Below are positions 1-64,000 of a DNA stretch of 64,000 bases, piece after piece (position 1 is the first letter of the stretch; each line of letters opens with the position of its first letter). The notes beneath the pieces were generated by a model. That model saw nothing but the letters and a program-made list of their open reading frames with translations, was not told the origin of the DNA and did no database searches. Where the stretch lies: positions 3,410,001-3,474,000 of the forward strand of contig NZ_FNSO01000004.1 of the NCBI RefSeq assembly GCF_900105945.1. The letters run 5' to 3'. Both the position numbers and the translations under genes were made by a program. The DNA is from Amycolatopsis tolypomycina. GTDB taxonomy: Bacteria; Actinomycetota; Actinomycetes; Mycobacteriales; Pseudonocardiaceae.

Positions 1-127
1 GCGCCGGCTCACCCGGCCTCAACGGCTCCACGCCCCACCTCCGCGGGCGATCGTAGAGCGTGGGCCTGCGCGGCCGGCGGGGAATGGCCTGATCCGCGCC
101 GGTGCGGTGATCTGCTACCGCCTGCCC

Positions 128-133
128 TATAGT
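128..133 (+). promoter_or_regulatory. -10 box of the first gene
   Basis: TATAGT matches the actinobacterial -10 consensus TANNNT. It lies 38 bases before the ATG at 171, leaving room for a leader that carries the GGGGGAGAAGG ribosome binding site. No convincing -35 box is visible. Confidence 0.45.
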
Positions 134-170
134 CGCGTGACGTCGGCCAACGGACCTGCGGGGGAGAAGG

Positions 171-653
171 ATGTCGCGCGAGCGCAGCCTGACGCTGAAG
201 GTCTTGAACGCGGCCGCTCGAGAACTGGCTCCGGCCATCGAGGAGTTCAACAGGCAGCAGCGGCGCGCGTCGCGTGTTGCAGAGTATTTCGTGGTTGTCG
301 AGCACCGACTGGGCGGGCCCGCGGAAGAGCTGGCGCCCTGGCCGTCGGAGAAGAACGTTCTCTACCGGTTCACCAGGCAGTCTTTCGGCGAGGGCTGGGG
401 CGTTGAGAGCGGCGACGGCACTCTCGGATACAGCATCCAGTTGATGCGCTGTCACACCGTGCGTAAAGGTCTCGCGAAGCGGGTGTTCGGTGGATGGCGG
501 CGCTGGGACCGGCGGGAGAGCAACTGGGTCCGCCTTCTGGTGGTGGACGACGGTGTCCCGGCTTTGTTCTTCGACCGAAAGCGATACAGCGGCGACGTCG
601 CGGGCTGGCGCCGGATACTCCGGGAAACCGGCTGGTCCGAACGGCAAAGCTGA
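171..653 (+). CDS. hypothetical protein, 160 aa
   Basis: I do not recognise this protein. It starts at an ATG directly after a good ribosome binding site (GGGGGAGAAGG) and downstream of a TATAGT -10 box, so expression is credible. It is basic and rich in Arg and Trp, with no signal peptide, membrane segment or metal-binding cysteines. The middle region (YFVVVEHRL, NVLYRFTRQSF) and the C-terminal WVRLLVVDDGVPALFF look like beta strands, which suggests a small soluble alpha/beta protein. It is followed by about 300 bases without a gene and then a SUKH protein on the same strand, so the two are probably separate units. No function can be assigned. Confidence 0.6.
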   Translation: MSRERSLTLKVLNAAARELAPAIEEFNRQQRRASRVAEYFVVVEHRLGGPAEELAPWPSEKNVLYRFTRQSFGEGWGVESGDGTLGYSIQLMRCHTVRKGLAKRVFGGWRRWDRRESNWVRLLVVDDGVPALFFDRKRYSGDVAGWRRILRETGWSERQS

Positions 654-953
654 CCGTGTCGGCCGGCCACACAGTCCCCTGACGGGGCCCAGGCTGGGGC
701 GTTAACCCGCTCGAAGAGCTGGACTTCGGGCTGCCCCTTGCAGCGTGGCGTGGGGTTCGTGAGCGGGGGCGCGTCAGCAACAGCAGCGGTCGTGAACTCA
801 CTGCCCGAGGTCATCGCGCACCGCGAGTTGGCCGATCGCCACCACGGACCCGCAAGGCTTGCAGAGGATTCCGCCGGGCCCGGCGAGTCTCGTCGCCGTT
901 GTATGTGGGCCGCGGGGGGCGCATCGCTGACCGGGGTCTGCCATGATCGGCTC
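654..953. other. intergenic region, 300 bp, nothing recognised
   Basis: The reading frame of the next gene stays open upstream to about 738. That part lacks a ribosome binding site and does not look like the SUKH family, so I treat it as non-coding. No hairpin or RNA gene was recognised. Confidence 0.4.
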
Positions 954-1499
954 ATGGGGGAACCAGGGCATCGGGCTGTCGTCGAGCGCATCGCCGACGC
1001 GGTCGGCTGGACGGGTGCCGTCGCGCCGAAGTACGGCTGGGACCACGTCGAGCGGCGGCTGGGGCTGGTGTTCCCGGCCGACTACAAGGAGTTCATGGGG
1101 CGGTTCCCGTCGTGCTGCTTCCGCGGTGTGCTCCGCCTCTGGAACCCGGTCCAGAACACCGAGGGCCTGGCCCGGTTCACCGACGACTTCGGCCGCCTTC
1201 TCGACGGCGTCCGCGAAGGCCGCGAGTACTACCCGGAGATCCCGGCGCCGTTCCCGGCGCCCGGCGGGGTGATCCCGTTCGCCGACGACATGAGCGGCGG
1301 CGCGCTGTTCTGGGTGCCGTGGACGGCCGACCCCGACGGGTGGCACGTGACCCGGCAGAGCGCGAGCCTGCCCGACGACTGGATGCGGACGCGCCGTCCG
1401 ATGACGGCCGTGCTGCTCGAGCTCGCCACCAGCCGCAGCTCGCGCAACGTGCTCCGCTGGGATCTGTCCGGCGCGGACCGGTCGATCGAGCTGTTCTGA
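954..1499 (+). CDS. SMI1/KNR4 (SUKH) family protein, 181 aa
   Basis: The N-terminal part (WDHVERRLGLVFPADYKEFM, about residues 23-42) has the SMI1/KNR4 signature: a helix, then LG..FP.DY.EF. The rest (GVIPFADDMSGGALFWVP) fits the beta core. SUKH proteins are often immunity proteins in polymorphic toxin systems, but many are stand-alone, and no toxin gene is visible nearby, so an immunity role is only a family-based possibility. I chose the ATG at 954, not upstream codons, because family homology begins here. CATGAT six bases before the ATG could be a -10 box of a leaderless transcript. The gene converges with the hydrolase on the other strand. Confidence 0.8.
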   Translation: MGEPGHRAVVERIADAVGWTGAVAPKYGWDHVERRLGLVFPADYKEFMGRFPSCCFRGVLRLWNPVQNTEGLARFTDDFGRLLDGVREGREYYPEIPAPFPAPGGVIPFADDMSGGALFWVPWTADPDGWHVTRQSASLPDDWMRTRRPMTAVLLELATSRSSRNVLRWDLSGADRSIELF

Positions 1500-1551
1500 C
1501 CCGGGCCCGAAGCACCGCGCGAACGGATGATCCCCGGCAGGTGGGGCTGCT

Positions 1552-1563
1552 GAACAGCTGTTC
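1552..1563. terminator. possible bidirectional terminator palindrome
   Basis: GAACAGCTGTTC is a perfect 12-base palindrome, flanked by CTGAA and TTCAG, in the 65-base gap between two convergent genes. It has no U-tract, so termination is only a guess from position. Confidence 0.25.
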
Positions 1564-1564
1564 T

Positions 1565-2362
1565 TCAGTGTCCTTTCAGGACTTCGCGCAGGCGCGCGGC
1601 GAAGGCGGCGGGCTCGGCGGCGAACCCGCCGTGGTCGCCCGGGAACGGTTCGGCGGTCAGCCCGAGGTCGGCGGCGAGCCCGAGGCCGGCTTCGTGGGCG
1701 GGCAGCCCGGCGGCCGTCTCGCCCACGCCGACGACCAGCCGCGCCGACACTGCCCGCAGTGCGTCGAGGTCGGGTTCGTAGGCGCCGATGGCGGCCAGGA
1801 GGTGGCCGAAGAAGTACGCGAAGTTGCCCTCCATCACCTTCATGTGGGCGAGTTCTTCGGGCGTCGGGTCGGCCGGCGGGGCGATGTCGAAGCCTGACAT
1901 CTCCGTGAACGCGGCGATGGCGGCGCCGATCCCGTGCTCCCGATGGATCGCCGGGATGTCCGGGCCGTCGAGGGCGGCCGGGCCGAGGTAGCGGGTGACC
2001 GGCGGTTCGTGCAGCACGACGGTGCGGACCTGGCCGGTGTGGTGCACGACGTACTCGAGCATCGTGATGGCGCCGCCGCTGTTGGCGAGGACGTCGGCGT
2101 CGGCCGAGCCGATCTCGGCGAGCAGGCGCTGGACGTCGTCGGCGTGCTCACGCAGTGTCCCGGGTTCGCCGTCGAGGGGGCTGCGGGAGATGCCGCGGGG
2201 GTCGTAGGTGACGACGGTGTGGTCCTCGGCCAGGATCGGCGCGATGGGGTGGAACATCGTGGAGTCGGCGGCGCCGCCGGGGATGAGCAGCAGGACCGGG
2301 CCGCTGCCGGTGACGTCGTAGGTGATGCGGGCGCCGGGTACGGCGAGAGTGTGGGTGGTCAT
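1565..2362 (-). CDS. alpha/beta hydrolase, 265 aa
   Basis: This is an alpha/beta-hydrolase fold protein. The oxyanion-hole region is LLLIPGGAADS near residue 28, the YDPRG strand motif follows, the nucleophile elbow is ANSGG near residue 94 (the family usually has GxSxG, so the first Gly is Ala), and the catalytic His is likely in GDHGGF near residue 244. The substrate is unknown. It is a clear paralogue of the hydrolase at 60670: they share AEDHTVVTYDPRG, HEPPVTRYL, GNFAYFFGHL and the C-terminus AARLREVLKG. It lies 85 bases after the polyketide operon but has its own ECF-type promoter at 2394-2423, so it is probably regulated with the distant paralogue. A good ribosome binding site (CCGGAGGAGA) precedes the ATG. 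Confidence 0.85.
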   Translation of the reverse strand: MTTHTLAVPGARITYDVTGSGPVLLLIPGGAADSTMFHPIAPILAEDHTVVTYDPRGISRSPLDGEPGTLREHADDVQRLLAEIGSADADVLANSGGAITMLEYVVHHTGQVRTVVLHEPPVTRYLGPAALDGPDIPAIHREHGIGAAIAAFTEMSGFDIAPPADPTPEELAHMKVMEGNFAYFFGHLLAAIGAYEPDLDALRAVSARLVVGVGETAAGLPAHEAGLGLAADLGLTAEPFPGDHGGFAAEPAAFAARLREVLKGH

Positions 2363-2393
2363 GGCGTCTCCTCCGGAGGTCGAGGTTCGCCAT

Positions 2394-2423
2394 CCCGACG
2401 AGCGGGGCAGGCCGGATTGGACA
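2394..2423 (-). promoter_or_regulatory. ECF42-type promoter of the alpha/beta hydrolase
   Basis: On the minus strand TGTCCA, 17 bases and CGTCGGG precede the hydrolase start at 2362 by about 30 bases. The same arrangement stands before the ECF42 sigma gene (59342), the paralogous hydrolase (60609) and the PPOX gene (48590). From memory, ECF42 promoters have TGTCGA at -35 and CGAC or CGTC at -10. Use by the ECF42 factor at 59399 is inferred. Confidence 0.6.
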
Positions 2424-2447
2424 CCACCGCCGGGTGAGGTGCCGGAC

Positions 2448-3560
2448 TCAGGCGCGGACCGCCTCCTCGATCCCCGCGAAGAGCGCGATCACCTCGGGAT
2501 CCGCGAACGGAACGAGCTGGGTGAACAGGACACCGGCCGTCGCGCCGTCCGGGTCTGCCCAGAAGTAGCAGTTCGCACCCCCTGCCCACGCCACCGTCCC
2601 GATCGGACGGCCCTGCGGCGTGCGCTCCTCGTTGCGCATCCCGAGCAGTGACCACGACACCGGAGTGCCCGGCAGCAGGTCGATGTCGTGTGACGTCGCG
2701 GGGTTGGCCGACGTCAGCCGGCCGAACACCGCCGACTGGCTCCGCCGGGCCGCGGTCAGGGTCGCCGGGGACAGGAGCCGCACGCCGTCGGTGGTGTCGC
2801 CCAGTGTTCGCAGGAACTTCAGGTAGTCGCGTGGGGTTCCGTACAACCCGCCTCCGCCGGAGAAGAACTCCGGCTCGGCGGGCAGCTCGAACGGAACGGT
2901 CACCGGCCCCGCCTGCATCGTCGCCAGGCGGGAGCGGTCCACGATGCCGAACGCCGTGTCCGTCATCCCCGCCGGGTCGAAGACGGCTTCCCGCAGGTGG
3001 GTTGCCAGATCGCGTCCGGTCAGCCGGGAGATGGCCAGCCCCACCCACTCGAGGCCGGTGCCGTACCGCGTGTCCGTTCCCGGTTCGTACACCAGCGGTG
3101 AGTCCACGATCGAGGCCTGCTTGCACTCCAGGCTCGTCGGGATGCCGTTCTCCCGCTGGTACCGGGCCAGGTCCGCCGACAGGAACGCGTAGCCCGCGCC
3201 GGCCGTGTGCGACAGCAGCATCCGCAGCGTCACCGGGGTCCGGGCCGGCCGCAGGCGGGGGACGTCCCCGTCGTAACCCTCGAGGACCTGGGCCGCGGCG
3301 AGTTCGGGGAGGACGTCGGCCGTCGGTGTGTCCAGGCCGATCAGGCCGCGTTCCACCAGTTGCAGGGCGGCGACGGCGACGATCGGCTTGGTCATCGACG
3401 CGAGCCACGCGATGGTGTCTTCCGTCCACGGAGCCGTACCGTCACGGGTACCCGCGCCGCCCGAGTACACGATCTCGCCGTGGTGGGTGGCCATTGCGTG
3501 GAAGCCCGCGGCGACGCCGTTGTCGACGGCTTTCGCCAGCAGGGAATCGATCGTCGTCAC
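2448..3560 (-). CDS. beta-lactamase-fold serine hydrolase/transesterase
   Basis: This 370-residue protein belongs to the class C beta-lactamase-like esterase family. The S-x-x-K motif is SMTK at about residues 55-58, a candidate catalytic Tyr is in RYGTGLEW near 166, and WAGGAN takes the place of the third K/H-T-G box. LSHTAG and FSGGGGL are also typical. The family includes family VIII esterases and acyl transesterases such as LovD, which acylate or deacylate polyketides. The preceding P450 stop overlaps the GTG at 3560 (GTGA), so translation is coupled; a second GTG at 3563 is an alternative. There is no signal peptide, so a cytoplasmic role as tailoring or chain-releasing enzyme for the synthase, which lacks a thioesterase, is plausible but inferred. 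Confidence 0.85.
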   Translation of the reverse strand: MTTIDSLLAKAVDNGVAAGFHAMATHHGEIVYSGGAGTRDGTAPWTEDTIAWLASMTKPIVAVAALQLVERGLIGLDTPTADVLPELAAAQVLEGYDGDVPRLRPARTPVTLRMLLSHTAGAGYAFLSADLARYQRENGIPTSLECKQASIVDSPLVYEPGTDTRYGTGLEWVGLAISRLTGRDLATHLREAVFDPAGMTDTAFGIVDRSRLATMQAGPVTVPFELPAEPEFFSGGGGLYGTPRDYLKFLRTLGDTTDGVRLLSPATLTAARRSQSAVFGRLTSANPATSHDIDLLPGTPVSWSLLGMRNEERTPQGRPIGTVAWAGGANCYFWADPDGATAGVLFTQLVPFADPEVIALFAGIEEAVRA

Positions 3561-4749
3561 CACGTTACGGGCAGTTCCTTCACTCCGTAGACGCCCGTGC
3601 CCGGCTCGCGGAACTCGATCCGGTCCATGGCCACCGCCGGGCGCAGCGTCGGGATGCGGCGCACCAGGGCCGGGAACGCGATCTGCAGTTCGAGCCGCGC
3701 CAGGGGCATGCCCAGGCACTGGTGGGGTCCGTGGCCGAAGGTGACGTGCCGGTGTGCGGGCCGGCGCAGGTCCAGCCGGTCCGGGTCCTCGACCACCGAG
3801 GCGTCCCGGTTGGCCAGGTCGCCGGCGAGGATCAGCCCGTCTCCGGCGCGGATGACCACGTCGCCGATTTCGATGTCCGCCAGTGCCACCCGGCGCCTGC
3901 CGCCCTGGGGGACGGCGGTGTACCGCAGGATTTCCTCGACCGCGCCGTCGATTTCTTCCGGCGTCTCCAGCTGCCGCAGGATTTCGAACTGGTCGCGGTG
4001 CTCGGTCAGGGCCAGGACGCCGAGGGAGATGGTGTTCGCCGTCGTGTCGAAGCCGCCGAGGAGCATCAGCATGCCGATGAGGGTGGCGTCGTGCTGGGTG
4101 AGGTTGCCGGTGGCGACCTGCTCGTTGGCCAGTTCCGACAGCATGTCCTCGCCGGGTCGGTGCGTTTGGCCGTCAGGAGCCGGTCGATGTAGTCGACGAG
4201 GCCCTGCCGGGCGGCCATGGCCTCCTCGTGGGTGGCACGGGGGTCGATGAGTGCCTTGGCGCTCGTCGAGAAGAATTCGTGGTCCTCGTACGGCACGCCG
4301 AGCAGGTGGCAGATCACGGTGCACGGCACCGGCAGCGCGAACGCCTCCAGCAGGTCGGCCGGTTTCGGGCCGGCCAGCAGCCGGTCGATCAGGTCGTGCA
4401 CCAGCTCGTGGATCTGCGGCCGCATGGCCTCGACGCGCTTGGCGGAGAACGGCTTGGCGACGAAGCGGCGTTGGCGGGTGTGTTCCGGGGCGTCCATGGT
4501 GAGGAAGCTCAGGCGCTGCATGAACCTGCTGGGGGTCGAGTGCGGGTAGCCGGGGTGCTCGGGCGCCGCGCTCAGCCGCGGGTCCCGCAGCAGGGTCCGG
4601 ACCTCGTCGTAGCCGCTGACCAGCCACGGGGTGCTGCCGTCCCAGATCTGCACGCGGGTGATCGGGGCCGTCGTCTGGACCGCGCGCAGTGCGGGTGCCG
4701 GGTCGAGCGGCCAGGTCCGGGGTGCGGGGAAGCGCGGGAGGCCGGTCAT
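3557..4749 (-). pseudogene. cytochrome P450, frameshifted
   Basis: A full-length P450 is encoded, but in two frames. The N-terminal two fifths (MTGLPRFPAPRTWPL through DRLLTAKRTDP) are in one frame. The rest (GEDMLSELANEQ, I-helix GGFDTTAN, EILRY for ExxR, heme loop FGHGPHQCLG) is in another. The switch is at about 4152-4156, where a run reads CCGG on the coding strand and one extra G would restore a normal protein. It is either a real inactivating deletion or a sequencing error in a GC run. It starts inside the stop of the upstream P450 (ATGA) and ends in the GTG of the esterase, so it is embedded in the biosynthetic operon. The downstream half is otherwise intact, which fits an error or very recent loss. 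Confidence 0.8.
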
Positions 4750-6026
4750 CGCGGCTCGCCGAACGAGGCGAACAGGTCGTTCGCCGTCTCGAAGGCGGGC
4801 CCGATCCGGGGGCCGGGGGTGAAGCGGGCGGGCATCGTCACGTGGCCGTTGATCTGCCCGACCGTCGGGTAGCGCACGGCCGCCCCTTCGACGAGCCGGT
4901 AGTCCGGTAGCCGCCGGAGCACTTCCCCGACGACGACCTGGAAGTCGGTCTGCGCGAGGTGGCGCCCGATGCAGCGGTGCGCGCCGATGCCGAAGGCGGC
5001 GTGCTTGCGGGTGTCGCGGTCGAAGTCGATGGTGAGCGGGTCCGGGAAGACCTTCTCGTCGAGGTTCGCCGCGGCCCACGAGATCAGCACGCGCTCGCCG
5101 GGGCGGACGGTGGCGCCGTCGATCCGGGCCTCCTCGGTGGCCGTGCGACCGACGCAGACCACGGGGGTGAAGTACCGGAGGAGCTCCTCGCACGCCCGGG
5201 GGATGTCCTCCGGGTGCTCGATGAGGCGCGTGCGGTCGTCGTGGTTGCGGTCGAGGTGCTCGAAGGTGGAGGACAGCAGGGCGGTGGTGGTGTCCATGCC
5301 GCCGGCGATCATCGCGTTGCAGACGGCGATGATGTCCGCGTCGCCGATCTTCTCGCCCCCGATCTCCATCCGGGTGAGGAAGCTGATCAGGTCGTTCCCG
5401 GGGTTCGCGCGGCGCACCGGGATGGTCTCGACGACTTCTTTGATGAGCATCGCGAAGCCTGCTTCGACCGTCTTGTACCCGGGTGTGTCCGACGGCGTGT
5501 ACGCCAGCGAGTGCACGGCCTCGGCGTAGACGCGCCAGTTGTCCATCGACAGGCCGACGATGTCCAGGGTCAGCAGTGCGGGCACGGCGTTGGCCAGGTC
5601 CATGACCAGGTCGATCTCGCCCGACTCGACGCACTGGTCGAGGCACCAGGTGGTGTAGGCCTCGATGCGGGGGCGCAGCTTCTTCGCCGCGGTGGGCGTG
5701 AAGAAGGTGTTCAGCGCCCGGCGCCACTCCAGGAACTCCGGCGGGTCCATCTCCAGCGGCAGCGCGCGGAACGTCGAAGCCGGGATGATCGTCCCTTGTG
5801 GACGGCCCGGGGTGTTGGGCAGCTCGTGCGCGGAGGAGAACACCTGCGGGCGGCGGGCCACGGAGGCGACCTGTTCGTAGCCGGTGACGACGTAGAAGCC
5901 GCCGTAGTGCGAGCTGTGCGCCACCGGGCACTTCCGGCTCAGGGCCGTGTTGGCGGCCCAGGGATCGGCGGAGTACTCCGGCGAGTGGTGGTCGAAGTCG
6001 ATTTCCGGGATCTCGGGGTGGCTCAT
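4746..6026 (-). CDS. cytochrome P450, 426 aa
   Basis: This is a soluble bacterial P450 of normal length. The I-helix oxygen-activation motif is AGGMDTTTAL near residue 240, the K-helix ExxR is EELLR near 288, and the heme loop is FGIGAHRCIGRHLA near 356, with the Cys thiolate ligand. It needs a ferredoxin partner, and none is encoded in this cluster. It has AGGAG about 10 bases before the ATG and overlaps the next P450 by four bases. It lies in the operon between the Baeyer-Villiger monooxygenase and the broken P450, so it is expected to oxidise the polyketide. The substrate is unknown. Confidence 0.93.
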   Translation of the reverse strand: MSHPEIPEIDFDHHSPEYSADPWAANTALSRKCPVAHSSHYGGFYVVTGYEQVASVARRPQVFSSAHELPNTPGRPQGTIIPASTFRALPLEMDPPEFLEWRRALNTFFTPTAAKKLRPRIEAYTTWCLDQCVESGEIDLVMDLANAVPALLTLDIVGLSMDNWRVYAEAVHSLAYTPSDTPGYKTVEAGFAMLIKEVVETIPVRRANPGNDLISFLTRMEIGGEKIGDADIIAVCNAMIAGGMDTTTALLSSTFEHLDRNHDDRTRLIEHPEDIPRACEELLRYFTPVVCVGRTATEEARIDGATVRPGERVLISWAAANLDEKVFPDPLTIDFDRDTRKHAAFGIGAHRCIGRHLAQTDFQVVVGEVLRRLPDYRLVEGAAVRYPTVGQINGHVTMPARFTPGPRIGPAFETANDLFASFGEPR

Positions 6027-6042
6027 GCGGGGTGCGCTCCTG

Positions 6043-7662
6043 TCAGCTTCGGGTGGCCGGGACCGGGTCGTGGGCGAGGGCGAAGCCCGGGTATCCGGTG
6101 GCCGCGATCACCGCGCACTTCTCGGCGTAGTCGGGGAACCCGGCCAGCGGCATGAAGACGCGTTTCTTGCCGGGGATGTTCGCGCCCAGGTACCAGGACC
6201 CGCACGAGGGGAGCAGGGTCCGCCCGGCGACGTCGGCGACGTGGTGGCCCCAGGCTTCCGCGGCTTCGGGCGTGGCCTCGATCGTCCGGATGCCGGTGCC
6301 GGCGAGGTGGCGGAGGCACCGGCCGATCCATGTGGCGTGCTGGTGGATGGCGACCAGCACGTTGGTGAGCACCGACGGGCTGCCGGGGCCGGTCATGGTG
6401 AACAGGTTCGGGAAGCCGGGCACCCCGAGCCCCAGGTAGGTGCGCGGGCCGGCCGACCACGCCGCCCGCAGCGACTGCCCGTCGCGGCCGCGGATGTCGA
6501 TGCGCGACAGGGCGCCGGTGATGGCGTCGTACCCCGTGGCGAACACCAGCACGTCCAGCTCGTACGTGCCCTCCCCGGTCCGGACCGAGGTCGGGGTGAC
6601 CTCCTCGAACGGATGGGCCGCGATGTCGGCCAGGCGCACGTTCGGCCGGTTGTAGGTCTCGTAGTAGCCGTCACCGAGGCAGATGCGCTTGCAGCCGATG
6701 ACGTGCGTCGGGGTGAGCTTCGCGGCCACCTCGGGGTCGGTGACGGTCTCGCGGATCTTGCCGCGGACGTATTCGGCGACGACCTCGTTGGCCGCCGGGT
6801 CGACCAGCGGGTCGCCGAAGGCACGCAGCAGCAGCGGCCCGCCCCGGTTCCAGCAGTGCTCGAAGATCGCCTCCCGCTCCGCGGCGGAGAACAGGAACAC
6901 GGAGTTCGGGTTCGCCGGGAACCGGGAGAGACCCGCCGTGGGCATCGCGTTGTTGCGCGCGCGGAACCCCGCGTAGTCGGCCTTGATCGCCGCCTGCAGT
7001 GCCGGGTCGAGCGGCTCGTCGCCCGCGGGCAGCGTGTACGCGGGGGTGCGCTGGAAGACGACGAGCTCGGCCGCCTCCTGCGCGATGATCGGGATGGCCT
7101 GCACGCCGGACGAGCCGGTGCCGACGACGCCGACGCGCTTGCCGGCGAAGCCGACCGGTTCCCGCGGCCAGCGCCCGGTGTGCAGGACGTCGCCCGCGAA
7201 CGTCCCGATGCCGGGGATGTCCGGCACGTTCGGCTCGGACAGGCAGCCGGTGGCCATGATGACGAACCGGGCCACGACCTCGTCGCCGCCGTCGGTCCGC
7301 ACGGTCCACGTGGCGGTGGGCTCGTCGTAGGTCATGGCCTCGACGCGGGTGCGGAACCGGATGTCGCGGGCCAGGTCGAAGCGGTCGACGACGTGGCCGA
7401 TGTAGCGCATGATCTCGGCCCGGCCGGCGTACCGCCGGGTCCACTCCCAGTCCTGCTGCAGCTCGGGGGAGAACTGGTAGGAGTACTCCAGGCTCTCCAC
7501 GTCGCAGCGGGCACCCGGGTAGCGGTTCCAGTACCAGGTGCCGCCCGCGCCGCCGCCGGCCTCGAGCACCCGTGCCGTGAGCCCGGCCTCGCGGACCTCG
7601 TGCAGCATCTGCAGGCCCGCGAGCCCGGCACCCACGATCACCACGTCGAACTTGTCTGTCAT
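6043..7662 (-). CDS. Baeyer-Villiger-type flavin monooxygenase
   Basis: This 539-residue class B flavoprotein has an N-terminal FAD-binding motif (VVIVGAGLAGL, residues 7-17), the Baeyer-Villiger fingerprint FAGDVLHTGRWP (FxGxxxHxxxWP, near 177-188), and a second Rossmann motif for NADPH (VGVVGTGSSG, near 196). The C-terminal part (FATGYDAITGAL) is also typical. Such enzymes insert oxygen next to a ketone carbonyl to give an ester or lactone. Following the synthase in the same operon, it could convert a ketone on the released chain into an ester for the downstream beta-lactamase-fold esterase to cleave. That pathway order is inferred. Length and motifs are complete. Confidence 0.92.
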   Translation of the reverse strand: MTDKFDVVIVGAGLAGLQMLHEVREAGLTARVLEAGGGAGGTWYWNRYPGARCDVESLEYSYQFSPELQQDWEWTRRYAGRAEIMRYIGHVVDRFDLARDIRFRTRVEAMTYDEPTATWTVRTDGGDEVVARFVIMATGCLSEPNVPDIPGIGTFAGDVLHTGRWPREPVGFAGKRVGVVGTGSSGVQAIPIIAQEAAELVVFQRTPAYTLPAGDEPLDPALQAAIKADYAGFRARNNAMPTAGLSRFPANPNSVFLFSAAEREAIFEHCWNRGGPLLLRAFGDPLVDPAANEVVAEYVRGKIRETVTDPEVAAKLTPTHVIGCKRICLGDGYYETYNRPNVRLADIAAHPFEEVTPTSVRTGEGTYELDVLVFATGYDAITGALSRIDIRGRDGQSLRAAWSAGPRTYLGLGVPGFPNLFTMTGPGSPSVLTNVLVAIHQHATWIGRCLRHLAGTGIRTIEATPEAAEAWGHHVADVAGRTLLPSCGSWYLGANIPGKKRVFMPLAGFPDYAEKCAVIAATGYPGFALAHDPVPATRS

Positions 7663-7684
7663 CCCAGCGCTCCGGTGAACGGGT

Positions 7685-8383
7685 TCAGGCTTCCGAGTAC
7701 GACTTCGTCCGGTCCCGGCCCGGTTTCGCCCGTTCCGAGCGGACGGCCGCGACGCTCGCCGCGGCGAGCCAGCCGATGACGGCGAACACGCTCGCGTAGG
7801 TGATCGGCCCGCCCGCCTTCAGCGGGCCGCCCGGGGCGAGCAGCGGCACGCACCCGAGCAACTGGACGACCACGACGGCCGCGGCCGCCGGCTTGAGCCA
7901 GCCCGGCCAGCCCGCGGCCCGGCTCGTGCACAGCGCCGCCGCGCCGACGACGACCGCGGCCGGGACCGCGCTGAACATGAAGCCCAGCACGTACGCGTCG
8001 GAGAACGCGCGCAGCAGCGGCCGGGTCGCCGGGTCCCGCGCCCAGCCCGAGAAGATCTGGAACAGGCCCAGGTACACCACGGCGAAGCCCACCCAGGCGG
8101 TGCCCGCCGCGATCATCAGCACCGGCAGCGGGCTGGCCGGCACTTCCCGGCGGAACCGGGTGTAGAGGTAGGCGAGGAACCACAGCGCGGCCATCAGCGC
8201 GATGCCGGCGATGAACTGGTAGACGTACCCGCTGGTGACGTGGGTGGCGTAGAACTGCGCGACCTCGGTCTCCGGCGACCCGAAGGGCGGGATCGGCGCC
8301 AGGACCAGGATCGTGGAGGCCAGGACCAGCAGGCTGATGATCCCGCTGGCCGCGTGCGCGACCCGGGGCGGACGGTTGGCCAC
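7685..8383 (-). CDS. integral membrane protein, 232 aa
   Basis: The protein is mostly hydrophobic, with about six predicted membrane segments: near residues 11-30, 54-75, 88-110, 130-155, 165-185 and 195-215. No catalytic or transport motif was recognised; the general look is of a DUF4386-like protein. It starts at GTG with AGGGAG five bases upstream, 34 bases after the synthase stop and 22 bases before the monooxygenase start. It therefore belongs to the biosynthetic operon and may help export, localise or resist the product. This role comes only from position. The C-terminal tail (RSERAKPGRDRTKS) is basic and probably cytoplasmic. Confidence 0.82.
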   Translation of the reverse strand: MANRPPRVAHAASGIISLLVLASTILVLAPIPPFGSPETEVAQFYATHVTSGYVYQFIAGIALMAALWFLAYLYTRFRREVPASPLPVLMIAAGTAWVGFAVVYLGLFQIFSGWARDPATRPLLRAFSDAYVLGFMFSAVPAAVVVGAAALCTSRAAGWPGWLKPAAAAVVVVQLLGCVPLLAPGGPLKAGGPITYASVFAVIGWLAAASVAAVRSERAKPGRDRTKSYSEA

Positions 8384-8417
8384 GGTGACTCCCTGTGCGC
8401 GGTCGGTCGGTTGCCAT

Positions 8418-11400
8418 CTACTGCGCCGCCCCGAGGTCGAGCCGGGCGACGATGTGCGCGGCCAGCGCCGACGGGCTGGCGTCCTGGCGCATCTGCTTGG
8501 GCGTGACCCGGATGTCGAACTCCCGGTTGATCCGGGTGCTCAGCTCCAGTGCCATCAGGGAGTCGAGGCCGTGGTCGGTCAGCGACCGGTCCGGATCGAG
8601 GCCCGCGGCGTCGACCCGGAGGATTTCCGCCGCGTGCGCGGTGAGGTGCTGCTCCAGGAACCGCTGCCGGGCCGCCGGGTCGGCGGTCCGCAGCTCCGCC
8701 AGCACGGGGTACCCGGCGGTGTCGCCGCCCTGATCGGCGTCGCGGTCGGCGGGGATGGCGGCGAAGAACGGCGAGGTGCGGATCTTCTCCGCGAACATCG
8801 CCTGCCAGCCCGCGTCCAGGATCGCCAGGTAGCCCGCGCGGGCCCGGTCGCGGCGCAGCAGCGCGTCGCAGGCCTTCACGCCTTCGTCCGGGTCGATCAT
8901 GGCGTTGCCGCGGTCGGCGAACATCGTGCCGCGCCCGTGCTCGGCCCACGCGCCCCAGTTGACGCTCAGCGCGGGCAGCCCGTGTCCGCGCCGCCAGGTG
9001 GTGAGGCCGTCCAGCAGGGCGTTGGCCGAGGCGTAGCAGGCTTGGCCGGCGAAGCCGACCAGTGCCGAGGCGGAGGAGAACCCGAACCACCAGTCCAGCT
9101 CGCTGTCCGCGCACGCTTCGTGCAGGCGCAGCGCACCCCGCACCTTCGGCGCCCACACCCGCTCGACCAGCGCGTCGTCCACGCCGGTGATCGCCGCGTC
9201 GTCGACCACCGCGGCGGCGTGGACGACTCCGCGCAGGGGCAGGCCGGTGGCGGTGGCGGCGCGCACCAGTTCCCCGGCGGTGCCCGCCGCGGCGATGTCC
9301 CCGCGCACCACCTCGATGTCGGCACCGCCCGCGCGCAGCTCGTCGATGGTCGCCTGCGCCTCGGTGGAGGGGGCCGAGCGGCCGTTGAGGATGACGCGGC
9401 CGGCGCCCTCCCCGGCGAACCACCGGGCGATGATCAGGCCGAGGCCGCCCAGGCCGCCGGTGACGACGTACGCGCCGTCCGCCCGGATCACCGGGACGTC
9501 GTCCGGCCGGACGACCGCTTCGCCCTCGCCGTGCTGGGGGACGGCGAGGACGAGCTTGCCGACGTGGCCGCCCGAGGCGAGCGTGCGGAACGCGGAGGCG
9601 GCCTCGGCCAGCGGGTACGTGGTGTGCGGAACCGGGGTGAGCGCGCCCGCGGCGAGCAGCTCGTGGACCTCGCGGAGGATCCCGCCGAGGTGCTCGTAGG
9701 GCAGCACGCCGAGGTCGACGCTGTGCAGGGAGATGTTGCGGCGGAACGGGAAGAGCCCGATGCGCGCGTCGGCGTAGATGTCCTTCTTGCCCAGTTCGAC
9801 GAACCGGCCGCCGATGCGCAGCAGGTCCAGGCCGGCGCGCTGGGCGGCGCCGGTGAGCGAGTTGAGCACCACGTCCACCCCTTCGCCGCCGGTCAGCTCG
9901 CGGATCCGGTCGGCGAAGTCGGTGGAGCGGGAGTCGAAGACGTGCTCGATGCCCAGGTCGCGCAGGTACTGCCGCTTCGCGTCGGTGCCCGCGGTGGCGT
10001 AGATCTCCGCGCCGAGGTGGCGGGCCACGGCGATGGCCGCGAGGCCGACGCCACCGGTCGCCGAGTGGATCAGCACCCGTTCGCCGGCGCCGAGCCCGCT
10101 CAGCCGGTGCAGGCCGTACCAGGCGGTGGCGAACACGCTGGGCCGGGCCGCGGCCGCCGCGAACGTGACGTCGTCGGGGATCCGGTTGGCCTTGCAGGCG
10201 GGCACCACCGCGAACGCGTGGAACGCGCCGGGGTGCATGGCCGCCACCCGGTCGCCGGCCCGGAACGCGGTGACGTCCGCACCGACGGCGACGACCGTGC
10301 CCGCGCAGTCGAAGCCGAACGGCATCGGGCTGCCGTCGACGGTCTTGTAGAGGCCCATCGCGTTGAGCACGTCCGCGTAGTTCAGGCCGAAGGCCTCGAC
10401 CCGGATCTCGAGCTCGTCCGGCGCGAGCGCGCGCGGCTCGGCCGCGACCAGCTCCAGGCTGCCGAGATCACCGGCGTGCCGGGCGGCCAGTGCGTACCGG
10501 TCCCGGCCGTGGCGGATCGGGCGCACCCGGCGGTCACCGTCGTGCAGCGGCGCGACCTTGAGCCGGGCCAGGAACAGCTCGCCGCCGCGCAGGGCCACCT
10601 CGTCGGCGTCGCCGTTCGCCCCGAGCAGCTCGGCCACCCGCCGGGGCGCGGTCGCGGCGTCGGTGTCGAGGTGGCAGATCGCCAGCTCCGGGTGCTCGTG
10701 ACCGATCACCCGGCACAGGCCGCGCAGGGCGGTCTGCTCCAGGTTCAGCCCGTCGCCCGCGCCCACCTGCTGGGCGTCGCGGGTGAGGACCCACAGCCGG
10801 GGCCGGTGTCCGTCGGTGCGCTCCACCAGCGACCGGACCAGGCCGATCAGCCGTTTCACCCGCCGCTGCGCGCGTTCCACGGCGTCGTGGCCGGCGGTGC
10901 CGGTCGGTGCCGGGCACACCACGACGAGCCCCTGTGGCGCCTGCGTGGCCAGGTGCGCCTCCAGGTCGTCCGCCGTGACGTCCAGCGTCAGGTGGGTGGT
11001 CCCGGCGCCCAGCGCCGAGGTCAGCTCGGCGGCAAACGGCTCCGGGGCCGCGGCCGGCTCGGTCAGGACCAGCCACGGGCCGGCGGCGGCCGCGGGCTGC
11101 GGAAAGTCGGCACGGTCCCAGCCGACCGCGAGCAGGCGCTCGGCCAGCCGCCGGTCGGTGGTGGCCAGGCGGATGCCGGTGACCTCGGCGACCACGGCGC
11201 CGTCCTCGTCGAGCAACGCGACATCGCCGACGGCGAGCTGCTCGTCGAGCCGGCGCAGCCGGGCCAGGCAGTAGCGGGCGCGGTGGGGGTCGCGGTGCAC
11301 GCGCAGCGCCCCGGCCCCCACCGGGAAGGCGTCGCGGATCAGCGCCGGGTGCGCCGCCAGCGTCTGCAGGCAGCCGTCCAGCAGGACCGGGTGCATCCCG

Positions 11401-14400
11401 TAGGAGCCGAGGTCGCCGCGCACCGCCGCGGGCAGGGCCAGCTCGGCCAGCACGGTCTGCCCGACGCCCGGCTCCTCGGACAGGTGCAGCGCGACCAGGG
11501 CGGCGAACGCGTCCCCGTGCCGGACACCGGCCCCGTGGAACTTGGCGTAGGCCGCCCGCGGGGACAGTGACCCGGGGTGGGCGGCGAGCAGCCCGGCGAC
11601 GTCGAGCCGGTCCGGCTCGGCCGCCGTGCGCACCCGCAGGGTCCCGGTGGCCAGCAGCGTCGGGTCCTCGCCGTCGCGGCGGGTCAGCGACTCGAACCGC
11701 ACGACGCCGTCGCCCGCGGGGCGCGTCCGCGAGGACACGACGGTGTGCTCGTCGAGGTGCAGCATCTCGTGGATGGTCAGGTCGGCCACTTCGACCGTGT
11801 CGAGGCCGGCGCCGAACACGGTCTTCGCCGCGGCGAGGCCCATTTCGCAGTAGGCCGCGCCCGGCAGCACCGGCTGGTCGTGGACCTGGTGGTCGGCCAG
11901 GTAGCGCAGGTCGCGGCCGCTGATCGTGGCCTGCCAGGTGTGCTCGTCGCCGGCGTCGACCGGGTGGACGTGCACGCCGAGCAGCGGGTGCGCGTCGACC
12001 CGCGCGCCGGGCTTCCGCACCCGCAGTGCCAGCACGCCCAGGTCGGTGCCCGCCCACGCCGGCAGCGGCACGTCGACCAGGTCGCCCGCCGGGTAGGCGC
12101 GCGCCCAGTCGACCGGGACACCGCTGCAGTGCAGGTCGGCGAGCCGGGGCAGCAGGCCGGTGGACTGGTCGCCGTCGCGGCGCAGGGTGGGCACGGCCGT
12201 CGCGTCGCGGCCGATCGACTTCGCCGTTTCGGTGATCGCGTGGATCAGCAGCGGGTGCGGGGACAGCTCGACGAAGATCCGGTGCCCGTCCAGCACGGCG
12301 GCGGTGACCGCGTCGGCGAAGCGGACCGGACGGCGCAGGTTGTGCACCCAGTACCCGGCGTCGAACGCGGCGGGCTTCTTCGGGTCGTCCAGCACGGTGC
12401 CGTAGACCGGCACGGTCGCCGCGGCCGGGGCGAGGTCCTCCAGCCGCTCGGCCAGCTCGTCGAGGATCGGGTCGACGTGCGGGGAGTGTGAGGCGTAGTC
12501 CACCGCGATCCGGCGGGCGTGCAGGTCGCGGGCCTCCCAGCCGGCCACCAGTTCGTCGACCCGGGCGGGGTTGCCCGCCACGACCGTGGATCCGGCGGAG
12601 GCGATCACCGCGACGGTGACGTCCTCGATGCCCGCGGCGGCCAGCTCGGCCGCGACTTCCTGGTGCGGCAGCTCGATGGTGGCCATGGCGCCGCCGCCCG
12701 CGATCCGGGTGATCAGCCGGGACCGGCGGCAGATCACCTTCACCCCGTCGTCGGGGGCCAGGGCGCCCGCGACCACCGACGCGGCGGTCTCGCCGAGCGA
12801 GTGCCCGATCACCGCGGCGGGCTCGACCCCGCGCGACCGCCAGGCGGCCGCGAGGGCGACCTGCACGGCGAAGATCGTCGGCTGGACCTTCTCGATGCCG
12901 GTGACGGTCTCGTCGGCCACCAGCTCGGCACGCACGGAGAACCCGGCCTCGCGGGCGATCAGCGGCTCCAGCTCGTCGATCATCGCGCCGAACGCGGGCT
13001 CGGTCTCCAGCAGCACCCGGCCCATGCCCGCCCACTGCGAGCCCTGGCCGGAGAACACCCACACCGGCGCCCCGCTGTGGCTGCCGACCGTGCCGGACAC
13101 CAGGCCCGGCGCGGGCCGCGCCGCCGCGGCCGCGGTCAGCTGCCCGGCCAGCTCGCCGTGCGACGACGCCAGGGCGACGAGCCGCTCCGCCCGGTGCTCC
13201 CGGCCGCGGGCGAGGGTCCGGCCGATGTCGGCCAGCGGCACCGACCGGCCCGCGTCCGACAGCCACTGCGCCACGCGACCCGCGGTTTCCGCCAAGGCCT
13301 GCGGGGTGCTTCCGGACAGGAGGACGGGAAACGCTTTCTCCGCCGGGGCGGGGAGCACGACCGGAACCGCGGTGTCCGGGGCTTCTTCGAGGACGACGTG
13401 GACGTTGGTGCCGCTGAACCCGTAGGAGGAGACCGACGCCAGCCGCGGCGAGCCGTTCGCGTGCCACTCGCGCAGCTCGGTGGGGACGTACAACCGCGTC
13501 CCGTCCGGGGAGATGTCCGGGTTCCATTCGGTGAAGTGCAGATTGCCCGGAATCTTCCTGTGCCGCAACGACATCACGGCCTTGATGAGCCCGGCCACGC
13601 CGGACACCGACTCGGTGTGCCCGATGTTGGTCTTGACCGAGCCCAGCGCGCACGGCTTGTCGCCCGCGCCGTACACGGCGGACAGCGCGCGGAACTCCAC
13701 CGGGTCGCCGGTGGGCGTGCCGGGCCCGTGCGCCTCGACCAGTTCGACCGCGGACGGGTCGACGGCGGCGGCGCGCAGGGCGCTGCGCTGCACGGCTTCC
13801 TGCGCGGTCGCGGAGGGGACGACGATGTTGTCGGAGCGGCCGTCGGCGTTGGCCGCCGAGCCGCGGATGACGGCGAGGACCCGGTTGCCGTCGCGCAGTG
13901 CGTCGTCGAGCCGCTGCAGCGCGACGACCGCGCACCCCTCGCTGCGGACGAACCCGTCGGCCGCGGCGTCGAACGCGGCGCACCGGCCGTGGGGCGAGAG
14001 CATCGACCACTGCGAGAACAGGACGCCGACCTCCGGGCCCAGCTGCAGCATCGCCGCGCCGGCGAGAGCCAGGTCGGACTCCCCGGCACGCAGGCTCTGG
14101 CAGCCGAGGTGCACCGACAACAGGCCCGAGGAGCAGGCGGTGTCCACGGCCACGGCGGGCCCGTGCAGCCCGAGCAGGTAGGACACCCGGCCCGCGCCGA
14201 CGGAGTGCGCGTTGCCGGTCATCACGTACGGGTTGTCCACGAGCGAGTCGTCGAACGTCCGCAGCAGGTAGTCGTGGTGCGCGAGGCCGAAGAAGACACC
14301 GGTCTGCGACCCCTTGAGCGAACCGGGCGCGATGCCCGCGTGCTCCAGCGCCTCCCAGGCCACCTGGGTCAGCATCCGGTGCTGCGGGTCCATCGCCTCG

Positions 14401-14696
14401 GCTTCGTACTCGGTGATGCCGAAGGCGGCGGTGTCGAAGCCGCCGATGTCGTCGAGGAACCCGCCCCAGCGGGACACGGTGCGGCCGGGCACGCCGGGTT
14501 GCGGGTCGTAGACCTCGTCCGCGGCCCAGCGCTCCGGCGGGACCTCGCGGACGGCGTTGCCGCCGCGCTCGAGCAGGCTCCAGAGCCCGGCGGGGGAGTC
14601 GATCCCGCCGGCGAACCGGCACCCGATGCCCACGATCGCGATCGGCTCGACGGCGGCGCCCCGCCTCTGGTCGGTTTTGGTGGTGGTGTCAGGCAT
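8418..14696 (-). CDS. type I polyketide synthase, KS-AT-DH-ER-KR-ACP
   Basis: This 2092-residue single-module, fully reducing synthase carries KS (about 18-440; Cys188 in DTACSSG, His323 in EAHGPGT, His360 in NIGHTE), AT (545-825; Ser633 in GHSLGE, and YASH at 734-737, which usually indicates methylmalonyl-CoA), DH (900-1190; His936, Asp1107, Gln1111; the Gly of HxxxGxxxxP is Asp940), ER (1395-1720; nucleotide motif HSATGGVG), KR (1740-1925; GGLGGLG, Ser1874 region, Tyr1888, VDD suggesting B-type) and ACP (2005-2090; Ser2046 in GLDSL). There is no loading domain or thioesterase. The layout resembles mycobacterial MAS/Pks2-type iterative enzymes, so it probably makes a reduced, perhaps methyl-branched chain. 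The start at 14696 overlaps the P450 stop by eight bases. Confidence 0.95.
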   Translation of the reverse strand: MPDTTTKTDQRRGAAVEPIAIVGIGCRFAGGIDSPAGLWSLLERGGNAVREVPPERWAADEVYDPQPGVPGRTVSRWGGFLDDIGGFDTAAFGITEYEAEAMDPQHRMLTQVAWEALEHAGIAPGSLKGSQTGVFFGLAHHDYLLRTFDDSLVDNPYVMTGNAHSVGAGRVSYLLGLHGPAVAVDTACSSGLLSVHLGCQSLRAGESDLALAGAAMLQLGPEVGVLFSQWSMLSPHGRCAAFDAAADGFVRSEGCAVVALQRLDDALRDGNRVLAVIRGSAANADGRSDNIVVPSATAQEAVQRSALRAAAVDPSAVELVEAHGPGTPTGDPVEFRALSAVYGAGDKPCALGSVKTNIGHTESVSGVAGLIKAVMSLRHRKIPGNLHFTEWNPDISPDGTRLYVPTELREWHANGSPRLASVSSYGFSGTNVHVVLEEAPDTAVPVVLPAPAEKAFPVLLSGSTPQALAETAGRVAQWLSDAGRSVPLADIGRTLARGREHRAERLVALASSHGELAGQLTAAAAARPAPGLVSGTVGSHSGAPVWVFSGQGSQWAGMGRVLLETEPAFGAMIDELEPLIAREAGFSVRAELVADETVTGIEKVQPTIFAVQVALAAAWRSRGVEPAAVIGHSLGETAASVVAGALAPDDGVKVICRRSRLITRIAGGGAMATIELPHQEVAAELAAAGIEDVTVAVIASAGSTVVAGNPARVDELVAGWEARDLHARRIAVDYASHSPHVDPILDELAERLEDLAPAAATVPVYGTVLDDPKKPAAFDAGYWVHNLRRPVRFADAVTAAVLDGHRIFVELSPHPLLIHAITETAKSIGRDATAVPTLRRDGDQSTGLLPRLADLHCSGVPVDWARAYPAGDLVDVPLPAWAGTDLGVLALRVRKPGARVDAHPLLGVHVHPVDAGDEHTWQATISGRDLRYLADHQVHDQPVLPGAAYCEMGLAAAKTVFGAGLDTVEVADLTIHEMLHLDEHTVVSSRTRPAGDGVVRFESLTRRDGEDPTLLATGTLRVRTAAEPDRLDVAGLLAAHPGSLSPRAAYAKFHGAGVRHGDAFAALVALHLSEEPGVGQTVLAELALPAAVRGDLGSYGMHPVLLDGCLQTLAAHPALIRDAFPVGAGALRVHRDPHRARYCLARLRRLDEQLAVGDVALLDEDGAVVAEVTGIRLATTDRRLAERLLAVGWDRADFPQPAAAAGPWLVLTEPAAAPEPFAAELTSALGAGTTHLTLDVTADDLEAHLATQAPQGLVVVCPAPTGTAGHDAVERAQRRVKRLIGLVRSLVERTDGHRPRLWVLTRDAQQVGAGDGLNLEQTALRGLCRVIGHEHPELAICHLDTDAATAPRRVAELLGANGDADEVALRGGELFLARLKVAPLHDGDRRVRPIRHGRDRYALAARHAGDLGSLELVAAEPRALAPDELEIRVEAFGLNYADVLNAMGLYKTVDGSPMPFGFDCAGTVVAVGADVTAFRAGDRVAAMHPGAFHAFAVVPACKANRIPDDVTFAAAAARPSVFATAWYGLHRLSGLGAGERVLIHSATGGVGLAAIAVARHLGAEIYATAGTDAKRQYLRDLGIEHVFDSRSTDFADRIRELTGGEGVDVVLNSLTGAAQRAGLDLLRIGGRFVELGKKDIYADARIGLFPFRRNISLHSVDLGVLPYEHLGGILREVHELLAAGALTPVPHTTYPLAEAASAFRTLASGGHVGKLVLAVPQHGEGEAVVRPDDVPVIRADGAYVVTGGLGGLGLIIARWFAGEGAGRVILNGRSAPSTEAQATIDELRAGGADIEVVRGDIAAAGTAGELVRAATATGLPLRGVVHAAAVVDDAAITGVDDALVERVWAPKVRGALRLHEACADSELDWWFGFSSASALVGFAGQACYASANALLDGLTTWRRGHGLPALSVNWGAWAEHGRGTMFADRGNAMIDPDEGVKACDALLRRDRARAGYLAILDAGWQAMFAEKIRTSPFFAAIPADRDADQGGDTAGYPVLAELRTADPAARQRFLEQHLTAHAAEILRVDAAGLDPDRSLTDHGLDSLMALELSTRINREFDIRVTPKQMRQDASPSALAAHIVARLDLGAAQ

Positions 14697-16107
14697 GGGC
14701 CGGCTCGCTCCCATCGGTGTCGATCGGGGTGACGATCATGGGCAGGCTGTTCGGGCGCGGCATCGCCGCGGCGACCCGGCGCACGGTGTGGCCGGGTGCC
14801 GGGACCAGCCGCCAGCGGCCGAGGATGGTCGCCAGCGCGATGACCGCCTTGGCCTGGGCGTAGGGCTCGCCGATGCAGCGGCGGTTGCCCTCGCCGAACG
14901 GGAGGAAGGCAGTGCGGTGCGGGAGGTCCTCGCGGTCGACGAGCCAGCGTCCGGGGTGGAACCGGTCCGGATCGGGGAACGCCGCGCCGTCCCGGTGCAG
15001 GTCGATCTGGCTGAACATGACGTCCGCGCCCGCGGCCAGCGGAATGCCGTCGACCACCACCGGTTCCTCCGCGCGGCGGAAGAGCATCAGCAGCGAGTAC
15101 CGGCGCAGGACCTCGTTCACCACGGCGCGGGTGTAGGTCAGCTGCTCGATGTCGGCGTACTCCGCGGGGCGCCCGCCGAGCACGTCCCGCAGTTCGGCGC
15201 GCAGCTTCGCCTCGACCTCGGGGTGCCGGGACAGCTCGTGGAACGCCCAGGTGAGGGTGGCGGCCGTGGTCTCGGTGCCCGCCATCATGATCGACACCAG
15301 CTCGTCGCGGATGAGGTCGTCGCCCATCGCCTCGCCGGTGTCCGGGTCGCGGGCGGCGCGCAGGTGCGAAAGCAGGTCGGTCCCGTCGGCGCTCTTGTCG
15401 GTGCGCACCACGTGGTCGACGGCGGCGCGCAGCCGGTTCGCGGCGTCGAGGAAGCGCCGGTCGAACCCGGTGACCTTGCACAGCCAGGCGGGCAGCACGG
15501 TGCGGGCGACCATGCCGTAGGTGAAGATCGGCAGCGAGCGGATGATCTCCCGCACGACGTCACCGGGCAGGCTGCCGGAGAACATCGACCGCACGATGGT
15601 GGTCAGCGTCAGCTCGATCATGGCCTGCTGCACGACGACCTGCTGCCCCGGCTGCCAGGATTCGGCCAGCGCCTGTGACTCGGCGGTCATGATCTGCGCG
15701 TAGGAGGCGATCATCTGCCGGTGGAACAGCGGCTGGATCAGGCGTCGCTGGCGGCGGTGCAGCGCGCGGTCGGAGGCCAGCAAACCGTTGCCGCTCAACG
15801 GGTGCACGGCCTCCCACACCATTCCCTTGCCGAACGAGCGGGCCTCCTTCACCAGCACCTGGTGCGCGAGGCGCGCGGTGGTGAGGAAGTAGATCGGCCG
15901 CTTGCCGATGTAGAGCTGCACCACGTCGCCGCGGGCACGCAGGTCGGCGAAGAAGTCGAAGGGGTTGCGCATGAGCGGCCAGATGTGGCCGATCATGGGC
16001 AGCCGGCCGGGTGCCACCGGCACCGTCCGGGCTGGTGGTTCCGGTCCTGGTTCCGTCCCGCTGAACGGGCACGCTGGTGTCTGCTGCGCAGCCGAGTCGT
16101 CGCTCAT
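14689..16107 (-). CDS. cytochrome P450, 472 aa, first gene of the cluster operon
   Basis: This P450 is longer than the two others in the operon and of the membrane-P450-like subtype, with an N-terminal APGRLPMIGHIW proline-rich segment. The I-helix is MMAGTETTAATL, ExxR is EVLRRY, and the heme loop is FGEGNRRCIGEPYA. The N-terminal 30 residues look disordered and contain no clear anchor. I chose the ATG at 16107 over one nine codons upstream because GGGGAAG lies five bases before it. It is the first gene after a 600-base leader region, and translation of the synthase starts inside its stop region. It is probably a tailoring oxidase of the polyketide. Confidence 0.93.
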   Translation of the reverse strand: MSDDSAAQQTPACPFSGTEPGPEPPARTVPVAPGRLPMIGHIWPLMRNPFDFFADLRARGDVVQLYIGKRPIYFLTTARLAHQVLVKEARSFGKGMVWEAVHPLSGNGLLASDRALHRRQRRLIQPLFHRQMIASYAQIMTAESQALAESWQPGQQVVVQQAMIELTLTTIVRSMFSGSLPGDVVREIIRSLPIFTYGMVARTVLPAWLCKVTGFDRRFLDAANRLRAAVDHVVRTDKSADGTDLLSHLRAARDPDTGEAMGDDLIRDELVSIMMAGTETTAATLTWAFHELSRHPEVEAKLRAELRDVLGGRPAEYADIEQLTYTRAVVNEVLRRYSLLMLFRRAEEPVVVDGIPLAAGADVMFSQIDLHRDGAAFPDPDRFHPGRWLVDREDLPHRTAFLPFGEGNRRCIGEPYAQAKAVIALATILGRWRLVPAPGHTVRRVAAAMPRPNSLPMIVTPIDTDGSEPAHA

Positions 16108-16679
16108 TCGCTTCCCCACCGAATCCGGCGCCACCCCAGGCGCGATTGTGAAGCGTCACGGAAAGGCGATGGTTCACCCGGAAAAGGGCGCGCTCAATGC
16201 ACTCGAACCCATCTCGTGATCGGTGAGAACCGGGACGCCCCATCGCTGCCAAATTCATACTTGGCCGCGTCGAGCCGCGTCAACAAAACGCGCGACGTCG
16301 ATGATCGACCGGACCGGATTCGACAGTCTCAACCGTGGGTGGAAACCCGGCTACTGGGGGAGTTCGTGAGAGATTGTCCGGATTTTGTTCCCTCGATTGG
16401 CGGTTTCTCGGGGAATTTTAGTGATTCGGGTCATATGGGACCGGTGGTGATCCACCGGTGTTGCTCCATTCGGAGCACGCCGCTCCGGTGCCTCGGTCCA
16501 GTCGCGCAGTCGGTGCGTGCCATCAATTGTCGTCCGGCAATGGTCTCGTTCGGCAATTCCGGTACCCGGCAAGTCCGATTGCCGCGGAAACGCGGATCTC
16601 GCGAAAGCCGTGATCCGGAAAACGCCGTGCCCGACCTCGGTCACGGCGGCCGGGGTGACGGGGGACACCCCCGCTAGTT
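16108..16679. promoter_or_regulatory. divergent control region between polyketide operon and TetR/MFS genes
   Basis: About 570 bases without a convincing gene. Part of it (roughly 16190-16640) has visibly lower GC than the flanks, as expected for promoters. Both the minus-strand biosynthetic operon and the plus-strand TetR gene must start here. I could not fix the -35/-10 boxes for the operon. A 105-codon open frame on the minus strand (16351-16668) lacks a ribosome binding site and familiar sequence. Confidence 0.5.
16440..16459. repeat. inverted repeat upstream of the polyketide operon
   Basis: ACCGGTGG, TGAT, CCACCGGT: perfect 8-base arms with a 4-base loop, about 330 bases before the operon start. 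It could be a regulator site or a hairpin. Confidence 0.4.
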
Positions 16680-16696
16680 AGTGGTTAGTAACTACT
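16680..16696. promoter_or_regulatory. putative TetR operator
   Basis: AGTGGTTAGTAACTACT is a 17-base palindrome around a central G with one mismatched pair (8-base arms). It lies 20 bases before the TetR start, where autorepression would be expected. An overlapping pair TAGTTA/TAACTA with an 8-base spacer starts at 16675. Confidence 0.6.
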
Positions 16697-16715
16697 TCCT
16701 GCTAGCCTTGCCGCC

Positions 16716-17300
16716 ATGAAGACCGGTGCCGCCGAGCGCATGTCCGCCCAGCAGCGACGCGAGCAGTTGCTGGAGCTGGCGGCCGAGGAGTTCGCCGCGG
16801 CCGGGCTGCACGGCGCCTCGATGGAGGAGCTCGCCCGCCGGGCGGGGATCTCGCAGGCCTACGTGTTCCGCTTGTTCGGCACCAAGAAAGCCCTGTTCCT
16901 GCAAGTGGTGCAGCGTGCGTTCACCCGGCTCGTCGACGGGATGGACCGCGCCGCCGTCGACACCTCCGGGGTCGACTCGGTCGCGGTCATGGGCCGGTTC
17001 TACGACCGCGCACTGGCCGACCGCACCGGGCTGCTGGTGCAGCTGCAGGCCTTCGCCGCCTGCGGTGACCGCGAGGTCCGCGAGGTCGTGCGCGAGCAGA
17101 TGGCCGGGATGTGGGCGGCGGCCGCCGGGCACACCGGCCTGCCGCCGGTGGCGGTGAAGAGCTTCGTCGCCTACGGGATGTTGCTCAACGTCGCCGCCGC
17201 GCTGGACATCGACGACGTCGACGCGGAGTGGGCCCGCGGCCTCCGCACGCGGATCCACGCGGGACTGTTCGACCACCTGACCGAGGAGAACAACCAGTGA
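16716..17300 (+). CDS. TetR family regulator of the cluster exporter
   Basis: The N-terminal helix-turn-helix is typical (RREQLLELAAEEF, then MEELARRAGISQAYVFRLFGTKKALF, about residues 14-60). The C-terminal ligand domain is all-helical. The protein has 194 residues, a normal length. A second in-frame ATG at 16740 is an alternative start; neither has a strong ribosome binding site. The gene overlaps the following MFS gene by four bases (GTGA), the usual arrangement of a repressor and the exporter it controls, and a palindrome stands 20 bases upstream. It is divergent to the polyketide operon, so the ligand may be the polyketide or an intermediate (inferred). Confidence 0.9.
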   Translation: MKTGAAERMSAQQRREQLLELAAEEFAAAGLHGASMEELARRAGISQAYVFRLFGTKKALFLQVVQRAFTRLVDGMDRAAVDTSGVDSVAVMGRFYDRALADRTGLLVQLQAFAACGDREVREVVREQMAGMWAAAAGHTGLPPVAVKSFVAYGMLLNVAAALDIDDVDAEWARGLRTRIHAGLFDHLTEENNQ

Positions 17301-18733
17301 GTGCTGCTTCCCCGGCGCCGGAGACCGGCCACGCGGCGGCTGCCGGCCGCGGCGACACCACACTGGTGGCGGCGCTGGTGTTCATCGCCCTGGTGGTCGC
17401 GGCGATCGGGAGCCTGGGTGCGCCGCTGATCACGGCCGTGGCCAAGGACTACGACGTGTCGCTGTCCACCGCGCAGTGGACGTTGACCATCACGCTGCTG
17501 ACCGGCGCCGTGGCCACGCCGCTGCTCGGCAGGCTGGGCAGCGCCCACCGGCGGCGGAAGGTCGTGCTGGCCACCCTGGCCGTCGTGGCGGTGGGCAGCG
17601 TGGCCACCGTGGTGCCGGCGCCCTTCGCGGTGCTGCTGGCCGGCCGCGCCGCGCAGGGGGTCGGGCTGGGCCTGACCGCGCTGATGATGGCCACCGCCCG
17701 GCAGCACCTCGGCGAGCGCGCGGTGAGCACGATCGCGATGCTGTCGGTGGCGTCCACCATCGGCATCGGCGTCGGCTACCCGATCGCCAGCCTGCTCACC
17801 CAGCTCGGCGGGGTGCGCGTGGCCTACCTGCTCGGCGTGGTGGTCGCGGTGGCCGCGCTGGTCACCGCCGTGCTCGCCATCCCGCGCGACACCGCCGCGC
17901 CGTCCGCGGCCGAACCGGTCGACTGGTTCGGCGCGGCCCTGCTCTCCGCCGGGCTGGTGGCGGTGCTCCTGGTGACCAGCCAGTCAAGCTGGTGGTCGAG
18001 CAACCCGCTGCTGGTCGTGCTGATCCTCCTCGTCGGCGTCGTGGTCCTGGCCGGGTGGGTCGTCGTCGAACGGAAGGTGACGCGGCCGCTGGTGGACCTG
18101 ATCGCGCTGCGGCACCCCGCGGTCGCGGGCGCCAACGTGGTCATGTTCGTCTCCGGCACCGCCATGTACCTGCTCTTCACCCTGATCACCCGGTTCGTGC
18201 AGACCCCTTCGCAGGTCGGTTACGGCTACGGGCTCACCGAGGTCGAAGCGGGCCTGGTGCTGGTCCCGTTCTCGGCGCTGGGTTTCGTCGCGGGCCGCGT
18301 GGTGCCGAAGGTGCGGGAGAAGGTCGGCCCGTTCGGCCTGCTGACCGCCAACGGTGTCGTGATCGTCCTCGCGTGCGTCCTGTTCGCCGGCGTTCGCGGG
18401 CTGGGGGTGGCGTGGCCGGTCGTGGTCATGGGCGTGCTGGGCTTCGGCGTCGGCGGCTTCTCCGCCGTGATGCCGCAGGCGATCCTGGCGGTCACGCCCG
18501 CCGAGGAGACCGCCGCGGCGATGAGCGTCAACCAGGTCGTGCGCTCGGTCGGCTTCTCCCTCGGCAGCGCGGTCAGCGGCCTGATCCTGGCCGCGCACAC
18601 CCCGGCGGGCAGCTTCGCCCCGGCCGACTCCGGCTACACCACCGCCGCCTGGACCGCCGGCGCCCTGGCAGTGGTCACCATCGTGCTGGCGATCGGGATC
18701 AACACCGCCCGCGGCAAGGTGTCCCGGTCGTGA
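17297..18733 (+). CDS. MFS efflux transporter
   Basis: This 478-residue protein has about 14 hydrophobic segments, which suggests the DHA2 drug:proton antiporter branch. The loop after the second segment (LLGRLGSAHRRRKVVL, near residues 75-90) is a variant of MFS motif A, and QWTLTITLLTGAVATPLLG precedes it, as is common in multidrug exporters. The GTG start overlaps the TetR stop. Adjacent to the polyketide operon and co-transcribed with a TetR, it is a likely exporter or self-resistance pump for the cluster product. The 57 bases after it contain the start of the next operon, so read-through into the CHAT cassette is possible. Confidence 0.92.
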   Translation: MSAASPAPETGHAAAAGRGDTTLVAALVFIALVVAAIGSLGAPLITAVAKDYDVSLSTAQWTLTITLLTGAVATPLLGRLGSAHRRRKVVLATLAVVAVGSVATVVPAPFAVLLAGRAAQGVGLGLTALMMATARQHLGERAVSTIAMLSVASTIGIGVGYPIASLLTQLGGVRVAYLLGVVVAVAALVTAVLAIPRDTAAPSAAEPVDWFGAALLSAGLVAVLLVTSQSSWWSSNPLLVVLILLVGVVVLAGWVVVERKVTRPLVDLIALRHPAVAGANVVMFVSGTAMYLLFTLITRFVQTPSQVGYGYGLTEVEAGLVLVPFSALGFVAGRVVPKVREKVGPFGLLTANGVVIVLACVLFAGVRGLGVAWPVVVMGVLGFGVGGFSAVMPQAILAVTPAEETAAAMSVNQVVRSVGFSLGSAVSGLILAAHTPAGSFAPADSGYTTAAWTAGALAVVTIVLAIGINTARGKVSRS

Positions 18734-18766
18734 CGGCGTAAGCGTCCCGGGCTCGGCCGTCGTCGG

Positions 18767-18772
18767 TAGGGT
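18767..18772 (+). promoter_or_regulatory. -10 box of the CHAT cassette
   Basis: TAGGGT lies 23-29 bases before the two candidate GTG starts, giving a short leader with a GAGGGGG ribosome binding site. No clear -35 box. Confidence 0.4.
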
Positions 18773-18789
18773 GCGGTGGGAGCGAGGGG

Positions 18790-20103
18790 GTGGCGGTGAC
18801 GGGAACGAGCAAGCCCCGGCTGCGCTCCACCGTCCTCGCGGCGGCGTGGGCGCGGATCTCCGGCGTCGAGGTGCTCTCCTCCGGCGACGGCGGCCCGCTG
18901 ACCCGCACCGTCAAGAAGATCATCGACCCGCTCGTGGTGCGCACCTCGACGCGGCCACGGCTGGGCCGCCCGCTGCTGGAGCCCGCCGACGCCGCGGAGC
19001 TGACCCGGCTCCTGCTGGCCGACGCGGCCCGGCTCCGGGCAACAGCCGCGTGGTTCCCGCACCTCAAGCGGCAGCGCCGGGCCCTGCGGATCACCGCGGG
19101 CGACGTCCAGGACGTCTGCTTCCCCCTGGCGTACGAGCTGGCCACGAGCTTCGGCATGCCGGGGCCGGACGCGCCGGAGGCGGCCGCGTCGGCGTTGCGC
19201 GAGCTGCACGGCGAAGCCGCGGAAGCCGGGGTCGCCCGGCTGGCCGCCTACCTGAACGATCCGCGGGTCACCGCGGACCTGACCGCGGAGCTCGACCGTC
19301 GCTGGCACGCCGGGGCGGACACCGGTCCCGAGCCGGCTGCCGCCGTGGCGTTGCTCGGCGCGTTCGCCGAGGACCTCGCCGACGCCACGTGGCGGGCGCT
19401 GGCGGAGTCCGGCGCCGGGCACGCCTTCGGGCTCGCCTTGCGCCGTCCCGGCGGAACCGGCGCACTCGCCGAGGCCGTCCCCGGCCTCGGCGACCTCGGC
19501 CTGCAGCGCGGGGACCGCACCGCCGTCCCGCCGCTGCGCCGTCACGACGAAACCGGCCCCGAACTCCTCGAACGCAGTGTCGAACGGCGGGTGCGCGCCA
19601 CCCTGCGCCGGCTGCCCGCCGACGAACGGGGGTCCGTCGCCGGGCTCGTCGGCGACGAGCTCGCCCGCGTCGCCGCCGGGTTCGGGCTCGGCCTGCCCGT
19701 GCTGGCCACGTGCTTCGCGCTCGGCGTCGTCCTCGCACCCGCCCTCCGGCCGCTCGAGGGCAGTGCGCCCGGCAACGCCCCCGGGTTCGCGCGGCAGCTC
19801 AACGCCAGGGTCGCGCGCGAAGGCTACGTGCTGCACGCCCGCCGGGCGCTGGCCGGCACCACGCCGCTCACCCCGCGGCCCGACGCCGAACTCGTGCGCG
19901 AGCTGCGGGAGTTCGCCCGGCAGTTCCTCGGCAGGCTGTGGATCCGGCTGCACGGCTTCGACGTCCGCGGCGACCTGCCGTCCGACGCCGCCGATGTCCG
20001 GGACCTCGTCACCGGCGTGGTCCGCTCGACCTCCCTGGACCTGCGGACGAAGGTCCGCCGAGCGCTCGTGGCCCGGCTGCCGGACCTGGAGGCCGTGTCG
20101 TGA
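18790..20103 (+). CDS. unrecognised protein, first gene of a CHAT-protease cassette
   Basis: I do not recognise this 437-residue protein. It looks mainly helical, Ala/Leu/Arg-rich, with no signal peptide. One hydrophobic stretch (about 294-318, GFGLGLPVLATCFALGVVLAP) could be a buried helix or a single membrane segment. Conserved-looking parts are KKIIDPLVVRTSTRPRLGRP near 43-61 and the C-terminal RLHGFDVRGDLP. A GTG six bases downstream (18796) is better spaced from GAGGGGG and may be the true start. It overlaps the second gene by four bases, and the third gene follows one base after that, so the three products are probably made together. Caspase/TPR conflict systems described in the literature also have unnamed partner proteins; membership is possible but unproven. 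Confidence 0.75.
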   Translation: MAVTGTSKPRLRSTVLAAAWARISGVEVLSSGDGGPLTRTVKKIIDPLVVRTSTRPRLGRPLLEPADAAELTRLLLADAARLRATAAWFPHLKRQRRALRITAGDVQDVCFPLAYELATSFGMPGPDAPEAAASALRELHGEAAEAGVARLAAYLNDPRVTADLTAELDRRWHAGADTGPEPAAAVALLGAFAEDLADATWRALAESGAGHAFGLALRRPGGTGALAEAVPGLGDLGLQRGDRTAVPPLRRHDETGPELLERSVERRVRATLRRLPADERGSVAGLVGDELARVAAGFGLGLPVLATCFALGVVLAPALRPLEGSAPGNAPGFARQLNARVAREGYVLHARRALAGTTPLTPRPDAELVRELREFARQFLGRLWIRLHGFDVRGDLPSDAADVRDLVTGVVRSTSLDLRTKVRRALVARLPDLEAVS

Positions 20104-21110
20104 CGCACCCGGTGCACACCCCCGTCGTCGCGGCGGACGGCGGGCTCGTCCACTTCGGACTGGCCGAGCTGCTCGCCGGCACTCCGGCGTCGATGCGGAT
20201 CGAACTCACCGACGCGACGGCCGCGGAACCGTGGCTGACGCGGCTCGTCGGCGCCGACCACGCGCCGGCGGCGCTCGAAGCCGGGCACGTGGACGTGCCC
20301 GCCCGGCCGGAACCGGCCACCCTCGCGCTGCTGCTGTGGGCCCGCCGGTGGTGGCCGGCGAGCCCGGTGCTCGGGGTGCCGCCGCTGGACCCGGCGCTCC
20401 TGGACCTCGAGGCCGCGGTCGCCACGGCGGCGGTCGACGACCTGGCCGAGGGCATGCTCGACGGCTTCGAAGCCACGCCGGGCGAACTGTTCGACGCCGC
20501 CGCGGACGGGATCGCCGCGACGGCGGTCCCCGAGGAGGTGCGCGACCTGTGCCTGCGGTTGTCGGCGTGGTTCGACGACCGGGACGACGTCGTGCGCGCC
20601 GAAGCCGCGGCCGCGCTGGCGGCGGCTTCGGCCCCGGGCCGTCGGGCCTACGCCCTGGCCGCGGGGGCCGGCCCGCAGGCGACGGGCGAGGGGGTCGTGA
20701 CCGGGGGCCGGGCGAGCGTCGACTGGGCGCGGGTGCCCCCGGGCGTCCTCGACGCCGCGGAGGACACGGTGACCTGGCGGATCGTCGCCGCCCCGGCGGC
20801 CACCCGGCTCGAGGTCGAGGTCGACGGCGCGTTCGCGGACGCGGCCCTGACCGCGTTCGCGACCGACGACGGGGCGGTGTTCGCGGAGGTTCCCCTGCGG
20901 CTCGGCCCCGGCCGGTTCACCGGCGCCGTCGACCTGGCCGCCGTCCCCACCGGCCACCTCGGGCTGGTGGTGGGCGTGACGGCCGAGAGCCTCGCCGAAA
21001 CGACGCCGGCGGACCGGGCCGAAGTCGTGTCGCTCGTGCGGGCGCGCGAGGCCCTGGCACCGGTGGCGCGGACGCTGGCCGAGCGCGCGGCGGGCGCGGC
21101 GGAGTTCTGA
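20100..21110 (+). CDS. unrecognised protein, second gene of the CHAT-protease cassette
   Basis: I do not recognise this 336-residue protein. The N-terminal third (VVAADGGLVHFGLAELLAG, RIELTDATAAEPWLTRLVG) looks alpha/beta. The middle is helical and acidic. The C-terminal 110 residues (WRIVAAPAATRLEVEVDGAF, AVFAEVPLRLGPGRFTGAVDL) alternate in a way typical of a beta-sandwich, perhaps an Ig-like domain. It has no membrane segment. The GTG start overlaps the stop of the first gene (GTGA), and its own stop is one base before the GTG of the CHAT gene. Tight coupling suggests it binds or regulates the protease, as adaptor or target, but that is inference from position. Confidence 0.78.
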   Translation: MTHPVHTPVVAADGGLVHFGLAELLAGTPASMRIELTDATAAEPWLTRLVGADHAPAALEAGHVDVPARPEPATLALLLWARRWWPASPVLGVPPLDPALLDLEAAVATAAVDDLAEGMLDGFEATPGELFDAAADGIAATAVPEEVRDLCLRLSAWFDDRDDVVRAEAAAALAAASAPGRRAYALAAGAGPQATGEGVVTGGRASVDWARVPPGVLDAAEDTVTWRIVAAPAATRLEVEVDGAFADAALTAFATDDGAVFAEVPLRLGPGRFTGAVDLAAVPTGHLGLVVGVTAESLAETTPADRAEVVSLVRAREALAPVARTLAERAAGAAEF

Positions 21111-21111
21111 C

Positions 21112-24100
21112 GTGCTCGCCGGGATGCCGCCGCCGCTGAACCCGCCCGACCGGCCACTGCCCGCCGAACTGGCCGGGGCGACCTCGCACGGCTACAACTG
21201 CCGGTGCGTCGCCGTCCACTTCGGACTGGACCCGCAGCCCTACGGTGTGCTGCCCGCGTGCTCGCTCACCGAAGCCGAGTACGCGGAGCTGTTCGAGCAG
21301 GCCCTGGAGATCCAGCGGGCGGCCAAGCAGCTCGCCGCGGCCAGGGACGTCACCGGTGCGCACCGGGAGTACGGCAGGCTGCGGCAGCTCGCCCACCGGC
21401 TCGACCGGACCGATCTCGAACTCGCCGCCGTCAGCGACCTGGCCACGGTCTGCTATTCCGCCGGCGACCTGCACAACGCGCGCCAGTGCGCGGAGGCGGT
21501 CCTGAGCGCGTTCCGGACCAGCGTCACCGGTGTTGTCCACTTCGGACAGTACGCGGAAATCCGGATGCTGGAGGGTTCTCGCGAGGTCGCCGACCGCGTG
21601 CTGATCTCGCTGGCCACCGAGGAGGGCGACGTCGCCAAGGCCGCCGAACTGATCGCGGGACAGCGGCACCGGGCGGCGCTGCGCAAGGCGGCCGAGCCGG
21701 GGCAGTACCCGCGCGGGCTGCTCGACCCGCACGGCGCCGACGAGCTGACGCTGCGCATTCTCGAGGCACGCGTGCAGGCCGCCGCCGGGGACCCGGCCGG
21801 CGCGCTGGCCGCACTCGAGGAGATCCTCGTGGCACTGGCCGCCATCGCGGACATCGACGAGGTCCGCGACCAGGTGGCGTCGCTGCGGGCGATGGCACGC
21901 GCCGAACGCGCCCGCCTCCGCCGGGCCGGTGGCGAGGACGCCGACGCGCGGGCGGACCTGGTCCGGCTCTCCGCGCAGCACGAGGGCAGGCCGGCGGCCG
22001 CGAAGTTCGCCGTCGACCTCGCCGCGGACCGCGCGCTGGGCGGCGACTTCCCCGGTGCGGTGGCCGCGCTCGTCGCCGCCCGCGACGAGCTCACCGCGGC
22101 CGGCGCGACCGGTGACGTGGCGGAGGCGAGCCACGCGCTGGGGGCCCTGCTGCTGATCGCCGGTGACGCGCGGCAGGCGCGTGAGCAGTTCGCGCACGCG
22201 GGCGAGATCTGGAAGTCGAACGGGGACACGCCGGCCCTGCGACGGCTGGACGTCGCACTCGCCCGCTGCGCCGCCGCGGAGGAGGACTGGGCGGCCGCGG
22301 AGGAACACGTGCACCGCGCGCGGGAATCGGCGCGGGCGTCAGGGGACTGGCTGCAGCGCCTGCACACCGACTTCGCGGCGGCCGGGATCGGCTTCGCCCG
22401 CGGGGACGACCTGCCGGCGGTGCTGGACCTGCTGCTCCCGGTGGCACTGGCGGCGGCGGACTACCGGTTCGAGTTCGCGTCCCCGCGGGCACGCACGGCG
22501 TGGGCGCGCGACGTCGCCGGCCCGGCGACCGAGCTGCTGATGGTGCTGCTGGCCCGGCTGCGGGAACCGAGGCTGGCCGCCGAACTGATCGAGCGCACCT
22601 GCGCGGTCGGGGCGTACACCGGAGCCGAGGCGCCGGCCCTCGACCTCACCGGCACGCTGCCCGCCCCGGAACCGGCCCCGCCCGCCGCCGGACTGCCCCT
22701 GGCGGCATTGGGCACGGTCACGGCGGCTCTCCCGCTGCGCCTGGCCCCGCCGCCCGCGCTGCGGTGGTCGCCGGCCGCGCCGATGCGGCTCGAGCGCTGG
22801 CTCGACGTCGCCGCCGCGCGGTACGGCCTGACCCGGCCGGCCACCGATCCCGTCGCGACCTGGCCGGCCACCGGAACCGAGACGTTCCTCCTGCGCTACG
22901 CCGACGCCGGCCACACCTACCTCAGCTGGCGGACGACCGGCGACCTCGACACCGTCCACACGCACCCGGTCGACGCCGCGCTGGTCGCGACGGCCCGGGA
23001 GCTGCTGGCAGCGGCGTCGCCGACCCCGCGGGAAGGCGAGAGCGTCGCCGACGCCGTGCGGCGCTCGCTCGGTGACGACGCCTTCGGCAGCTTCGACGGC
23101 GAACAGCGGCTGGCGCGCATCCTCGCCCTCAACCTCCTGCCGGCCGACCTCGTCGCGCGGCTGCGGGCGGCGGCCGACGGCGGACGACGGCCGGTGCTGC
23201 GCGTGCAGCCGTCGCCGAGCCTCGCCGCGGTGCCGTGGGGACTGCTCGCCCTGCCCGACCGGCGGCCGGACCGCGCGCTCGAGCCGGGCGAGGAGGGCAG
23301 CTGTTTCGACGGCGACGACCGGGTTCTCGACGTCGCCGACGTGTCGCTGCTGGCGCCGGTCGGGATCCCGCGCCGGCCACCCGCGGCGGCCGGGCCACCG
23401 GTGTACGTGCTGGATCCGCGGATCCCGGGCCAGAGCGCCTTCGGCGAGCTGGGCTCGGTGCTGGGCAGGCAGGATCCGGAGTCACCGCTGATCCGGCACC
23501 TGGACGCGCGGCTCGCCGCCGGTCCCGTCCGGCCGGCCGCGGCGCGCGGGCTCGACCTGGTCCGCCGCACCGACACCGACCGGCGGCTGCTCGCCCGGCT
23601 GCCGGCCGAGCCGTGTTCCCGGCTGGTCTACGTCGGGCACGTCAGCCGCGTCCGCGACGACCACGGCGCACAGACCGCGCTGCACCTGTCCTGCGCGGCG
23701 GAGCTGCCCGGAACGGCCGAGCCGATCGGCGCGCACCGGCCCTTCACCGCGGCCGACCTGGCGTTGTCCGGACCGGGCTCGATGCCGGCGCGGCTGGCGC
23801 TGATCGGCTGCGCCAGCGCGAGCGACTTCGGCCTGCCCGAGCCGTTCGGCGTGCTGCTCGCCGCCGTCGCGGCCGGCGCGCGGCTGGTGGCCGCGACGGT
23901 GTGGGCGCTGCCGACGTCGGCGGCGGCGCCCGGCGCGGACCCGATGGCCGAACTGGTGATCGCCGTCGACACGGCTCTGGCCGGCGACGACCCGGTCGGT
24001 GACCTGTGCGGGTGGCAGCGCACCCGGCTCGCCCGGTGGCGCGAACGGCCCGAACCGGCCTGCTCGCCGGCGTTCTGGGCGGCCCTGACCTGCCTCGATG

Positions 24101-24132
24101 CCTCCGACGACGGGCAAACCCGGGTTCGGTAG
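21112..24132 (+). CDS. TPR-CHAT caspase-like protease, 1006 aa
   Basis: The first two thirds consist of helical, Ala/Leu/Glu-rich hairpins of TPR type (about residues 55-490, for example AAKQLAAARDVTGAHREYGRL and AGDARQAREQFAHAGEIWKSNGD). The C-terminal third is a CHAT peptidase-like domain: LRVQPSPSLAAVPWGLLALP near 695-715, the probable catalytic His843 in RLVYVGHVSR and Cys900 in ALIGCASASD, then the FGVLLAAVAAGARLVAATVWALP strand-helix after the Cys. In other systems TPR-CHAT proteins are proteases released or activated by a sensor (for instance the type III-E CRISPR partner). No CRISPR array or nuclease is near here, so the trigger must be something else. Both catalytic residues are present, so activity is expected. 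Confidence 0.85.
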   Translation: MLAGMPPPLNPPDRPLPAELAGATSHGYNCRCVAVHFGLDPQPYGVLPACSLTEAEYAELFEQALEIQRAAKQLAAARDVTGAHREYGRLRQLAHRLDRTDLELAAVSDLATVCYSAGDLHNARQCAEAVLSAFRTSVTGVVHFGQYAEIRMLEGSREVADRVLISLATEEGDVAKAAELIAGQRHRAALRKAAEPGQYPRGLLDPHGADELTLRILEARVQAAAGDPAGALAALEEILVALAAIADIDEVRDQVASLRAMARAERARLRRAGGEDADARADLVRLSAQHEGRPAAAKFAVDLAADRALGGDFPGAVAALVAARDELTAAGATGDVAEASHALGALLLIAGDARQAREQFAHAGEIWKSNGDTPALRRLDVALARCAAAEEDWAAAEEHVHRARESARASGDWLQRLHTDFAAAGIGFARGDDLPAVLDLLLPVALAAADYRFEFASPRARTAWARDVAGPATELLMVLLARLREPRLAAELIERTCAVGAYTGAEAPALDLTGTLPAPEPAPPAAGLPLAALGTVTAALPLRLAPPPALRWSPAAPMRLERWLDVAAARYGLTRPATDPVATWPATGTETFLLRYADAGHTYLSWRTTGDLDTVHTHPVDAALVATARELLAAASPTPREGESVADAVRRSLGDDAFGSFDGEQRLARILALNLLPADLVARLRAAADGGRRPVLRVQPSPSLAAVPWGLLALPDRRPDRALEPGEEGSCFDGDDRVLDVADVSLLAPVGIPRRPPAAAGPPVYVLDPRIPGQSAFGELGSVLGRQDPESPLIRHLDARLAAGPVRPAAARGLDLVRRTDTDRRLLARLPAEPCSRLVYVGHVSRVRDDHGAQTALHLSCAAELPGTAEPIGAHRPFTAADLALSGPGSMPARLALIGCASASDFGLPEPFGVLLAAVAAGARLVAATVWALPTSAAAPGADPMAELVIAVDTALAGDDPVGDLCGWQRTRLARWRERPEPACSPAFWAALTCLDASDDGQTRVR

Positions 24133-24182
24133 CAGCGCGTCCCGCCGAAGCTGTGTGCCCACACGGCGAAAGGCAGGGACCG

Positions 24183-24710
24183 ATGTTCAAGAAGATCCGC
24201 GACCGGGTCGACCAGGCGAGCCGCCGGGGTGCGGCCCGCGGCGCGCAGGAGTTCCGGCAGCACGCGGAGCAGTTCCGGCAGGAGGCCGCGGCCGAGGGGT
24301 ACGACATCACCCCGCAGCTGCCGACGCCGCAGCTGGCCGCGCAGGCGTTCCGGATGCTGAACGCCGACCCGGAAATGGCGGCGTTCCTGGCGCTGCCTGC
24401 CGACGAGCAGCTGCGCCAGCAGCAGGAACTGCAGGCCTACGGCACCGAACTGCGCCGCCTCTACGACACCGGCGAGCCGGCCACCCTGGTCGTGCGGGGC
24501 CTGGAGCCGACGCACCGGACGGTCGCCGGGCAGGCCCGGTACACCGCGACGCTGGAGGTCACCCGCGCCGACGGCACGACCTACCGGACGGTGACGCCGC
24601 TGATCACGCCGCTGGCGACGATCCAGCAGTACGCGCCCGGCACGCGGCACGAGGCCCGCGTCGACCCGGCCGACCCGGCGAAGGTCGCCGTGTTCGGCCC
24701 GATCGGCTAG
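24183..24710 (+). CDS. DUF3592-like soluble protein, 175 aa
   Basis: The N-terminal 60 residues are helical and charged (FKKIRDRVDQASRRGAARGAQEFRQ), probably a coiled coil. The C-terminal 75 residues form a small beta domain (PATLVVRGLEPT, ARYTATLEVTRADGTTY, GTRHEARVDPADPAKVAVFG) that resembles the DUF3592 fold found in the next gene. No membrane segment is seen. The ATG at 24183 follows AGGCAGGGA. It lies 50 bases after the CHAT gene and 7 bases before the next, so it probably belongs to the same transcript. Function unknown; it could carry the beta domain as a soluble counterpart of the membrane proteins that follow. Confidence 0.75.
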   Translation: MFKKIRDRVDQASRRGAARGAQEFRQHAEQFRQEAAAEGYDITPQLPTPQLAAQAFRMLNADPEMAAFLALPADEQLRQQQELQAYGTELRRLYDTGEPATLVVRGLEPTHRTVAGQARYTATLEVTRADGTTYRTVTPLITPLATIQQYAPGTRHEARVDPADPAKVAVFGPIG

Positions 24711-24717
24711 GGCGGCG

Positions 24718-25533
24718 GTGTTCGCCTTCGCCCTGCCGGAAGACCCGCGGCCGGACCGCGGGCCGGGACTCCGGCTGTGGCTGCTCGGGGTGCCCACGAC
24801 GCTCGCGTGGGCGGCGACGGGCTGGTCCGGGGCACTCGGGCTGCTGGACGGCTTCCGGTTGATGTCGCTGAACCGCGTCGGCGCGTGGGGGGCCGACGCG
24901 GGCCCGGCGGTGTCGCTGGTGCTGTTCTTCACCGTCGCCGTCACGGTGGCGTCGTCGCTCGGCTTCGCGATGCTGTGGGCGGCCGGGATCTCCCTGCGGC
25001 GGATGGGCGTCGGCTTCCGGGCGAGCTCCCTGGCCACGGCACTGGGCGTGGCGCTGGGCAGCGGCCTGGCGATCCCGTCGTGGACGCCGCCGGAGTCGGT
25101 GGGGCAGCGGCTGCCGGTCCCGGGCGGCGCGGCCGAGCCGTGGTCCGATGTGGACTGGGTCGTGTACTACGAGCCCTACCTCGTGCCCGCGGTGGCCGCC
25201 CTCGTGGCCCTGGTGCTGATCGTGGTGCTGGTGTGCGCCTTCCTCGCCGAGGCGGAGGCCGACGACCGCGTGCAGGCGCTGCGTCACCGCGGCCGCCAGG
25301 TGACCGGCTTCGTCACGCACGTCGAGTTCACCGACGTCTGGGTCATGGGCCACCCGCGGTTCGTCGTCCACGTCCGGTTTCCGACGGAGGCGGGGGAGCG
25401 CACGGTCGTGACGACCATGGTCACGTCCCTGTTCCAGGCCCCGGCCCGCGGTTCGGCGGTGCAGGTCCGCTACGACCCCCGCGACCCCGGCACGGTCCTG
25501 GTGGAACCGGCGCCTGCCGGGTCGTCCTGCTAG
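24718..25533 (+). CDS. DUF3592 membrane protein, 271 aa
   Basis: Four membrane segments are visible (about 18-42, 63-89, 102-119 and 153-176), followed by a cytoplasmic beta domain with the DUF3592 pattern (GRQVTGFVTHVEF, HPRFVVHVRFPTEAGERTVV, GSAVQVRYDPRDPGTVLVEP). It starts at GTG seven bases after the previous gene. DUF3592 proteins have no established function. Here three consecutive genes carry this type of beta domain directly downstream of a caspase-like protease, which may place the protease or its substrate at the membrane; that is an inference. Confidence 0.8.
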   Translation: MFAFALPEDPRPDRGPGLRLWLLGVPTTLAWAATGWSGALGLLDGFRLMSLNRVGAWGADAGPAVSLVLFFTVAVTVASSLGFAMLWAAGISLRRMGVGFRASSLATALGVALGSGLAIPSWTPPESVGQRLPVPGGAAEPWSDVDWVVYYEPYLVPAVAALVALVLIVVLVCAFLAEAEADDRVQALRHRGRQVTGFVTHVEFTDVWVMGHPRFVVHVRFPTEAGERTVVTTMVTSLFQAPARGSAVQVRYDPRDPGTVLVEPAPAGSSC

Positions 25534-25551
25534 AGCGGAGAGCGCTTTCAT

Positions 25552-26457
25552 ATGTCCAGTCCCGCCCGTCCGGCCGCCCTGCTGGCCGGCTTCCTCGGCG
25601 GCGGCGTCGCCGGGGCGACACTGAGTGCGTTCATCGCCGGCATCGTGCTCGAGAAGGCCCCGCTGATCCTCTTCGGCGTGGGCCTGCCGATCGGCTACGG
25701 CTTCCTGGTCTTCGTCGCGGGCATCCCCCGCCGCACCCGCGAGGCGGCGGTCGTTCCCCGCCTGGCGCTGGCGCGGATCGAGAGCCTGCGCGCGGGCGGC
25801 ACGGAGACGGGCGACGTCCCGGTCGACTTCGAGCTCACGATCGCCCCTGGCGGCGAGCCGCCGTTCCGCAGCCGGATGACCTCCGACGTGAACCTGGTCG
25901 ACCTCCCGCGTTATCGCCCCGGTGACGTCCTCGTGGTCGCCTACCCGCCGGACCGCCCGTGGCGAGCCACGATCGTCCCGAACCCGACGCCGGAGTGGCA
26001 GCACCGCGCGGCCGAAGCCGTCATCCGGCCCGCCCCCGAGTCCCCCGTGGTCCAGCAGCCCCCGGAGGGCTGGGGGTTCGCGCTGGCCGGCTGCACCGGC
26101 CTGCTCCTGGGCGCGGCCATCGTGCTCGGCCTGTTCCGCGTCGAGCTGTTCACCCCGCAACCACCGCCCGCCGAACAGCCGCCGGCGTCATCCTCGAGTT
26201 CCACCACGATCACCGTCGGCCCGCGGCAGGAGTTCCCGGACGCGGCGGAACTGCGCCGCACCATCGAGCTGCTGGCGGCAACCGCCCAGGTCCCGCTCGA
26301 CCGGATCCCCGAGCTCGCAGAGCAGGCGACGAGCGTCCTCGACGTCGGGTGGCCACGGAGCTGGCAGATCACGGTCACCAGGGCGGACGTCACCACGGTC
26401 CGCCTCACCGTCACCGGCCCCGGCGGCAGCGCGTCCCTCGTGCTGCCGCCGGGGTGA
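25552..26457 (+). CDS. membrane protein with DUF3592-like domain, 301 aa
   Basis: Two N-terminal membrane segments (about 9-32 and 36-58) are followed by a beta domain (DVPVDFELTIAPGGEPPFRSRM, RPGDVLVVAYPPDRPWRATIV) similar to that of the two preceding genes. A third membrane segment (about 173-195), a Pro/Ser linker (PPPAEQPPASSSSS) and a C-terminal domain of about 85 residues follow, the last probably outside the cell. The tail (ELRRTIELLAATAQVPLDRIPELAEQATSV) is helical, then beta. It has GGAGAG nine bases before the ATG and is the last gene of the plus-strand cassette; it converges with the kamA-family gene. Function unknown. Confidence 0.78.
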   Translation: MSSPARPAALLAGFLGGGVAGATLSAFIAGIVLEKAPLILFGVGLPIGYGFLVFVAGIPRRTREAAVVPRLALARIESLRAGGTETGDVPVDFELTIAPGGEPPFRSRMTSDVNLVDLPRYRPGDVLVVAYPPDRPWRATIVPNPTPEWQHRAAEAVIRPAPESPVVQQPPEGWGFALAGCTGLLLGAAIVLGLFRVELFTPQPPPAEQPPASSSSSTTITVGPRQEFPDAAELRRTIELLAATAQVPLDRIPELAEQATSVLDVGWPRSWQITVTRADVTTVRLTVTGPGGSASLVLPPG

Positions 26458-26481
26458 CCAGCTCAATGCTCGAGGGACGCG

Positions 26482-27870
26482 TCAGCTGGACCGGTTGGCC
26501 CACCAGGTCTGGCCGGCCTCGGGCAGCGTCGAGATCGGGTCGTAGTACGGGTACCGCCGCTGCAGGGCCTCCGGGTCCTCCAGCTCGATCCCGGTCCGGT
26601 AGTTCTTGGTCCAGTACGAGATCCCGAGCTCCCGGTCGTACTCGGCCAGCTGGTGCACCCACCGCTTGCCGACATACGGCACGTCGCACACGATCCGCGG
26701 CGTCGCATACCCCGGCAGGTAGCCCATGATCGCGTGCTGCAGCTCCTGTGCCTCGTGCACCGACACCCGCCAGTGCTCGGCGTTCGGGATCATGTCGCAC
26801 ATGTAGAAGTAGTACGGCAGGATGTTCGCTTCCCCCTGCAGCGCAAAGCAGAGGTCCAGCAGCGCCGCCGGCGTGGCGTTCACCCCGCGCATCAGCACGC
26901 CCTGGTTGCGCACGTCGCGGACCCCGACGTTCAGTGCCGTCTGGGCCGCCTCCGCCACCAGGGGGGTCACCGACTGGGCGTGGTTGACGTGGGTGTGGAT
27001 CGCCAGGTTCACCCCGCGGCGCTGGGCCGTTACGGCGACGCGCTCCAGGCCTTCCACCACCTTCGGCTGGAGCCAGTGCTGGGGGAGCGCCGCCAGTGCC
27101 TTGGTCGCCAGGCGGATGTCGCGGACCGTGTCGATGTCCATCAAGCGCATCAGGAACGACTCCAGCTGCGGCCACGGCACGTTGGCCACGTCGCCGCCGG
27201 ACACCACGACGTCGCGGACGCCCGGGGTCTTCTTGAGGTACGCGATCATCGCGTCCTGGCGGTCGACCGGTTTGAGGCTGAGCTTGTGCTTCTCCACCGT
27301 CTCCGTCGAGTTGCCGACCAGGTCCATGCGGGTGCAGTGGCCGCAGTACTGGGGGCAGGTCGAGATCATCTCGGCCAGCACCTTCGTCGGGTAGCGGTGG
27401 GTGAGGCCCTCCACCACCCACATCTCGGCCTCGTGCAGGGAGTCGCGTTCGGAATGGGGGTGGCTCGGCCAGACCGGGTCGCGGTCGGAGCGCACCGGGA
27501 GCATGTAGCGGCGGATCGGGTCGGCGTAGAACGCCTCGGTGACCTTGGCCGGGTCGGTGCCGGCCGTGGGGGCCATCGTGTTGAGCATCTGCGGGGGCAG
27601 CAGCATCGACATCGTCGCCATCTCGCGCTGGTCGGCGAGCAGGTCGTCGTAGAAGCGCTCCTCGAGCAGGTCGCCCATCAGGGCGCGCAGCTGCTTGACG
27701 TTGCGGACGCAGTGCACCCGCTGCCACTGGGCGTCACGCCACTCGGCTTCGGTCACGTCGTGCCAGCCAGGAAAGCGGCGCCAGTCGGGTTCCACCAGCT
27801 CGGCGCGGGCGTACTCGTAGGGCTGGTCGAAGGCGGCGGCAGGCGTCACAGGTTCCTGGATCGCAGTCAC
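26482..27870 (-). CDS. kamA: KamA-family radical SAM aminomutase
   Basis: The radical SAM cluster motif CxxxCxxC is CPQYCGHC near residue 174, followed by the glycine-rich SAM motif VVVSGGDVAN near 224. The protein has 462 residues, the usual length of lysine 2,3-aminomutases and relatives, which use SAM, a 4Fe-4S cluster and PLP to move an amino group. The PLP lysine is likely in the C-terminal part (MGYLPGYATPRIVCDVPYVGKRW). Actinobacterial members of this family are often annotated only as KamA-like, and the substrate (lysine, glutamate or a protein lysine) is not settled by sequence. The GTG start has AGGAG upstream. It is divergent from an amidohydrolase. Confidence 0.85.
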   Translation of the reverse strand: MTAIQEPVTPAAAFDQPYEYARAELVEPDWRRFPGWHDVTEAEWRDAQWQRVHCVRNVKQLRALMGDLLEERFYDDLLADQREMATMSMLLPPQMLNTMAPTAGTDPAKVTEAFYADPIRRYMLPVRSDRDPVWPSHPHSERDSLHEAEMWVVEGLTHRYPTKVLAEMISTCPQYCGHCTRMDLVGNSTETVEKHKLSLKPVDRQDAMIAYLKKTPGVRDVVVSGGDVANVPWPQLESFLMRLMDIDTVRDIRLATKALAALPQHWLQPKVVEGLERVAVTAQRRGVNLAIHTHVNHAQSVTPLVAEAAQTALNVGVRDVRNQGVLMRGVNATPAALLDLCFALQGEANILPYYFYMCDMIPNAEHWRVSVHEAQELQHAIMGYLPGYATPRIVCDVPYVGKRWVHQLAEYDRELGISYWTKNYRTGIELEDPEALQRRYPYYDPISTLPEAGQTWWANRSS

Positions 27871-27894
27871 TTGTACTCCTAGTCGTCGGGAACG

Positions 27895-27917
27895 CGTTAA
27901 AATATCCTGTCATAACG
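27895..27917. promoter_or_regulatory. AT-rich divergent promoter region with inverted repeat
   Basis: CGTTA, 13 AT-rich bases and TAACG form an inverted repeat in the 120-base gap between the divergent kamA-family and amidohydrolase genes. The run TTAAAATAT is unusually AT-rich for this genome and is probably where one or both promoters open. Confidence 0.35.
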
Positions 27918-27990
27918 TTCTCACGGAGTAAATCTTCCTGCCTGCTGGGTCGCTGTCCCCCACGTGGACGCAGGGGGCAGACTCAGGGGC

Positions 27991-29586
27991 GTGACGGACG
28001 AACACACGACGCTCCTGCTCGGCGGGCGCATCTACACCCCCGCCGGCCCGGACGCCACGGCGATGGCGGTCACCGGCGGCACCGTGGTCTGGGTCGGCCA
28101 GGACGCCCCGGCGCGTGCCCTGCACTCCGGCGCCGAGGAAATCGACCTCCAGGGTGCCTTCGTCGCCCCCGCGTTCGTTGACGCGCACGTCCACGCCACC
28201 GCCACCGGCCTGCACCTGACCGGCCTCGACCTCACCGGCGTCCGCAGCGGCACCGAACTGCTGGCCCGCGTGCGCGCCGCCGTCACCCCCGGCCAGGTAC
28301 TGCTCGCCCACGGCTGGGACGAGACCACCTGGACCGACCCGCGCCTGCCCAGCCGCGCCGAGCTCGACGCCGCCGCCGGCTCCACACCCGTCTACCTCAG
28401 CCGGGTCGACGTCCACTCCGCCCTGGTTTCCACCCCCCTGGTGGAGCTGACCCCGGCCGCGGAGAAGGCCGACGGCTGGTCGCCCGACGGCCCGCTGACC
28501 CGCGCCGCCCACCACGTCGTCCGCGCGGCCGTGCGCGCCGCCATCACGCCCGAGCAGCGCGAACGCGCCCAGCGGGCGTTCCTCGCCGAGGCCGCGCGCC
28601 AAGGCATCGTCAGCGTCCACGAATGCGCCGGCCCCGACATCTCCGGCCGCGACGACCTCGCCGCCCTGCTCGCCCTCGCCGGCCCGGACACCCCCGAGGT
28701 CGTCGGCTACTGGGGTGAGCTCGGCGCCGTCGACACGGCCCGCGAGCTCGGCGCCCGCGGCCTGGCCGGCGACCTGTTCGTCGACGGCGCCCTCGGCTCC
28801 CGCACCGCCGCCCTGACCGAGCCGTATGCCGACCACGCGGGCGAGGGGACGCGCTACCTCGACGCCCACCGCATCGCCGGGCACCTGGCCGCCTGCACCG
28901 AAGCCGGGCTGCAGGCCGGCTTCCACGTCATCGGCGACGCCGCCGTCGCCGAGGTCGTCGAAGGCTTCCGGCTGGCCGAAAAAGAGGTCGGGCAGCGCGC
29001 GCTGGCCGTCCGCCACCACCGCCTCGAGCACCTCGAGATGGTTACCACCGACCAGGCGAAACTGCTGGCCGGCTGGGGCGTCGTCGCCTCCGTGCAGCCG
29101 CTGTTCGACGCGCTCTGGGGCGGCCCGGAGGGCATGTACGCCGAACGCCTCGGCGCCGACCGCGCGGCCGGGCTCAACCCCTTCTCGGCGCTGGCCGCCG
29201 AAGGCGTCCTGCTCGCTTTCGGCTCCGACGCGCCGGTGACCCCGCTCGACCCGTGGGCCGCCGTCCGTGCCGCGGCCTACCACCGGACGCCGGGCTCGGG
29301 CCTGTCGCCGCGGGCGGCGTTCACCGCCCACACCCGCGCCGGGCACCGCGCCGCGGGCGTCAACGACGGCGTCACCGGCAGCCTCGTGCCGGGCGCGCCC
29401 GCGCACTACGCGATCTGGGACGCCACCGACCTCGTCGTGGCCACCCCCGACAGCCGCGTGCAGCGCTGGTCCACCGACCCGCGGGCAGGCGTGCCGCCGC
29501 TGCCGAGGCTCGAACCGGACGCCGCGCTCCCGCGCTGCCTGCGGACGGTCCGCGCGGGTGCGGTCCTCCACGACGCCATCACCTAG
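27991..29586 (+). CDS. YtcJ-like amidohydrolase
   Basis: This metal-dependent hydrolase of the amidohydrolase superfamily has 531 residues. The first metal motif HxH is in [12 protein letters not shown] near residue 58, further metal-binding His residues are in HVIGDAA and RHHRLEHLE, and the Asp ligand is in [13 protein letters not shown]. It resembles YtcJ-type proteins with broad or unknown amide/carbamate substrates. I used the GTG at 27991; an in-frame GTG at 27964 is also possible because neither has an ideally spaced ribosome binding site. The lnt gene starts 11 bases after it. Confidence 0.85.
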
Positions 29587-29597
29587 AGTTGTCGGCT

Positions 29598-31208
29598 GTG
29601 GCAGTCACCGTGGCGGACCCCGAACCGGGCGCCCCGCACCAACCCGCGCGCACCCGGCATTTCCCCCGCGCGTGGCTCCTGCGGCTGGTCACCGCCCTCG
29701 CGTCCGGGTTCGCCTTCTACCTCAGCTTCGCGCCGCGCCCGCTGTGGTGGCTCGCGCCCCTGGCGTTCGCCGGGCTGGCCCTCGTGCTGCGCGGACGCCG
29801 CTTCCGGGCCGGGTTCGGCTACGGCTTCGCGTTCGGGTTCGTGTTCTTCCTGCCGCTGCTGACCTGGCTGCTGGACTTCCTGGGCCCGGACTTCGGTCCC
29901 TGGCCGTGGCTCGGCCTGTCCTTCGCCTTGGCGCTCTATCACGGCCTGGCGGGTGGCCTGATCACGCTGGTGTCCCGCCTGCCGGCCGCGCCGCTGTGGG
30001 CCGCGCTCGTGGTCATCGCGCTGGAGACGCCGCGCGCGTGGTTCCCCTTCGGCGGCTTCCCGTGGGGCCGGGTCGCCTTCAGTCAGCCCGAGGGCGCGTT
30101 CCTGCCGCTGGCCTCGATCGGCGGGGCCCCGCTGGTCGGGCTGGCCGTCGTCCTCACCGGCTTCGGCCTGGCCGCATTCGCCGCCCGGCTGTGGGAAGTG
30201 CGCAAGCTCACCCGGCCCGTGGTCTTCGCCGCCCTCGGCACGCTGCTGCCCGTCGTCGCCGGGCTGGCGCTGTGGCCGGCGATCGGGACCGGCGCACAGG
30301 ACGGCGAACGCACCGTCGCGACCGTCCAGGGCAACGCCCCGGACATCGGGCTCGCGCTGCAGGGCGAGCGGACCGTGCTGCGCGACAACACCATCGCCGA
30401 GAGCCGCCGTCTGCTCGCGGACATCCAGGCCGGCAAGGTGCCCAAGCCCGACCTGGTGGTGTGGCCGGAGAGCGCCACCACCGTCACCGGCCCCGACCTG
30501 CAGGTCGACCAGCTCGTCGCGAACTTCGGGGTGCCGGCGCTGATCGGGGCCATCTACGAGCTGCCCGACCGGCACCTGCAGAACTCCGTCATCGCCTGGG
30601 ACCCGCGCACCGGGCCCGGCGCGCGCTACGCCAAGCAGCAGCTGGTGCCCTTCGGCGAATACGTCCCGGCCCGCAAGGTCGCCGAGCTGGTCACGCCGTT
30701 CCTCGACCAGGAAACGGTGGACATGGTCCCCGGCGACGGCGCGAACCAGACCATGGCCGTCGCCGGCACGAAGGTCGGCGTGTTCATCTGCTACGAAGCG
30801 GCGTTCGACTACCCGGCCCGCGACGCCGTGCGCGACGGCGCCGAACTGCTCGTCGTGCCGACCAACAACGCCTGGTACGGCGAGAGCGAGATGAGCGTGC
30901 AGCAGCTGGCGATGTCGCGGCTGCGGGCGGTCGAGCACGGCCGGGCCGTCGTGGTGTCGGCCGTCTCCGGGGTGAGCGCGATCGTCGCGCCCGACGGGAC
31001 GGTGACCAGCTCAACGGGCCTTTTCACGGCGGATTCCCTGGTCGGGCGCGTCCCGCTGCGGACGCAGACTACGCTGTCGGATCAACTAGGTGCGTGGACG
31101 GAGTACGGGCTGCTGGCTCTGGCGATCGCCGGGGTGGCCGGTGGGCTCGTACTCCGTTTTCGCACCCGGCGCGGCAGCGCCGGCACGGCAGGGGAAGCGG
31201 CGGACTGA
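29598..31208 (+). CDS. lnt: apolipoprotein N-acyltransferase
   Basis: Lnt transfers an acyl chain from phospholipid to the N-terminal Cys of lipoproteins on the outer face of the membrane. The first 240 residues hold about seven membrane segments (for example [38 protein letters not shown]). The rest is a nitrilase-like domain with the Glu in VVWPESATT, the Lys region [14 protein letters not shown] and the Cys in [18 protein letters not shown]. The GTG at 29598 is 11 bases after the amidohydrolase stop. The downstream ppm1 gene is 26 bases away; in mycobacteria these two activities are one polypeptide, here two genes. Confidence 0.93.
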
Positions 31209-31234
31209 CCGCCGCGGATATCGGAGGAGCAGGG

Positions 31235-32002
31235 ATGTCGCAGGCGCCGCGGGGGGCCCGGGAAATCGAGCCGGTGCTGGTGGTGATCCCGACCTACAAC
31301 GAGCGGGAGAACCTCGGCCCGATCCTGGACCGGCTGCACAAGGCGCTCCCGGACGTGCACGTGCTCGTGGTGGACGACGGCAGCCCCGACGGCACCGGCG
31401 AGCTGGCCGACGAGCGCGCCGCGGCCAACGACCACGTCCACGTGCTGCACCGCACCGAGAAGGCGGGCCTCGGCGCCGCCTACATCGCCGGGTTCCGCTG
31501 GGGCCTGGCGCGGGAGTACAACACGATCGTCGAGATGGACGCCGACGGCTCGCACGCCCCCGAGGACCTGCCCCGGCTGCTGGACGCCGTCGGGGACGCC
31601 GACCTGGCGATCGGCTCGCGGTACGTGCCGGGCGGCAGCGTCGTCAACTGGCCGGTCAAGCGCCAGGTCCTCTCCCGCGGCGCGAACATCTACTCGCAGG
31701 TCGCGCTCGGCATGCGGGTCCGCGACATCACCGCCGGGTTCCGCGCCTACCGCCGTCCGGTGCTGGAGAAGCTGGCCCTCGACGAGGTCAACTCGCACGG
31801 CTACTGCTTCCAGATCGACCTGACGATCCGCACCGACGAGGCCGGCTTCGAGATCGTCGAGGTGCCGATCACGTTCACCGAGCGCGAGATCGGCGAGTCG
31901 AAGATGAACGGCTCGATCATCCAGGAGGCGTTCCTGCGCGTGGCGAAGTGGGGCCTCGAGCGCCGCTGGCACCAGCTGCGGAAGCTGTTCAAGCGCGCCT
32001 GA
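31235..32002 (+). CDS. ppm1: polyprenol monophosphomannose synthase
   Basis: This GT2 family glycosyltransferase has 255 residues. [16 protein letters not shown] near residue 16 and [14 protein letters not shown] near 44 bind the nucleotide sugar, [13 protein letters not shown] carries the DxD-like metal site, and GSRYVPGG is typical of dolichol-phosphate mannose synthases. It makes the polyprenyl-phosphate mannose used for protein O-mannosylation and lipoglycan synthesis at the membrane. The sequence has no membrane domain of its own, matching the catalytic half of mycobacterial Ppm1; the membrane partner would be the adjacent Lnt. A strong ribosome binding site (GGAGGAGCAGGG) precedes the ATG. 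Confidence 0.93.
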
Positions 32003-32025
32003 GCCGTTTTCGCCCGTTCTGGGCC

Positions 32026-32832
32026 ATGATGGGCCCGGTGACGACCATCGTGGCCTTCCACGCGCACGCCGACGACCCCGTGCTGCTCACCGGCGGCACG
32101 CTCGCCCGGGCCGCGGCCGACGGGCACCGGGTGGTCGTCGTCGTGGCCACCGACGGCATCGCCGCCGAACACCCGACACCCCGCTGGGCCGAGCTGGAGG
32201 CCGCCGCGGCCATCCTCGGCGTGCACCGGGTCGTGCACCTGGGCTACGCCGACAGCGGCCACGGTCCCCAGCTCTTCGCGGACCCGCCGGGGCGGCAGCG
32301 CTTCGCCCGCGCGGACACCGAGGAAGCCGCCCACCGGCTCGCGGCCGTGCTGCACGAGGAGCGTGCCGGCCTGCTGCTCGGCTACGACGGCAACGGCGGC
32401 TACGGGCACCGCGACCACGTGAAGGTGCACCAGGTGGCCCGCCGGGCGGCCCGGCTGACCGGGACGCGGCTGCTGGAGGCCACCCTGCCCCGCGACTTCG
32501 CGCAGCGGTTCGTGCGGGTGGTCCGGGCGCTGCGGATCCCGTTCGACTACGACGCCGAGGCGCTCGGCCACGTCTACAGCCCGGCCTCGGCGATCACCCA
32601 CCGGTTCGACGTGCGGCGGTTCGCCGCGCGCAAGCAGGCGGCGCTGGCCGCGCACGTGTCCGACGTGCGCGGCACCGGGCGGCTCGCCGGCGTCCTGCGG
32701 GTCCTCGTGTGGCTGCCCGCACCACTGTTCGGGCTGGTGGCCGGGCGCGAGTGGTACGCCGAGGTCACGCCTTCAGGATCGCCACGCCCTGGTCTGCAAG
32801 TTCCTGCACGTTCTGGTCGTCGGCGTCGGTGA
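32026..32832 (+). CDS. PIG-L family deacetylase
   Basis: This LmbE/PIG-L fold zinc-dependent N-deacetylase has 268 residues. The N-terminal AFHAHADDPVLLTGG (H-x-x-D-D) and GYGHRDHVKVHQVA near residue 125 carry the metal ligands. Relatives act on GlcNAc-containing molecules such as mycothiol precursors and their conjugates. It lies 23 bases after ppm1, so it may share that transcript, although the substrate cannot be read from sequence. Starts at 32026, 32029 or a GTG at 32038 are all possible. Its last 22 codons overlap the 3' end of the convergent DeoR gene by 68 bases, and the tail (SGSPRPGLQVPARSGRRRR) does not look conserved. Confidence 0.85.
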   Translation: MMGPVTTIVAFHAHADDPVLLTGGTLARAAADGHRVVVVVATDGIAAEHPTPRWAELEAAAAILGVHRVVHLGYADSGHGPQLFADPPGRQRFARADTEEAAHRLAAVLHEERAGLLLGYDGNGGYGHRDHVKVHQVARRAARLTGTRLLEATLPRDFAQRFVRVVRALRIPFDYDAEALGHVYSPASAITHRFDVRRFAARKQAALAAHVSDVRGTGRLAGVLRVLVWLPAPLFGLVAGREWYAEVTPSGSPRPGLQVPARSGRRRR

Positions 32833-33514
32833 CGATCCCGGCGACGTCGGCGAAGGGCAGCACGGTGAACCGGGAGGCCGCGCCGAGCTTCTCGGCGCTG
32901 GCCAGGACGTAGGTGTCGGCCGCGCGCCGGGCCAGGGTGCGTTTCATCGCGGCTTCGTCGGCGTCGCCGGTGGTCAGGCCGGCTTCGGGGTGGACGCCGG
33001 TGACACCGAGCAGGAAGACGTCGGCGCTGATCGACCGGGCGGCCTCGGCCGCGGCGGCGCCGCAGGTGACCGCGGAGTGCCGGAACAGCCGGCCGCCCAG
33101 GAGGAAGACCTCGATGCCGTGGTGGTCGAGCAGGGCGACGGCGACGGTCGGGCTGTGGGTGACGACGGTGGCCTCGAGGTCGGCCGGGAGGGCTTTCGCG
33201 ACGGCCAGGGTGGTGGTGCCGCCGTCGAGGATGACGGTCGAGCCCGGGCGGACCAGCGTGGCGGCGGCGGTGGCGACCCGGCCCTTGCCGTCGACGGCGA
33301 TCGACGTCCGGCTCGCGTAGTCGGCGACGGCGGGGGAGACGGGCAGCGCACCGCCGTAGACGCGCTGGCAGAGCCCGGCGGCGGCGAGGTCGCGCAGGTC
33401 GCGGCGGATGCTGTCCTCGGAGACGTTCAGCTCGGCGGCGACGTCCTTGGCCAGCACCTTGCCGTCGGCGGCCAGCCGGGCGAGCAGCAGTTCACGGCGT
33501 TCCCCGACCAGCAT
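32765..33514 (-). CDS. DeoR family transcriptional regulator
   Basis: This is a 249-residue protein with the N-terminal DeoR helix-turn-helix (ERRELLLARLAADGKVLAKDVAAELNVSEDSIRRDL split over about residues 5-40) and a C-terminal DeoRC sugar-phosphate sensor (ILDGGTTTLAVAKAL, LGGRLFRHSAVTCGAAA, GVTGVHPEAGLTT). It probably represses sugar or nucleoside metabolism genes and responds to a phosphorylated sugar. AGGAGG stands directly before the ATG. It is divergent from a Nudix hydrolase with only 48 bases between the start codons, and a 7-base inverted repeat spans that gap, so it likely regulates both itself and the Nudix gene. Confidence 0.88.
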   Translation of the reverse strand: MLVGERRELLLARLAADGKVLAKDVAAELNVSEDSIRRDLRDLAAAGLCQRVYGGALPVSPAVADYASRTSIAVDGKGRVATAAATLVRPGSTVILDGGTTTLAVAKALPADLEATVVTHSPTVAVALLDHHGIEVFLLGGRLFRHSAVTCGAAAAEAARSISADVFLLGVTGVHPEAGLTTGDADEAAMKRTLARRAADTYVLASAEKLGAASRFTVLPFADVAGIVTDADDQNVQELADQGVAILKA

Positions 33515-33547
33515 GCACGATCCTCCTTGTTTCTTCCGAGTCGTGCA
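33514..33547. promoter_or_regulatory. putative DeoR operator between divergent genes
   Basis: TGCACGA, 20 bases and TCGTGCA form an inverted repeat that starts at the DeoR start codon and ends just before the TATGGT -10 box (33551-33556) of the Nudix gene, whose ATG lies six bases after that box and appears leaderless. Confidence 0.45.
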
Positions 33548-33562
33548 CATTATGGTCGGGAC

Positions 33563-34192
33563 ATGACCTCTTCGACAAGCCTGTCCCGCAACCCGCGTGT
33601 CCGGGTCACCGACGTGGAGCTGCTGTCGTCGGCCTGGTACGTCCTGCGGCGCACGACGTTCGACTACCGGCACGCCGACGGCCACTGGACGACCGAGCAG
33701 CGCGAGACGTACGACCGCGGCAACGGGGCGACGGTGCTGCTCTACGACGTCGAAGGCGGCACGGTCCTGCTCACCCGCCAGTTCCGCTACCCGGTCTACG
33801 TCAACGACCACCCGGACGGCATGTTCATCGAGACGGCGGCCGGCCTCCTGGACACCGACGACCCGGAGACGGCGATCCGCCGCGAGGCCGAGGAGGAGAC
33901 GGGCGTCCGGATCGGCGCGCTGGAGCACGTGTTCGACGTCTACACGAGCCCAGGCTCGGTGACCGAGCGCCTGCACTGCTACGCCGCACCCTACGACCCG
34001 GCCGCCCGCGGCGCCGGCGGCGGCATCGCCGACGAAGGCGAAGACATCGAGGTGCTCGAGCTCCCGTTCACCAAGGCCCTGGAGATGGTCGGCACGGGCG
34101 AGATCGCGGACGCCAAGACCATCCTGCTGCTGCAGTGGGCCGCCCTCCAGGGCCTCTTTCGCAGCAGCAGCCGACCGGGTCAAACGTCATGA
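33563..34192 (+). CDS. NudK-like Nudix hydrolase
   Basis: This 209-residue protein has a Nudix box AGLLDTDDPETAIRREAEEE followed by TGV. It matches the GDP-mannose/ADP-ribose pyrophosphatase subgroup (E. coli NudK has AGLLD..EPE..IR.EA.EETG), with the REAEEE metal-binding helix intact. The reaction is expected to be cleavage of a nucleoside-diphosphate sugar to NMP and sugar phosphate. The preceding HPDGMFIETAAG also fits. The gene is probably leaderless (TATGGT six bases before the ATG). The neighbouring DeoR regulator may sense a sugar phosphate related to its product. Its stop codon lies inside the left arm of the palindromic repeat that follows. Confidence 0.88.
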   Translation: MTSSTSLSRNPRVRVTDVELLSSAWYVLRRTTFDYRHADGHWTTEQRETYDRGNGATVLLYDVEGGTVLLTRQFRYPVYVNDHPDGMFIETAAGLLDTDDPETAIRREAEEETGVRIGALEHVFDVYTSPGSVTERLHCYAAPYDPAARGAGGGIADEGEDIEVLELPFTKALEMVGTGEIADAKTILLLQWAALQGLFRSSSRPGQTS

Positions 34193-34240
34193 AAGGGTCG
34201 TTCATGACATCTGGCGTCATGAACGACCCTTTCATGACGT
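34184..34240. repeat. nested palindromic repeat, copy 1
   Basis: Two perfect 25-base arms separated by a 7-base loop (ATCTGGC). Each arm is itself an imperfect palindrome (GTCATGAA, seven bases, TTCATGAC). The stop codon of the Nudix gene is inside the left arm. Copies 2 and 3 are at 41870 and 56977. It lies between convergent genes and may act as a bidirectional terminator, among other possibilities. Confidence 0.9.
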
Positions 34241-34275
34241 TGCCGAGCCCCGCGGGCCGACCGTTCCGGGCATGC

Positions 34276-34312
34276 GAAAGGCCCCCGCGGGGGGAGGTCG
34301 CGGGGGCCTTTC
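34276..34312. terminator. strong hairpin terminator between nudix and rbpA
   Basis: GAAAGGCCCCCGCG pairs with CGCGGGGGCCTTTC around a 9-base loop. With flanking A and T residues it could end transcription from both the Nudix and rbpA sides. Confidence 0.75.
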
Positions 34313-34354
34313 CGTTGTGGTGGGAGCTTGGCTACAAGGCCGAGCCCTGCGGGG

Positions 34355-34702
34355 TCACGCCGACCGGGAGGTGCGGCGGCCCTTCAGCTCGGCGAGACGT
34401 TCGTTCAGCAGGTCCTCGAGCTCCGGGATCGTGCGCCGCTCGAGGAGCATGTCCCAGTGGGTGCGCGGCGGCTTGACCTTCTTCTGCTCGGGCTGCCCGC
34501 CATCGACGATCTCCGATTCGCTCCCGTGCAGGCGGCACTCCCAGACCGTCGGGATCTCGGCGTCGTCGGAGAACGGCACCTCGAACTCGTGGTTCTTCGG
34601 GCAGGCGTAGCGCACGGTGCGGCGTGGGGCGAGGTCGTGGTTGCGGTCGGTCTCGTAGCTGACCGCTCCCAGCCGGCTTCCACGAAGAACACGGTCGGCC
34701 AT
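34355..34702 (-). CDS. rbpA: RNA polymerase-binding protein RbpA
   Basis: RbpA is an actinobacterial RNA polymerase-binding factor that stabilises holoenzyme with the principal sigma factors and affects rifampicin response. The 115-residue sequence has the N-terminal tail (MADRVLRGSRLGAVSYETDR), the zinc-site core (RYACPKNHEFEVPF, then WECRLHG; the two Cys and the His residues are conserved in the family), and the basic linker and sigma-interaction domain (THWDMLLERRTIPELEDLLNERL). AAAGGA precedes the ATG. A sigmaR-type promoter lies about 60 bases upstream. A strong hairpin follows the gene. Confidence 0.96.
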   Translation of the reverse strand: MADRVLRGSRLGAVSYETDRNHDLAPRRTVRYACPKNHEFEVPFSDDAEIPTVWECRLHGSESEIVDGGQPEQKKVKPPRTHWDMLLERRTIPELEDLLNERLAELKGRRTSRSA

Positions 34703-34759
34703 GATGGGGGTCCTTTCAGTCAGCTCCGGGGTGGAGCCAGGGTGTTGCTCACCCTATGC

Positions 34760-34785
34760 AACGACGCACGGCCCCGGAGGATTCC
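34760..34785 (-). promoter_or_regulatory. sigmaR-type promoter of rbpA
   Basis: On the minus strand GGAAT, 18 bases and GTT match the sigmaR (SigH-like) consensus exactly, about 60 bases before the rbpA start. In Streptomyces rbpA is known to be under sigmaR control in response to thiol stress. The 17-base inverted repeat AGGGTG-TTGCT-CACCCT (34739-34755) lies in the leader. Confidence 0.7.
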
Positions 34786-34934
34786 CGGGCCGCCATGTCG
34801 TTGCTCACGATGAGCTGCGTCACCCGCCTGCATCAGCTTCCACTAGTAGGAGGCATTTCGCGCTCCGGCGTGACGTCAATACGGCCTTCTTAGTGCTGAT
34901 ATCCCCCGGATGGGCTACTAGCGTATCGCTCAGG

Positions 34935-35690
34935 TCAACCGTAACTGACCGTGATGAGCGGTAACCGGCCCAAGTCACCCGATCGAAAGTGGCGGCGACA
35001 CAATACCTGATAACGCACCGTAGCGAATTCGGCCTCAAAACGTGCTGAAGCTGAAGTTTCAACTACGGATTGTTCGGTATCTGCCACCACGACGGTATCG
35101 CCCTCGCGCACGACCTCGCCGTCGACCACCCGCGCGTTGAACCGCCCGGGCAGCCCGCACCAGCACAGCACCTCCACCTGAACCGGCTGCAGCTCGTCCG
35201 CCAGCTCGAACAGACGAGCGGCTCCCGGGAACAACCGGCTCCGGAAGTCCGTCGCGATCCCGAAGCAGTACACGTCGATCTCGACCTCGTCGGCCAGCTC
35301 CGCCAGCTGGTCGACCTGCCCGGGGGAGAGGAACTGCGCCTCGTCGACCACGATGTAGTCCACGTGCTGCCCGCGCGCCCACTCCTGCCGCACCAGGTCA
35401 CGCACGTCGGTGTCCTCGCCGACCTCCACCGCCTGCCGGGTCAGCCCGATCCGGCTGGAGATCTGCGGCGCCCCCGACCGGTCGTGGCGCACCAGCACCA
35501 GCCCCCGGCGGCCCTGCCGCGCGTGGTTGTGGTCGATCTGCAGCGCCAGGGTCGACTTCCCGCAGTCCATCGGCCCGTAGCAGAACTTCAGCCTGCCCAC
35601 CGGCGGCGTCCCGCGGCGCGAACCCGCCGCGGGAACCGACGACAGGGCATCGGTGGGATCAGGGCCGGCGGCGTCGTCGATCAAGGTCAC
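34935..35690 (-). CDS. tdk: thymidine kinase
   Basis: This is a type II thymidine kinase of 251 residues. The P-loop is YGPMDCGKST near residue 38, VVDEAQFLSPGQVD near 115 holds the general-base DEAQ motif, and the lasso/zinc region is VLCWCGLPGRFNARVV near 173 with a second cysteine in QVLCRRHF. The enzyme phosphorylates thymidine for salvage. The N-terminal 33 residues (Pro/Ala-rich) are an extension beyond the catalytic fold. It starts at GTG 20 bases after the MFS gene stop, so it may share that transcript. The 232-base gap to rbpA holds the rbpA promoter. Confidence 0.92.
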   Translation of the reverse strand: MTLIDDAAGPDPTDALSSVPAAGSRRGTPPVGRLKFCYGPMDCGKSTLALQIDHNHARQGRRGLVLVRHDRSGAPQISSRIGLTRQAVEVGEDTDVRDLVRQEWARGQHVDYIVVDEAQFLSPGQVDQLAELADEVEIDVYCFGIATDFRSRLFPGAARLFELADELQPVQVEVLCWCGLPGRFNARVVDGEVVREGDTVVVADTEQSVVETSASARFEAEFATVRYQVLCRRHFRSGDLGRLPLITVSYG

Positions 35691-35711
35691 GACGCCCGAC
35701 CCTATCGGTGG

Positions 35712-37112
35712 CTAAAGAACACCCGGCGGGGTGTTGCCCGCCGCCACGATCGCCCGCCGCACCGGCACCAGCCACACCAGCACCAGCCCCGCCGCGAAGA
35801 AGATCACCAACGCGATGATGGCCAGCCGGAACGACCCCGTCGCCTGCCCCACCCCGGCGAACACCAGCGGCCCCAGCCACGACGTCCCGCGCTCGCCCAC
35901 GACGTAGAGCGAGTAGTACTGCGCGTCCTTGCCCGCCGGGATCATCTGGCTGAACAACGACCGCGACAACGCGTTCGTCCCGCCCAGCACCAGCCCGATC
36001 CCCACCGCCACCGCCAGGAACTGCACCATCTGCTTCGGCTGCACGAAGTACGCCCCGGCCAGCACCGCGATCCACACCGCCAGACTGCCCAGGATCGTCC
36101 GCTTCGCCCCGATCCGCCGCGCCACCAGCCCGTGCAGCGTGCCACCCAGGTACGCCACGAACTGGATCACCAGGATCGTGACGATCAGCACCTCGTTGCC
36201 GAACCCCAGCTCGTCCTTGCCGTACTGCGCCGACACCGTCACCACCGTGTTGATCCCGTCGGTGAAGACCAGGTAGCTGCCCAGGAACGCCAGCGTCAAC
36301 GGATACGCCTTCGCCGCCACCAGCGTCTGCCGCAACTCCGTGAACCCCGCCCGCAGCACCGACCGCCCCGGCGCGACGTCCACCGGCACGTGCCGGCGGG
36401 GCAGCCGCCGCACCGCGGGGAAGGTGAACGCCGCCCACCACAACCCCGACGTCAGGAAGCAGATCTGCACCGCCAGGTCCTGGCCCACCCCGAACAGGTC
36501 GTGCTTCAGGTAGAACCCCAGCTGCAACGCCAGCGCCAGCCCGCCACCCAGGTACCCGAACGCCCAGCCCTTCGCCGAGATGCCGTCGCGCTCGTCCGGC
36601 CCGCCGATGTCGGCCAGGAACGAGTAGTAGACGACCAGCGAACCCCCGTAGCCGATGTTCGCCACGATGAACAGCGCCGCACCCAGCTGCCAGTCCGAAC
36701 CGGTCAGGAAGAACATCCCCGCCGCGGCCGCCGCACCCAGGAACGCGAACCCACCCAGGATCCGCCGCTTGTTGTGACTGCGGTCGGCCACCGCACCCGC
36801 GATCGGCAGCACCAGCACCTGCACCACCGTCGCCACCGACAGCAGGTAGCCCCACACCGAACCGGCCGGGAAGTGCAACCCCAGCAACGTCACGTCGCAG
36901 TTGTTCAACGTGTCCGGATGCCCCGCCGCGTCGAGGCACGCGCGGTCCCCGTTAAGGGTGATGTTCGCCTTCGCGTCCGCCGCCGCGATCGGGCTCATCG
37001 ACAGCGCGCCGAACACCGTCGTCGTCGACGAATAGAACGGCGAATTCGCCCAGTCGTAGAAATACCAGCCCCAGCGTTCGCGCTTGGTCGAGCGCGTCCC
37101 GGCCAGCGTCAT
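35712..37112 (-). CDS. UMF1/Atg22-like MFS transporter
   Basis: This 466-residue MFS protein belongs to the group related to yeast Atg22 (UMF1 family): it begins with WGWYFYDWANSPFYSSTTTVF, has a long periplasmic loop after the first segment, and 12 hydrophobic segments. LPIAGAVADRSHNKRRILGG is its motif A. Transport substrates in bacteria are not established; amino acids are a possibility by analogy with Atg22. It is followed at 20 bases by tdk. Confidence 0.88.
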   Translation of the reverse strand: MTLAGTRSTKRERWGWYFYDWANSPFYSSTTTVFGALSMSPIAAADAKANITLNGDRACLDAAGHPDTLNNCDVTLLGLHFPAGSVWGYLLSVATVVQVLVLPIAGAVADRSHNKRRILGGFAFLGAAAAAGMFFLTGSDWQLGAALFIVANIGYGGSLVVYYSFLADIGGPDERDGISAKGWAFGYLGGGLALALQLGFYLKHDLFGVGQDLAVQICFLTSGLWWAAFTFPAVRRLPRRHVPVDVAPGRSVLRAGFTELRQTLVAAKAYPLTLAFLGSYLVFTDGINTVVTVSAQYGKDELGFGNEVLIVTILVIQFVAYLGGTLHGLVARRIGAKRTILGSLAVWIAVLAGAYFVQPKQMVQFLAVAVGIGLVLGGTNALSRSLFSQMIPAGKDAQYYSLYVVGERGTSWLGPLVFAGVGQATGSFRLAIIALVIFFAAGLVLVWLVPVRRAIVAAGNTPPGVL

Positions 37113-37356
37113 CCACGGCTCCTTCGCCTCGAGAACATCCAGGTCAGCGCGGAGACTACGGGGGAGCCGCCCACCCGGCGATCACGCCACCGAAACCGTG
37201 TCCGGTTTGTCGCTTCGTGATCATCCACCGCCCCGCCGGCCCACCCCGTTCGCCACCCACGGCGTGTCGCGACCAAAGGTGAAGAGTGTTTCATGTGAGA
37301 CTGGAGCGCCTATCGTGTCTGTTGTGGTCGGTGGGACACGCTCCTACTGTGCACCC

Positions 37357-38025
37357 ATGATCCAGAACCGCCGACGCACCGTGGCGAGACTCCTGCTCCT
37401 CGCCATCGCCGCCACGGGTCTGCCACTGACCAGCCCCGCCACCGCCTCCGCGGACCCCGCGTCGAGCGCCTGGGCCAAGCTCCGCATGTGCGAATCCAGC
37501 GGCCGCTACGCCACCAACACCGGCAACGGCTACTACGGCGCCTACCAGTTCGACCTGCCCACCTGGCGCAGCGTCGGCGGACAGGGCCGCCCCGACCAGG
37601 CCGCCCCCGCCGAACAGGACTACCGCGCCCTCTACCTCTACCGCATGCGCGGCTGGCAACCCTGGCAGTGCGCCGGCATGCTCAAACTCCCCGCCGACGC
37701 CGACGCCCGCAGCAAACGCGTCCCCAGCTACACCGAATCCGCCTACATCGGCGGGGGAGGCCTGCCCACCCCACCGCCCGGCCCCGGCGGCCCCCGCCCC
37801 GCCTGGCCCGGCGTCGTCTACTCCTACGGCGACTGCGCCGAAGCGCTCAAGACCTTCCAGCTCCGCATGAACGCCTTCGGCTACGGCTTCGCCGGCACCG
37901 GCTGCTACCTCGAAAAAACCCGCACCGCCGTCCTCGACCTCCAACGCGCCAACGGCATCAAGGACAGCGGCCTCCTCGGCCCCAAGACCTGGGAAGCCGC
38001 CTGGACCGGCAAACCACCCCGCTGA
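37357..38025 (+). CDS. Rpf-like secreted transglycosylase with peptidoglycan-binding domain
   Basis: The protein has 222 residues. A signal peptide (basic MIQNRRRTVAR, hydrophobic LLLLAIAATGLPL, cleavage near SADP) is followed by a resuscitation-promoting-factor domain (SSAWAKLRMCESSGRY, GNGYYGAYQFDLPTWRSVGG, about residues 35-105). The catalytic Glu is in RMCESSG, and a Cys pair is expected to form the disulfide. After a Pro/Gly linker, the C-terminal 60 residues (FQLRMNAFGYGFAGTGCY, VLDLQRANGIKDSGLLGPKTW) are a peptidoglycan-binding repeat. It acts on the cell wall outside the cell. A second secreted protein gene converges with it. Confidence 0.9.
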   Translation: MIQNRRRTVARLLLLAIAATGLPLTSPATASADPASSAWAKLRMCESSGRYATNTGNGYYGAYQFDLPTWRSVGGQGRPDQAAPAEQDYRALYLYRMRGWQPWQCAGMLKLPADADARSKRVPSYTESAYIGGGGLPTPPPGPGGPRPAWPGVVYSYGDCAEALKTFQLRMNAFGYGFAGTGCYLEKTRTAVLDLQRANGIKDSGLLGPKTWEAAWTGKPPR

Positions 38026-38040
38026 CCCGTCACGGCAGTG

Positions 38041-39189
38041 TCATGGGGTCGGATAGACGTAGTAGCCGTCCCCGTCCAGCACGTGGTTCTCCGCCAGGAA
38101 CCGCGTGAACCGCCGCGAGAACTCCGCCTGATCGGCATCCAGCACCGGCCGCACCTCGAACAACGAACCCGGCGCCGCACCCTGCACACTCTCGTCGAAC
38201 GGATACGCCGCACACGCGTTCGTCAACCCACCCGCATGCCGCACCCAGTCCGGCCCCCACACCTGCAGGCACCTCGCCTCCGCCGCCGCCCGGTGCGCCT
38301 GCCGCGCCGCCACGTCGTGGAACACCCGGAACTGCGGACCCGTGAAGGCCGCGCTACCCCCGTTCACCCCCGGGAACCCCGGCAACCGCCCCGCCGTCGC
38401 CACCGCCCGCACGAACGCCCCCGTCTCCGCGATCGGCACCTCACCCGCCGAGAACGTGAACCACGGCAGCAACCACGTCCGCAACACACAGTCCGCACCC
38501 CGCACATACGCCGGATCCAGCTGCCGCGCCACATCGCACCGCACACCCGTCCCGTTCACCACGTCGGACACCGCGTACCGCTCACCCGACGGCACCTCCG
38601 CCACGAACCGCGACGTCACCCGGTACTGCGTCCGCCTCTCCGCCGCCACCGCCGCCGACACCCCCGCCACCGGCACGTCCTCGCCGTCCAGCGAAAACTC
38701 CTCCGTGACGTCCGGCGCCACCCGCCACTCCGCAATGCTCCTCACCACCGGCACCGACGGCCGGTCACAGAACCCGCCACCCCCGGCCGACGGACCACAC
38801 GCGACCGTCACCCCGAGCCGCGCCGACTCCGGCACCCCCGAAACCCGCCAGTTCACGAACCGGTGCGACACCGCCACCCGCCGCGACTCCTTCAACACGT
38901 TCACCGTCGTGTACACATACGCCGCCGCCGTCCCGTCCACCGCGCACTCCGGCTCCGGACACACGTAGTGCGTGAACTTCATGTCCGTGAACCAGCACGC
39001 CCCGAAGACGTTCTTCACCGCATACCCGTGCTTGATGTCCCGATAGCACTCACCCAGCTGGAACGGCTGGTCGATCGGCGCCGTGTACGGCTCCGAATTC
39101 GGCGGCGGATCCGCCGCCACCGCCGGCCCCGCCACCAGCCCCAGCACCGCCAAAACGGCGAACAGCAGCACAACACCACGTCTTCGCAT
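38041..39189 (-). CDS. secreted protein with NucA/NucB-like C-terminal domain
   Basis: The protein has 382 residues. A clear signal peptide (RRRGVVLLFAVLAVLGLVAG, cleaved after AVAA) leads to a beta-rich domain of about 240 residues with eight or more cysteines, probably disulfide-bonded. The last 110 residues (ARCLQVWGPDWVR, NACAAYPFDESVQGA, FSRRFTRFLAENHVLDGDGYYV) resemble the NucA/NucB secreted deoxyribonuclease domain, including the late VLDGD motif. In NucB-type nucleases the central motif is CDEYPFA; here it is CAAYPFDE, so the acidic pair is missing and activity is doubtful. The ATG at 39189 has GGGAGGGAA upstream and fits the signal peptide. Confidence 0.78.
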   Translation of the reverse strand: MRRRGVVLLFAVLAVLGLVAGPAVAADPPPNSEPYTAPIDQPFQLGECYRDIKHGYAVKNVFGACWFTDMKFTHYVCPEPECAVDGTAAAYVYTTVNVLKESRRVAVSHRFVNWRVSGVPESARLGVTVACGPSAGGGGFCDRPSVPVVRSIAEWRVAPDVTEEFSLDGEDVPVAGVSAAVAAERRTQYRVTSRFVAEVPSGERYAVSDVVNGTGVRCDVARQLDPAYVRGADCVLRTWLLPWFTFSAGEVPIAETGAFVRAVATAGRLPGFPGVNGGSAAFTGPQFRVFHDVAARQAHRAAAEARCLQVWGPDWVRHAGGLTNACAAYPFDESVQGAAPGSLFEVRPVLDADQAEFSRRFTRFLAENHVLDGDGYYVYPTP

Positions 39190-39273
39190 GGATTCCCTCC
39201 CCAAGGACGCCCGCACCGGGCGAACAACCCACGCTAGTGACACCCCGCCGAACCGGTCACTCCGGCGAACAGG

Positions 39274-40053
39274 TCAAACCGGCCACGCACCCCGCTCGAT
39301 CAGCACCTCACGCAGCAGATCCGGCCGATCCGTCACGATCCCGTGCACCCCCAGGTCCAGCAGCATCCGCATCTCCGCCGGATCGTCGATCGTCCACGTG
39401 TGCACCTCGACACCCGAACGCCCGGCGATCGCCAGGAACGCCTTGTCCACCACCCGCAACGCCCCCTGCCGCACCGGCACCTGCGCCATCGCCCCCAGCA
39501 CCAGCCGCCCGAGGGGGAGCAGCGGCAACCGCCCCCGCGCCCACAACGCGAACGCCGACCGCGGCCCCAGCGCCGTCACCAGCCGCGGCCCCGCCAGCTT
39601 CCGCAACCGCACCAGCCGCGCGTCCGAAAACGCCGCCCCCGCCACCCGGTCGAACGCCTTCGTCCGCTCCAGCACCCGCACGAACGGCTCCACCGCCCGA
39701 TCCGCCTTCACATCCACGTTGAACCGCGCGTCCGGCAACTCCTCGAGCACGTCCTCCAACCGCGACAGCGGCACCTTCCCGCCCACCTTGACGTTCTTCA
39801 GCTGCGCCCACGTCTGCGCCGCGATCGGCCCCGACCCGTCCGTCGTCCGGTCCAAGTCCGGATCGTGGTGCACCACCACCACACCGTCCGCCGTCGCGTG
39901 CACATCCGTCTCGAGGTACCGGTACCCCTCCGCACACGCCCGCTGGAACGCCGGCAACGAGTTCTCCAGCCCCGCCAGCTCACCGAGATGCCACCCCCGG
40001 TGGGCGAACGCACGGGGGAGCGGATCGGCCAGATACGGAAACGACACGTGCAT
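39274..40053 (-). CDS. glycerophosphodiester phosphodiesterase
   Basis: This is a GDPD of 259 residues. FAHRGWHLGELAGLENSLPA near residue 18 has the conserved HRG and E-N-(S/T) motifs, and YLETDVHATADGVVVVHHDP carries the ExD metal site and the catalytic HHD. The rest is the TIM-barrel (NVDVKADRAVEP, VHTWTIDDPAEM, GVDGI-like GVHGIVTDRPD). It hydrolyses glycerophosphodiesters to glycerol-3-phosphate and an alcohol. No signal peptide. Starts at 40077 (ATG), 40053 (ATG) or 40047 (GTG, best spaced from GGGGG) are possible. It is divergent from a zinc-ribbon protein. Confidence 0.9.
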   Translation of the reverse strand: MHVSFPYLADPLPRAFAHRGWHLGELAGLENSLPAFQRACAEGYRYLETDVHATADGVVVVHHDPDLDRTTDGSGPIAAQTWAQLKNVKVGGKVPLSRLEDVLEELPDARFNVDVKADRAVEPFVRVLERTKAFDRVAGAAFSDARLVRLRKLAGPRLVTALGPRSAFALWARGRLPLLPLGRLVLGAMAQVPVRQGALRVVDKAFLAIAGRSGVEVHTWTIDDPAEMRMLLDLGVHGIVTDRPDLLREVLIERGAWPV

Positions 40054-40106
40054 CCCCCAAGTGTGCACTTCCGCCATGACCCCGGCATGAGCAAACGGTG
40101 GCCAGC

Positions 40107-40112
40107 TAGGGT
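40107..40112 (+). promoter_or_regulatory. -10 box of a leaderless gene
   Basis: TAGGGT seven bases before the GTG at 40120. There is no ribosome binding site, so the zinc-ribbon gene is probably translated from a leaderless transcript. Confidence 0.5.
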
Positions 40113-40119
40113 CTCCCGG

Positions 40120-40500
40120 GTGAGGGAAACCGCCGAACTGACCCAGCCGACCACCATCGACCTCGCCCCGGCCCGCCGAGGCGCCCCCAAGCACTGCGGC
40201 TGGTGCGGACGACGCCTCCCCGAAGGCGGCAACGTCGGCCGCCGCCGCCGCTACTGCGGCCAATCCTGCCGCCAGCGCGCCTACGAACGCCGCACCGCCC
40301 TCCAGCGCAGCGGCCTGCCCGAAGACGCCGTCGTCCTCTCCGACACCGAGATCGCCGCCCTCCAGGACCGCCTCTTCCAGCTCCGCTGCGCCGCCGAAGA
40401 CATCGTCACCGCCACCGACGACGGCGCCGACCCCCACGAACTCCGCACCCTCGCCGCCGAAATCGCCCGCGCCGCCAAGGACCTCGAACAACTCCGCTGA
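40120..40500 (+). CDS. small zinc-ribbon protein, 126 aa
   Basis: HCGWCGRRLP and RRRRYCGQSCRQRAYERR (about residues 28-60) give a CxxC...CxxxC zinc ribbon set in a strongly basic stretch, followed by an acidic helical C-terminal half (LSDTEIAALQDRLFQLRCAAED, ELRTLAAEIARAAKDLEQL) that may form a coiled coil. Similar short proteins are common in actinomycetes and their role is unknown; nucleic-acid binding is plausible. The start was set at the GTG because of the TAGGGT box seven bases before it; an upstream ATG at 40087 lacks support. It converges with the recombinase gene. Confidence 0.75.
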   Translation: MRETAELTQPTTIDLAPARRGAPKHCGWCGRRLPEGGNVGRRRRYCGQSCRQRAYERRTALQRSGLPEDAVVLSDTEIAALQDRLFQLRCAAEDIVTATDDGADPHELRTLAAEIARAAKDLEQLR

Positions 40501-40519
40501 CCCCGGGGGAGCAGACCCC

Positions 40520-41548
40520 TCAGCCCAGCGTGTCCAACGCCCGGTACGTCCGGTTGCTCGCCGCCGCCGCACGCTGCTCCCGACCCGTCGCCTCGATGTA
40601 GTTCTGGCTCGTCGCCAAGCTCGCGTGCCCCAGCAACGCCATGATCTCCGACGCCGTCGCCCCGTCCTCCGCCAGCCGCGTCGCGAACGTGTGCCGCAAC
40701 GCGTGCAGATTCGCGCCCACCGGCACCCGGTCGTGCAACCCCGCACCCCGATAACACGACTTCACCAGGTACTCCAGCGCACCCCGCCCGATCGGCTCAC
40801 CCGCCCGATCCAGCAGCAACGGCGAACCAGGGGAGAACCGCACGTGCGGAAACCGCACCCGGCACGACTCCCGGTACCGCTCGATCAGCTCCGCCAGCAC
40901 CGGCTGCACCGGAATCGACCGATCCCGGCTGCCCTTCCCCTTCACGTGCAACCGCAGCTCACCCGCGCGCCCCACCAGCGACCGCGACGTCAGCGCCCGC
41001 ATCTCCGCCGCCCGCAACCCCGCGACCAGGCCCAGCGCGATCACCAGCACGTCCCGCTCCGGCCACGGATCCCGCGCCCGCCGCGACCCCGCAGCCGCCG
41101 CCGACAACAGCTGCTCCGGGGTCTCCTCACCTCGCAACGGCTTCGGCGTCAACGCCGGCGTCCGCGGCCGCGCCACCGCACCCATCGGATTGCCCGCCAG
41201 GAGCCCGTCGGCCACGCAGAACGTCAGGAACTGGTTCCACGTCGACCACGCCCGCAGCACCGAACTCTTCGCGTGCCCGTCGGCGAACACGCCGAACGCC
41301 GCCCGCAGCGCCGGCCCGGTGAGATCGGCGACCTCCAGGTCTTCGGCCGGGCGGCCGAGTTCCGAAACCAGGAGAGTGGTGATGCCGGCGAGATCCCGGC
41401 GGTAGGCGTCGGTGGTGTGCGGGGAGTCCTTGCGCGGACGGCGGGCAGCGAAGAAGGCTTGCTGGGCCTCGGAAACCTTCATGTGGATCTTGTACCGCAC
41501 ACCACCGACAGTTTCCGGGGCCGGGTCGGAACCCGGCGTTTCATGCAT
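40520..41548 (-). CDS. tyrosine recombinase/integrase
   Basis: This is a site-specific recombinase of 342 residues. The N-terminal SAM-like DNA-binding domain (about 25-120) is followed by the catalytic domain with a full active site: Arg in AGLRAAEMRAL, Lys in VKGKGSRDR, HxxR in LHALRHTFATRL, His in LLGHASL and the nucleophile Tyr in SQNYIEATG. It resembles XerC/D-like and phage-type integrases. No excisionase, att duplication or cargo genes are obvious beside it, so it may be a stand-alone or remnant element. The ATG at 41548 lies inside a 19-base inverted repeat and eight bases after CATAAT, suggesting leaderless transcription and self-control. Met23 (41482) is an alternative start. Confidence 0.9.
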   Translation of the reverse strand: MHETPGSDPAPETVGGVRYKIHMKVSEAQQAFFAARRPRKDSPHTTDAYRRDLAGITTLLVSELGRPAEDLEVADLTGPALRAAFGVFADGHAKSSVLRAWSTWNQFLTFCVADGLLAGNPMGAVARPRTPALTPKPLRGEETPEQLLSAAAAGSRRARDPWPERDVLVIALGLVAGLRAAEMRALTSRSLVGRAGELRLHVKGKGSRDRSIPVQPVLAELIERYRESCRVRFPHVRFSPGSPLLLDRAGEPIGRGALEYLVKSCYRGAGLHDRVPVGANLHALRHTFATRLAEDGATASEIMALLGHASLATSQNYIEATGREQRAAAASNRTYRALDTLG

Positions 41549-41574
41549 AATGGCAATTATGCATGAAACGCCGG
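41533..41574. promoter_or_regulatory. long inverted repeat over the recombinase start
   Basis: Perfect 19-base arms (CCGGCGTTTCATGCATAAT and its complement) with the 4-base spacer GGCA. The recombinase start codon is in the left arm and a CATAAT -10 box in the other. It may be an operator, a recombinase binding site, or both. Confidence 0.7.
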
Positions 41575-41869
41575 CGTGACCGAGGTGCTACCCCTTGGGG
41601 GACATGGAACTCTCCTGAGACTGCCTCGGCGACCTCAGGTGTCCCTCGCGCCGCGAAGGCGGGGTGTGCGCACACATGTTCGACTCCGGCTTGGTGAGGC
41701 TGCGCCTGGCCCTGAGGGGCCCGTAGTGGCGAAGCCGGGCGTCGCTGATCGCGCTGCACAGCGCGTCCGCCGCCAGGTAACCCTGGTCAATTTCGTCACC
41801 GTGACGTTTTAAGGTCTAGTGACTGGACCTCGGGCTCGCGCCTCTCAGGGGATGCTCTCGGGCTCCCGG

Positions 41870-41926
41870 ACGTCATGAAAGAGTCGTTCATGGCATCAGG
41901 CGTCATGAACGACTCTTTCATGACGT
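41870..41926. repeat. nested palindromic repeat, copy 2
   Basis: 25-base arms with one mismatch and a 7-base loop (ATCAGGC). It differs from copies 1 and 3 by a compensated base change in both arms (GGGTC to GAGTC with CTC on the other side), which keeps the pairing. Confidence 0.88.
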
Positions 41927-42029
41927 TCTGGGCCGCCCTCGGCAACGCTCTCGTGAACCACTCAAGGGCCCCGGCTACGCGGTTCGGCGCCCCCTCCCGG
42001 CCATTCGTTCAGTGCGTCACCAAGTGCCG

Positions 42030-42043
42030 ATAATGTACATTAT
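42030..42043. promoter_or_regulatory. orphan 14-base palindrome
   Basis: ATAATGTACATTAT is perfect and AT-rich, with TTGACA overlapping it on the minus strand. It looks like a regulator site, but no gene starts beside it. Confidence 0.45.
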
Positions 42044-42066
42044 GTCAAGTAACGTCAGTGTCCGCC

Positions 42067-42507
42067 TCAATGCCAGTCGCTGATCTGCACGTCCCGCGGG
42101 CTCGGGGCACCTTCCCCGGTCTCCACGAGCTGCTTGAGGCTCAGCAGGTAGCTCGCCCACTTCGTGCTGCAGTGGTGCATGAACTCGCCCGCCTCGCGCC
42201 AGCCTTCGTGCTTGAACAGGACGATCGCGTAGTCGCCGCGCTGCTCGAGTTCCCAGCGGATCGTCGTGCCGAGCCACTCCGGCGGCCCGTCGACGACCTC
42301 CCAGCGGACGAGCTTGCCGGGCACGGTTTCGAGGACCTTCATGTCGAAGCCGCCCGGGATGAAGCGGAACGCGATGACGCCCCCGGGTTCGGTGTCCCCC
42401 ACGGTCTTCTCGGTCCACCAGCCGGACAGGCCGTCGAGGGTGGTGAGTGCGTCGTAGACCTTCTCCGGAGTGGCGTCGTGGACGCCGATGCGGTGCAGGA
42501 TGTCCAT
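42067..42507 (-). CDS. SRPBCC (AHSA1-like) protein, 146 aa
   Basis: A START/Bet v1-like fold protein of the AHSA1 group: ILHRIGVHDATPEKVYDALTTLDGLSGWW at the N-terminus, GGVIAFRF, then the C-terminal helix FMHHCSTKWASYLLSLKQLVETG that closes the hydrophobic cavity. Such proteins bind lipids or other hydrophobic ligands; no enzymatic residues stand out. It is the third gene of a minus-strand operon (SRPBCC, ArsR, SRPBCC) and starts two bases after the ArsR stop. ArsR plus AHSA1 pairs are common in actinobacteria, and the stimulus is unknown. Confidence 0.88.
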   Translation of the reverse strand: MDILHRIGVHDATPEKVYDALTTLDGLSGWWTEKTVGDTEPGGVIAFRFIPGGFDMKVLETVPGKLVRWEVVDGPPEWLGTTIRWELEQRGDYAIVLFKHEGWREAGEFMHHCSTKWASYLLSLKQLVETGEGAPSPRDVQISDWH

Positions 42508-42509
42508 CT

Positions 42510-42857
42510 CTAGCGGTTCCTTTCGTTCGTTTCGGCCTGGATGGTTTCGGCGATGCGCTTGATGCGGCGGAGCCGGGCGTCCCAGGCGTTGCCGACGTCG
42601 GTGAGCTGGGCGACGGCGCGGGCGAGCTGGTCTTCGTCGACGCGGAACTGCTTTTCGCGGCCGGCGCTGTGGGCGTGGACGAGGCCGGCGCGGTCGAGGA
42701 CGGTGAGGTGCTTGGCGATGGCCTGGCGGGTGACCGGGAGGTGTTCGCTGAGGCTGGTGGCCGTGGCGCTCCCCTGGCTGAGGAGCAGGTCGAGCAGGCG
42801 GCGGCGGGTGGGGTCGCCGATGGCGGACCAGAGGTCGTCGTCGACGGTGATGTTCAC
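42510..42857 (-). CDS. ArsR family transcriptional regulator
   Basis: A winged-helix regulator of 115 residues: LWSAIGDPTRRRLLDLLLSQGSATATSLSEHLPVTRQAIAKHLTVL (in pieces, residues 9-55) followed by the wing GLVHAHSAGREKQFRVD. There are no cysteine pairs, so it is of the metal-free type that regulates SRPBCC operons. The GTG start overlaps the stop of the upstream SRPBCC gene (GTGA), so the three genes are translationally coupled. Two GCAA...TTGC inverted repeats upstream of the operon (43312 and 43357) are likely its binding sites. Confidence 0.9.
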   Translation of the reverse strand: MNITVDDDLWSAIGDPTRRRLLDLLLSQGSATATSLSEHLPVTRQAIAKHLTVLDRAGLVHAHSAGREKQFRVDEDQLARAVAQLTDVGNAWDARLRRIKRIAETIQAETNERNR

Positions 42858-43300
42858 GGGGTGGCTCCGACCTGGGTGGCGTAGGCGGGCAGGCGGGGCA
42901 GGAAGTGGTCCCAGTCGGAGACGTGGTCGGCGTGTTCGGTGGCGATCTTGGCTTCGTCCCAGCCGCGTTCGCGGAAGCCGGTTTCGGTCATCTTGAGGCG
43001 GGTGCCGGTGCCGTCGGGTTCGAGTTCGAAGACGACGAGGAAGGAGTTGCCGGGTGCGGCGGTCTCCCCTTCGGCGTGGGTCCAGCGGAAGGAGAAGTGC
43101 CGAGGTGGGCTGGCGTCGACGACGGTGAACTGGACCCAGTGGCCGCCGAAGCCGATGCGGCCTGCTCCCCCGGGTTCGACGGGGTATTCGGCTTCGTCGG
43201 GCCACCACCGGCGGAGGTGTTCGGGGCTGCTGATGACGTCGAAGACGATGTCGGGGCGGGCGTCGATGTGGATTTCGCGTTCGATGGTGCCGTGTTCCAT
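42854..43300 (-). CDS. SRPBCC (AHSA1-like) protein, 148 aa, first gene of ArsR operon
   Basis: TIEREIHIDARPDIVFDVISSPEHLRRWWPDEA in the N-terminal part and the helix ERGWDEAKIATEHADHVSDWDHFLPRL at the C-terminus identify the AHSA1/SRPBCC fold. It starts at ATG after AAGGAGCACGC, and its stop overlaps the ArsR start. It is distinct from the third gene of the operon, so the operon carries two different ligand-binding proteins around one repressor. Function in the cell unknown. Confidence 0.88.
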   Translation of the reverse strand: MEHGTIEREIHIDARPDIVFDVISSPEHLRRWWPDEAEYPVEPGGAGRIGFGGHWVQFTVVDASPPRHFSFRWTHAEGETAAPGNSFLVVFELEPDGTGTRLKMTETGFRERGWDEAKIATEHADHVSDWDHFLPRLPAYATQVGATP

Positions 43301-43311
43301 GCGTGCTCCTT

Positions 43312-43328
43312 GTGCAATGTTTGGTTGC
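43312..43328. promoter_or_regulatory. ArsR operator candidate 1
   Basis: GTGCAATGTTTGGTTGC: half-sites GCAA and TTGC, 12 bases before the first gene of the operon. It shares 12 of 17 positions with the site at 43357, 45 bases away. Confidence 0.5.
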
Positions 43329-43331
43329 GTG

Positions 43332-43680
43332 TCACGTTAGCTCGCCGGGTGCGGATGTGCAACCTTCGGTTGCGCGAAGGTCTTTCTGAACCCAGGCGAC
43401 GTCGCGCCAGGCGCCGTGTTTCCAGCCGACGCGGCGGTAGACGCCGGCGGGTTCGAAGCCGAGGGTGCGGTGGAGGCCGGCACTGGCGTGGTTCGGCAGG
43501 GTCATGCCGGCGAAGGCGCGGCAGAACCCGCGTTGGCGCAGTCGTTCGAAGAGGGTTTCGTAGAGGGCGCGGCCGCGGCGGTGCGTCGGCGGCCTTGTTC
43601 GAGGTAGATGCTCGTTTCGCAGGACCAGCGGTAGGCGGCGCGTGCGGCGAGGGGGGTGGCGTCCTGAGTGGTGGCGGCTC
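43332..43680 (-). pseudogene. truncated, frameshifted GNAT acetyltransferase
   Basis: The C-terminal 80 codons in one frame (RGRALYETLFERLRQRGFCR, LPNHASAGLHRTLGFEPAG, WRDVAWVQKDLR) are typical of phosphinothricin/amino-acid N-acetyltransferases. The preceding segment ARAAYRWSCETSIYLEQGRRR is in another frame, with the shift at about 43588-43595. Nothing of the N-terminal half is present: the reading frame runs into the XRE regulator on the other strand. It is therefore a double-damaged remnant, probably left by a deletion that joined it to the truncated XRE gene. Confidence 0.75.
43357..43373. promoter_or_regulatory. ArsR operator candidate 2
   Basis: GTGCAACCTTCGGTTGC contains the perfect inverted repeat GCAACC-TTC-GGTTGC. 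It lies within the 3' end of the GNAT remnant and upstream of the SRPBCC-ArsR operon. Confidence 0.5.
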
Positions 43681-44202
43681 GCCGCCCGGACGTCGCAAGG
43701 ACTCTCGGCCGCGGCGCTCGCCGAGTCCTCGGGGGTGTCGCGGGCGATGATCGGCAAGATCGAGCGGGGCGACGTGCAGCCGACGGCGGCGTCGCTGGCG
43801 AAGCTGTCGGCGGCGCTGGGGCTGACGTTGTCGGAGCTGATCGCGCGGGCCGAGGGCGACGAGCGGCGGCTGGCGCGGGCGGTGGAGCAGCCGGTGTGGG
43901 TCGACCCGGAGACCGGGTACCGGCGCCGGTCGGTCTCCCCCGCGGCCGGCCGTCCGCTGGAGCTGGTGGAGGTGGAGCTGCCGCCGGGCGTGGAGGTCCC
44001 GTTGGTGGCGGGGACGTATGCGTTCCTGCACCAGCAGATCTGGGTGCTGGCCGGGCGGTTGCGGTTCCACGAGGGGCCGCAGGTGCACGAGCTGGCCGCC
44101 GGGGACTGCCTGCAGCTGGGGCCGGCGGCGGACTGCGTGTTCGCCAACCCCGGTTCGGTGCCGTGCCGGTACCTGGTGGCGTTGGTGAAGCGGGCTACCT
44201 GA
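43642..44202 (+). CDS. XRE-cupin regulator, probably 5'-truncated
   Basis: The 186-residue frame has an XRE helix-turn-helix (GLSAAALAESSGVSRAMIGK, IERGDVQPTAASLAKLSAAL) and a C-terminal cupin domain (LELVEVELPPGVEVPLVAGT, QIWVLAGRLRFHEGPQVHEL, AGDCLQLGPAADCVFANPG). Family members normally begin with a helix such as ..ARLRTLRTSQGLS; here the segment before RTSQGLS (RRGGWRPEWWRLAA) is unrelated and reads back into the GNAT remnant on the other strand. The GTG at 43642 has no ribosome binding site. The first helix is thus lost or replaced, and the gene may not be functional. Intact relatives often regulate a divergent GNAT gene. Confidence 0.75.
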   Translation: MRRGGWRPEWWRLAARTSQGLSAAALAESSGVSRAMIGKIERGDVQPTAASLAKLSAALGLTLSELIARAEGDERRLARAVEQPVWVDPETGYRRRSVSPAAGRPLELVEVELPPGVEVPLVAGTYAFLHQQIWVLAGRLRFHEGPQVHELAAGDCLQLGPAADCVFANPGSVPCRYLVALVKRAT

Positions 44203-44251
44203 CCAGGTGATCCGGGGTGCCGAGGCGCCGTGGCGGCAGTAGCTTCGCGCG

Positions 44252-44878
44252 ATGCGGCGGATTTGGTACCAGTGCGCGGAGTTCCTGCTGGTGCTCTTGG
44301 GTATGGGCTGGCTGTTCGCGCCGAACACGGGGCTGGACGTGGTGTTCCTGCTGGCGTGGGACGTGCTGGCGGTCGCGGTGATCGTGACGCGCTGGCTGCG
44401 GATCCGGCGCTACCGGGCGGCGGCCGACGGCGAGCCGGTGTGGTTGACGAGCCTGCTGGGCCGGCGGTCGAGTTTCGCTTCGACGCTGCTGGTGAGCGTG
44501 GTGGGGCTGACCGCGGGCGGGCTGATCCTGGTGGCGAACGCGGTGGCCGAGGAGGACGACGAGCTGGCGTTCGTGCTGCAGGTGAGTGCGGTGCCGGCGG
44601 TACTGGCGGCGTGGATCCTGCTGCACTTCGGGTACGCGGACCGCTACGCACACCTGCACCACCGGGCGGCGCCGGGGCTGCGCTTCCCGGCGACCGAGCA
44701 GCCGAACCTGCTGGATTTCGCGTATTTCGCGTTCACCGTGGGGACGTCGTTCGCGACGTCCGATGTGGAGGTTCAGGCGCGCCCGATCCGCTACACGGTG
44801 CTGACGCACAGCTTGGTGTCGTTCGTGTACAACACGGCGATCCTGGGGATCGCGGTCGGGGTGATCACGGGGAAGTAG
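44252..44878 (+). CDS. DUF1345 membrane protein, 208 aa
   Basis: Five or six membrane segments (for example EFLLVLLGMGWLFAP, VVFLLAWDVLAVAVIVT, SFASTLLVSVVGLTAGGLIL, AVPAVLAAWILLHFGY). The conserved FAYFAFTVGTSFATSDVEV near residue 155 identifies the DUF1345 family, in which this loop resembles an ion-channel pore region. Transport function is not established. It is probably leaderless: TAGCTT stands six bases before the ATG. Confidence 0.88.
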   Translation: MRRIWYQCAEFLLVLLGMGWLFAPNTGLDVVFLLAWDVLAVAVIVTRWLRIRRYRAAADGEPVWLTSLLGRRSSFASTLLVSVVGLTAGGLILVANAVAEEDDELAFVLQVSAVPAVLAAWILLHFGYADRYAHLHHRAAPGLRFPATEQPNLLDFAYFAFTVGTSFATSDVEVQARPIRYTVLTHSLVSFVYNTAILGIAVGVITGK

Positions 44879-44929
44879 GAGCTCCGCTACCGGGGGTGGT
44901 ACGCGGAAGTCGGTTGCTCGAGCGTTGAC

Positions 44930-44952
44930 TGAAGCAATGAATCAGTGCTTCA
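44930..44952. promoter_or_regulatory. putative TetR operator before the acyl-CoA dehydrogenase operon
   Basis: TGAAGCA, nine bases and TGCTTCA lie between TTGACT (-35, 44925-44930) and TTCACT (-10, 44949-44954), which is seven bases before the GTG at 44962. This suggests a leaderless, autorepressed operon. Confidence 0.5.
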
Positions 44953-44961
44953 CTTCTTGAC

Positions 44962-45567
44962 GTGCCCTACCGCCGCACCCCCAAGGTGCAGGAACGCCTC
45001 GATGCCCAGCGCGAGACGATCGTCGTCGCCGCGACGCGGCAGCTGGCCGACCATGGCTACAGCGGCTGTTCCGTCGCCGCGGTCGCCGAGCGGGCCGGGG
45101 TTGCCGTTGGCAGCGTCTATCGGCACTTCCCCACCAAAGCCGACCTCGTCGTGCACGTGTTCCGGCAGGTCGTGACGCGGGAGGTCGAGGCGGTCCGGGC
45201 GGCGGCCGCCGCGACGGCCGGGCCTGCCGAGCGGGTGGTGGCCGTGTTCGAGACGTTCGCCCAGCGGGCGCTCAAGGCGCCGAGGCAGGCTTATGCCCTG
45301 CTCGCCGAGCCGGTCGACGCGCTGATCGATGCCGAGCGGCTGGAGTTCCGGCGGGCGTTCACCGAGGTGGTCGCCGAGCACGTCGCCGCCGGGGTGCACC
45401 AGGGCGTGCTGCCGCCCCAGGACGGCCGGCTCACGGCCGCCGCGCTGGTCGGTGCCGCCGCCGAAGTCATGATCGGGCCGTTGACCAGCGGAAACGCCGG
45501 TGACGTCGCCGAGCTCCGCACGTTCGTTCTCCGCGCTCTAGGAGGTTGCGATGCCCGCCACGCATGA
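44962..45567 (+). CDS. TetR family regulator
   Basis: The N-terminal helix-turn-helix is QRETIVVAATRQLADHGYSG followed by VAAVAERAGVAVGSVYRHFPTKADL (about residues 16-60). The C-terminal domain is helical with a typical PRQAYALLAEPVDALI region. The GTG start has no ribosome binding site, and an inverted repeat lies just upstream. The gene overlaps the following acyl-CoA dehydrogenase by 17 bases, so it most likely controls that gene and senses an acyl-CoA or related ligand. Confidence 0.9.
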   Translation: MPYRRTPKVQERLDAQRETIVVAATRQLADHGYSGCSVAAVAERAGVAVGSVYRHFPTKADLVVHVFRQVVTREVEAVRAAAAATAGPAERVVAVFETFAQRALKAPRQAYALLAEPVDALIDAERLEFRRAFTEVVAEHVAAGVHQGVLPPQDGRLTAAALVGAAAEVMIGPLTSGNAGDVAELRTFVLRALGGCDARHA

Positions 45568-47173
45568 GGTCACCAACCAGGTTCCGCCGCTGGTGGGCCA
45601 CGACGTCGCCGACGATCCGGCGCTGCTGGCCGGGCTCGAGCGGGCCGGGGCGGGCTGGGCGAGCGGCGAGCTGCACGAGCTGGGCCGGCTGGCCGGTTCG
45701 GAGCAGGCCCAGGAGTGGGGCCGCCTGGTCAACGAGAACGAGCCGGTGCTGCGCACCCACGACCGGTACGGCCACCGGATCGACGAGGTCGAGTTCCACC
45801 CGCACTGGCACGACCTGATGACGGTCGCGACGGCGCACGGCCTGCACGGCACACCGTGGCAGGACCCGCGCGAGGGCGTCCACGCGGCGCGGGCGGCGAA
45901 GTTCTACGTCTGGGGCCAGGTCGAGGCCGGGCACAGCTGCCCGATTTCGATGACCTACGCGGCGATCCCGGCGTTGCGGGCGAACCCGGAGCTGGCGGCG
46001 CGGTACGAGCCGCTGCTGGCGGCGACCGAGTACGACTTCGGGCTGCGGGAGCCGGCCACCAAGCGCGGCCTGCTCGCGGGCATGTCGATGACCGAGAAGC
46101 AGGGCGGCTCCGACGTCCGGGCGAACACGACGGCGGCGACCCCGGCCGCCGACGGCAGCTACACCCTGGTCGGGCACAAGTGGTTCACCTCGGCGCCGAT
46201 GTGCGACATGTTCCTGACGCTGGCGCAGGCGCCCGGCGGGCTTTCGTGCTTCCTGCTCCCCCGCATCCTGCCCGACGGCTCGCGCAACCCGATCCGGCTG
46301 CAGCGGCTGAAGGACAAGCTCGGCAACCGGTCGAACGCGTCGTCGGAGATCGAGTACGACCACGCCGTGGGCTGGCTGGTCGGCGAGGAGGGCCGCGGGG
46401 TCCGCACGATCATCGAGATGGTCAACAACACCCGGCTGGACTGCACGCTCGGCAGCGCGTCGGGGATGCGGCTGGGTGCGGTGCGCGCGGTGCACCACGC
46501 CACCCACCGGCGGGCGTTCGGCAAGGCGCTGGCCGACCAGCCGCTGATGGCCAACGTCCTGGCCGACCTGGTGATCGAGTCCGAGGCGGCGACCACGGTG
46601 GCGATGCGGCTGGCCGCGGCGGGCGACCGGCGCGACGACGAGCAGGAACAGGCGTTCCGGCGGCTCGGGCTCGCGGTGTCGAAGTACTGGGTGTGCAAGC
46701 GGGCGCCGGCGCACGCGGCCGAGGCCCTCGAGTGCTTCGGCGGCAACGGGTACGTCGAGGAGTCGGGCATGCCGCGGCTCTACCGGGAGGCGCCGCTGTC
46801 GTCGATCTGGGAGGGCTCGGGCAATGTCGCGGCGCTGGACGCGTTGCGCGCGATGGGCCGTCAGCCGGAGTCGGTGGCGGCGTTCTTCGCCGAGGTCGAG
46901 CAGGCCGCGGGCGGCGACGCGCGGCTGGACGACGCCGTGGACCGCGTCCGCAAGGAGCTGACCGACCTCGAGGGCATCGAGTACCGCGCGCGGCGGCTGG
47001 TCGAGGCGATGGCGTTGGTGCTGCAGGGTTCCCTGCTGGTCCGCCACGGCCACCCGGCGGTGGCCGACGCGTTCTGCGCGTCCCGCTTCGGCGGCGACTG
47101 GGGCATCGCGTTCGGCACGCTCCCGGCCGGCGTGGACACGGGAGCGATCCTCGAGCGTGCCGCGGTGCGTTAG
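45551..47173 (+). CDS. AidB-like acyl-CoA dehydrogenase
   Basis: This 540-residue flavoprotein is longer than classical acyl-CoA dehydrogenases, as in the AidB subgroup. SMTEKQGGSDVRANTT near residue 178 and GHKWFTSAPMCDMFL bind FAD, and AEALECFGGNGYVEESGMPRLYREAPLSSIWEGSGNV near 405-440 is the AidB signature around the active site. AidB in E. coli binds DNA and responds to alkylation, but many actinobacterial members are probably isovaleryl-type dehydrogenases. AGGAGG precedes the ATG. It ends four bases inside the convergent MerR gene. Confidence 0.9.
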   Translation: MPATHEVTNQVPPLVGHDVADDPALLAGLERAGAGWASGELHELGRLAGSEQAQEWGRLVNENEPVLRTHDRYGHRIDEVEFHPHWHDLMTVATAHGLHGTPWQDPREGVHAARAAKFYVWGQVEAGHSCPISMTYAAIPALRANPELAARYEPLLAATEYDFGLREPATKRGLLAGMSMTEKQGGSDVRANTTAATPAADGSYTLVGHKWFTSAPMCDMFLTLAQAPGGLSCFLLPRILPDGSRNPIRLQRLKDKLGNRSNASSEIEYDHAVGWLVGEEGRGVRTIIEMVNNTRLDCTLGSASGMRLGAVRAVHHATHRRAFGKALADQPLMANVLADLVIESEAATTVAMRLAAAGDRRDDEQEQAFRRLGLAVSKYWVCKRAPAHAAEALECFGGNGYVEESGMPRLYREAPLSSIWEGSGNVAALDALRAMGRQPESVAAFFAEVEQAAGGDARLDDAVDRVRKELTDLEGIEYRARRLVEAMALVLQGSLLVRHGHPAVADAFCASRFGGDWGIAFGTLPAGVDTGAILERAAVR

Positions 47174-47985
47174 CCGGCCAGCACGGTCTGCAGTTCGGTG
47201 ACCCAGGTGTCCGGCGGGCCGTCGCAGTCGAGGTAGACCTCGCGTTCGAAGGACGTGGCCCGCTCGCCGCTCTGCGTGATCCAGTCGTTGAGCGCCCGGA
47301 AGGCGTCGCCGAACTGGTCCGGTGCGCCGCGGACCACGGTGGTCGCGGCGCGGGCGACGGCGGCGATCTCCCGTGTGGTCACGTCGCCGTCGGCGATGGT
47401 GATTCCGCTCGGGACGGGCAGCGCGGTGGTCAGCCGCATCGGCCGTTCGGCGTCGCCGGTGTCTTCGTACAGCATGAACGAGAGGCCACCGCCCTCGACC
47501 CGGTGCCGGTCGAGGGCGGCCTGCAGCCGCGGCCACATCCGGCCGCCGGTTTCGGCGATCTCCTCCGGTCCGGTGATGTCGGCGCTGAGTGCGACGACCC
47601 GGACCGGGTCGAGCGGTTTGACGATCACGTCGTAGCCGTTCATGGGTCCCTCCTCCAGTTGGGCGAGCCGCAGTTCGACCCGCCGGAGCTGGTCGATCTG
47701 GGTGGTGAGCCGGTCGCGCGCCTCCGCCCGGCGCAGCAGCAGGATGCCGCGCAGCTGCTCGGCGGTGACGTCGTCGTCGACCAGCGACCCGACGGCCGAC
47801 AGCGGCACGCCGAGGTCGCGCAGCACGAGGATGCGGTGCAGCCGCAGTACCTGCTCGGGCGTGTAGTGCCGGTAGCCGGTGGCCTGGTCCACGTACGCGG
47901 GTGTCAGCAGGCCGATCTCGTGGTAGTGGCGCAAGGTGCGCGCCGACACCTGGGCCAGCCGCGCCACCGTTCCGATTCCGTACAC
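47170..47985 (-). CDS. MerR family regulator with GyrI-like sensor domain
   Basis: The protein has 271 residues. The MerR helix-turn-helix is YGIGTVARLAQVSARTLRHY, then GLLTPAYVDQATGYRHYT (1-40), followed by a long coiled coil (ILLLRRAEARDRLTTQIDQL, about 85-115) and a GyrI/AraC-effector-like ligand domain of about 150 residues (VIVKPLDPVRVVALSADI, WITQSGERATSFEREVYLDC). This layout matches BmrR/TipA-type drug sensors. The GTG is probably leaderless, with a 19-base-spaced promoter containing a palindrome just upstream. Target genes other than itself are not evident. Confidence 0.9.
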   Translation of the reverse strand: MYGIGTVARLAQVSARTLRHYHEIGLLTPAYVDQATGYRHYTPEQVLRLHRILVLRDLGVPLSAVGSLVDDDVTAEQLRGILLLRRAEARDRLTTQIDQLRRVELRLAQLEEGPMNGYDVIVKPLDPVRVVALSADITGPEEIAETGGRMWPRLQAALDRHRVEGGGLSFMLYEDTGDAERPMRLTTALPVPSGITIADGDVTTREIAAVARAATTVVRGAPDQFGDAFRALNDWITQSGERATSFEREVYLDCDGPPDTWVTELQTVLAG

Positions 47986-47992
47986 GAACCGC

Positions 47993-48023
47993 AGTCAACC
48001 AGGTGCCGTAACGGCAAGGTCAA
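47993..48023 (-). promoter_or_regulatory. MerR-type promoter
   Basis: On the minus strand TTGACC, 19 bases and TTGACT, then seven bases and the GTG at 47985. The over-long 19-base spacer holds the palindrome TGCCGTTACGGCA, the architecture of promoters that MerR proteins activate by DNA distortion. Confidence 0.5.
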
Positions 48024-48027
48024 GAAC

Positions 48028-48522
48028 TCAGCCGACGCGTTCGGCGCGCTGCCGGGCCAGCTCCTCGACCGCGCTGGGCAGGGTGGTCTCGAAGTCGATC
48101 AGCTTGGCCCAGGTCGGGGTGACGACGATGCGGACCATGCCGTCGTAGAGGGAGCGGACCTCGCGTTCCCACTCCACGCGCTGCTCGGGGGTCATCTGGT
48201 AGGTGCCGTTCATCTGCAGGTACTCCTCGGGGATGCCGTCGACGACGTCGAGTTCGGCGCGGCCGCGGACGAGGAGGATCTTGGGCGGGTGCACCTCGGT
48301 GTCGATGGTCAGGGCGACCGCCGGGTTGGCGCGCAGCGACGGCAGCTTCGGCGAGTTCTTCGTGGTGCACAGGACGATCTGCGAGCCGTTCCAGGTGAAG
48401 GCGATCGGGATGCTGCGCGGGGTGCCGTCCTTGGCGACGTAGGCCAGCCGGGTCACGTCGCGGGCCAGCAGTTCGCGGCTGAGCGGGCGGTCGAGCACCT
48501 CGGTGATCTCGTGCTGCTGCAT
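48028..48522 (-). CDS. PPOX-class flavin/F420-type protein, 164 aa
   Basis: A split-barrel flavin-binding protein of the pyridoxamine-phosphate-oxidase-like family: LLARDVTRLAYVAKDGTPRS, IPIAFTWNGSQIVLCTTKNS, LRANPAVALTIDTEV. Relatives use FMN or F420 to reduce small molecules, and the substrate is not known. AAGGAG lies six bases before the ATG. About 40 bases upstream is a near-perfect ECF42-type promoter (TGTCGA-17-CGTC), so expression is probably tied to the ECF42 factor at 59399, which is inferred. Confidence 0.85.
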   Translation of the reverse strand: MQQHEITEVLDRPLSRELLARDVTRLAYVAKDGTPRSIPIAFTWNGSQIVLCTTKNSPKLPSLRANPAVALTIDTEVHPPKILLVRGRAELDVVDGIPEEYLQMNGTYQMTPEQRVEWEREVRSLYDGMVRIVVTPTWAKLIDFETTLPSAVEELARQRAERVG

Positions 48523-48563
48523 GGTCGGGCTCCTTGTCCGGTCGGGGCTGCTGCTGCCCCGGG

Positions 48564-48590
48564 GACGGAGCCGCCGGCGCGTTCTCGACA
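48564..48590 (-). promoter_or_regulatory. ECF42-type promoter of the PPOX gene
   Basis: On the minus strand TGTCGA, 17 bases and CGTC, with the likely transcript start about 35 bases before the gene. The -35 half is the exact ECF42 sequence as I recall it. The other three sites in the window have CGTCGGG; this one has CGTCCCC. Confidence 0.55.
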
Positions 48591-48608
48591 CGCGGCGGGA
48601 AAGTTTTG

Positions 48609-49142
48609 CTAGCGGCCGAGTGCGTCGAGCGCGCCGGCGACCGCGGCGGCCTTGAGGTCTTCGACGGGGACGTCGGGGAACTGCATGCAGACGTCCTGCA
48701 GGCCGCCCAGGGCCAGGATCGCCCTGGCCTGCTGGTCGAGGGTCGGCGACGGGCCGCAGATCAGCTCGGTGAGCCGGGTCCGCCAGGCCAGGACCCGGTC
48801 GATGAGCCCGAGGTCGGCCAGGGTGGGCAGCTCGGACAGCAGCATGACCACGTCGGCGCGGTGGCGGTAGTTGAAGTCGAAGAAGCCTTCGACCAGCTCG
48901 CGGACCGAGCCGTCGCCGCGGGCTTCCTGGTCGAGGAGGAACTTCTCGCCGTCGTCGAGCATCGGCTGGACGATGCTGCGGACGAGGTCGTCGCGGGACG
49001 GGAAGTGGTAGTAGAGCGCGGGCTTGGTGATGCCGAGCCGGTCGGCGATGTCCTGCAGGCTGGTGCGCTGGACGCCCTGGCTGGTGAACAGGTCGCGGGC
49101 GACGTCGAGGATGCGCTGCTTGGTGTCGGACGGTTTCGGCAC
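48609..49142 (-). CDS. TetR family regulator
   Basis: The helix-turn-helix is TKQRILDVARDLFTSQGVQR, then LQDIADRLGITKPALYYHFPSRDDL (about residues 7-50). The C-terminal domain is helical with VVMLLSELPTLADLGLI. The protein has 177 residues. The GTG start is probably leaderless (TATGCT six bases before). It is divergent from an FAD monooxygenase, and a 20-base inverted repeat lies between them, so it is expected to repress both. Confidence 0.9.
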   Translation of the reverse strand: MPKPSDTKQRILDVARDLFTSQGVQRTSLQDIADRLGITKPALYYHFPSRDDLVRSIVQPMLDDGEKFLLDQEARGDGSVRELVEGFFDFNYRHRADVVMLLSELPTLADLGLIDRVLAWRTRLTELICGPSPTLDQQARAILALGGLQDVCMQFPDVPVEDLKAAAVAGALDALGR

Positions 49143-49155
49143 CGGCCCAGCATAA

Positions 49156-49209
49156 CTGACTTAACGATAGGTAAGGAACCGTGGTACAACTTACCTACCG
49201 TTAAGTCAG
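49156..49209. promoter_or_regulatory. long TetR operator between regulator and FAD monooxygenase
   Basis: Arms CTGACTTAACGATAGGTAAG and CTTACCTACCGTTAAGTCAG pair over 20 bases with one mismatch around a 14-base spacer. Each arm may itself be a binding site (TTACCTA or TAAGTCA half-sites). It overlaps the expected promoter elements of both divergent genes. Confidence 0.75.
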
Positions 49210-49219
49210 GGAGGTACTC

Positions 49220-50425
49220 ATGCGGATCCTCGTCTCCGGCGCCAGCATCGCCGGCCCGGTGCTGGCGTACTGGCTCGCCCGCCACGGCTTCGACGTCACC
49301 GTCGTCGAACGCGCCCCGGCCCTGCGCAAGACCGGCGGCCACGCCGTCGACCTCTTCCGGCCCGCCATGGACATCACCGAACGGATGGGCGTCCTGCCCC
49401 GCGTCGAAGCCCTCGCCACCGGCACGACCCGGATGACGCTGCACCGCGAAGGCCACCGCAAGCCCGTCCGGGTGGACCTGACGAAGATCTACCGGGCCAC
49501 CTCCGACCGGCACGTCGAGATCATGCGCGACGACCTCAGCGAGATCTACTACGACGCCGGCCGCGACGACGTCGAGTACCTCTTCGGCGACTCGATCACC
49601 GCCCTCTCCCCCGACGGCGACGTCACCTTCGAGCACGCGCCACCCCGCCGCTTCGACGTCGTCGTCGGCGCCGACGGGCTGCACTCGAACGTCCGGCGCC
49701 TGGTGTTCGGCGAAGAAGCCGGGCTGACGACGTTCATCGGCGCGTACCTGGGCGTGCTGTCGCTGCCGGACACGCTCGGCCTCGACGGCGAGACGGTCAT
49801 GCACCTCGGCGCCGGCCGCGTCGCCGGGATCTACAGCGCCCGGCACCTCGACGAGGCCAGGGCGGTGTTCCTGTTCCGCCGCAGCGAACCGCTCGACTAC
49901 CACCACCGGGACGTCCCGCGGCAGCAGCAACTGCTCAGGGCAGCATTTGCCGGGCTGCACCCGCAGGTCGACGGCTGGCTCGCCGCCATGGACGGCGCGT
50001 TCTACTTCGACTCGATCACCCAGCTGCGGCTGGACACCTGGTCCCGCGGCCGCGTCATCCTGGTCGGCGACGCGGGCTACTGCCCCGGCCCCGCGGTCGG
50101 CGGCAGCACCAGCCTGGCGGTGCTCGGCGCGTACGTACTGGCGGGCGAGCTCGCCGCGGCGCGCGGCGACCACGAGCGCGCGTTCGCCGCCTACGAGGCC
50201 GAGCTGGGCGAGCTGGTGCGCAAGAGCCGGGCGTTCGCGGTCGGCGCCGCGCGCAGCCTGATTCCGGGTTCCCGCGCGGGGATGTGGGCACTGGCGCGGG
50301 GCGGGCAGCTGGTCTCGGCGCTGCCGGCCGGGATGACACGCGCGCTCGCGAAGCTCAACACGGGCGGCCTTCGCATGCACGACTCGATGCGGGTCAAGGA
50401 CTACGCGGTCGAGGCCATCGCCTGA
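49220..50425 (+). CDS. FAD-dependent monooxygenase (aromatic hydroxylase family)
   Basis: A class A flavoprotein hydroxylase of 401 residues: ILVSGASIAGPVLAYWLARHG (FAD, residues 3-23), DVVVGADGLHSNVRR (DG motif, near 155), and VILVGDAGYCPGPAVGGSTS (GD motif, near 280). The closest known types are TetX-like and PHBH-like enzymes that hydroxylate aromatic compounds or antibiotics with NAD(P)H. The divergent TetR and the long operator suggest substrate-induced expression. GGGAGGT lies before the ATG. A strong hairpin directly follows the stop. Confidence 0.9.
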   Translation: MRILVSGASIAGPVLAYWLARHGFDVTVVERAPALRKTGGHAVDLFRPAMDITERMGVLPRVEALATGTTRMTLHREGHRKPVRVDLTKIYRATSDRHVEIMRDDLSEIYYDAGRDDVEYLFGDSITALSPDGDVTFEHAPPRRFDVVVGADGLHSNVRRLVFGEEAGLTTFIGAYLGVLSLPDTLGLDGETVMHLGAGRVAGIYSARHLDEARAVFLFRRSEPLDYHHRDVPRQQQLLRAAFAGLHPQVDGWLAAMDGAFYFDSITQLRLDTWSRGRVILVGDAGYCPGPAVGGSTSLAVLGAYVLAGELAAARGDHERAFAAYEAELGELVRKSRAFAVGAARSLIPGSRAGMWALARGGQLVSALPAGMTRALAKLNTGGLRMHDSMRVKDYAVEAIA

Positions 50426-50426
50426 G

Positions 50427-50464
50427 GCTGGAGGGGGACCCCCATACGGCCGCCCCCCTCCAGC
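50427..50464 (+). terminator. terminator of the FAD monooxygenase gene
   Basis: GCTGGAGGGGG pairs with CCCCCTCCAGC around a 16-base loop, beginning two bases after the stop. There is no U-tract, as is common for hairpin terminators in actinomycetes. Confidence 0.7.
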
Positions 50465-50769
50465 TTCGACAGCGGGCAAACGGACACCGGCGGAAACCGG
50501 GCGGGCGCGCGGGGACGAACCCCGCGCGCCCGCACCCCCAGTGGCCCGGCGAAACCCGCCGTCGGGGGACAGGAGACAACGAGTACCGCGCTGGATACCG
50601 GGAAAAGGGACGGATTTCCGCCCAGGTGACGTCGACGCGGGGCCGGTCCGTCGCGTCTGGTCCCAGCGCCCCAATGTGGCGTTGGTTGCGTCCAACGCAC
50701 CCAATGTGGCGTTCGGTGCGTCCAACGCACCGAACGCCACATTGGGGCGCATGGGCGGACGCGCGTCAC
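50465..50769. other. intergenic region, about 305 bp, with palindromic repeat
   Basis: No credible gene. The last third contains the repeat described at 50666-50751; the rest is without recognisable signals. Confidence 0.6.
50666..50751. repeat. tandem and inverted repeat between convergent genes
   Basis: Two 30-base direct copies (50671-50700 and 50701-50730, each starting CCAATGTGGCGTT) are followed by CGAACGCCACATTGG. The second copy forms a perfect 21-base-arm hairpin with a CCA loop (50701-50745). The first copy can also pair with the same right arm, extended by GCGCC. It probably ends transcription from both sides and has undergone a unit duplication. Confidence 0.85.
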
Positions 50770-51852
50770 TCAGCCCGCCAGCAGCCCCGGGTCGCGCTCC
50801 GGCGGCCCGCTCGGCCACCACTCGTCCCCCTCGAGCCGGTACGGGTGCCACCTTCCCGCGCGGTCCAGCCTCAACTGCACCTCCCCGACCGTGCAGTGGT
50901 TGCGCTCGAACACCGCCTCCTCCCCGAGCGCCGCCCGCGCCGCCGCCACCACCGCCTTCGGGGGCGTCCACCGCGATTCCAGCACCTCCACGCCGTCCGG
51001 CCCGCCGTACCGCCACGCCGCGACCGCCCGCGCGAACCCCGCCCCCTCGCCCAGCCGCTCGGCCGCGGACGGGAACTCCGCCGCCATGCGGACCGCGTCC
51101 ACCCGCCGCCCCGGGCAGGGGCGCCCGTCCAGCAGCTCGCGCGCCCGGCCGGCCGCGTTGACCGCCAGCAGTGCGAACGCCTCGGCCGGCACCCCCGGCG
51201 CCGCCGGGATCGAGGGGGCGCCCGACGGCCGGAACTCCGCCAGGTCCGGCAGCTCACCCGGGACCCGATCGGCCGCCGGCAGCTCGGCCGACGCCACCGG
51301 CGCGATGCGGCTCTCCAGCTCCGCGCGGATCTCCCGCTCACCCTTGCCGCGCATCAGCAGCACCAGGAACGGGTCCGCGTCGAGCAGCCACGACGCCTGG
51401 AACGACAACGCCGCCGCGTGCCGGCACGGCAGCTCCCAGCCCGGGCAGTCGCACTCCGGGTCGAGGTCGCCGATCCCCGGCAGCAGGTCGACCCCGGCCG
51501 CTTCGACCAGGTCCGGGGGCAGGTCACGGTCGAGCAGGGCCGCCAGGTGCCCGGACCGGGAGGCGACCCGGTCGAGGAACCGGGTCCAGTCCGCCTCCGA
51601 CAGCTCCGCCAGCCGCAGCCGGGTGCGGTACGGGCCGCCGTCGGCGTCCTCGACCGTCGCCGCGATGCGGCCCGGGCTGACCGTGATCGGCCCGACCAGC
51701 CCCGCCGCGGCGTACTTGCGGCCCTTCTTCAGCTGACGCAGGTCGAGTGCGGTGTCCTCCATCGCGCGCACCCACGCCCGGCCCCACCACGAACGCGCCA
51801 ACCGCCCGCCCGCGCCGAACGCGGGGAACCCGCGCACCCGGTCGTCGCTCAT
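50770..51852 (-). CDS. SWIM zinc-finger protein, 360 aa
   Basis: The SWIM motif CxC(x6)CxH is CDCPGWELPCRH near residue 120, a zinc-binding element found with bacterial SNF2 helicases. The N-terminal part (FGAGGRLARSWWGRAWVRAM, LRQLKKGRKYAAAGLVGPI) is typical of this family. It overlaps the SNF2 gene upstream by four bases (ATGA), so the two proteins probably act together on DNA, perhaps in repair or genome maintenance. The function of the pair is not established. It converges with the FAD monooxygenase region. Confidence 0.9.
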   Translation of the reverse strand: MSDDRVRGFPAFGAGGRLARSWWGRAWVRAMEDTALDLRQLKKGRKYAAAGLVGPITVSPGRIAATVEDADGGPYRTRLRLAELSEADWTRFLDRVASRSGHLAALLDRDLPPDLVEAAGVDLLPGIGDLDPECDCPGWELPCRHAAALSFQASWLLDADPFLVLLMRGKGEREIRAELESRIAPVASAELPAADRVPGELPDLAEFRPSGAPSIPAAPGVPAEAFALLAVNAAGRARELLDGRPCPGRRVDAVRMAAEFPSAAERLGEGAGFARAVAAWRYGGPDGVEVLESRWTPPKAVVAAARAALGEEAVFERNHCTVGEVQLRLDRAGRWHPYRLEGDEWWPSGPPERDPGLLAG

Positions 51853-54359
51853 CCGCGGCTCCTCAGTTCGACGAGCTCCGCCAGCTCGGTGTCCGACAGT
51901 TCCGTCAACGCCGCCTCGCCGCCGGCCAGCACCGCCTCGGCCAGCGTCCGCTTCTCCCGCAGCATCGCCGCGATCCGGTCCTCGACCGTGCCCTCGGCGA
52001 CGAGCCGGTGCACCTGCACCGGGCGGGTCTGCCCGATCCGGTACGCGCGGTCGGTCGCCTGGTCCTCCACCGCCGGGTTCCACCAGCGGTCGAAGTGCAC
52101 GACGTGGTCCGCGCGGGTCAGGTTCAGCCCGGTACCCGCCGCCTTCAGCGACAGCAGGAACACCGGCACCTCACCGCCCTGGAAGCGCGCCACCATCTCT
52201 TCACGACGCGGTACCGGCGTGCCGCCGTGCAGCAGCTGCGTCGCGATGCCCCGGCCGGCCAGGTGCTTCTCCAGCAGCCGCGCCATGGCGACGTACTGGG
52301 TGAACACCAGTACCGCGCCGTCTTCGGCGAGGATCGTGTCCAGCAGCTCGTCGAGCAGCTCCACCTTGCCCGAGCGGCCACCCGGCTCCTTGAGGTACTG
52401 GGCCGGGTGGTTGCAGATCTGCTTGAGCGCGGTCAGCAGCTTGACGATCCGGCCGCGCCGGGCCATGCCGTCACTGGCGGCGATGTCGGCCATCATCTCC
52501 CGCACGACCGCCTCGTACAGCGCCACCTGCTCCGCGCTGAGCGCCACCGGCCGGTCGGTCTCGGTCTTGGCCGGCAGCTCGGGCGCGATCCCGGGGTCGG
52601 ACTTGCGCCGCCGCAGCAGGAACGGCCGCAGCAGCCGCGCCAGCCGCTCGGCCGCCACGGTGTCGCCGGACTCGATCGGCTTGGCCCACCGCGTCCGGAA
52701 GTCCGTCAGCGACCCCAGCAGGCCGGGCGCGGTCCAGTCGAGGATCGCCCACAGCTCCGAGAGCGTGTTCTCCACCGGTGTCCCGGTCAGCGCCACCCGC
52801 GCCGCCGCCGGCACCAGCCGCAACGCCTGCGCCGTGCCCGAGCGGTGGTTCTTGACGTGCTGGGCCTCGTCGGCCACCAGGAGCCCCCACCGCACCCCGG
52901 CCAGCGGCGCGGGATCGGTGCGCAGCGTGCCGTAAGTCGTGAGGACGAACCCGGCGGCGTCCTCGACGTCCGCCAGTGACCGGGCGCCGCCGTGGAAGCG
53001 CCGTACCGGCACGCCGGGGGCGAACCGGCGGATCTCGCGTTCCCAGTTGCCCAGCAGCGACGCCGGGCACACCACCAGCGTCGGGCCGGCCGCCCGGTGC
53101 AGGTGCAGCGCGATCAGCGTGACCGTCTTGCCCAGGCCCATGTCGTCGGCCAGGCACCCGCCGAGGCCGAGCCCGGTGACGGTGGCCAGCCACTGCAGCC
53201 CGCGCAGCTGGTAGTCCCGCAACGTCGCGGCCAGCCCGGCCGGCGGCGCCTGCGGTTCCGGTGGCGCCGACAGCCGTTCCCGCAGCCGGGCCAGCCAGCC
53301 GTCGGTGACGACCTCGACCACCTCGCCGTCGACCTCGGTGGTCCCCGACAGCACCGCGCCCAGCGCGTCGACCGGCGTCAGCGGCTTCAGCGCGCGGTCG
53401 CGGGCCTTCGCCGCCAGCGCCGGGTCGACCAGCACCCAGCGGTCGCGCAGCCGCACCACCGGACGGCGGGCCTCGGCGAGCGCGTCCAGCTCCGCCTCGG
53501 TCAGCACCTCGCCGCCCAGTGCAAGCTGCCAGTCGAAGGCCAGGGCCCGCCCGCCGCCGAAGAACGACGGCAGGTCACCCGGAGTGTCGCCGGCGCGGAC
53601 GACGGCCCGCGCGGTCAGCGAACCCGCCAGCTCGGCCGGCCAGTGCACGTCGATCCCGGCCGCCGCCAGCCGCGGCGCCGCGGCCGCGAGCAGCTCGGTC
53701 ACCTCGTCCTCGCCGAGCACCAGCTCGTCGGGCACCGCCGAGGTCAGCAGCGGGCCCAGCGCCGGCCACACCTGCGCACCCCGCCGCAGCGCCAGCACGG
53801 TGTCGATGCGGGCGCGCGGCCCGAACCGCCCCGTGGCCCACAGCTCCGCCGCGTCGGCGACCTGCCCGGGATCGGTCAGGCTGTGCACCTGGACCACGGC
53901 GTGGAAGCGCCCGGTGGCGTACCCGTCCGGGACCTCCAGCCGCAGCGACACCCGGATGCCGGAGTCGAGTCCCGCGGCCAGCTCGTCCGCCCAGTCACGC
54001 AGGGACTGCGCGCGCTGCGGTGCGACGGCGGCGAACAACCGCGTCCCGGCCGCCTTCGCCGCGGCGGGCGTGCGGGGCAGCGTGTCGGCGACGGCGTCGA
54101 GGAACGCCCGCAGCAGCGGCCCCGGCGCGCGCTCGTCCGGCGGCATCGCGGCGGCGAGGTCGCGCAGCCACGCGGCTTCGGCCGGTTCCAGCGGCCCGGC
54201 GCGCCAGGCGTCGTGCCCGCCCGCGGTGACCCCCGGCAGCAGCCGTCCCGCGGCGACCAGCCGCAGCGCGGCCCGCGCCGCCGTCGCCCAGAAGGCGTCG
54301 GTGCCGGCGAGCAGGTGCGGCAGACCGTCCGCAATGGACAGTTCGCGGCCGTCGACCAC
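51849..54359 (-). CDS. SNF2-family DEAD/DEAH-box helicase, 836 aa
   Basis: An SF2 ATPase of the Snf2/RapA group. Motif I is CLADDMGLGKTVTLIAL near residue 407, motif II VADEAQHVKN near 495 (DEAQ), motif III LTGTPVEN near 523, motif V VLVFTQYVAMARLLEK, and motif VI DRAYRIGQTRPVQVHRLV near 780. The N-terminal 380 residues are a family-specific helical domain. The GTG at 54359 may not be the true start, because the frame stays open upstream for 15 codons with only CTG near the permease stop. It is the upstream partner of the SWIM protein and probably a chromatin or nucleoid-remodelling translocase; which process is unknown. Confidence 0.92.
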   Translation of the reverse strand: MVDGRELSIADGLPHLLAGTDAFWATAARAALRLVAAGRLLPGVTAGGHDAWRAGPLEPAEAAWLRDLAAAMPPDERAPGPLLRAFLDAVADTLPRTPAAAKAAGTRLFAAVAPQRAQSLRDWADELAAGLDSGIRVSLRLEVPDGYATGRFHAVVQVHSLTDPGQVADAAELWATGRFGPRARIDTVLALRRGAQVWPALGPLLTSAVPDELVLGEDEVTELLAAAAPRLAAAGIDVHWPAELAGSLTARAVVRAGDTPGDLPSFFGGGRALAFDWQLALGGEVLTEAELDALAEARRPVVRLRDRWVLVDPALAAKARDRALKPLTPVDALGAVLSGTTEVDGEVVEVVTDGWLARLRERLSAPPEPQAPPAGLAATLRDYQLRGLQWLATVTGLGLGGCLADDMGLGKTVTLIALHLHRAAGPTLVVCPASLLGNWEREIRRFAPGVPVRRFHGGARSLADVEDAAGFVLTTYGTLRTDPAPLAGVRWGLLVADEAQHVKNHRSGTAQALRLVPAAARVALTGTPVENTLSELWAILDWTAPGLLGSLTDFRTRWAKPIESGDTVAAERLARLLRPFLLRRRKSDPGIAPELPAKTETDRPVALSAEQVALYEAVVREMMADIAASDGMARRGRIVKLLTALKQICNHPAQYLKEPGGRSGKVELLDELLDTILAEDGAVLVFTQYVAMARLLEKHLAGRGIATQLLHGGTPVPRREEMVARFQGGEVPVFLLSLKAAGTGLNLTRADHVVHFDRWWNPAVEDQATDRAYRIGQTRPVQVHRLVAEGTVEDRIAAMLREKRTLAEAVLAGGEAALTELSDTELAELVELRSRG

Positions 54360-54403
54360 CAGGCGGCCCGCCCGTGGTGGTTCGCCCGGTTCGAAGTGGA
54401 CGT

Positions 54404-55186
54404 TCAGTTCCCCAGCCTCCCGTATCGGCGCACGGACAACGGCACGAACACCGCCAGCAGCACCAGCGGCCAGACCACCGCCATCGGCACCGCGTGCGCG
54501 CTCACCCAGGACGTCCCGGCCGCGCCCGGGTTACCGAACAGCACCCGCGCCGCGGTCACCGTGGAGGACAACGGGTTCCACTCCGCCACGGTTCCCAGCC
54601 ACACCGGCATCGTCGAGGTCGCCACGAACGCGCCCGAGAGGAACCCGAACGGGAACTCCAATGTCTGCGTCAGCGTCACCATCGACGGGTCCGACGTCAG
54701 CAGGCCCAGGTAGATCCCGATCCACACCAGCGCCGTCCGCAGCAGGAGCAGCAGGCCGAGCGCGGCGAGGGTTTCGCCGGCGCTGCCGTGCGGGCGCCAG
54801 CCGACGGCCAGCCCGCAGCCGACCAGCACCGCCAAGGCGAGCGTCGCGTTCACCAGGTCCGCGGCCACCCGTCCGGTGAACACCGCCGACGGCGCCATCG
54901 GCAGCGACCGGAACCGGTCGGTGACGCCCTTGCCAGTGTCGTCCACCACCGCGATCATCGTCCCCGACAGCCCGAACGCCATCGTCATCGCGAACATCCC
55001 GGGCATCAGGAACTCCCGGTAGGAGCCGCCGCCGGGCACGCTCATCCCGCCGCCGAGCAGGTAGGCGAAGATCAGCACCATCAGGATCGGGAACGCCACC
55101 ACGCCGACCAGCCGCGCCGGGCGCCGGGCCAGCTGCGCCAGGTAGCGCTGGGTCAGCGTCCAGCCGTCTTCGATCGCCCACCTCAT
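54404..55186 (-). CDS. ABC-2 type permease (DrrB-like)
   Basis: 260 residues with six membrane segments (RLVGVVAFPILMVLIFAYLL, FLMPGMFAMTMAFGLSGTMI, LVGCGLAVGW, LLLLLRTALVWIGIYLGLL, LEFPFGFLSGAFVATS, VVWPLVLLAVFVPL). TDRFRSLPMAPSAVFTGRVAAD and GFLSGAFV are typical for the DrrB/ABC-2 group that exports antibiotics such as daunorubicin. The ATG overlaps the ATPase stop. The SNF2 gene follows closely on the same strand and may be read through. Confidence 0.9.
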   Translation of the reverse strand: MRWAIEDGWTLTQRYLAQLARRPARLVGVVAFPILMVLIFAYLLGGGMSVPGGGSYREFLMPGMFAMTMAFGLSGTMIAVVDDTGKGVTDRFRSLPMAPSAVFTGRVAADLVNATLALAVLVGCGLAVGWRPHGSAGETLAALGLLLLLRTALVWIGIYLGLLTSDPSMVTLTQTLEFPFGFLSGAFVATSTMPVWLGTVAEWNPLSSTVTAARVLFGNPGAAGTSWVSAHAVPMAVVWPLVLLAVFVPLSVRRYGRLGN

Positions 55187-56109
55187 CGCGCCACCCCCGT
55201 CAGCTCCAGGAACACTTCGTCCAGCGTCGGCTGCCGCAGCGCCACGTCGGCGAACGGCAGTTCGGTCGCCGCCAGCTCCCGCACGACGTCGGTCAGCATC
55301 GACGGCTCGGCCGCGGCGCTCACCCGCAGCTCCTCGGTGACCGGCTCGGCGCCGGTGACCCGGGCGAGCAGCGCGGCCGCGGCGCCGAGAGCGTCGGGGT
55401 CGGTGAGCACCAGCTCGATCCGGGTCGCCCCGAGCGAGCCCTTCAACTCGGCCGGGGTGCCTTCGGCGATCACCCGGCCGTGCTCGACGAGGGAGATCCG
55501 GTCGGCCAGCTGATCGGCTTCCTCCAGGTACTGCGTCGTCAGCAGCACCGTCGTCCCGTCGCCGACCAGCGTTCGCACCGCCCGCCAGACCTCGTTGCGG
55601 CTGCGCGGGTCCAGCCCGGTCGTCGGCTCGTCGAGGAACAGCACCCGCGGCGCGGCCAGCAGGGAAGCGGCCAGGTCGAGACGCCGGCGCATCCCGCCCG
55701 AGTAGGCCGACACCGGCTTCGCTCCCGTGCCGGCCAGGCCGAACCGTTCGAGCAGGTCGTCGGCGCGGCGGGTGGCTTCGGCGCGGCCCAGGTGGTGCAG
55801 CCGGCCGAACAGGATCAGGTTCTGCCGTCCCGAGAGGATTTCGTCGACGGCGGCCTGCTGCCCGACCACCCCGATCGCCGAGCGCACTTTCGCCGGTTCG
55901 GTGGCGACGTCGAAGCCGGCCACCCTGGCGACGCCGCCGTCGTGCCGCAGCAGCGTCGAGAGCACGCGGACCGCGGTGGTCTTGCCCGCGCCGTTGGGTC
56001 CCAGCAGGCCGCATAGGGTGCCGGCCGGGACGGAGAGATCGAACCCCTCGAGGGCGCAGGAGTCGCCGTAGCGCTTGCGCAGTCCCTCGGCGTGGATCAG
56101 CGGAGTCAT
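55183..56109 (-). CDS. ABC transporter ATP-binding protein (DrrA-like)
   Basis: 308 residues: Walker A GPNGAGKTT near 36, Q-loop GVVGQQAAVDE, signature AYSGGMRRRLDLAA (variant of LSGGQ, as in DrrA), Walker B RVLFLDEPTTGLDPRSR, H-loop TTQYLEEAD (Gln instead of His, as is common in this subfamily). The C-terminal 80 residues match the DrrA extension. It powers the adjacent permease, probably in drug export. AGGGG precedes the ATG at 56109. Two palindromic operators lie between it and the divergent TetR gene. Confidence 0.92.
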   Translation of the reverse strand: MTPLIHAEGLRKRYGDSCALEGFDLSVPAGTLCGLLGPNGAGKTTAVRVLSTLLRHDGGVARVAGFDVATEPAKVRSAIGVVGQQAAVDEILSGRQNLILFGRLHHLGRAEATRRADDLLERFGLAGTGAKPVSAYSGGMRRRLDLAASLLAAPRVLFLDEPTTGLDPRSRNEVWRAVRTLVGDGTTVLLTTQYLEEADQLADRISLVEHGRVIAEGTPAELKGSLGATRIELVLTDPDALGAAAALLARVTGAEPVTEELRVSAAAEPSMLTDVVRELAATELPFADVALRQPTLDEVFLELTGVAR

Positions 56110-56121
56110 CAAGCCCCTTAA

Positions 56122-56140
56122 CTCTGTACAGTGTACAGAG
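56122..56140. promoter_or_regulatory. TetR operator, site 1
   Basis: CTCTGTACAGTGTACAGAG is a perfect 19-base palindrome around a central G, between the DrrA-like gene and its TetR. Confidence 0.75.
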
Positions 56141-56155
56141 AAGAGGTTAGCACAA

Positions 56156-56174
56156 CTCTGTACGTTGTACGGAA
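56156..56174. promoter_or_regulatory. TetR operator, site 2
   Basis: CTCTGTACGTTGTACGGAA is a weaker copy of site 1 with the centre 34 bases away, about three helical turns, so two dimers could bind on the same face. Confidence 0.6.
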
Positions 56175-56188
56175 ATCAGGTGGGCAGA

Positions 56189-56983
56189 ATGGCCGGCGTG
56201 AGCACGCAGGAGAACGGGGACGGCGACCCGCGGCGGGCGATCGAGCTGCTCTGGGGCGTCCCGGGCCCCCCGCGCCGCGGCCCGAAACCGAAGCTGGCCA
56301 CCGCCGACGTCGTCCGCGCGGCAGTGGCCTTGGCCGACGCCGACGGCATCGAAGCCGTCACCATCCGCCGCGTCGCCGAGCAGCTGGGCGTCTCCCCCAT
56401 GTCGCTCTACACCTACGTCCCGGGCCGGGCCGAGCTGCTGGACCTGATGATCGACCACGCCCACGGCGAACTGGCCACCATCGAGGACGGCCTCGGCTGG
56501 CGGGCGGCGCTGACCGCGATCGCCGAAGACCAGTGGGCGCTGTTCCACCGCCACCCCTGGCTGCTGCAGGTCACCACCAGCCGCTCGGCGCTCGGCCCGC
56601 ACAGCTTCGCCAAGTACGAACAGGAGCTGCGCGCGATCGACGGCATCGGCCTCGGCGACGTCGAAATGGACGCCGTGGTCAGCCTCGTCACCGGCCTGGT
56701 CCGCACCACCGCGCGCAGCTCGCTCGACAACGCCCGCCTGGTCCGCGCCACCGGCCTGACCGACGCCCAGTGGTGGGAGCGCGCCGGGCCGGTGCTGGCC
56801 GGCATCCCGGCCGCCGACGCGGCGCACTTCCCGATCTCCTCCCGCGTCGGCCAAGCCGCCGGCGAGGCCCACAACGCCGCCGAGAACCCGGCCTACACCT
56901 TCCGCTTCGGCCTCGCCCGCGTCCTCGACGGCATCGAAGCGCTGGTCACCACCCGCGCGGCGGAGCGGCCCCCGGCGTCATGA
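56189..56983 (+). CDS. TetR family regulator of the ABC exporter
   Basis: The protein has 264 residues. After a 30-residue linker (RAIELLWGVPGPPRRGPKPK) comes the helix-turn-helix (LATADVVRAAVALADADGIEAV, then RVAEQLGVSPMSLYTYVPGRAEL) and a C-terminal domain of the TetR_C type found in tetracycline- and drug-efflux repressors. It is divergent from the DrrAB-like transporter and probably represses it through the two palindromes. Its stop codon lies inside the left arm of palindromic repeat copy 3. A GTG at 56198 is a possible alternative start. Confidence 0.9.
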   Translation: MAGVSTQENGDGDPRRAIELLWGVPGPPRRGPKPKLATADVVRAAVALADADGIEAVTIRRVAEQLGVSPMSLYTYVPGRAELLDLMIDHAHGELATIEDGLGWRAALTAIAEDQWALFHRHPWLLQVTTSRSALGPHSFAKYEQELRAIDGIGLGDVEMDAVVSLVTGLVRTTARSSLDNARLVRATGLTDAQWWERAGPVLAGIPAADAAHFPISSRVGQAAGEAHNAAENPAYTFRFGLARVLDGIEALVTTRAAERPPAS

Positions 56984-57029
56984 AAGGGTCGTTCATGACG
57001 CCGGACGTCATGAACGACCCTTTCATGAC
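56977..57029. repeat. nested palindromic repeat, copy 3
   Basis: Perfect 23-base arms with a 7-base loop (GCCGGAC) between the convergent TetR and P450 genes. The arm sequence is the same as in copy 1, and the TetR stop codon is the TGA of the first GTCATGA. Confidence 0.9.
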
Positions 57030-57045
57030 ATGCGAACAAGCGCTC

Positions 57046-58221
57046 CTACAGCGCCAGCAGTAGCCGCGCCGGGCGCCAGGTCCCGCCGTCGGGCGCCCGC
57101 GGCACGTCCTCGGTGAGCGTCAGGTCCGGGAAACGCGCGAACAGCGACGACAACGCCACCTCCGTCTGCACCCGCGAGATCGACGCGCCCAGGCAGAAGT
57201 GCGGGCCGTGCGAGAAGCCCAGCTGCGCCGGCCCCGACCGGGTGACGTCGAGGCGGTCCGGATCGCCGAAGGCCCGCGGGTCGCGGTCGGCGGCCACCAC
57301 CGCCGCCGTCACCCGCTCGCCCTTGCCGATCACCTGCCCGCCGATCTCGACGTCCTCGCGCGCGAACCGCGGCGTGGTCAGCAGCTGCGGGCTGCAGAAG
57401 CGCATCAGCTCTTCCACCGCGCCCGGCCACAACCCGGGGTCGGCGCGCAGGAGGTCGAGCTGGTCCGGGTGCCGCAGCAGGGCCTCGACGGCGTTGGCGA
57501 TCAGGTTCACCGGCGTCTGCCCGCCCAGGACCAGGTGCCAGACCAGGGTGACCAACTCGGTGTCGGAGAGCCGGTCACCGTCCGCCTCCTGTACTCGCAC
57601 CAGGTCGCCGATGAGGTCGTCACCCGGCTCGGCCCGGCTGCGGGCGACCGCCTCCTTCGCGCCTTCGATGATCGCCGGGATCGCCGCGGCGAAGTCCGGG
57701 CCCATCCCGCTCGCGACGGCGGCACCGTACTCGCGCCAGCGCGGCCGGTCGGCTTCGGGAATGCCGACCAGCTCGCTGATGACGTCGATGGGCAGCGGCC
57801 GGGCGAAGTGCGGCACCAGGTCGACGACGCCGTCCTCGGCGTGCCCGGGCAGCTCGTCGAGCAGCCGCCCGGTGATCGCCGCCAGCCGCGGCCGCAGCTG
57901 CGCGGCCCGCTTCGGCGTGAACGCCGGGGCGACCAGCCGCCGCAGCCGCAGGTGCTCCGGCCCGTCCTTCTCCGCCATCGTCTCCATGTAGGCCAGGCAG
58001 TGGTCCGGGATGCCCGGCGGGCGCAGGAAGCTGCCGGAGTTCACCTCGAACCGGGCGTCGCCCAGCATCGCGCGCGCTTCGGCGTAGCGGGTCACGGCCC
58101 AGAACGGGCCGAACCCGGGGATGACCAGCCTGGCCACCGCGCCGAGTTCCCGCGCGTGGTCGTAGGCGGTGAACGGGTCGGTGAGCACCTTCGGGTCGGT
58201 CAGGTCGATCTCGGGGGTCAT
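57046..58221 (-). CDS. cytochrome P450 with unusual I-helix, 391 aa
   Basis: The heme loop is FSHGPHFCLGASISR near residue 340, and ExxR is in EELMRF near 274. The I-helix, usually AG(H/x)(E/D)TT, is LGGQTPVNL: the acidic residue is Gln, the following Thr is kept, and Pro stands in place of the second Thr. The acid-Thr pair helps protonate bound oxygen, so this enzyme may use an altered mechanism or substrate-assisted chemistry, as in some P450s with non-standard reactions. Otherwise it is a normal-length soluble bacterial P450. It is divergent from the unusual TetR at 58308 and may be its target. Substrate unknown. Confidence 0.9.
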   Translation of the reverse strand: MTPEIDLTDPKVLTDPFTAYDHARELGAVARLVIPGFGPFWAVTRYAEARAMLGDARFEVNSGSFLRPPGIPDHCLAYMETMAEKDGPEHLRLRRLVAPAFTPKRAAQLRPRLAAITGRLLDELPGHAEDGVVDLVPHFARPLPIDVISELVGIPEADRPRWREYGAAVASGMGPDFAAAIPAIIEGAKEAVARSRAEPGDDLIGDLVRVQEADGDRLSDTELVTLVWHLVLGGQTPVNLIANAVEALLRHPDQLDLLRADPGLWPGAVEELMRFCSPQLLTTPRFAREDVEIGGQVIGKGERVTAAVVAADRDPRAFGDPDRLDVTRSGPAQLGFSHGPHFCLGASISRVQTEVALSSLFARFPDLTLTEDVPRAPDGGTWRPARLLLAL

Positions 58222-58230
58222 CCACCACTC

Positions 58231-58261
58231 CAGATGTTGATATCAGATGTTCTAATCATCT
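58231..58261. promoter_or_regulatory. putative operator region between P450 and TetR
   Basis: Two direct CAGATGTT copies (58231, 58244) flank the palindrome TGATATCA, and AGATG-TTCTAAT-CATCT forms an inverted repeat (58245-58261). It lies directly upstream of the P450 start. Confidence 0.5.
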
Positions 58262-58307
58262 CAGTGGTGACGGTATCTTGACCCCGGACCCGACGGCAAG
58301 GAGGACG

Positions 58308-59378
58308 ATGGTCAGGCTCAGCAGGGCGGAAACCCAGGAACGCAACCGCGCCAAGGTGCTCACCGCCGCCCGCGACGAGTTCGCCCGCCGCGGCTTCCGC
58401 GAGGCGAAGATCGACGTCATCGCCGAACGCGCCGAACTCACCCGCGGCGCGGTCTACTCCAACTTCCCCGGCAAGCGCGCCCTGTACTTCGCGGTCCTGG
58501 CCGACCTCGCCGAACGCGCCCCCCGCCCCGCCACCCCACCCGCGGACCCGGCCGCGGCCGACGTCCTGGCCGCGTTCGCCCGCGCCTGGATCGCCCGGCT
58601 CCCCCTGGCCACCGACAGCGACAGCGACGAAGCCCGGCTCGGCCGCGACCTGCTTCCCGAAGTCCTCGCCGACGAGCACACCCGCCGGCCGTTCGCGCAG
58701 CTCATGCGGCTCGACGCCGTCCTGCTCGGGCTCGCCCTCGAGCGCGGCCGCCCGGGACGCCGTCTCGTGCGGGTCGCCGAAGCCGCGCTGACCACGCTGC
58801 ACGGCGCGAGCCAGCTCGCCGCCGCCGCACCCGGCTTCGGTGAGCCGTTCCACCTCGTCACCGCCTGCGCGGCCCTGCTCGACCTCGACCTGAGCGACGA
58901 CTGGCCCGCCGAGCCGCCGATCACCACCCAGGCCCGGCCCGCGAACGAGCCGTGGGCCCCGCCGGCGGCGACCGACCTGCTGACCGGCGAAACCTTCCGG
59001 CCCGGCGACGGCGTCGTCACCGTGCTGGGCCTGCACCGCGCCGCCGCCTTCGAAGAAGCCGTCCGCGCCGGTGCCGACGTCACGGCCGTGCTCGTCACCA
59101 GCGACCCCGGCGAACTCGCCCCGCTGGCCCGCCTCGCCGTCGCCGACCTGCGCGGCTGCCTCGACCAGGCGATCACGCCCCCGGACCGGCCCCGGCTGCG
59201 CCTGGCCTGCGACGCCGGGGGCGCGCTCGCGGCCGCCGCGGGCGTCACCGCCGTCAGCGACGCCACCGAGGCCGCCGTCCGCGTCGAAGCCGGCCGGATC
59301 GTCGCGCGCGCCGAAGGGTTCGGCGCCTGTCACGCCGCCGCTGTCGGTCTCGCGCCCGGCCGTTCGTCGGGCGGGTGA
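58308..59378 (+). CDS. TetR regulator with long C-terminal extension, 356 aa
   Basis: The N-terminus is a standard TetR DNA-binding domain (RNRAKVLTAARDEFARRGFR, then VIAERAELTRGAVYSNFPGKRAL). After a normal ligand domain (to about residue 200) there are another 140 residues: GDGVVTVLGLHRAAAFEEAV, ADVTAVLVTSDPGELAPLA, LACDAGGALAAAAGVTAVSD, EAAVRVEAGRIVARAEGFG. This looks like a thioredoxin/peroxiredoxin-type fold without the CxxC pair. AAGGAGGACG precedes the ATG. Its last codons contain the ECF42-type promoter of the next gene. It probably regulates the divergent P450; the extra domain may be a redox-like or protein-binding sensor (inferred). Confidence 0.85.
   Translation: MVRLSRAETQERNRAKVLTAARDEFARRGFREAKIDVIAERAELTRGAVYSNFPGKRALYFAVLADLAERAPRPATPPADPAAADVLAAFARAWIARLPLATDSDSDEARLGRDLLPEVLADEHTRRPFAQLMRLDAVLLGLALERGRPGRRLVRVAEAALTTLHGASQLAAAAPGFGEPFHLVTACAALLDLDLSDDWPAEPPITTQARPANEPWAPPAATDLLTGETFRPGDGVVTVLGLHRAAAFEEAVRAGADVTAVLVTSDPGELAPLARLAVADLRGCLDQAITPPDRPRLRLACDAGGALAAAAGVTAVSDATEAAVRVEAGRIVARAEGFGACHAAAVGLAPGRSSGG
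59342..59371 (+). promoter_or_regulatory. ECF42-type promoter of the sigma factor gene
   Basis: TGTCGG, 17 bases and CGTCGGG, inside the 3' end of the TetR gene, about 28 bases before the GTG at 59399. It suggests that the sigma factor transcribes its own gene. Confidence 0.65.
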
Positions 59379-59398
59379 CACCGGCGGAAGGAGCGAAG

Positions 59399-60673
59399 GT
59401 GGACGTCGAAACCGTGGTCGCCGCGGCGTTCCGCGAGGAATGGGGCCAGGTCGTGGCCACGCTCATCCGGGTCACCGGCGACTGGGACCTGGCCGAGGAG
59501 TGCGCCCAGGAAGCCTTCGCGCTGGCGCTGCGCACGTGGCCCCGCGACGGCGTCCCCGACCGGCCCGGCGCGTGGCTGACCACCGCCGCCCGCCACCGCG
59601 CCACCGACCGGCTCCGCCGCGACGCCGTCGGCGCCGCCAAGCTCCGGGAGGCCGCCCGCATGCCCGTCCCCGACCCACCCGAACCCGACGACAGCGGCGT
59701 CACCGACGACCGGCTGCGGCTCATCTTCACCTGCTGCCACCCCGCGCTGGCCACCGAAGCCCAGGTCGCGCTCGCCCTGCGCACCCTCGCCGGCCTCTCC
59801 ACCGCCGAGATCGCCCGCGCGTTCCTCGTCCCCGACGCGACCATGTCCCAGCGGCTCGTGCGGGTGAAGCGCAAGATCCGCCACGCCCGCATCCCCTACC
59901 GCGTCCCGCCCGCGCACCTGCTGCCCGAACGCACCCACGCCGTGCTCGGCGTGCTGTACCTGACGTTCAACGAGGGCTACTCGGCCAGCGCCGGCCCGGA
60001 CCTGCTCCGCCCGGACCTCGCCGCCGAAGCCCTCCGGCTCGCCCGGCTCCTCGCCCGGCTGATGCCCGACGAACCCGAAGCTCTCGGCCTGCTGGCCCTG
60101 CTGCTGCTCCAGCACGCCCGCCGCGCCACCCGCGTCGACGACGACGGCGTCCTCGTGCCCCTCGAAGAGCAGGACCGCACCCGCTGGGACACCGCCGCGA
60201 TCACCGAAGGCACCACGATCCTGGAGACCGCGCTGCGGCGCCGACGTCCCGGCCCGTACCAGATCCAGGCCGCCATCGCCGCCTGCCACGCCACCGCCGC
60301 CCGCGCCGCCGACACCGACTGGCCGCAGATCGCCGGCCTCTACGACCAGCTGCGCAAGCACGTCCCCAGCGCCGTCGTCGAACTCAACCGCGCCATCGCG
60401 ATCGGCATGGCCGAGGGCCCGGCAGCCGGGCTCGCCCTCCTCGACGCCCTGCCGCTGCCGGGCTACCACCTGCTCGCCGCCACCCGCGCCGACTTCCTCC
60501 GCCGCCTCGGCCGCCACGCCGACGCCGCCCACTGGTACGCCCAGGCCCGCGACCTCGCCGGCACCGAAGCCGAACGCCGCTACCTCACGCGAAGAATTTC
60601 GGAACTGGTGTCGGTCCCGGACGCCGCCGTTCGTCGGGCGGGTGAAGCCCGACCACCGGAGGAAACCCCATGA
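59399..60673 (+). CDS. ECF42-type RNA polymerase sigma factor
   Basis: The protein has 424 residues. Region 2 (AAFREEWGQVVATLIRVTGD, DLAEECAQEAFALAL, about 8-45) and region 4 (LRLIFTCCHPALATEAQVALALRTL, then GLSTAEIARAFLVPDATMSQRL, about 105-165) are those of an ECF sigma factor. The C-terminal 220 residues are a helical, TPR-like extension (LTFNEGYSASAGPDLLRPDL, LYDQLRKHVPSAVVELNRAIAIG) typical of the ECF42 group, which lacks an anti-sigma factor and is linked to DGPF/YCII proteins; one follows at 61409. GGAAGGAG precedes the GTG, and the stop overlaps the hydrolase start (ATGA). Confidence 0.93.
   Translation: MDVETVVAAAFREEWGQVVATLIRVTGDWDLAEECAQEAFALALRTWPRDGVPDRPGAWLTTAARHRATDRLRRDAVGAAKLREAARMPVPDPPEPDDSGVTDDRLRLIFTCCHPALATEAQVALALRTLAGLSTAEIARAFLVPDATMSQRLVRVKRKIRHARIPYRVPPAHLLPERTHAVLGVLYLTFNEGYSASAGPDLLRPDLAAEALRLARLLARLMPDEPEALGLLALLLLQHARRATRVDDDGVLVPLEEQDRTRWDTAAITEGTTILETALRRRRPGPYQIQAAIAACHATAARAADTDWPQIAGLYDQLRKHVPSAVVELNRAIAIGMAEGPAAGLALLDALPLPGYHLLAATRADFLRRLGRHADAAHWYAQARDLAGTEAERRYLTRRISELVSVPDAAVRRAGEARPPEETP
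60609..60638 (+). promoter_or_regulatory. ECF42-type promoter before the second hydrolase
   Basis: TGTCGG, 17 bases and CGTCGGG at the 3' end of the sigma gene, 32 bases before the hydrolase ATG. It shares a 19-base run (CCGTTCGTCGGGCGGGTGA) with the sigma factor's own promoter. Confidence 0.65.
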
Positions 60674-61407
60674 CCACCCTCGCCCACGACGTCCACGGCA
60701 CCGGCCCGGCGCTGCTGCTGGTCCCCGGCGGCCCCGCCGACGCCCAGGTGTTCACCCACATCCGGCCGCTGCTGGCCGAAGACCACACCGTCGTCACCTA
60801 CGACCCGCGCGGCCTGTCCCGCAACGCCCTCGACGGCGCCCCGGGCCCGGATGTCCTCCGCGACCACGCCGAGGACGTGCACCGGCTGCTCGCCGAAACC
60901 GGCCCCGCCGACGTCTTCGCCAGCAGCGGCGGCGCGATCACCCTGCTCGAACACCTCCGCCACCACGCCGCCGACGTCCGCACCGTCGTCCTGCACGAAC
61001 CGCCGGTCACCCGGTACCTGCCCGCACTCGGCGGACCCGACCTCCCCACCCTGTTCCGCGAAGAAGGTCTCGCCGCCGCCTTCGCCGCGTTCATGAAGAT
61101 CGTCGGCGTCGATCCCGCCCCGCCGCTCGACCCGCGCGCGGAAGGCAACTTCGCCTACTTCTTCGGCCACCTCATGCCCGCGACCGGCGCCTACGAGCCC
61201 GACCTCGACGCACTCCGGGCGACGCCGGCCCGGCTGGTGGTCGCCGTCGGCGAAGAGTCCACCGGGCTGCCGGTCCACCAGGCCGCCCACGGGCTGGCCG
61301 CGGCCCTCGACCTCGGCATCGAGGTGTTCCCCGGCGGTCACGGCGGCTTCGACACCCACGCCGAAGCCTTCGCCGCGCGCCTGCGCGAAGTCCTGAAAGG
61401 ATGCTGA
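60670..61407 (+). CDS. alpha/beta hydrolase in the ECF42 operon
   Basis: 245 residues with the alpha/beta-hydrolase landmarks LLLVPGGPADA, VVTYDPRGLSR, nucleophile elbow ASSGGAITLLEHL near residue 85 (GxSxG with Ser in place of the first Gly), and GGHGGFDTHAEAF near 230 with the likely His. It is the paralogue of the hydrolase at 1565-2362 (shared HEPPVTRYL, GNFAYFFGHL, AARLREVLKG), about 20 residues shorter. CCGGAGGAAA precedes the ATG. It sits between the sigma factor and the DGPF gene and has its own ECF42-type promoter, so it is probably a target of the sigma factor. Substrate unknown. Confidence 0.88.
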   Translation: MTTLAHDVHGTGPALLLVPGGPADAQVFTHIRPLLAEDHTVVTYDPRGLSRNALDGAPGPDVLRDHAEDVHRLLAETGPADVFASSGGAITLLEHLRHHAADVRTVVLHEPPVTRYLPALGGPDLPTLFREEGLAAAFAAFMKIVGVDPAPPLDPRAEGNFAYFFGHLMPATGAYEPDLDALRATPARLVVAVGEESTGLPVHQAAHGLAAALDLGIEVFPGGHGGFDTHAEAFAARLREVLKGC

Positions 61408-61408
61408 C

Positions 61409-61744
61409 ATGCAGTACCTGCTGATGATCTGCGGCGACGAAACCGCCGAAGAACACGCGAACGACGGCTGCGGCGGCTGGAGCGAGGACCTGGAACGCCG
61501 CGGCAAGATCCGCGGCGGCGGTGGCCTGCGCCCGCCCACCGAAGCCACCACGATCCGCGTCCGCGACGGCGAGGTCCTGCTCACCGACGGGCCCTTCACC
61601 GAAGCCAAGGAACAGATCGGCGGCTTCGTCATCCTCGACTGCGCCGACCTCGACGAAGCCCTCGAACTCGCCGCCCGCCACCCCGCCGCGACCTACGGCA
61701 GCATCGAGGTCCGCCCGATGCTCGGACCGGAGGACTTCACCTGA
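61409..61744 (+). CDS. DGPF/YCII-related protein, 111 aa
   Basis: The family signature is TDGPFTEAKEQIGGFVILD (DGPF), with QYLLMICGDE at the N-terminus and YGSIEVRPMLG at the C-terminus, a ferredoxin-like dimeric fold. Genes of this family are the typical partners and targets of ECF42 sigma factors; their biochemical role is unknown. It starts one base after the hydrolase stop with AAAGGA upstream, and the next gene begins at its stop (TGATG). Confidence 0.92.
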   Translation: MQYLLMICGDETAEEHANDGCGGWSEDLERRGKIRGGGGLRPPTEATTIRVRDGEVLLTDGPFTEAKEQIGGFVILDCADLDEALELAARHPAATYGSIEVRPMLGPEDFT

Positions 61745-62229
61745 TGCCCGCCGTCGTCGACCGGCCCGCCCAGCGCTACGTCGCCGAACGCGCCACCCTC
61801 GCCATCCCCGACTTCCCGCGGATCGCCGACCGGCTGCCACCCCTGATCGGCACGCTCACCGCCGGCGGCGTCACCCTGGCCGGAGCCCCGTTCTTCCGCT
61901 ACCGCGTGCTGCACCCGGGCCTGCGGTTCACCGTCGAGGCCGGCGTGCCCATCGACGGCGACCACACCCCGCACGAGCCCGCCTTCCTCGGCGAGCTCCC
62001 GGCGGGCCGGTACGTCCTCGACACCTACGTCGGCGCCCCGGACGGCCTGGCCGCCGCCACCGAAGCCGTCCTCGCCTGGGGTGCCGCCCACGACCTGGAG
62101 TGGGACCGCACCGACGGGGCGGACGGCGAAGCATGGGGCTGCCGCCTGGAAGTCCTGCGCACCGACCCCCGCGAGGTCCCCGACCCCGCGCAGTGGGTCA
62201 CCGACCTGCTCTTCCGCCTCGCGGACTAA
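61744..62229 (+). CDS. GyrI-like effector-binding protein, 161 aa
   Basis: A stand-alone GyrI/AraC-effector-like domain: PAQRYVAERATLAIPDFPRIADRLPPL, FFRYRVLHPGLRFTVEAGVPI, GELPAGRYVLDTYVG. Such proteins bind small hydrophobic molecules or act as inhibitors, as SbmC/GyrI does for gyrase. It is the last gene of the ECF42 operon and overlaps the DGPF stop by one base. It converges with the DUF1772 gene (stops overlap by four bases). Confidence 0.85.
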   Translation: MPAVVDRPAQRYVAERATLAIPDFPRIADRLPPLIGTLTAGGVTLAGAPFFRYRVLHPGLRFTVEAGVPIDGDHTPHEPAFLGELPAGRYVLDTYVGAPDGLAAATEAVLAWGAAHDLEWDRTDGADGEAWGCRLEVLRTDPREVPDPAQWVTDLLFRLAD

Positions 62230-62684
62230 CCCCGCCCGGTGAGCACGGCGCCGACCAGGCAGCCGAACCCCGCCGTGCTCACCAGCGCGCGCAGGACGTT
62301 CCAGCGCACCCACGTCGTCTCGAACGCCGCCCGCACCGCCGCGAAGTCGTCACCGCCGCGCTCCAGGGCGTTGTTCAGCGGGATGTGGACCGCCCCGGTG
62401 AGCAGCACCATCCCCGCCAGGAACGCGAACCCCGCGATCACCCACGGCAACGCCGGCTCGCCCAGGTGCAGGAACACCGCGACCCCGGCCAGCAGCGGCG
62501 CACCCAGGAACGTCAGCATGAACACCGGGTTGACGATGGCGATGTTGATCCCCCGCATGCCCTCGACGAACGTCTTGTCGTCCCCGCGCGCCAGCCCCGG
62601 CATGACCGAGCAGGCGTAGGCGTAGAACAACCCCGCGATCAGACCCGCCGCGACCAGCGCGGCCACCAGAACCACCGTCGACAT
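62226..62684 (-). CDS. DUF1772 membrane protein, 152 aa
   Basis: Four membrane segments (VVLVAALVAAGLIAGLFYAYA, PVFMLTFLGAPLLAGVAVFL, VIAGFAFLAGMVLLTGAV, ALVSTAGFGCLVGAVL) and the conserved VHIPLNNALERG and TTWVRWNVLRA identify the DUF1772 family, related to anthrone-oxygenase-like proteins. AAGGGGAAACC precedes the ATG. It lies 17 bases after the NmrA-like gene on the same strand, and that pair is divergent from an AraC regulator. Function unknown. Confidence 0.9.
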   Translation of the reverse strand: MSTVVLVAALVAAGLIAGLFYAYACSVMPGLARGDDKTFVEGMRGINIAIVNPVFMLTFLGAPLLAGVAVFLHLGEPALPWVIAGFAFLAGMVLLTGAVHIPLNNALERGGDDFAAVRAAFETTWVRWNVLRALVSTAGFGCLVGAVLTGRG

Positions 62685-62701
62685 CGGTTTCCCCTTCCCC
62701 T

Positions 62702-63523
62702 TCACCGCGTCCAGACCCCGGTCGCGGCGGCATCCCGCGCGAAATCGGCGAAATCCGTCGCCGGACGGCCCAGCACCCGCGCCACGTCGGGCGTCACCGA
62801 TGCGTTCCGGCCGTCGAGGACGCGGGCGAACAGCTCGGCCAGCGCACCGACCTCCGCCTCCGGGACACCCTGGCTCGCCGCCGCGGCCGCGAACTCCCCG
62901 GCCGAAACCGGAACATAGCGGACATCCCGCCCGGCGGCGGCCGCAATCTCCGCGGCCGCGTCGGCGAAGCTCAGCAGCCGCGGCCCGGTCAGCTCGTACA
63001 GCTGCCCGGTGTGGCCGGGCTCGGTCAGCGCCTTCACCGCGACGTCGGCGATGTCGCGGACGTCGAGGAACGGCTCCGTCACCGTCCCCGCCGGCAGCAC
63101 GATCTCCCCGGCGCGCACGGCGTCCAGGAGGAAGTGCTCGCTGAAGTTCTGCGCGAACCAGCTGCACCGCAGGATCGTCCAGCCGGTGCCGGCCGCCCGG
63201 ACGATCCCTTCGCAGGCCTCGGCCTCCGCCTCGCCGCGGCCGGACAGCAGCACCAGGTGCCGCACCCCGGCCGCCACCGCGAGCTCGGTGAACGCCCGGA
63301 TGTCACCGGCGGCTTCCGGCACCACCAGATCGGGGTAGTAGGTGAGGTAGACCGCGTCGACGCCGGCGAGCACGTCCGCCCACGTCCCGCGGTCGCCCCA
63401 GGCGAACGGGGGCACCCCGCGCCGCGAGGCGATGCGCACTTTCTCGCCGCGCTCCCGCAGCCGGTCCGCCACCCGGCGCCCGGTCTTGCCGGTGCCGCCC
63501 ACCACCAGGAAGTTCGTTGTCAT
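62702..63523 (-). CDS. NmrA-like NAD(P)-binding protein
   Basis: 273 residues with the atypical short-chain dehydrogenase fold: NFLVVGGTGKTGRRVADRL (nucleotide binding, residues 4-22), ADVLAGVDAVYLTYYPD, AGVRHLVLLSGRG, TILRCSWFAQNFSEHFLLD, PFLDVRDIADVAVKAL. There is no YxxxK catalytic pair, as in NmrA-type proteins, which are redox sensors or quinone/ketone reductases. It starts 82 bases from the divergent AraC regulator and is probably its target, together with the DUF1772 gene. Confidence 0.9.
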   Translation of the reverse strand: MTTNFLVVGGTGKTGRRVADRLRERGEKVRIASRRGVPPFAWGDRGTWADVLAGVDAVYLTYYPDLVVPEAAGDIRAFTELAVAAGVRHLVLLSGRGEAEAEACEGIVRAAGTGWTILRCSWFAQNFSEHFLLDAVRAGEIVLPAGTVTEPFLDVRDIADVAVKALTEPGHTGQLYELTGPRLLSFADAAAEIAAAAGRDVRYVPVSAGEFAAAAASQGVPEAEVGALAELFARVLDGRNASVTPDVARVLGRPATDFADFARDAAATGVWTR

Positions 63524-63605
63524 GCCGGTCAGTCAACCGGCTCCTGGTGAGACTCTCCATGGTTCAGAGCCGCGATGGCATGTTTCAGCGTCTACAGTTT
63601 CCGGT

Positions 63606-64000
63606 ATGGACCCGCTCGCCGCCCTCCTCGACGGTCCCCGCGCCCACGGCGCGTTCCTGCTGCGTTCGGTGCTGACCCCGCCGTGGTCCCTGCGCATCGA
63701 AGACCGGGCGCCGCTGACCGTGGTGGCGGTGGTGCGCGGCGAAGCGTGGATCGTGCCCGACGGCGGCGAAGGCGTCCTGATGGGCGAGGGCGACGTCGCG
63801 ATCACCCGCGGCCCGGAGCCGTACCTGGTCGCCGACCACCCGTCGACCCCGCCGCAGGCCCTCATCCTGCCCGGCCAGGAATGCCGCACCCCCGACGGCG
63901 GGCACCTCACCGCCTACGCCGACCTCGGCGTCCGCACCTGGGGCACCGGCGGCCCGGTCGTGCTGCTCACCGGCACCTACGGCATGGCAGGCGAAATCAG
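63606..64000 (+). CDS. AraC family regulator, N-terminal cupin part (cut by window end)
   Basis: The first 131 codons are present (DPLAALLDGPRAHGAFLLRS, SLRIEDRAPLTVVAVVRGEAW, MGEGDVAITRGPEPYLVAD). This is the cupin-type sensor domain common at the N-terminus of AraC regulators; the DNA-binding domain should follow beyond the end of the window. It is divergent from the NmrA and DUF1772 genes and probably regulates them. Confidence 0.82.
   Translation, partial: MDPLAALLDGPRAHGAFLLRSVLTPPWSLRIEDRAPLTVVAVVRGEAWIVPDGGEGVLMGEGDVAITRGPEPYLVADHPSTPPQALILPGQECRTPDGGHLTAYADLGVRTWGTGGPVVLLTGTYGMAGEI

Follow-up and report, generated by a model that had tools for sequence, protein, structure and literature searches.

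We wondered what might hold in check, and then release, a putative protease that is encoded within a tight run of six genes in Amycolatopsis. TPR-CHAT proteases are effectors that are released by a sensor, and one such protein appeared to be the third product of the run. The window, that is, the whole stretch of DNA analysed, comprises 64,000 nucleotides. The original prediction had described six tightly coupled open reading frames (ORFs), and the coordinates, the overlap and the gaps were all re-found (Table 1). Gene calling by codon usage picked the same six ORFs, all on the forward strand, with a caller trained partly on these six. The neighbouring genes are ordinary: PKS/P450, TetR and MFS genes lie on one side, and the other side holds an ORF without assignment, an amidohydrolase and Lnt.

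Table 1. Features of the locus (positions refer to the window).
Feature	Position	Strand	Length (aa)	Remarks
A (P0001)	18790-20103	+	437	matches no family
B (P0002)	20100-21110	+	336	4-base GTGA overlap with A
TPR-CHAT protein (P0003)	21112-24132	+	1006	1 base after B
TPR half (T) of P0003	21112-22866	+		approximately residues 1-585, boundary approximate; own gene in many relatives
CHAT half (C) of P0003, putative caspase-like protease	22867-24132	+		approximately residues 586-1006; His843, Cys900
D1 (P0004)	24183-24710	+	175	gap 50; DUF3592-like C-terminal domain; no TM stretch
D2 (P0005)	24718-25533	+	271	gap 7; predicted membrane protein, DUF3592-like C-terminal domain
D3 (P0006)	25552-26457	+	301	gap 18; predicted membrane protein, DUF3592-like domain; optional satellite

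Does the third gene encode a CHAT protease at all? Pfam returned only a weak TPR match (E 0.0092) and missed CHAT in this protein, as did a CHAT search of the whole genome; two other fused relatives (L119 and L135) are likewise missed. In relatives that carry CHAT as a separate gene, five proteins matched PF12770 above the curated cut-off (E 5.5e-12, 9.4e-09, 8.3e-09, 4.4e-08 and 3.2e-17). Since the window protein aligns with such relatives and the catalytic dyad is invariant in the alignment (His and Cys in 19/19), it can be taken to carry a CHAT domain. Comparison with other CHAT proteins by hhalign gave 86%, with the catalytic Cys aligned. The predicted His843 and Cys900 were found at their places, and both residues, in the Gly-His and Cys-x-Ser motif columns, are kept in 100 of 100 CHAT proteins while adjacent positions vary. 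This set comprises the window protein and the fetched loci, one further set of 16 loci being left out; 75 members were chosen by profile alone, and the other 25, chosen because they exceed 900 aa or carry a GHV[TS] motif, are in part preselected for the His. The same genome has other CHAT genes, one of them near a TCAD9/STAND protein.

These data argue for a protease with an intact dyad, as originally predicted from sequence. It is very unlikely that CHAT acts here as a scaffold or binding domain in a module that cuts nothing, even though PMC7159879 describes about 70% of the effector-position caspase domains in vWA proteins as inactive and the Amycolatopsis CHAT has diverged beyond the reach of Pfam: a dyad kept in every protein of the set amid varying neighbours speaks against it. 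The TPR-CHAT protein is 66-87% identical to 19 close relatives with which it was aligned, most of them bearing the name Amycolatopsis. Among 40 fused proteins, 38 have their best TPR match ahead of CHAT (the exceptions being L094 and L096), and in these 40 as well as in 76 separate proteins no more than 13 residues follow the CHAT match, leaving no variable effector domain. Near the N-terminus lies a candidate metal site, HxxxCxCxxxH, present in 16 of 40 TPR proteins longer than 900 aa and in 1 of 80 shorter ones. Hydropathy flagged short hydrophobic stretches in the TPR-CHAT protein and in A, which we take for buried helices.

Searched against Pfam, NCBIfam, PADLOC and PHROGs with a limit of E 1, A and B remained without a match and thus lie outside the families tested, in line with the original prediction. 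A is basic (pI 10.1) and predicted to be all-helical (model pLDDT 89.6), a fold for which no close match among solved structures was found; 56 of its residues, including 12 Arg and 4 Trp, are invariant over 52 sequences. B is acidic (pI 4.4), and its model (pLDDT 85.0) combines an alpha/beta and helical N-terminal part, a low-confidence link at residues 180-190 and a C-terminal beta-sandwich (approximately residues 198-292).

We then asked whether the six genes travel together, as had been proposed. A, B, TPR and CHAT do, occurring jointly within six genes in 104 of the 109 distinct loci whose flanking DNA was long enough, but the full six-gene set does not, D3 being often absent. Thus, the real unit is A, B and TPR-CHAT, not the six-gene cassette. 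The locus sample included 80 of 182 loci kept from one relative search. Wherever all four genes were present, two of the fetched locus sets showed the order A-B-T-C, as opposed to T-C-(n1)-A-B in 7/7 loci fetched from genus g47, n1 being an additional gene. The adjacency is therefore more than that of one frozen operon. g47 is probably Mycobacterium, judging from the names of some close A relatives, the lysX/infC/uvrA-like neighbours and the lipoprotein described below. Spacing is tight throughout: gaps of at most 5 bases, overlaps counted, separate A and B in 90/117 pairs, B and T in 87/105 and T and C in 49/72, with start positions as set by the gene caller. Of 118 tree rows, 36 show the fusion of TPR and CHAT seen here and 73 have the two as separate genes, while the remaining 9 lack at least one of them. 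The tree requires six fusion or fission changes, five of them forced by supported branches; it is a quick tree with long branches, which may group Amycolatopsis A wrongly with that of mycobacteria. Four loci (L033, L040, L046 and L048) look decayed.

The three downstream genes had been described as encoding similar DUF3592-like proteins, two of them in the membrane. Indeed, hydropathy shows TM-like stretches in D2 and D3 and none in D1, and all three proteins match DUF3592 (PF12158), each below the curated cut-off of 25.3 bits: D1 with 23.1 bits (E 1.2e-4), D2 with 23.6 (8.7e-5) and D3 with 16.8 (0.011). In a genome-wide search D2 reached 26.2 bits, over the cut-off, and D1 24.6, under it. As the 10.4 Mb genome holds just three matches at E ≤ 0.001 and two of these are D1 and D2, their presence here is more than chance. 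For D2, Mu-transpos_C (8.1e-4) and the Rv1733c family (6e-4) matched as well, both under the cut-off. What did not hold is a place for D1-D3 in the conserved core. D1 at position +3 and D2 at +4 were each seen in 23 loci and D3 at +5 in only 7, which rules out D3 as a core gene; in 14 loci the +5 position is taken by another cluster, MFS as judged from one scanned member (duplicates included in all these counts). The DUF3592-like genes are lineage-specific satellites: D1-D2 in Amycolatopsis with D3 optional, and others elsewhere.

The membrane link that had been suggested as possible is supported by the recurrence of such genes near A. Searching 42 A-bearing genomes with just the Pfam model gave 45 DUF3592 matches (E ≤ 0.01), of which 14 lie no more than 10 kb from A, spread over 9 genomes and 4 genera, against about 0.1 expected by hand calculation. 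Profile comparison gave n1 a probability of 94.7% against D1 and 87.6% against D3. Moreover, 38 of 109 loci have a gene for a 19-kDa-antigen-type lipoprotein no more than six genes away (PF05481 in the two scanned), and such a gene often joins the module in Nocardia, Rhodococcus and mycobacteria.

On the strength of the co-occurrence, the permuted gene order, the repeated TPR-CHAT fusion and fission and the invariant His-Cys dyad, we consider it close to an even chance that A, B, T and C form one functional unit tied to the envelope, consisting of a CHAT protease, a TPR platform and two dedicated partners. The helical, basic A and the acidic B with its beta-sandwich might bind one another or the TPR scaffold and would hold the protease off until a signal comes. 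The site of action would be the cytoplasmic side of the membrane; there the DUF3592-like proteins (in this locus D1-D3, in other loci n1 and further ones) may tether the module, report the state of the envelope or be cut themselves. Once activated, C would cleave a single protein or a small number of proteins, leading to a stress or self-limiting response. Both the trigger and the substrate are what we infer. We tentatively propose, as a possible rather than a probable reading, that actinomycetes, mycobacteria and nocardiae among them, possess an undescribed caspase-like surveillance module: A and B, as two new protein families, would keep TPR-CHAT under envelope control via DUF3592-like proteins, joined in some lineages by the 19-kDa-type lipoprotein. 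Such a module would represent a bacterial caspase pathway triggered by envelope damage and not by nucleic acid or nucleotide signals.

Where the module occurs bears on two other readings. A was found in 12 of 46 genera of the family and 7 of 138 genera of the class, was missing from 1 of 7 drawn genomes of the own genus, and was present in 20 of 25 g47 genomes among those listed. Such patchiness would suit a role in phage defence or abortive infection, in which A and B sense infection and free the CHAT protease to cause death or to activate a membrane effector in the manner of Craspase or gasdermin-type systems. Conflict systems do contain CHAT proteases, and the further CHAT genes of this genome, the decayed-looking loci and the different chromosomal place of L167 fit as well. 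We nevertheless hold this role to be somewhat unlikely. The six proteins showed no significant match (best PADLOC E 0.51, to Csx1; best PHROGs E 0.12), the six flanking genes had no PADLOC match at E ≤ 0.01, and the predicted lack of CRISPR stood, with no CRISPR-like repeat array in window positions 10000-34000 and no cas gene among 12 proteins scanned. A variable effector domain is lacking, too. In addition, six of the seven fetched g47 loci lie in the same place, between uvrA-like and lysX/infC-like genes, which together with the presence of A in most listed g47 genomes looks like vertical inheritance. Given this shared core position and the ordinary neighbours here, a mobile immune cassette is not supported.

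The same shared location and neighbours, the lipoprotein and membrane satellites and the 66-87% identity of the TPR-CHAT protein to its close relatives would be expected of a physiological protease unrelated to invaders, acting in quality control of envelope proteins or lipoproteins or in developmental programmed death. However, A is missing from many close genera and from 5 of the 25 listed g47 genomes, so that the module is not essential, and elsewhere the TPR-CHAT architecture is, in the literature we draw on, mostly tied to conflict systems. We regard a purely physiological protease as unlikely.

What the locus offers is a TPR-CHAT unit that is broadly conserved, has a recurrent membrane link and comes with two partner families for which the libraries searched gave no model. 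It would also provide a functional setting for DUF3592, a term that turned up in a single paper of the literature searched. A search by titles and abstract openings, with most subscription journals outside its scope, found no paper on an A-B-TPR-CHAT module. As the module occurs in culturable actinomycetes such as Streptomyces, with loci in S. canus, its trigger and substrate are directly testable.

Among known systems, the two-gene EACC1-caspase membrane systems likewise pair a caspase-superfamily protease with a membrane partner, the single-TM EACC1 (Kaur et al., 2020). There the caspase is N-terminal and the C-terminal domains vary, whereas CHAT here is C-terminal or alone and has no variable domain; the Pfam matches of D1-D3 include none named EACC1, in a library that may lack an EACC1 model. 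The original prediction had raised the possibility of a variant of known caspase/TPR systems, published as CATRA, which do share features with our module: both are actinobacterial, and both set a CHAT protein with TPR repeats (seen for CATRA in one scanned locus) beside two unrelated partner genes. The partners differ, however, being CATRA-N/CATRA-C and CATASP there and A and B here. Even with a limit of E 1, the models for CATRA-N (PF20269), CATRA-C (PF20270) and CATASP (PF20271) hit none of the six window proteins, nor A or B from L042 and L103, and CATRA-C was not found in this genome, although the same library recovered CATRA proteins of two other genomes (2.5e-22 to 1.4e-50) and CATASP in L078 (1.8e-10). 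Likewise, hhalign against nine CATRA proteins gave probabilities of 0.7% for A and 0.2% for B. Unlike CATRA, moreover, the module at most of its loci encodes TPR and CHAT separately, and it is recurrently accompanied by DUF3592-like membrane genes. A divergent CATRA member is thus extremely unlikely, and that part of the prediction is not supported. In Craspase, the TPR-CHAT protein (Csx29) of type III-E CRISPR joins a TPR platform to a CHAT protease, just as in our module, which differs by the missing cas genes and array noted above. No gasdermin was matched by Pfam among the six proteins, but the arrangement recalls CHAT-gasdermin systems, in which, as possibly here, a CHAT protease adjoins potential membrane substrates.

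The genes A and B, a TPR half and a CHAT half are conserved together as a coupled unit, whose protease dyad does not vary and near which membrane satellites recur. The window belongs to a 10.4 Mb genome with proteins most similar to those of Amycolatopsis. The six ORFs, their overlaps and the catalytic residues of the original prediction were all borne out when checked on the sequence; we named the ORFs A, B, TC (TPR plus CHAT), D1, D2 and D3.

Features discussed in the text (window positions unless a locus of a relative or comparison system, L, is named)
Feature	Position	Description
A	18790-20103	437 aa
B	20100-21110	336 aa
TC	21112-24132	TPR-CHAT, 1006 aa
D1	24183-24710	DUF3592-like
D2	24718-25533	DUF3592-like
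D3	25552-26457	DUF3592-like
HxxxCxCxxxH	21187-21219	TC residues 26-36
Polyketide synthase	8418-14696	type I, single protein, upstream
P450	14689-16023	adjoins polyketide synthase
ORF after D3	26482-27849	455 residues, opposite strand
Lnt, GT2, PIG-L	29598-32832	apolipoprotein N-acyltransferase, glycosyltransferase, deacetylase; downstream
AhpC/AhpF-like pair	L111:14121-16451	peroxiredoxin-reductase, between TPR and CHAT genes
CHAT, TCAD9/STAND-type	L057:1773-9867	own genome, C4, about 3.91-3.92 Mb
CHAT protein	L061:9239-10492	own genome; N-terminal part NPCBM-associated/CARDB-like

Searched with a profile of A, 32 of 150 family genomes (12 of 46 genera) and 34 of 394 class genomes (7 of 138 genera) yielded a relative, the own genome counted in both; among the matches listed, 20 of 25 genomes of a genus inferred to be Mycobacterium carry A. 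Scanning named genomes gave 182 stretches coding for relatives, and the 80 kept derive from Amycolatopsis, Nocardia, Rhodococcus, Streptomyces, Antrihabitans, Occultella, Goodfellowiella and one unassigned actinobacterium. Foreign loci were fetched for 31 of 31 hits of the family search and 16 of 33 of the class search. Removing two loci without a callable A and six duplicates from 128 (window included) left 120, and the 109 with at least 5 kb upstream and at least 6.5 kb downstream underlie the neighbourhood counts.

Within six genes of A, B was present in 107 of these 109 loci, TPR in 105, CHAT in 105 and all together in 104; the five incomplete loci have no called B (L032), A and B only (L033, L040, L046) or A only (L048). 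TPR and CHAT form a single protein in 36 loci. A tree of 118 A proteins calls for six switches between fused and separate states; the two halves thus stay associated, joined or not. TPR-CHAT precedes A-B in all seven fetched loci of the inferred Mycobacterium, and uvrA-, lysX- and infC-like genes adjoin the module in six. The exception, L167 (genome G493), keeps the TPR-CHAT-A-B order without these neighbours; thus either the module has changed place or its flanking genes have.

The CHAT domain of TC is genuine but divergent. A whole-genome search with Pfam CHAT matched five other places of the own genome and not TC. Scanning the proteins one by one, the model again missed TC, as well as the fused relatives L119 and L135. 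Where the equivalent region is a separate gene, all five proteins scanned exceeded the Pfam CHAT cut-off. His843 and Cys900 are invariant in a joint alignment of 19 sequences, and Gly842, His843, Cys900 and Ser902 occur in 100 of 100 aligned CHAT proteins (window, fetched same-family and kept named-genome loci; 75 picked independently of the motif). Comparing the TC-type CHAT profile with six other CHAT proteins gave 86%, the catalytic Cys being in register. An alignment of 20 close relatives shows no change at the His and Cys of HxxxCxCxxxH, which lies near the N-terminus of TC; the motif, found in 16 of 40 TPR proteins longer than 900 aa versus 1 of 80 shorter ones, may be a metal site. The TPR and CHAT genes of Rhodococcus opacus and R. 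koreensis are separated by an AhpC/AhpF-like pair (L111, Pfam-scanned, and the same place in L118).

A and B matched no family in Pfam, NCBIfam, PADLOC or PHROGs. Named A relatives are nearly all 'hypothetical protein' (exceptions among the best 120 of 217: one 'alginate export', one 'DUF1631'), and the sole Pfam domain among the matches listed lies on fragment P0079 (42% coverage). A is basic and predicted to be all-helical (pLDDT 89.6), with 56 invariant positions across 52 sequences, including 12 Arg and 4 Trp. An acidic protein, B carries an invariant WxxxWWPxS motif; its ALAxG segment (residues 185-189) lies inside a low-confidence stretch (180-190), followed by a predicted beta-sandwich. 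The opposite charges suggest, but do not show, that A and B bind each other.

The satellites vary. D1 and D2 follow TC in 23 Amycolatopsis loci each, and n1, a divergent upstream gene with DUF3592-like domains, occurs in 54 loci of other lineages (duplicates included in both counts). Within six genes of A, n1 was found in 73 of 109 loci, a 19-kDa-type lipoprotein gene in 38, the 141-residue c10, chiefly in Streptomyces, in 18, and n2, a propeller-like membrane protein, in 15 (PQQ_2 E 0.0027, below cut-off, in the one member scanned); of the seven mycobacterial loci, six have the lipoprotein gene and three a gene labelled n1. Neighbourhood-derived profiles placed at least one DUF3592-like gene of any kind in 92 of 109. 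Since these profiles derive from the neighbourhood itself, the Pfam DUF3592 model served as a test in 42 of 64 foreign A-bearing genomes. Its 45 matches were spread over 26 genomes; 14, from 9 genomes of 4 genera, lay no more than 10 kb from A. D1 and D2 are two of three matches in the own genome. DUF3592-like proteins were thus correctly predicted as to kind, but the gene involved differs by lineage, and 33 of the 42 genomes have no Pfam match near A. The ORF after D3 matched no Pfam family (E 1e-5) and no PADLOC entry (E 0.01).

A and B would act as regulators, TPR as a scaffold and CHAT as the cutting protease, while DUF3592-like proteins may tether, report or themselves be cut. Phage defence is a possible role that nothing here positively supports; the satellites and the core location common to six of seven mycobacterial loci favour an envelope role. 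Downstream of the module lie Lnt, GT2 and PIG-L genes, that is, lipoprotein-modifying genes near a module whose relatives elsewhere have a lipoprotein partner. As other mapped Amycolatopsis loci show different gene patterns after D2, this proximity is possibly chance.

For comparison we used the descriptions of CATRA in PMC8195603 and in a legend of PMC12657218, and of vWA-MoxR and EACC1 systems in PMC7159879. CATRA-C is present in 13 of 246 class genomes. Nine CATRA loci were fetched and the proteins of three scanned: CHAT, CATRA-N/C and CATASP are adjacent in L078, and the CATRA neighbour is a TPR-CHAT protein in L075 and a WD40 protein in L082. Elsewhere in the own genome, the CHAT gene at L057 and its TCAD9/STAND-type neighbour look like a known ternary conflict system. 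Whereas CATRA has CATRA-N, CATRA-C and CATASP partners, a Pfam scan found none among the six window proteins, and A and B profiles did not match CATRA proteins. We place the A-B-TPR-CHAT module outside the named systems, as a new variant among TPR-CHAT systems.
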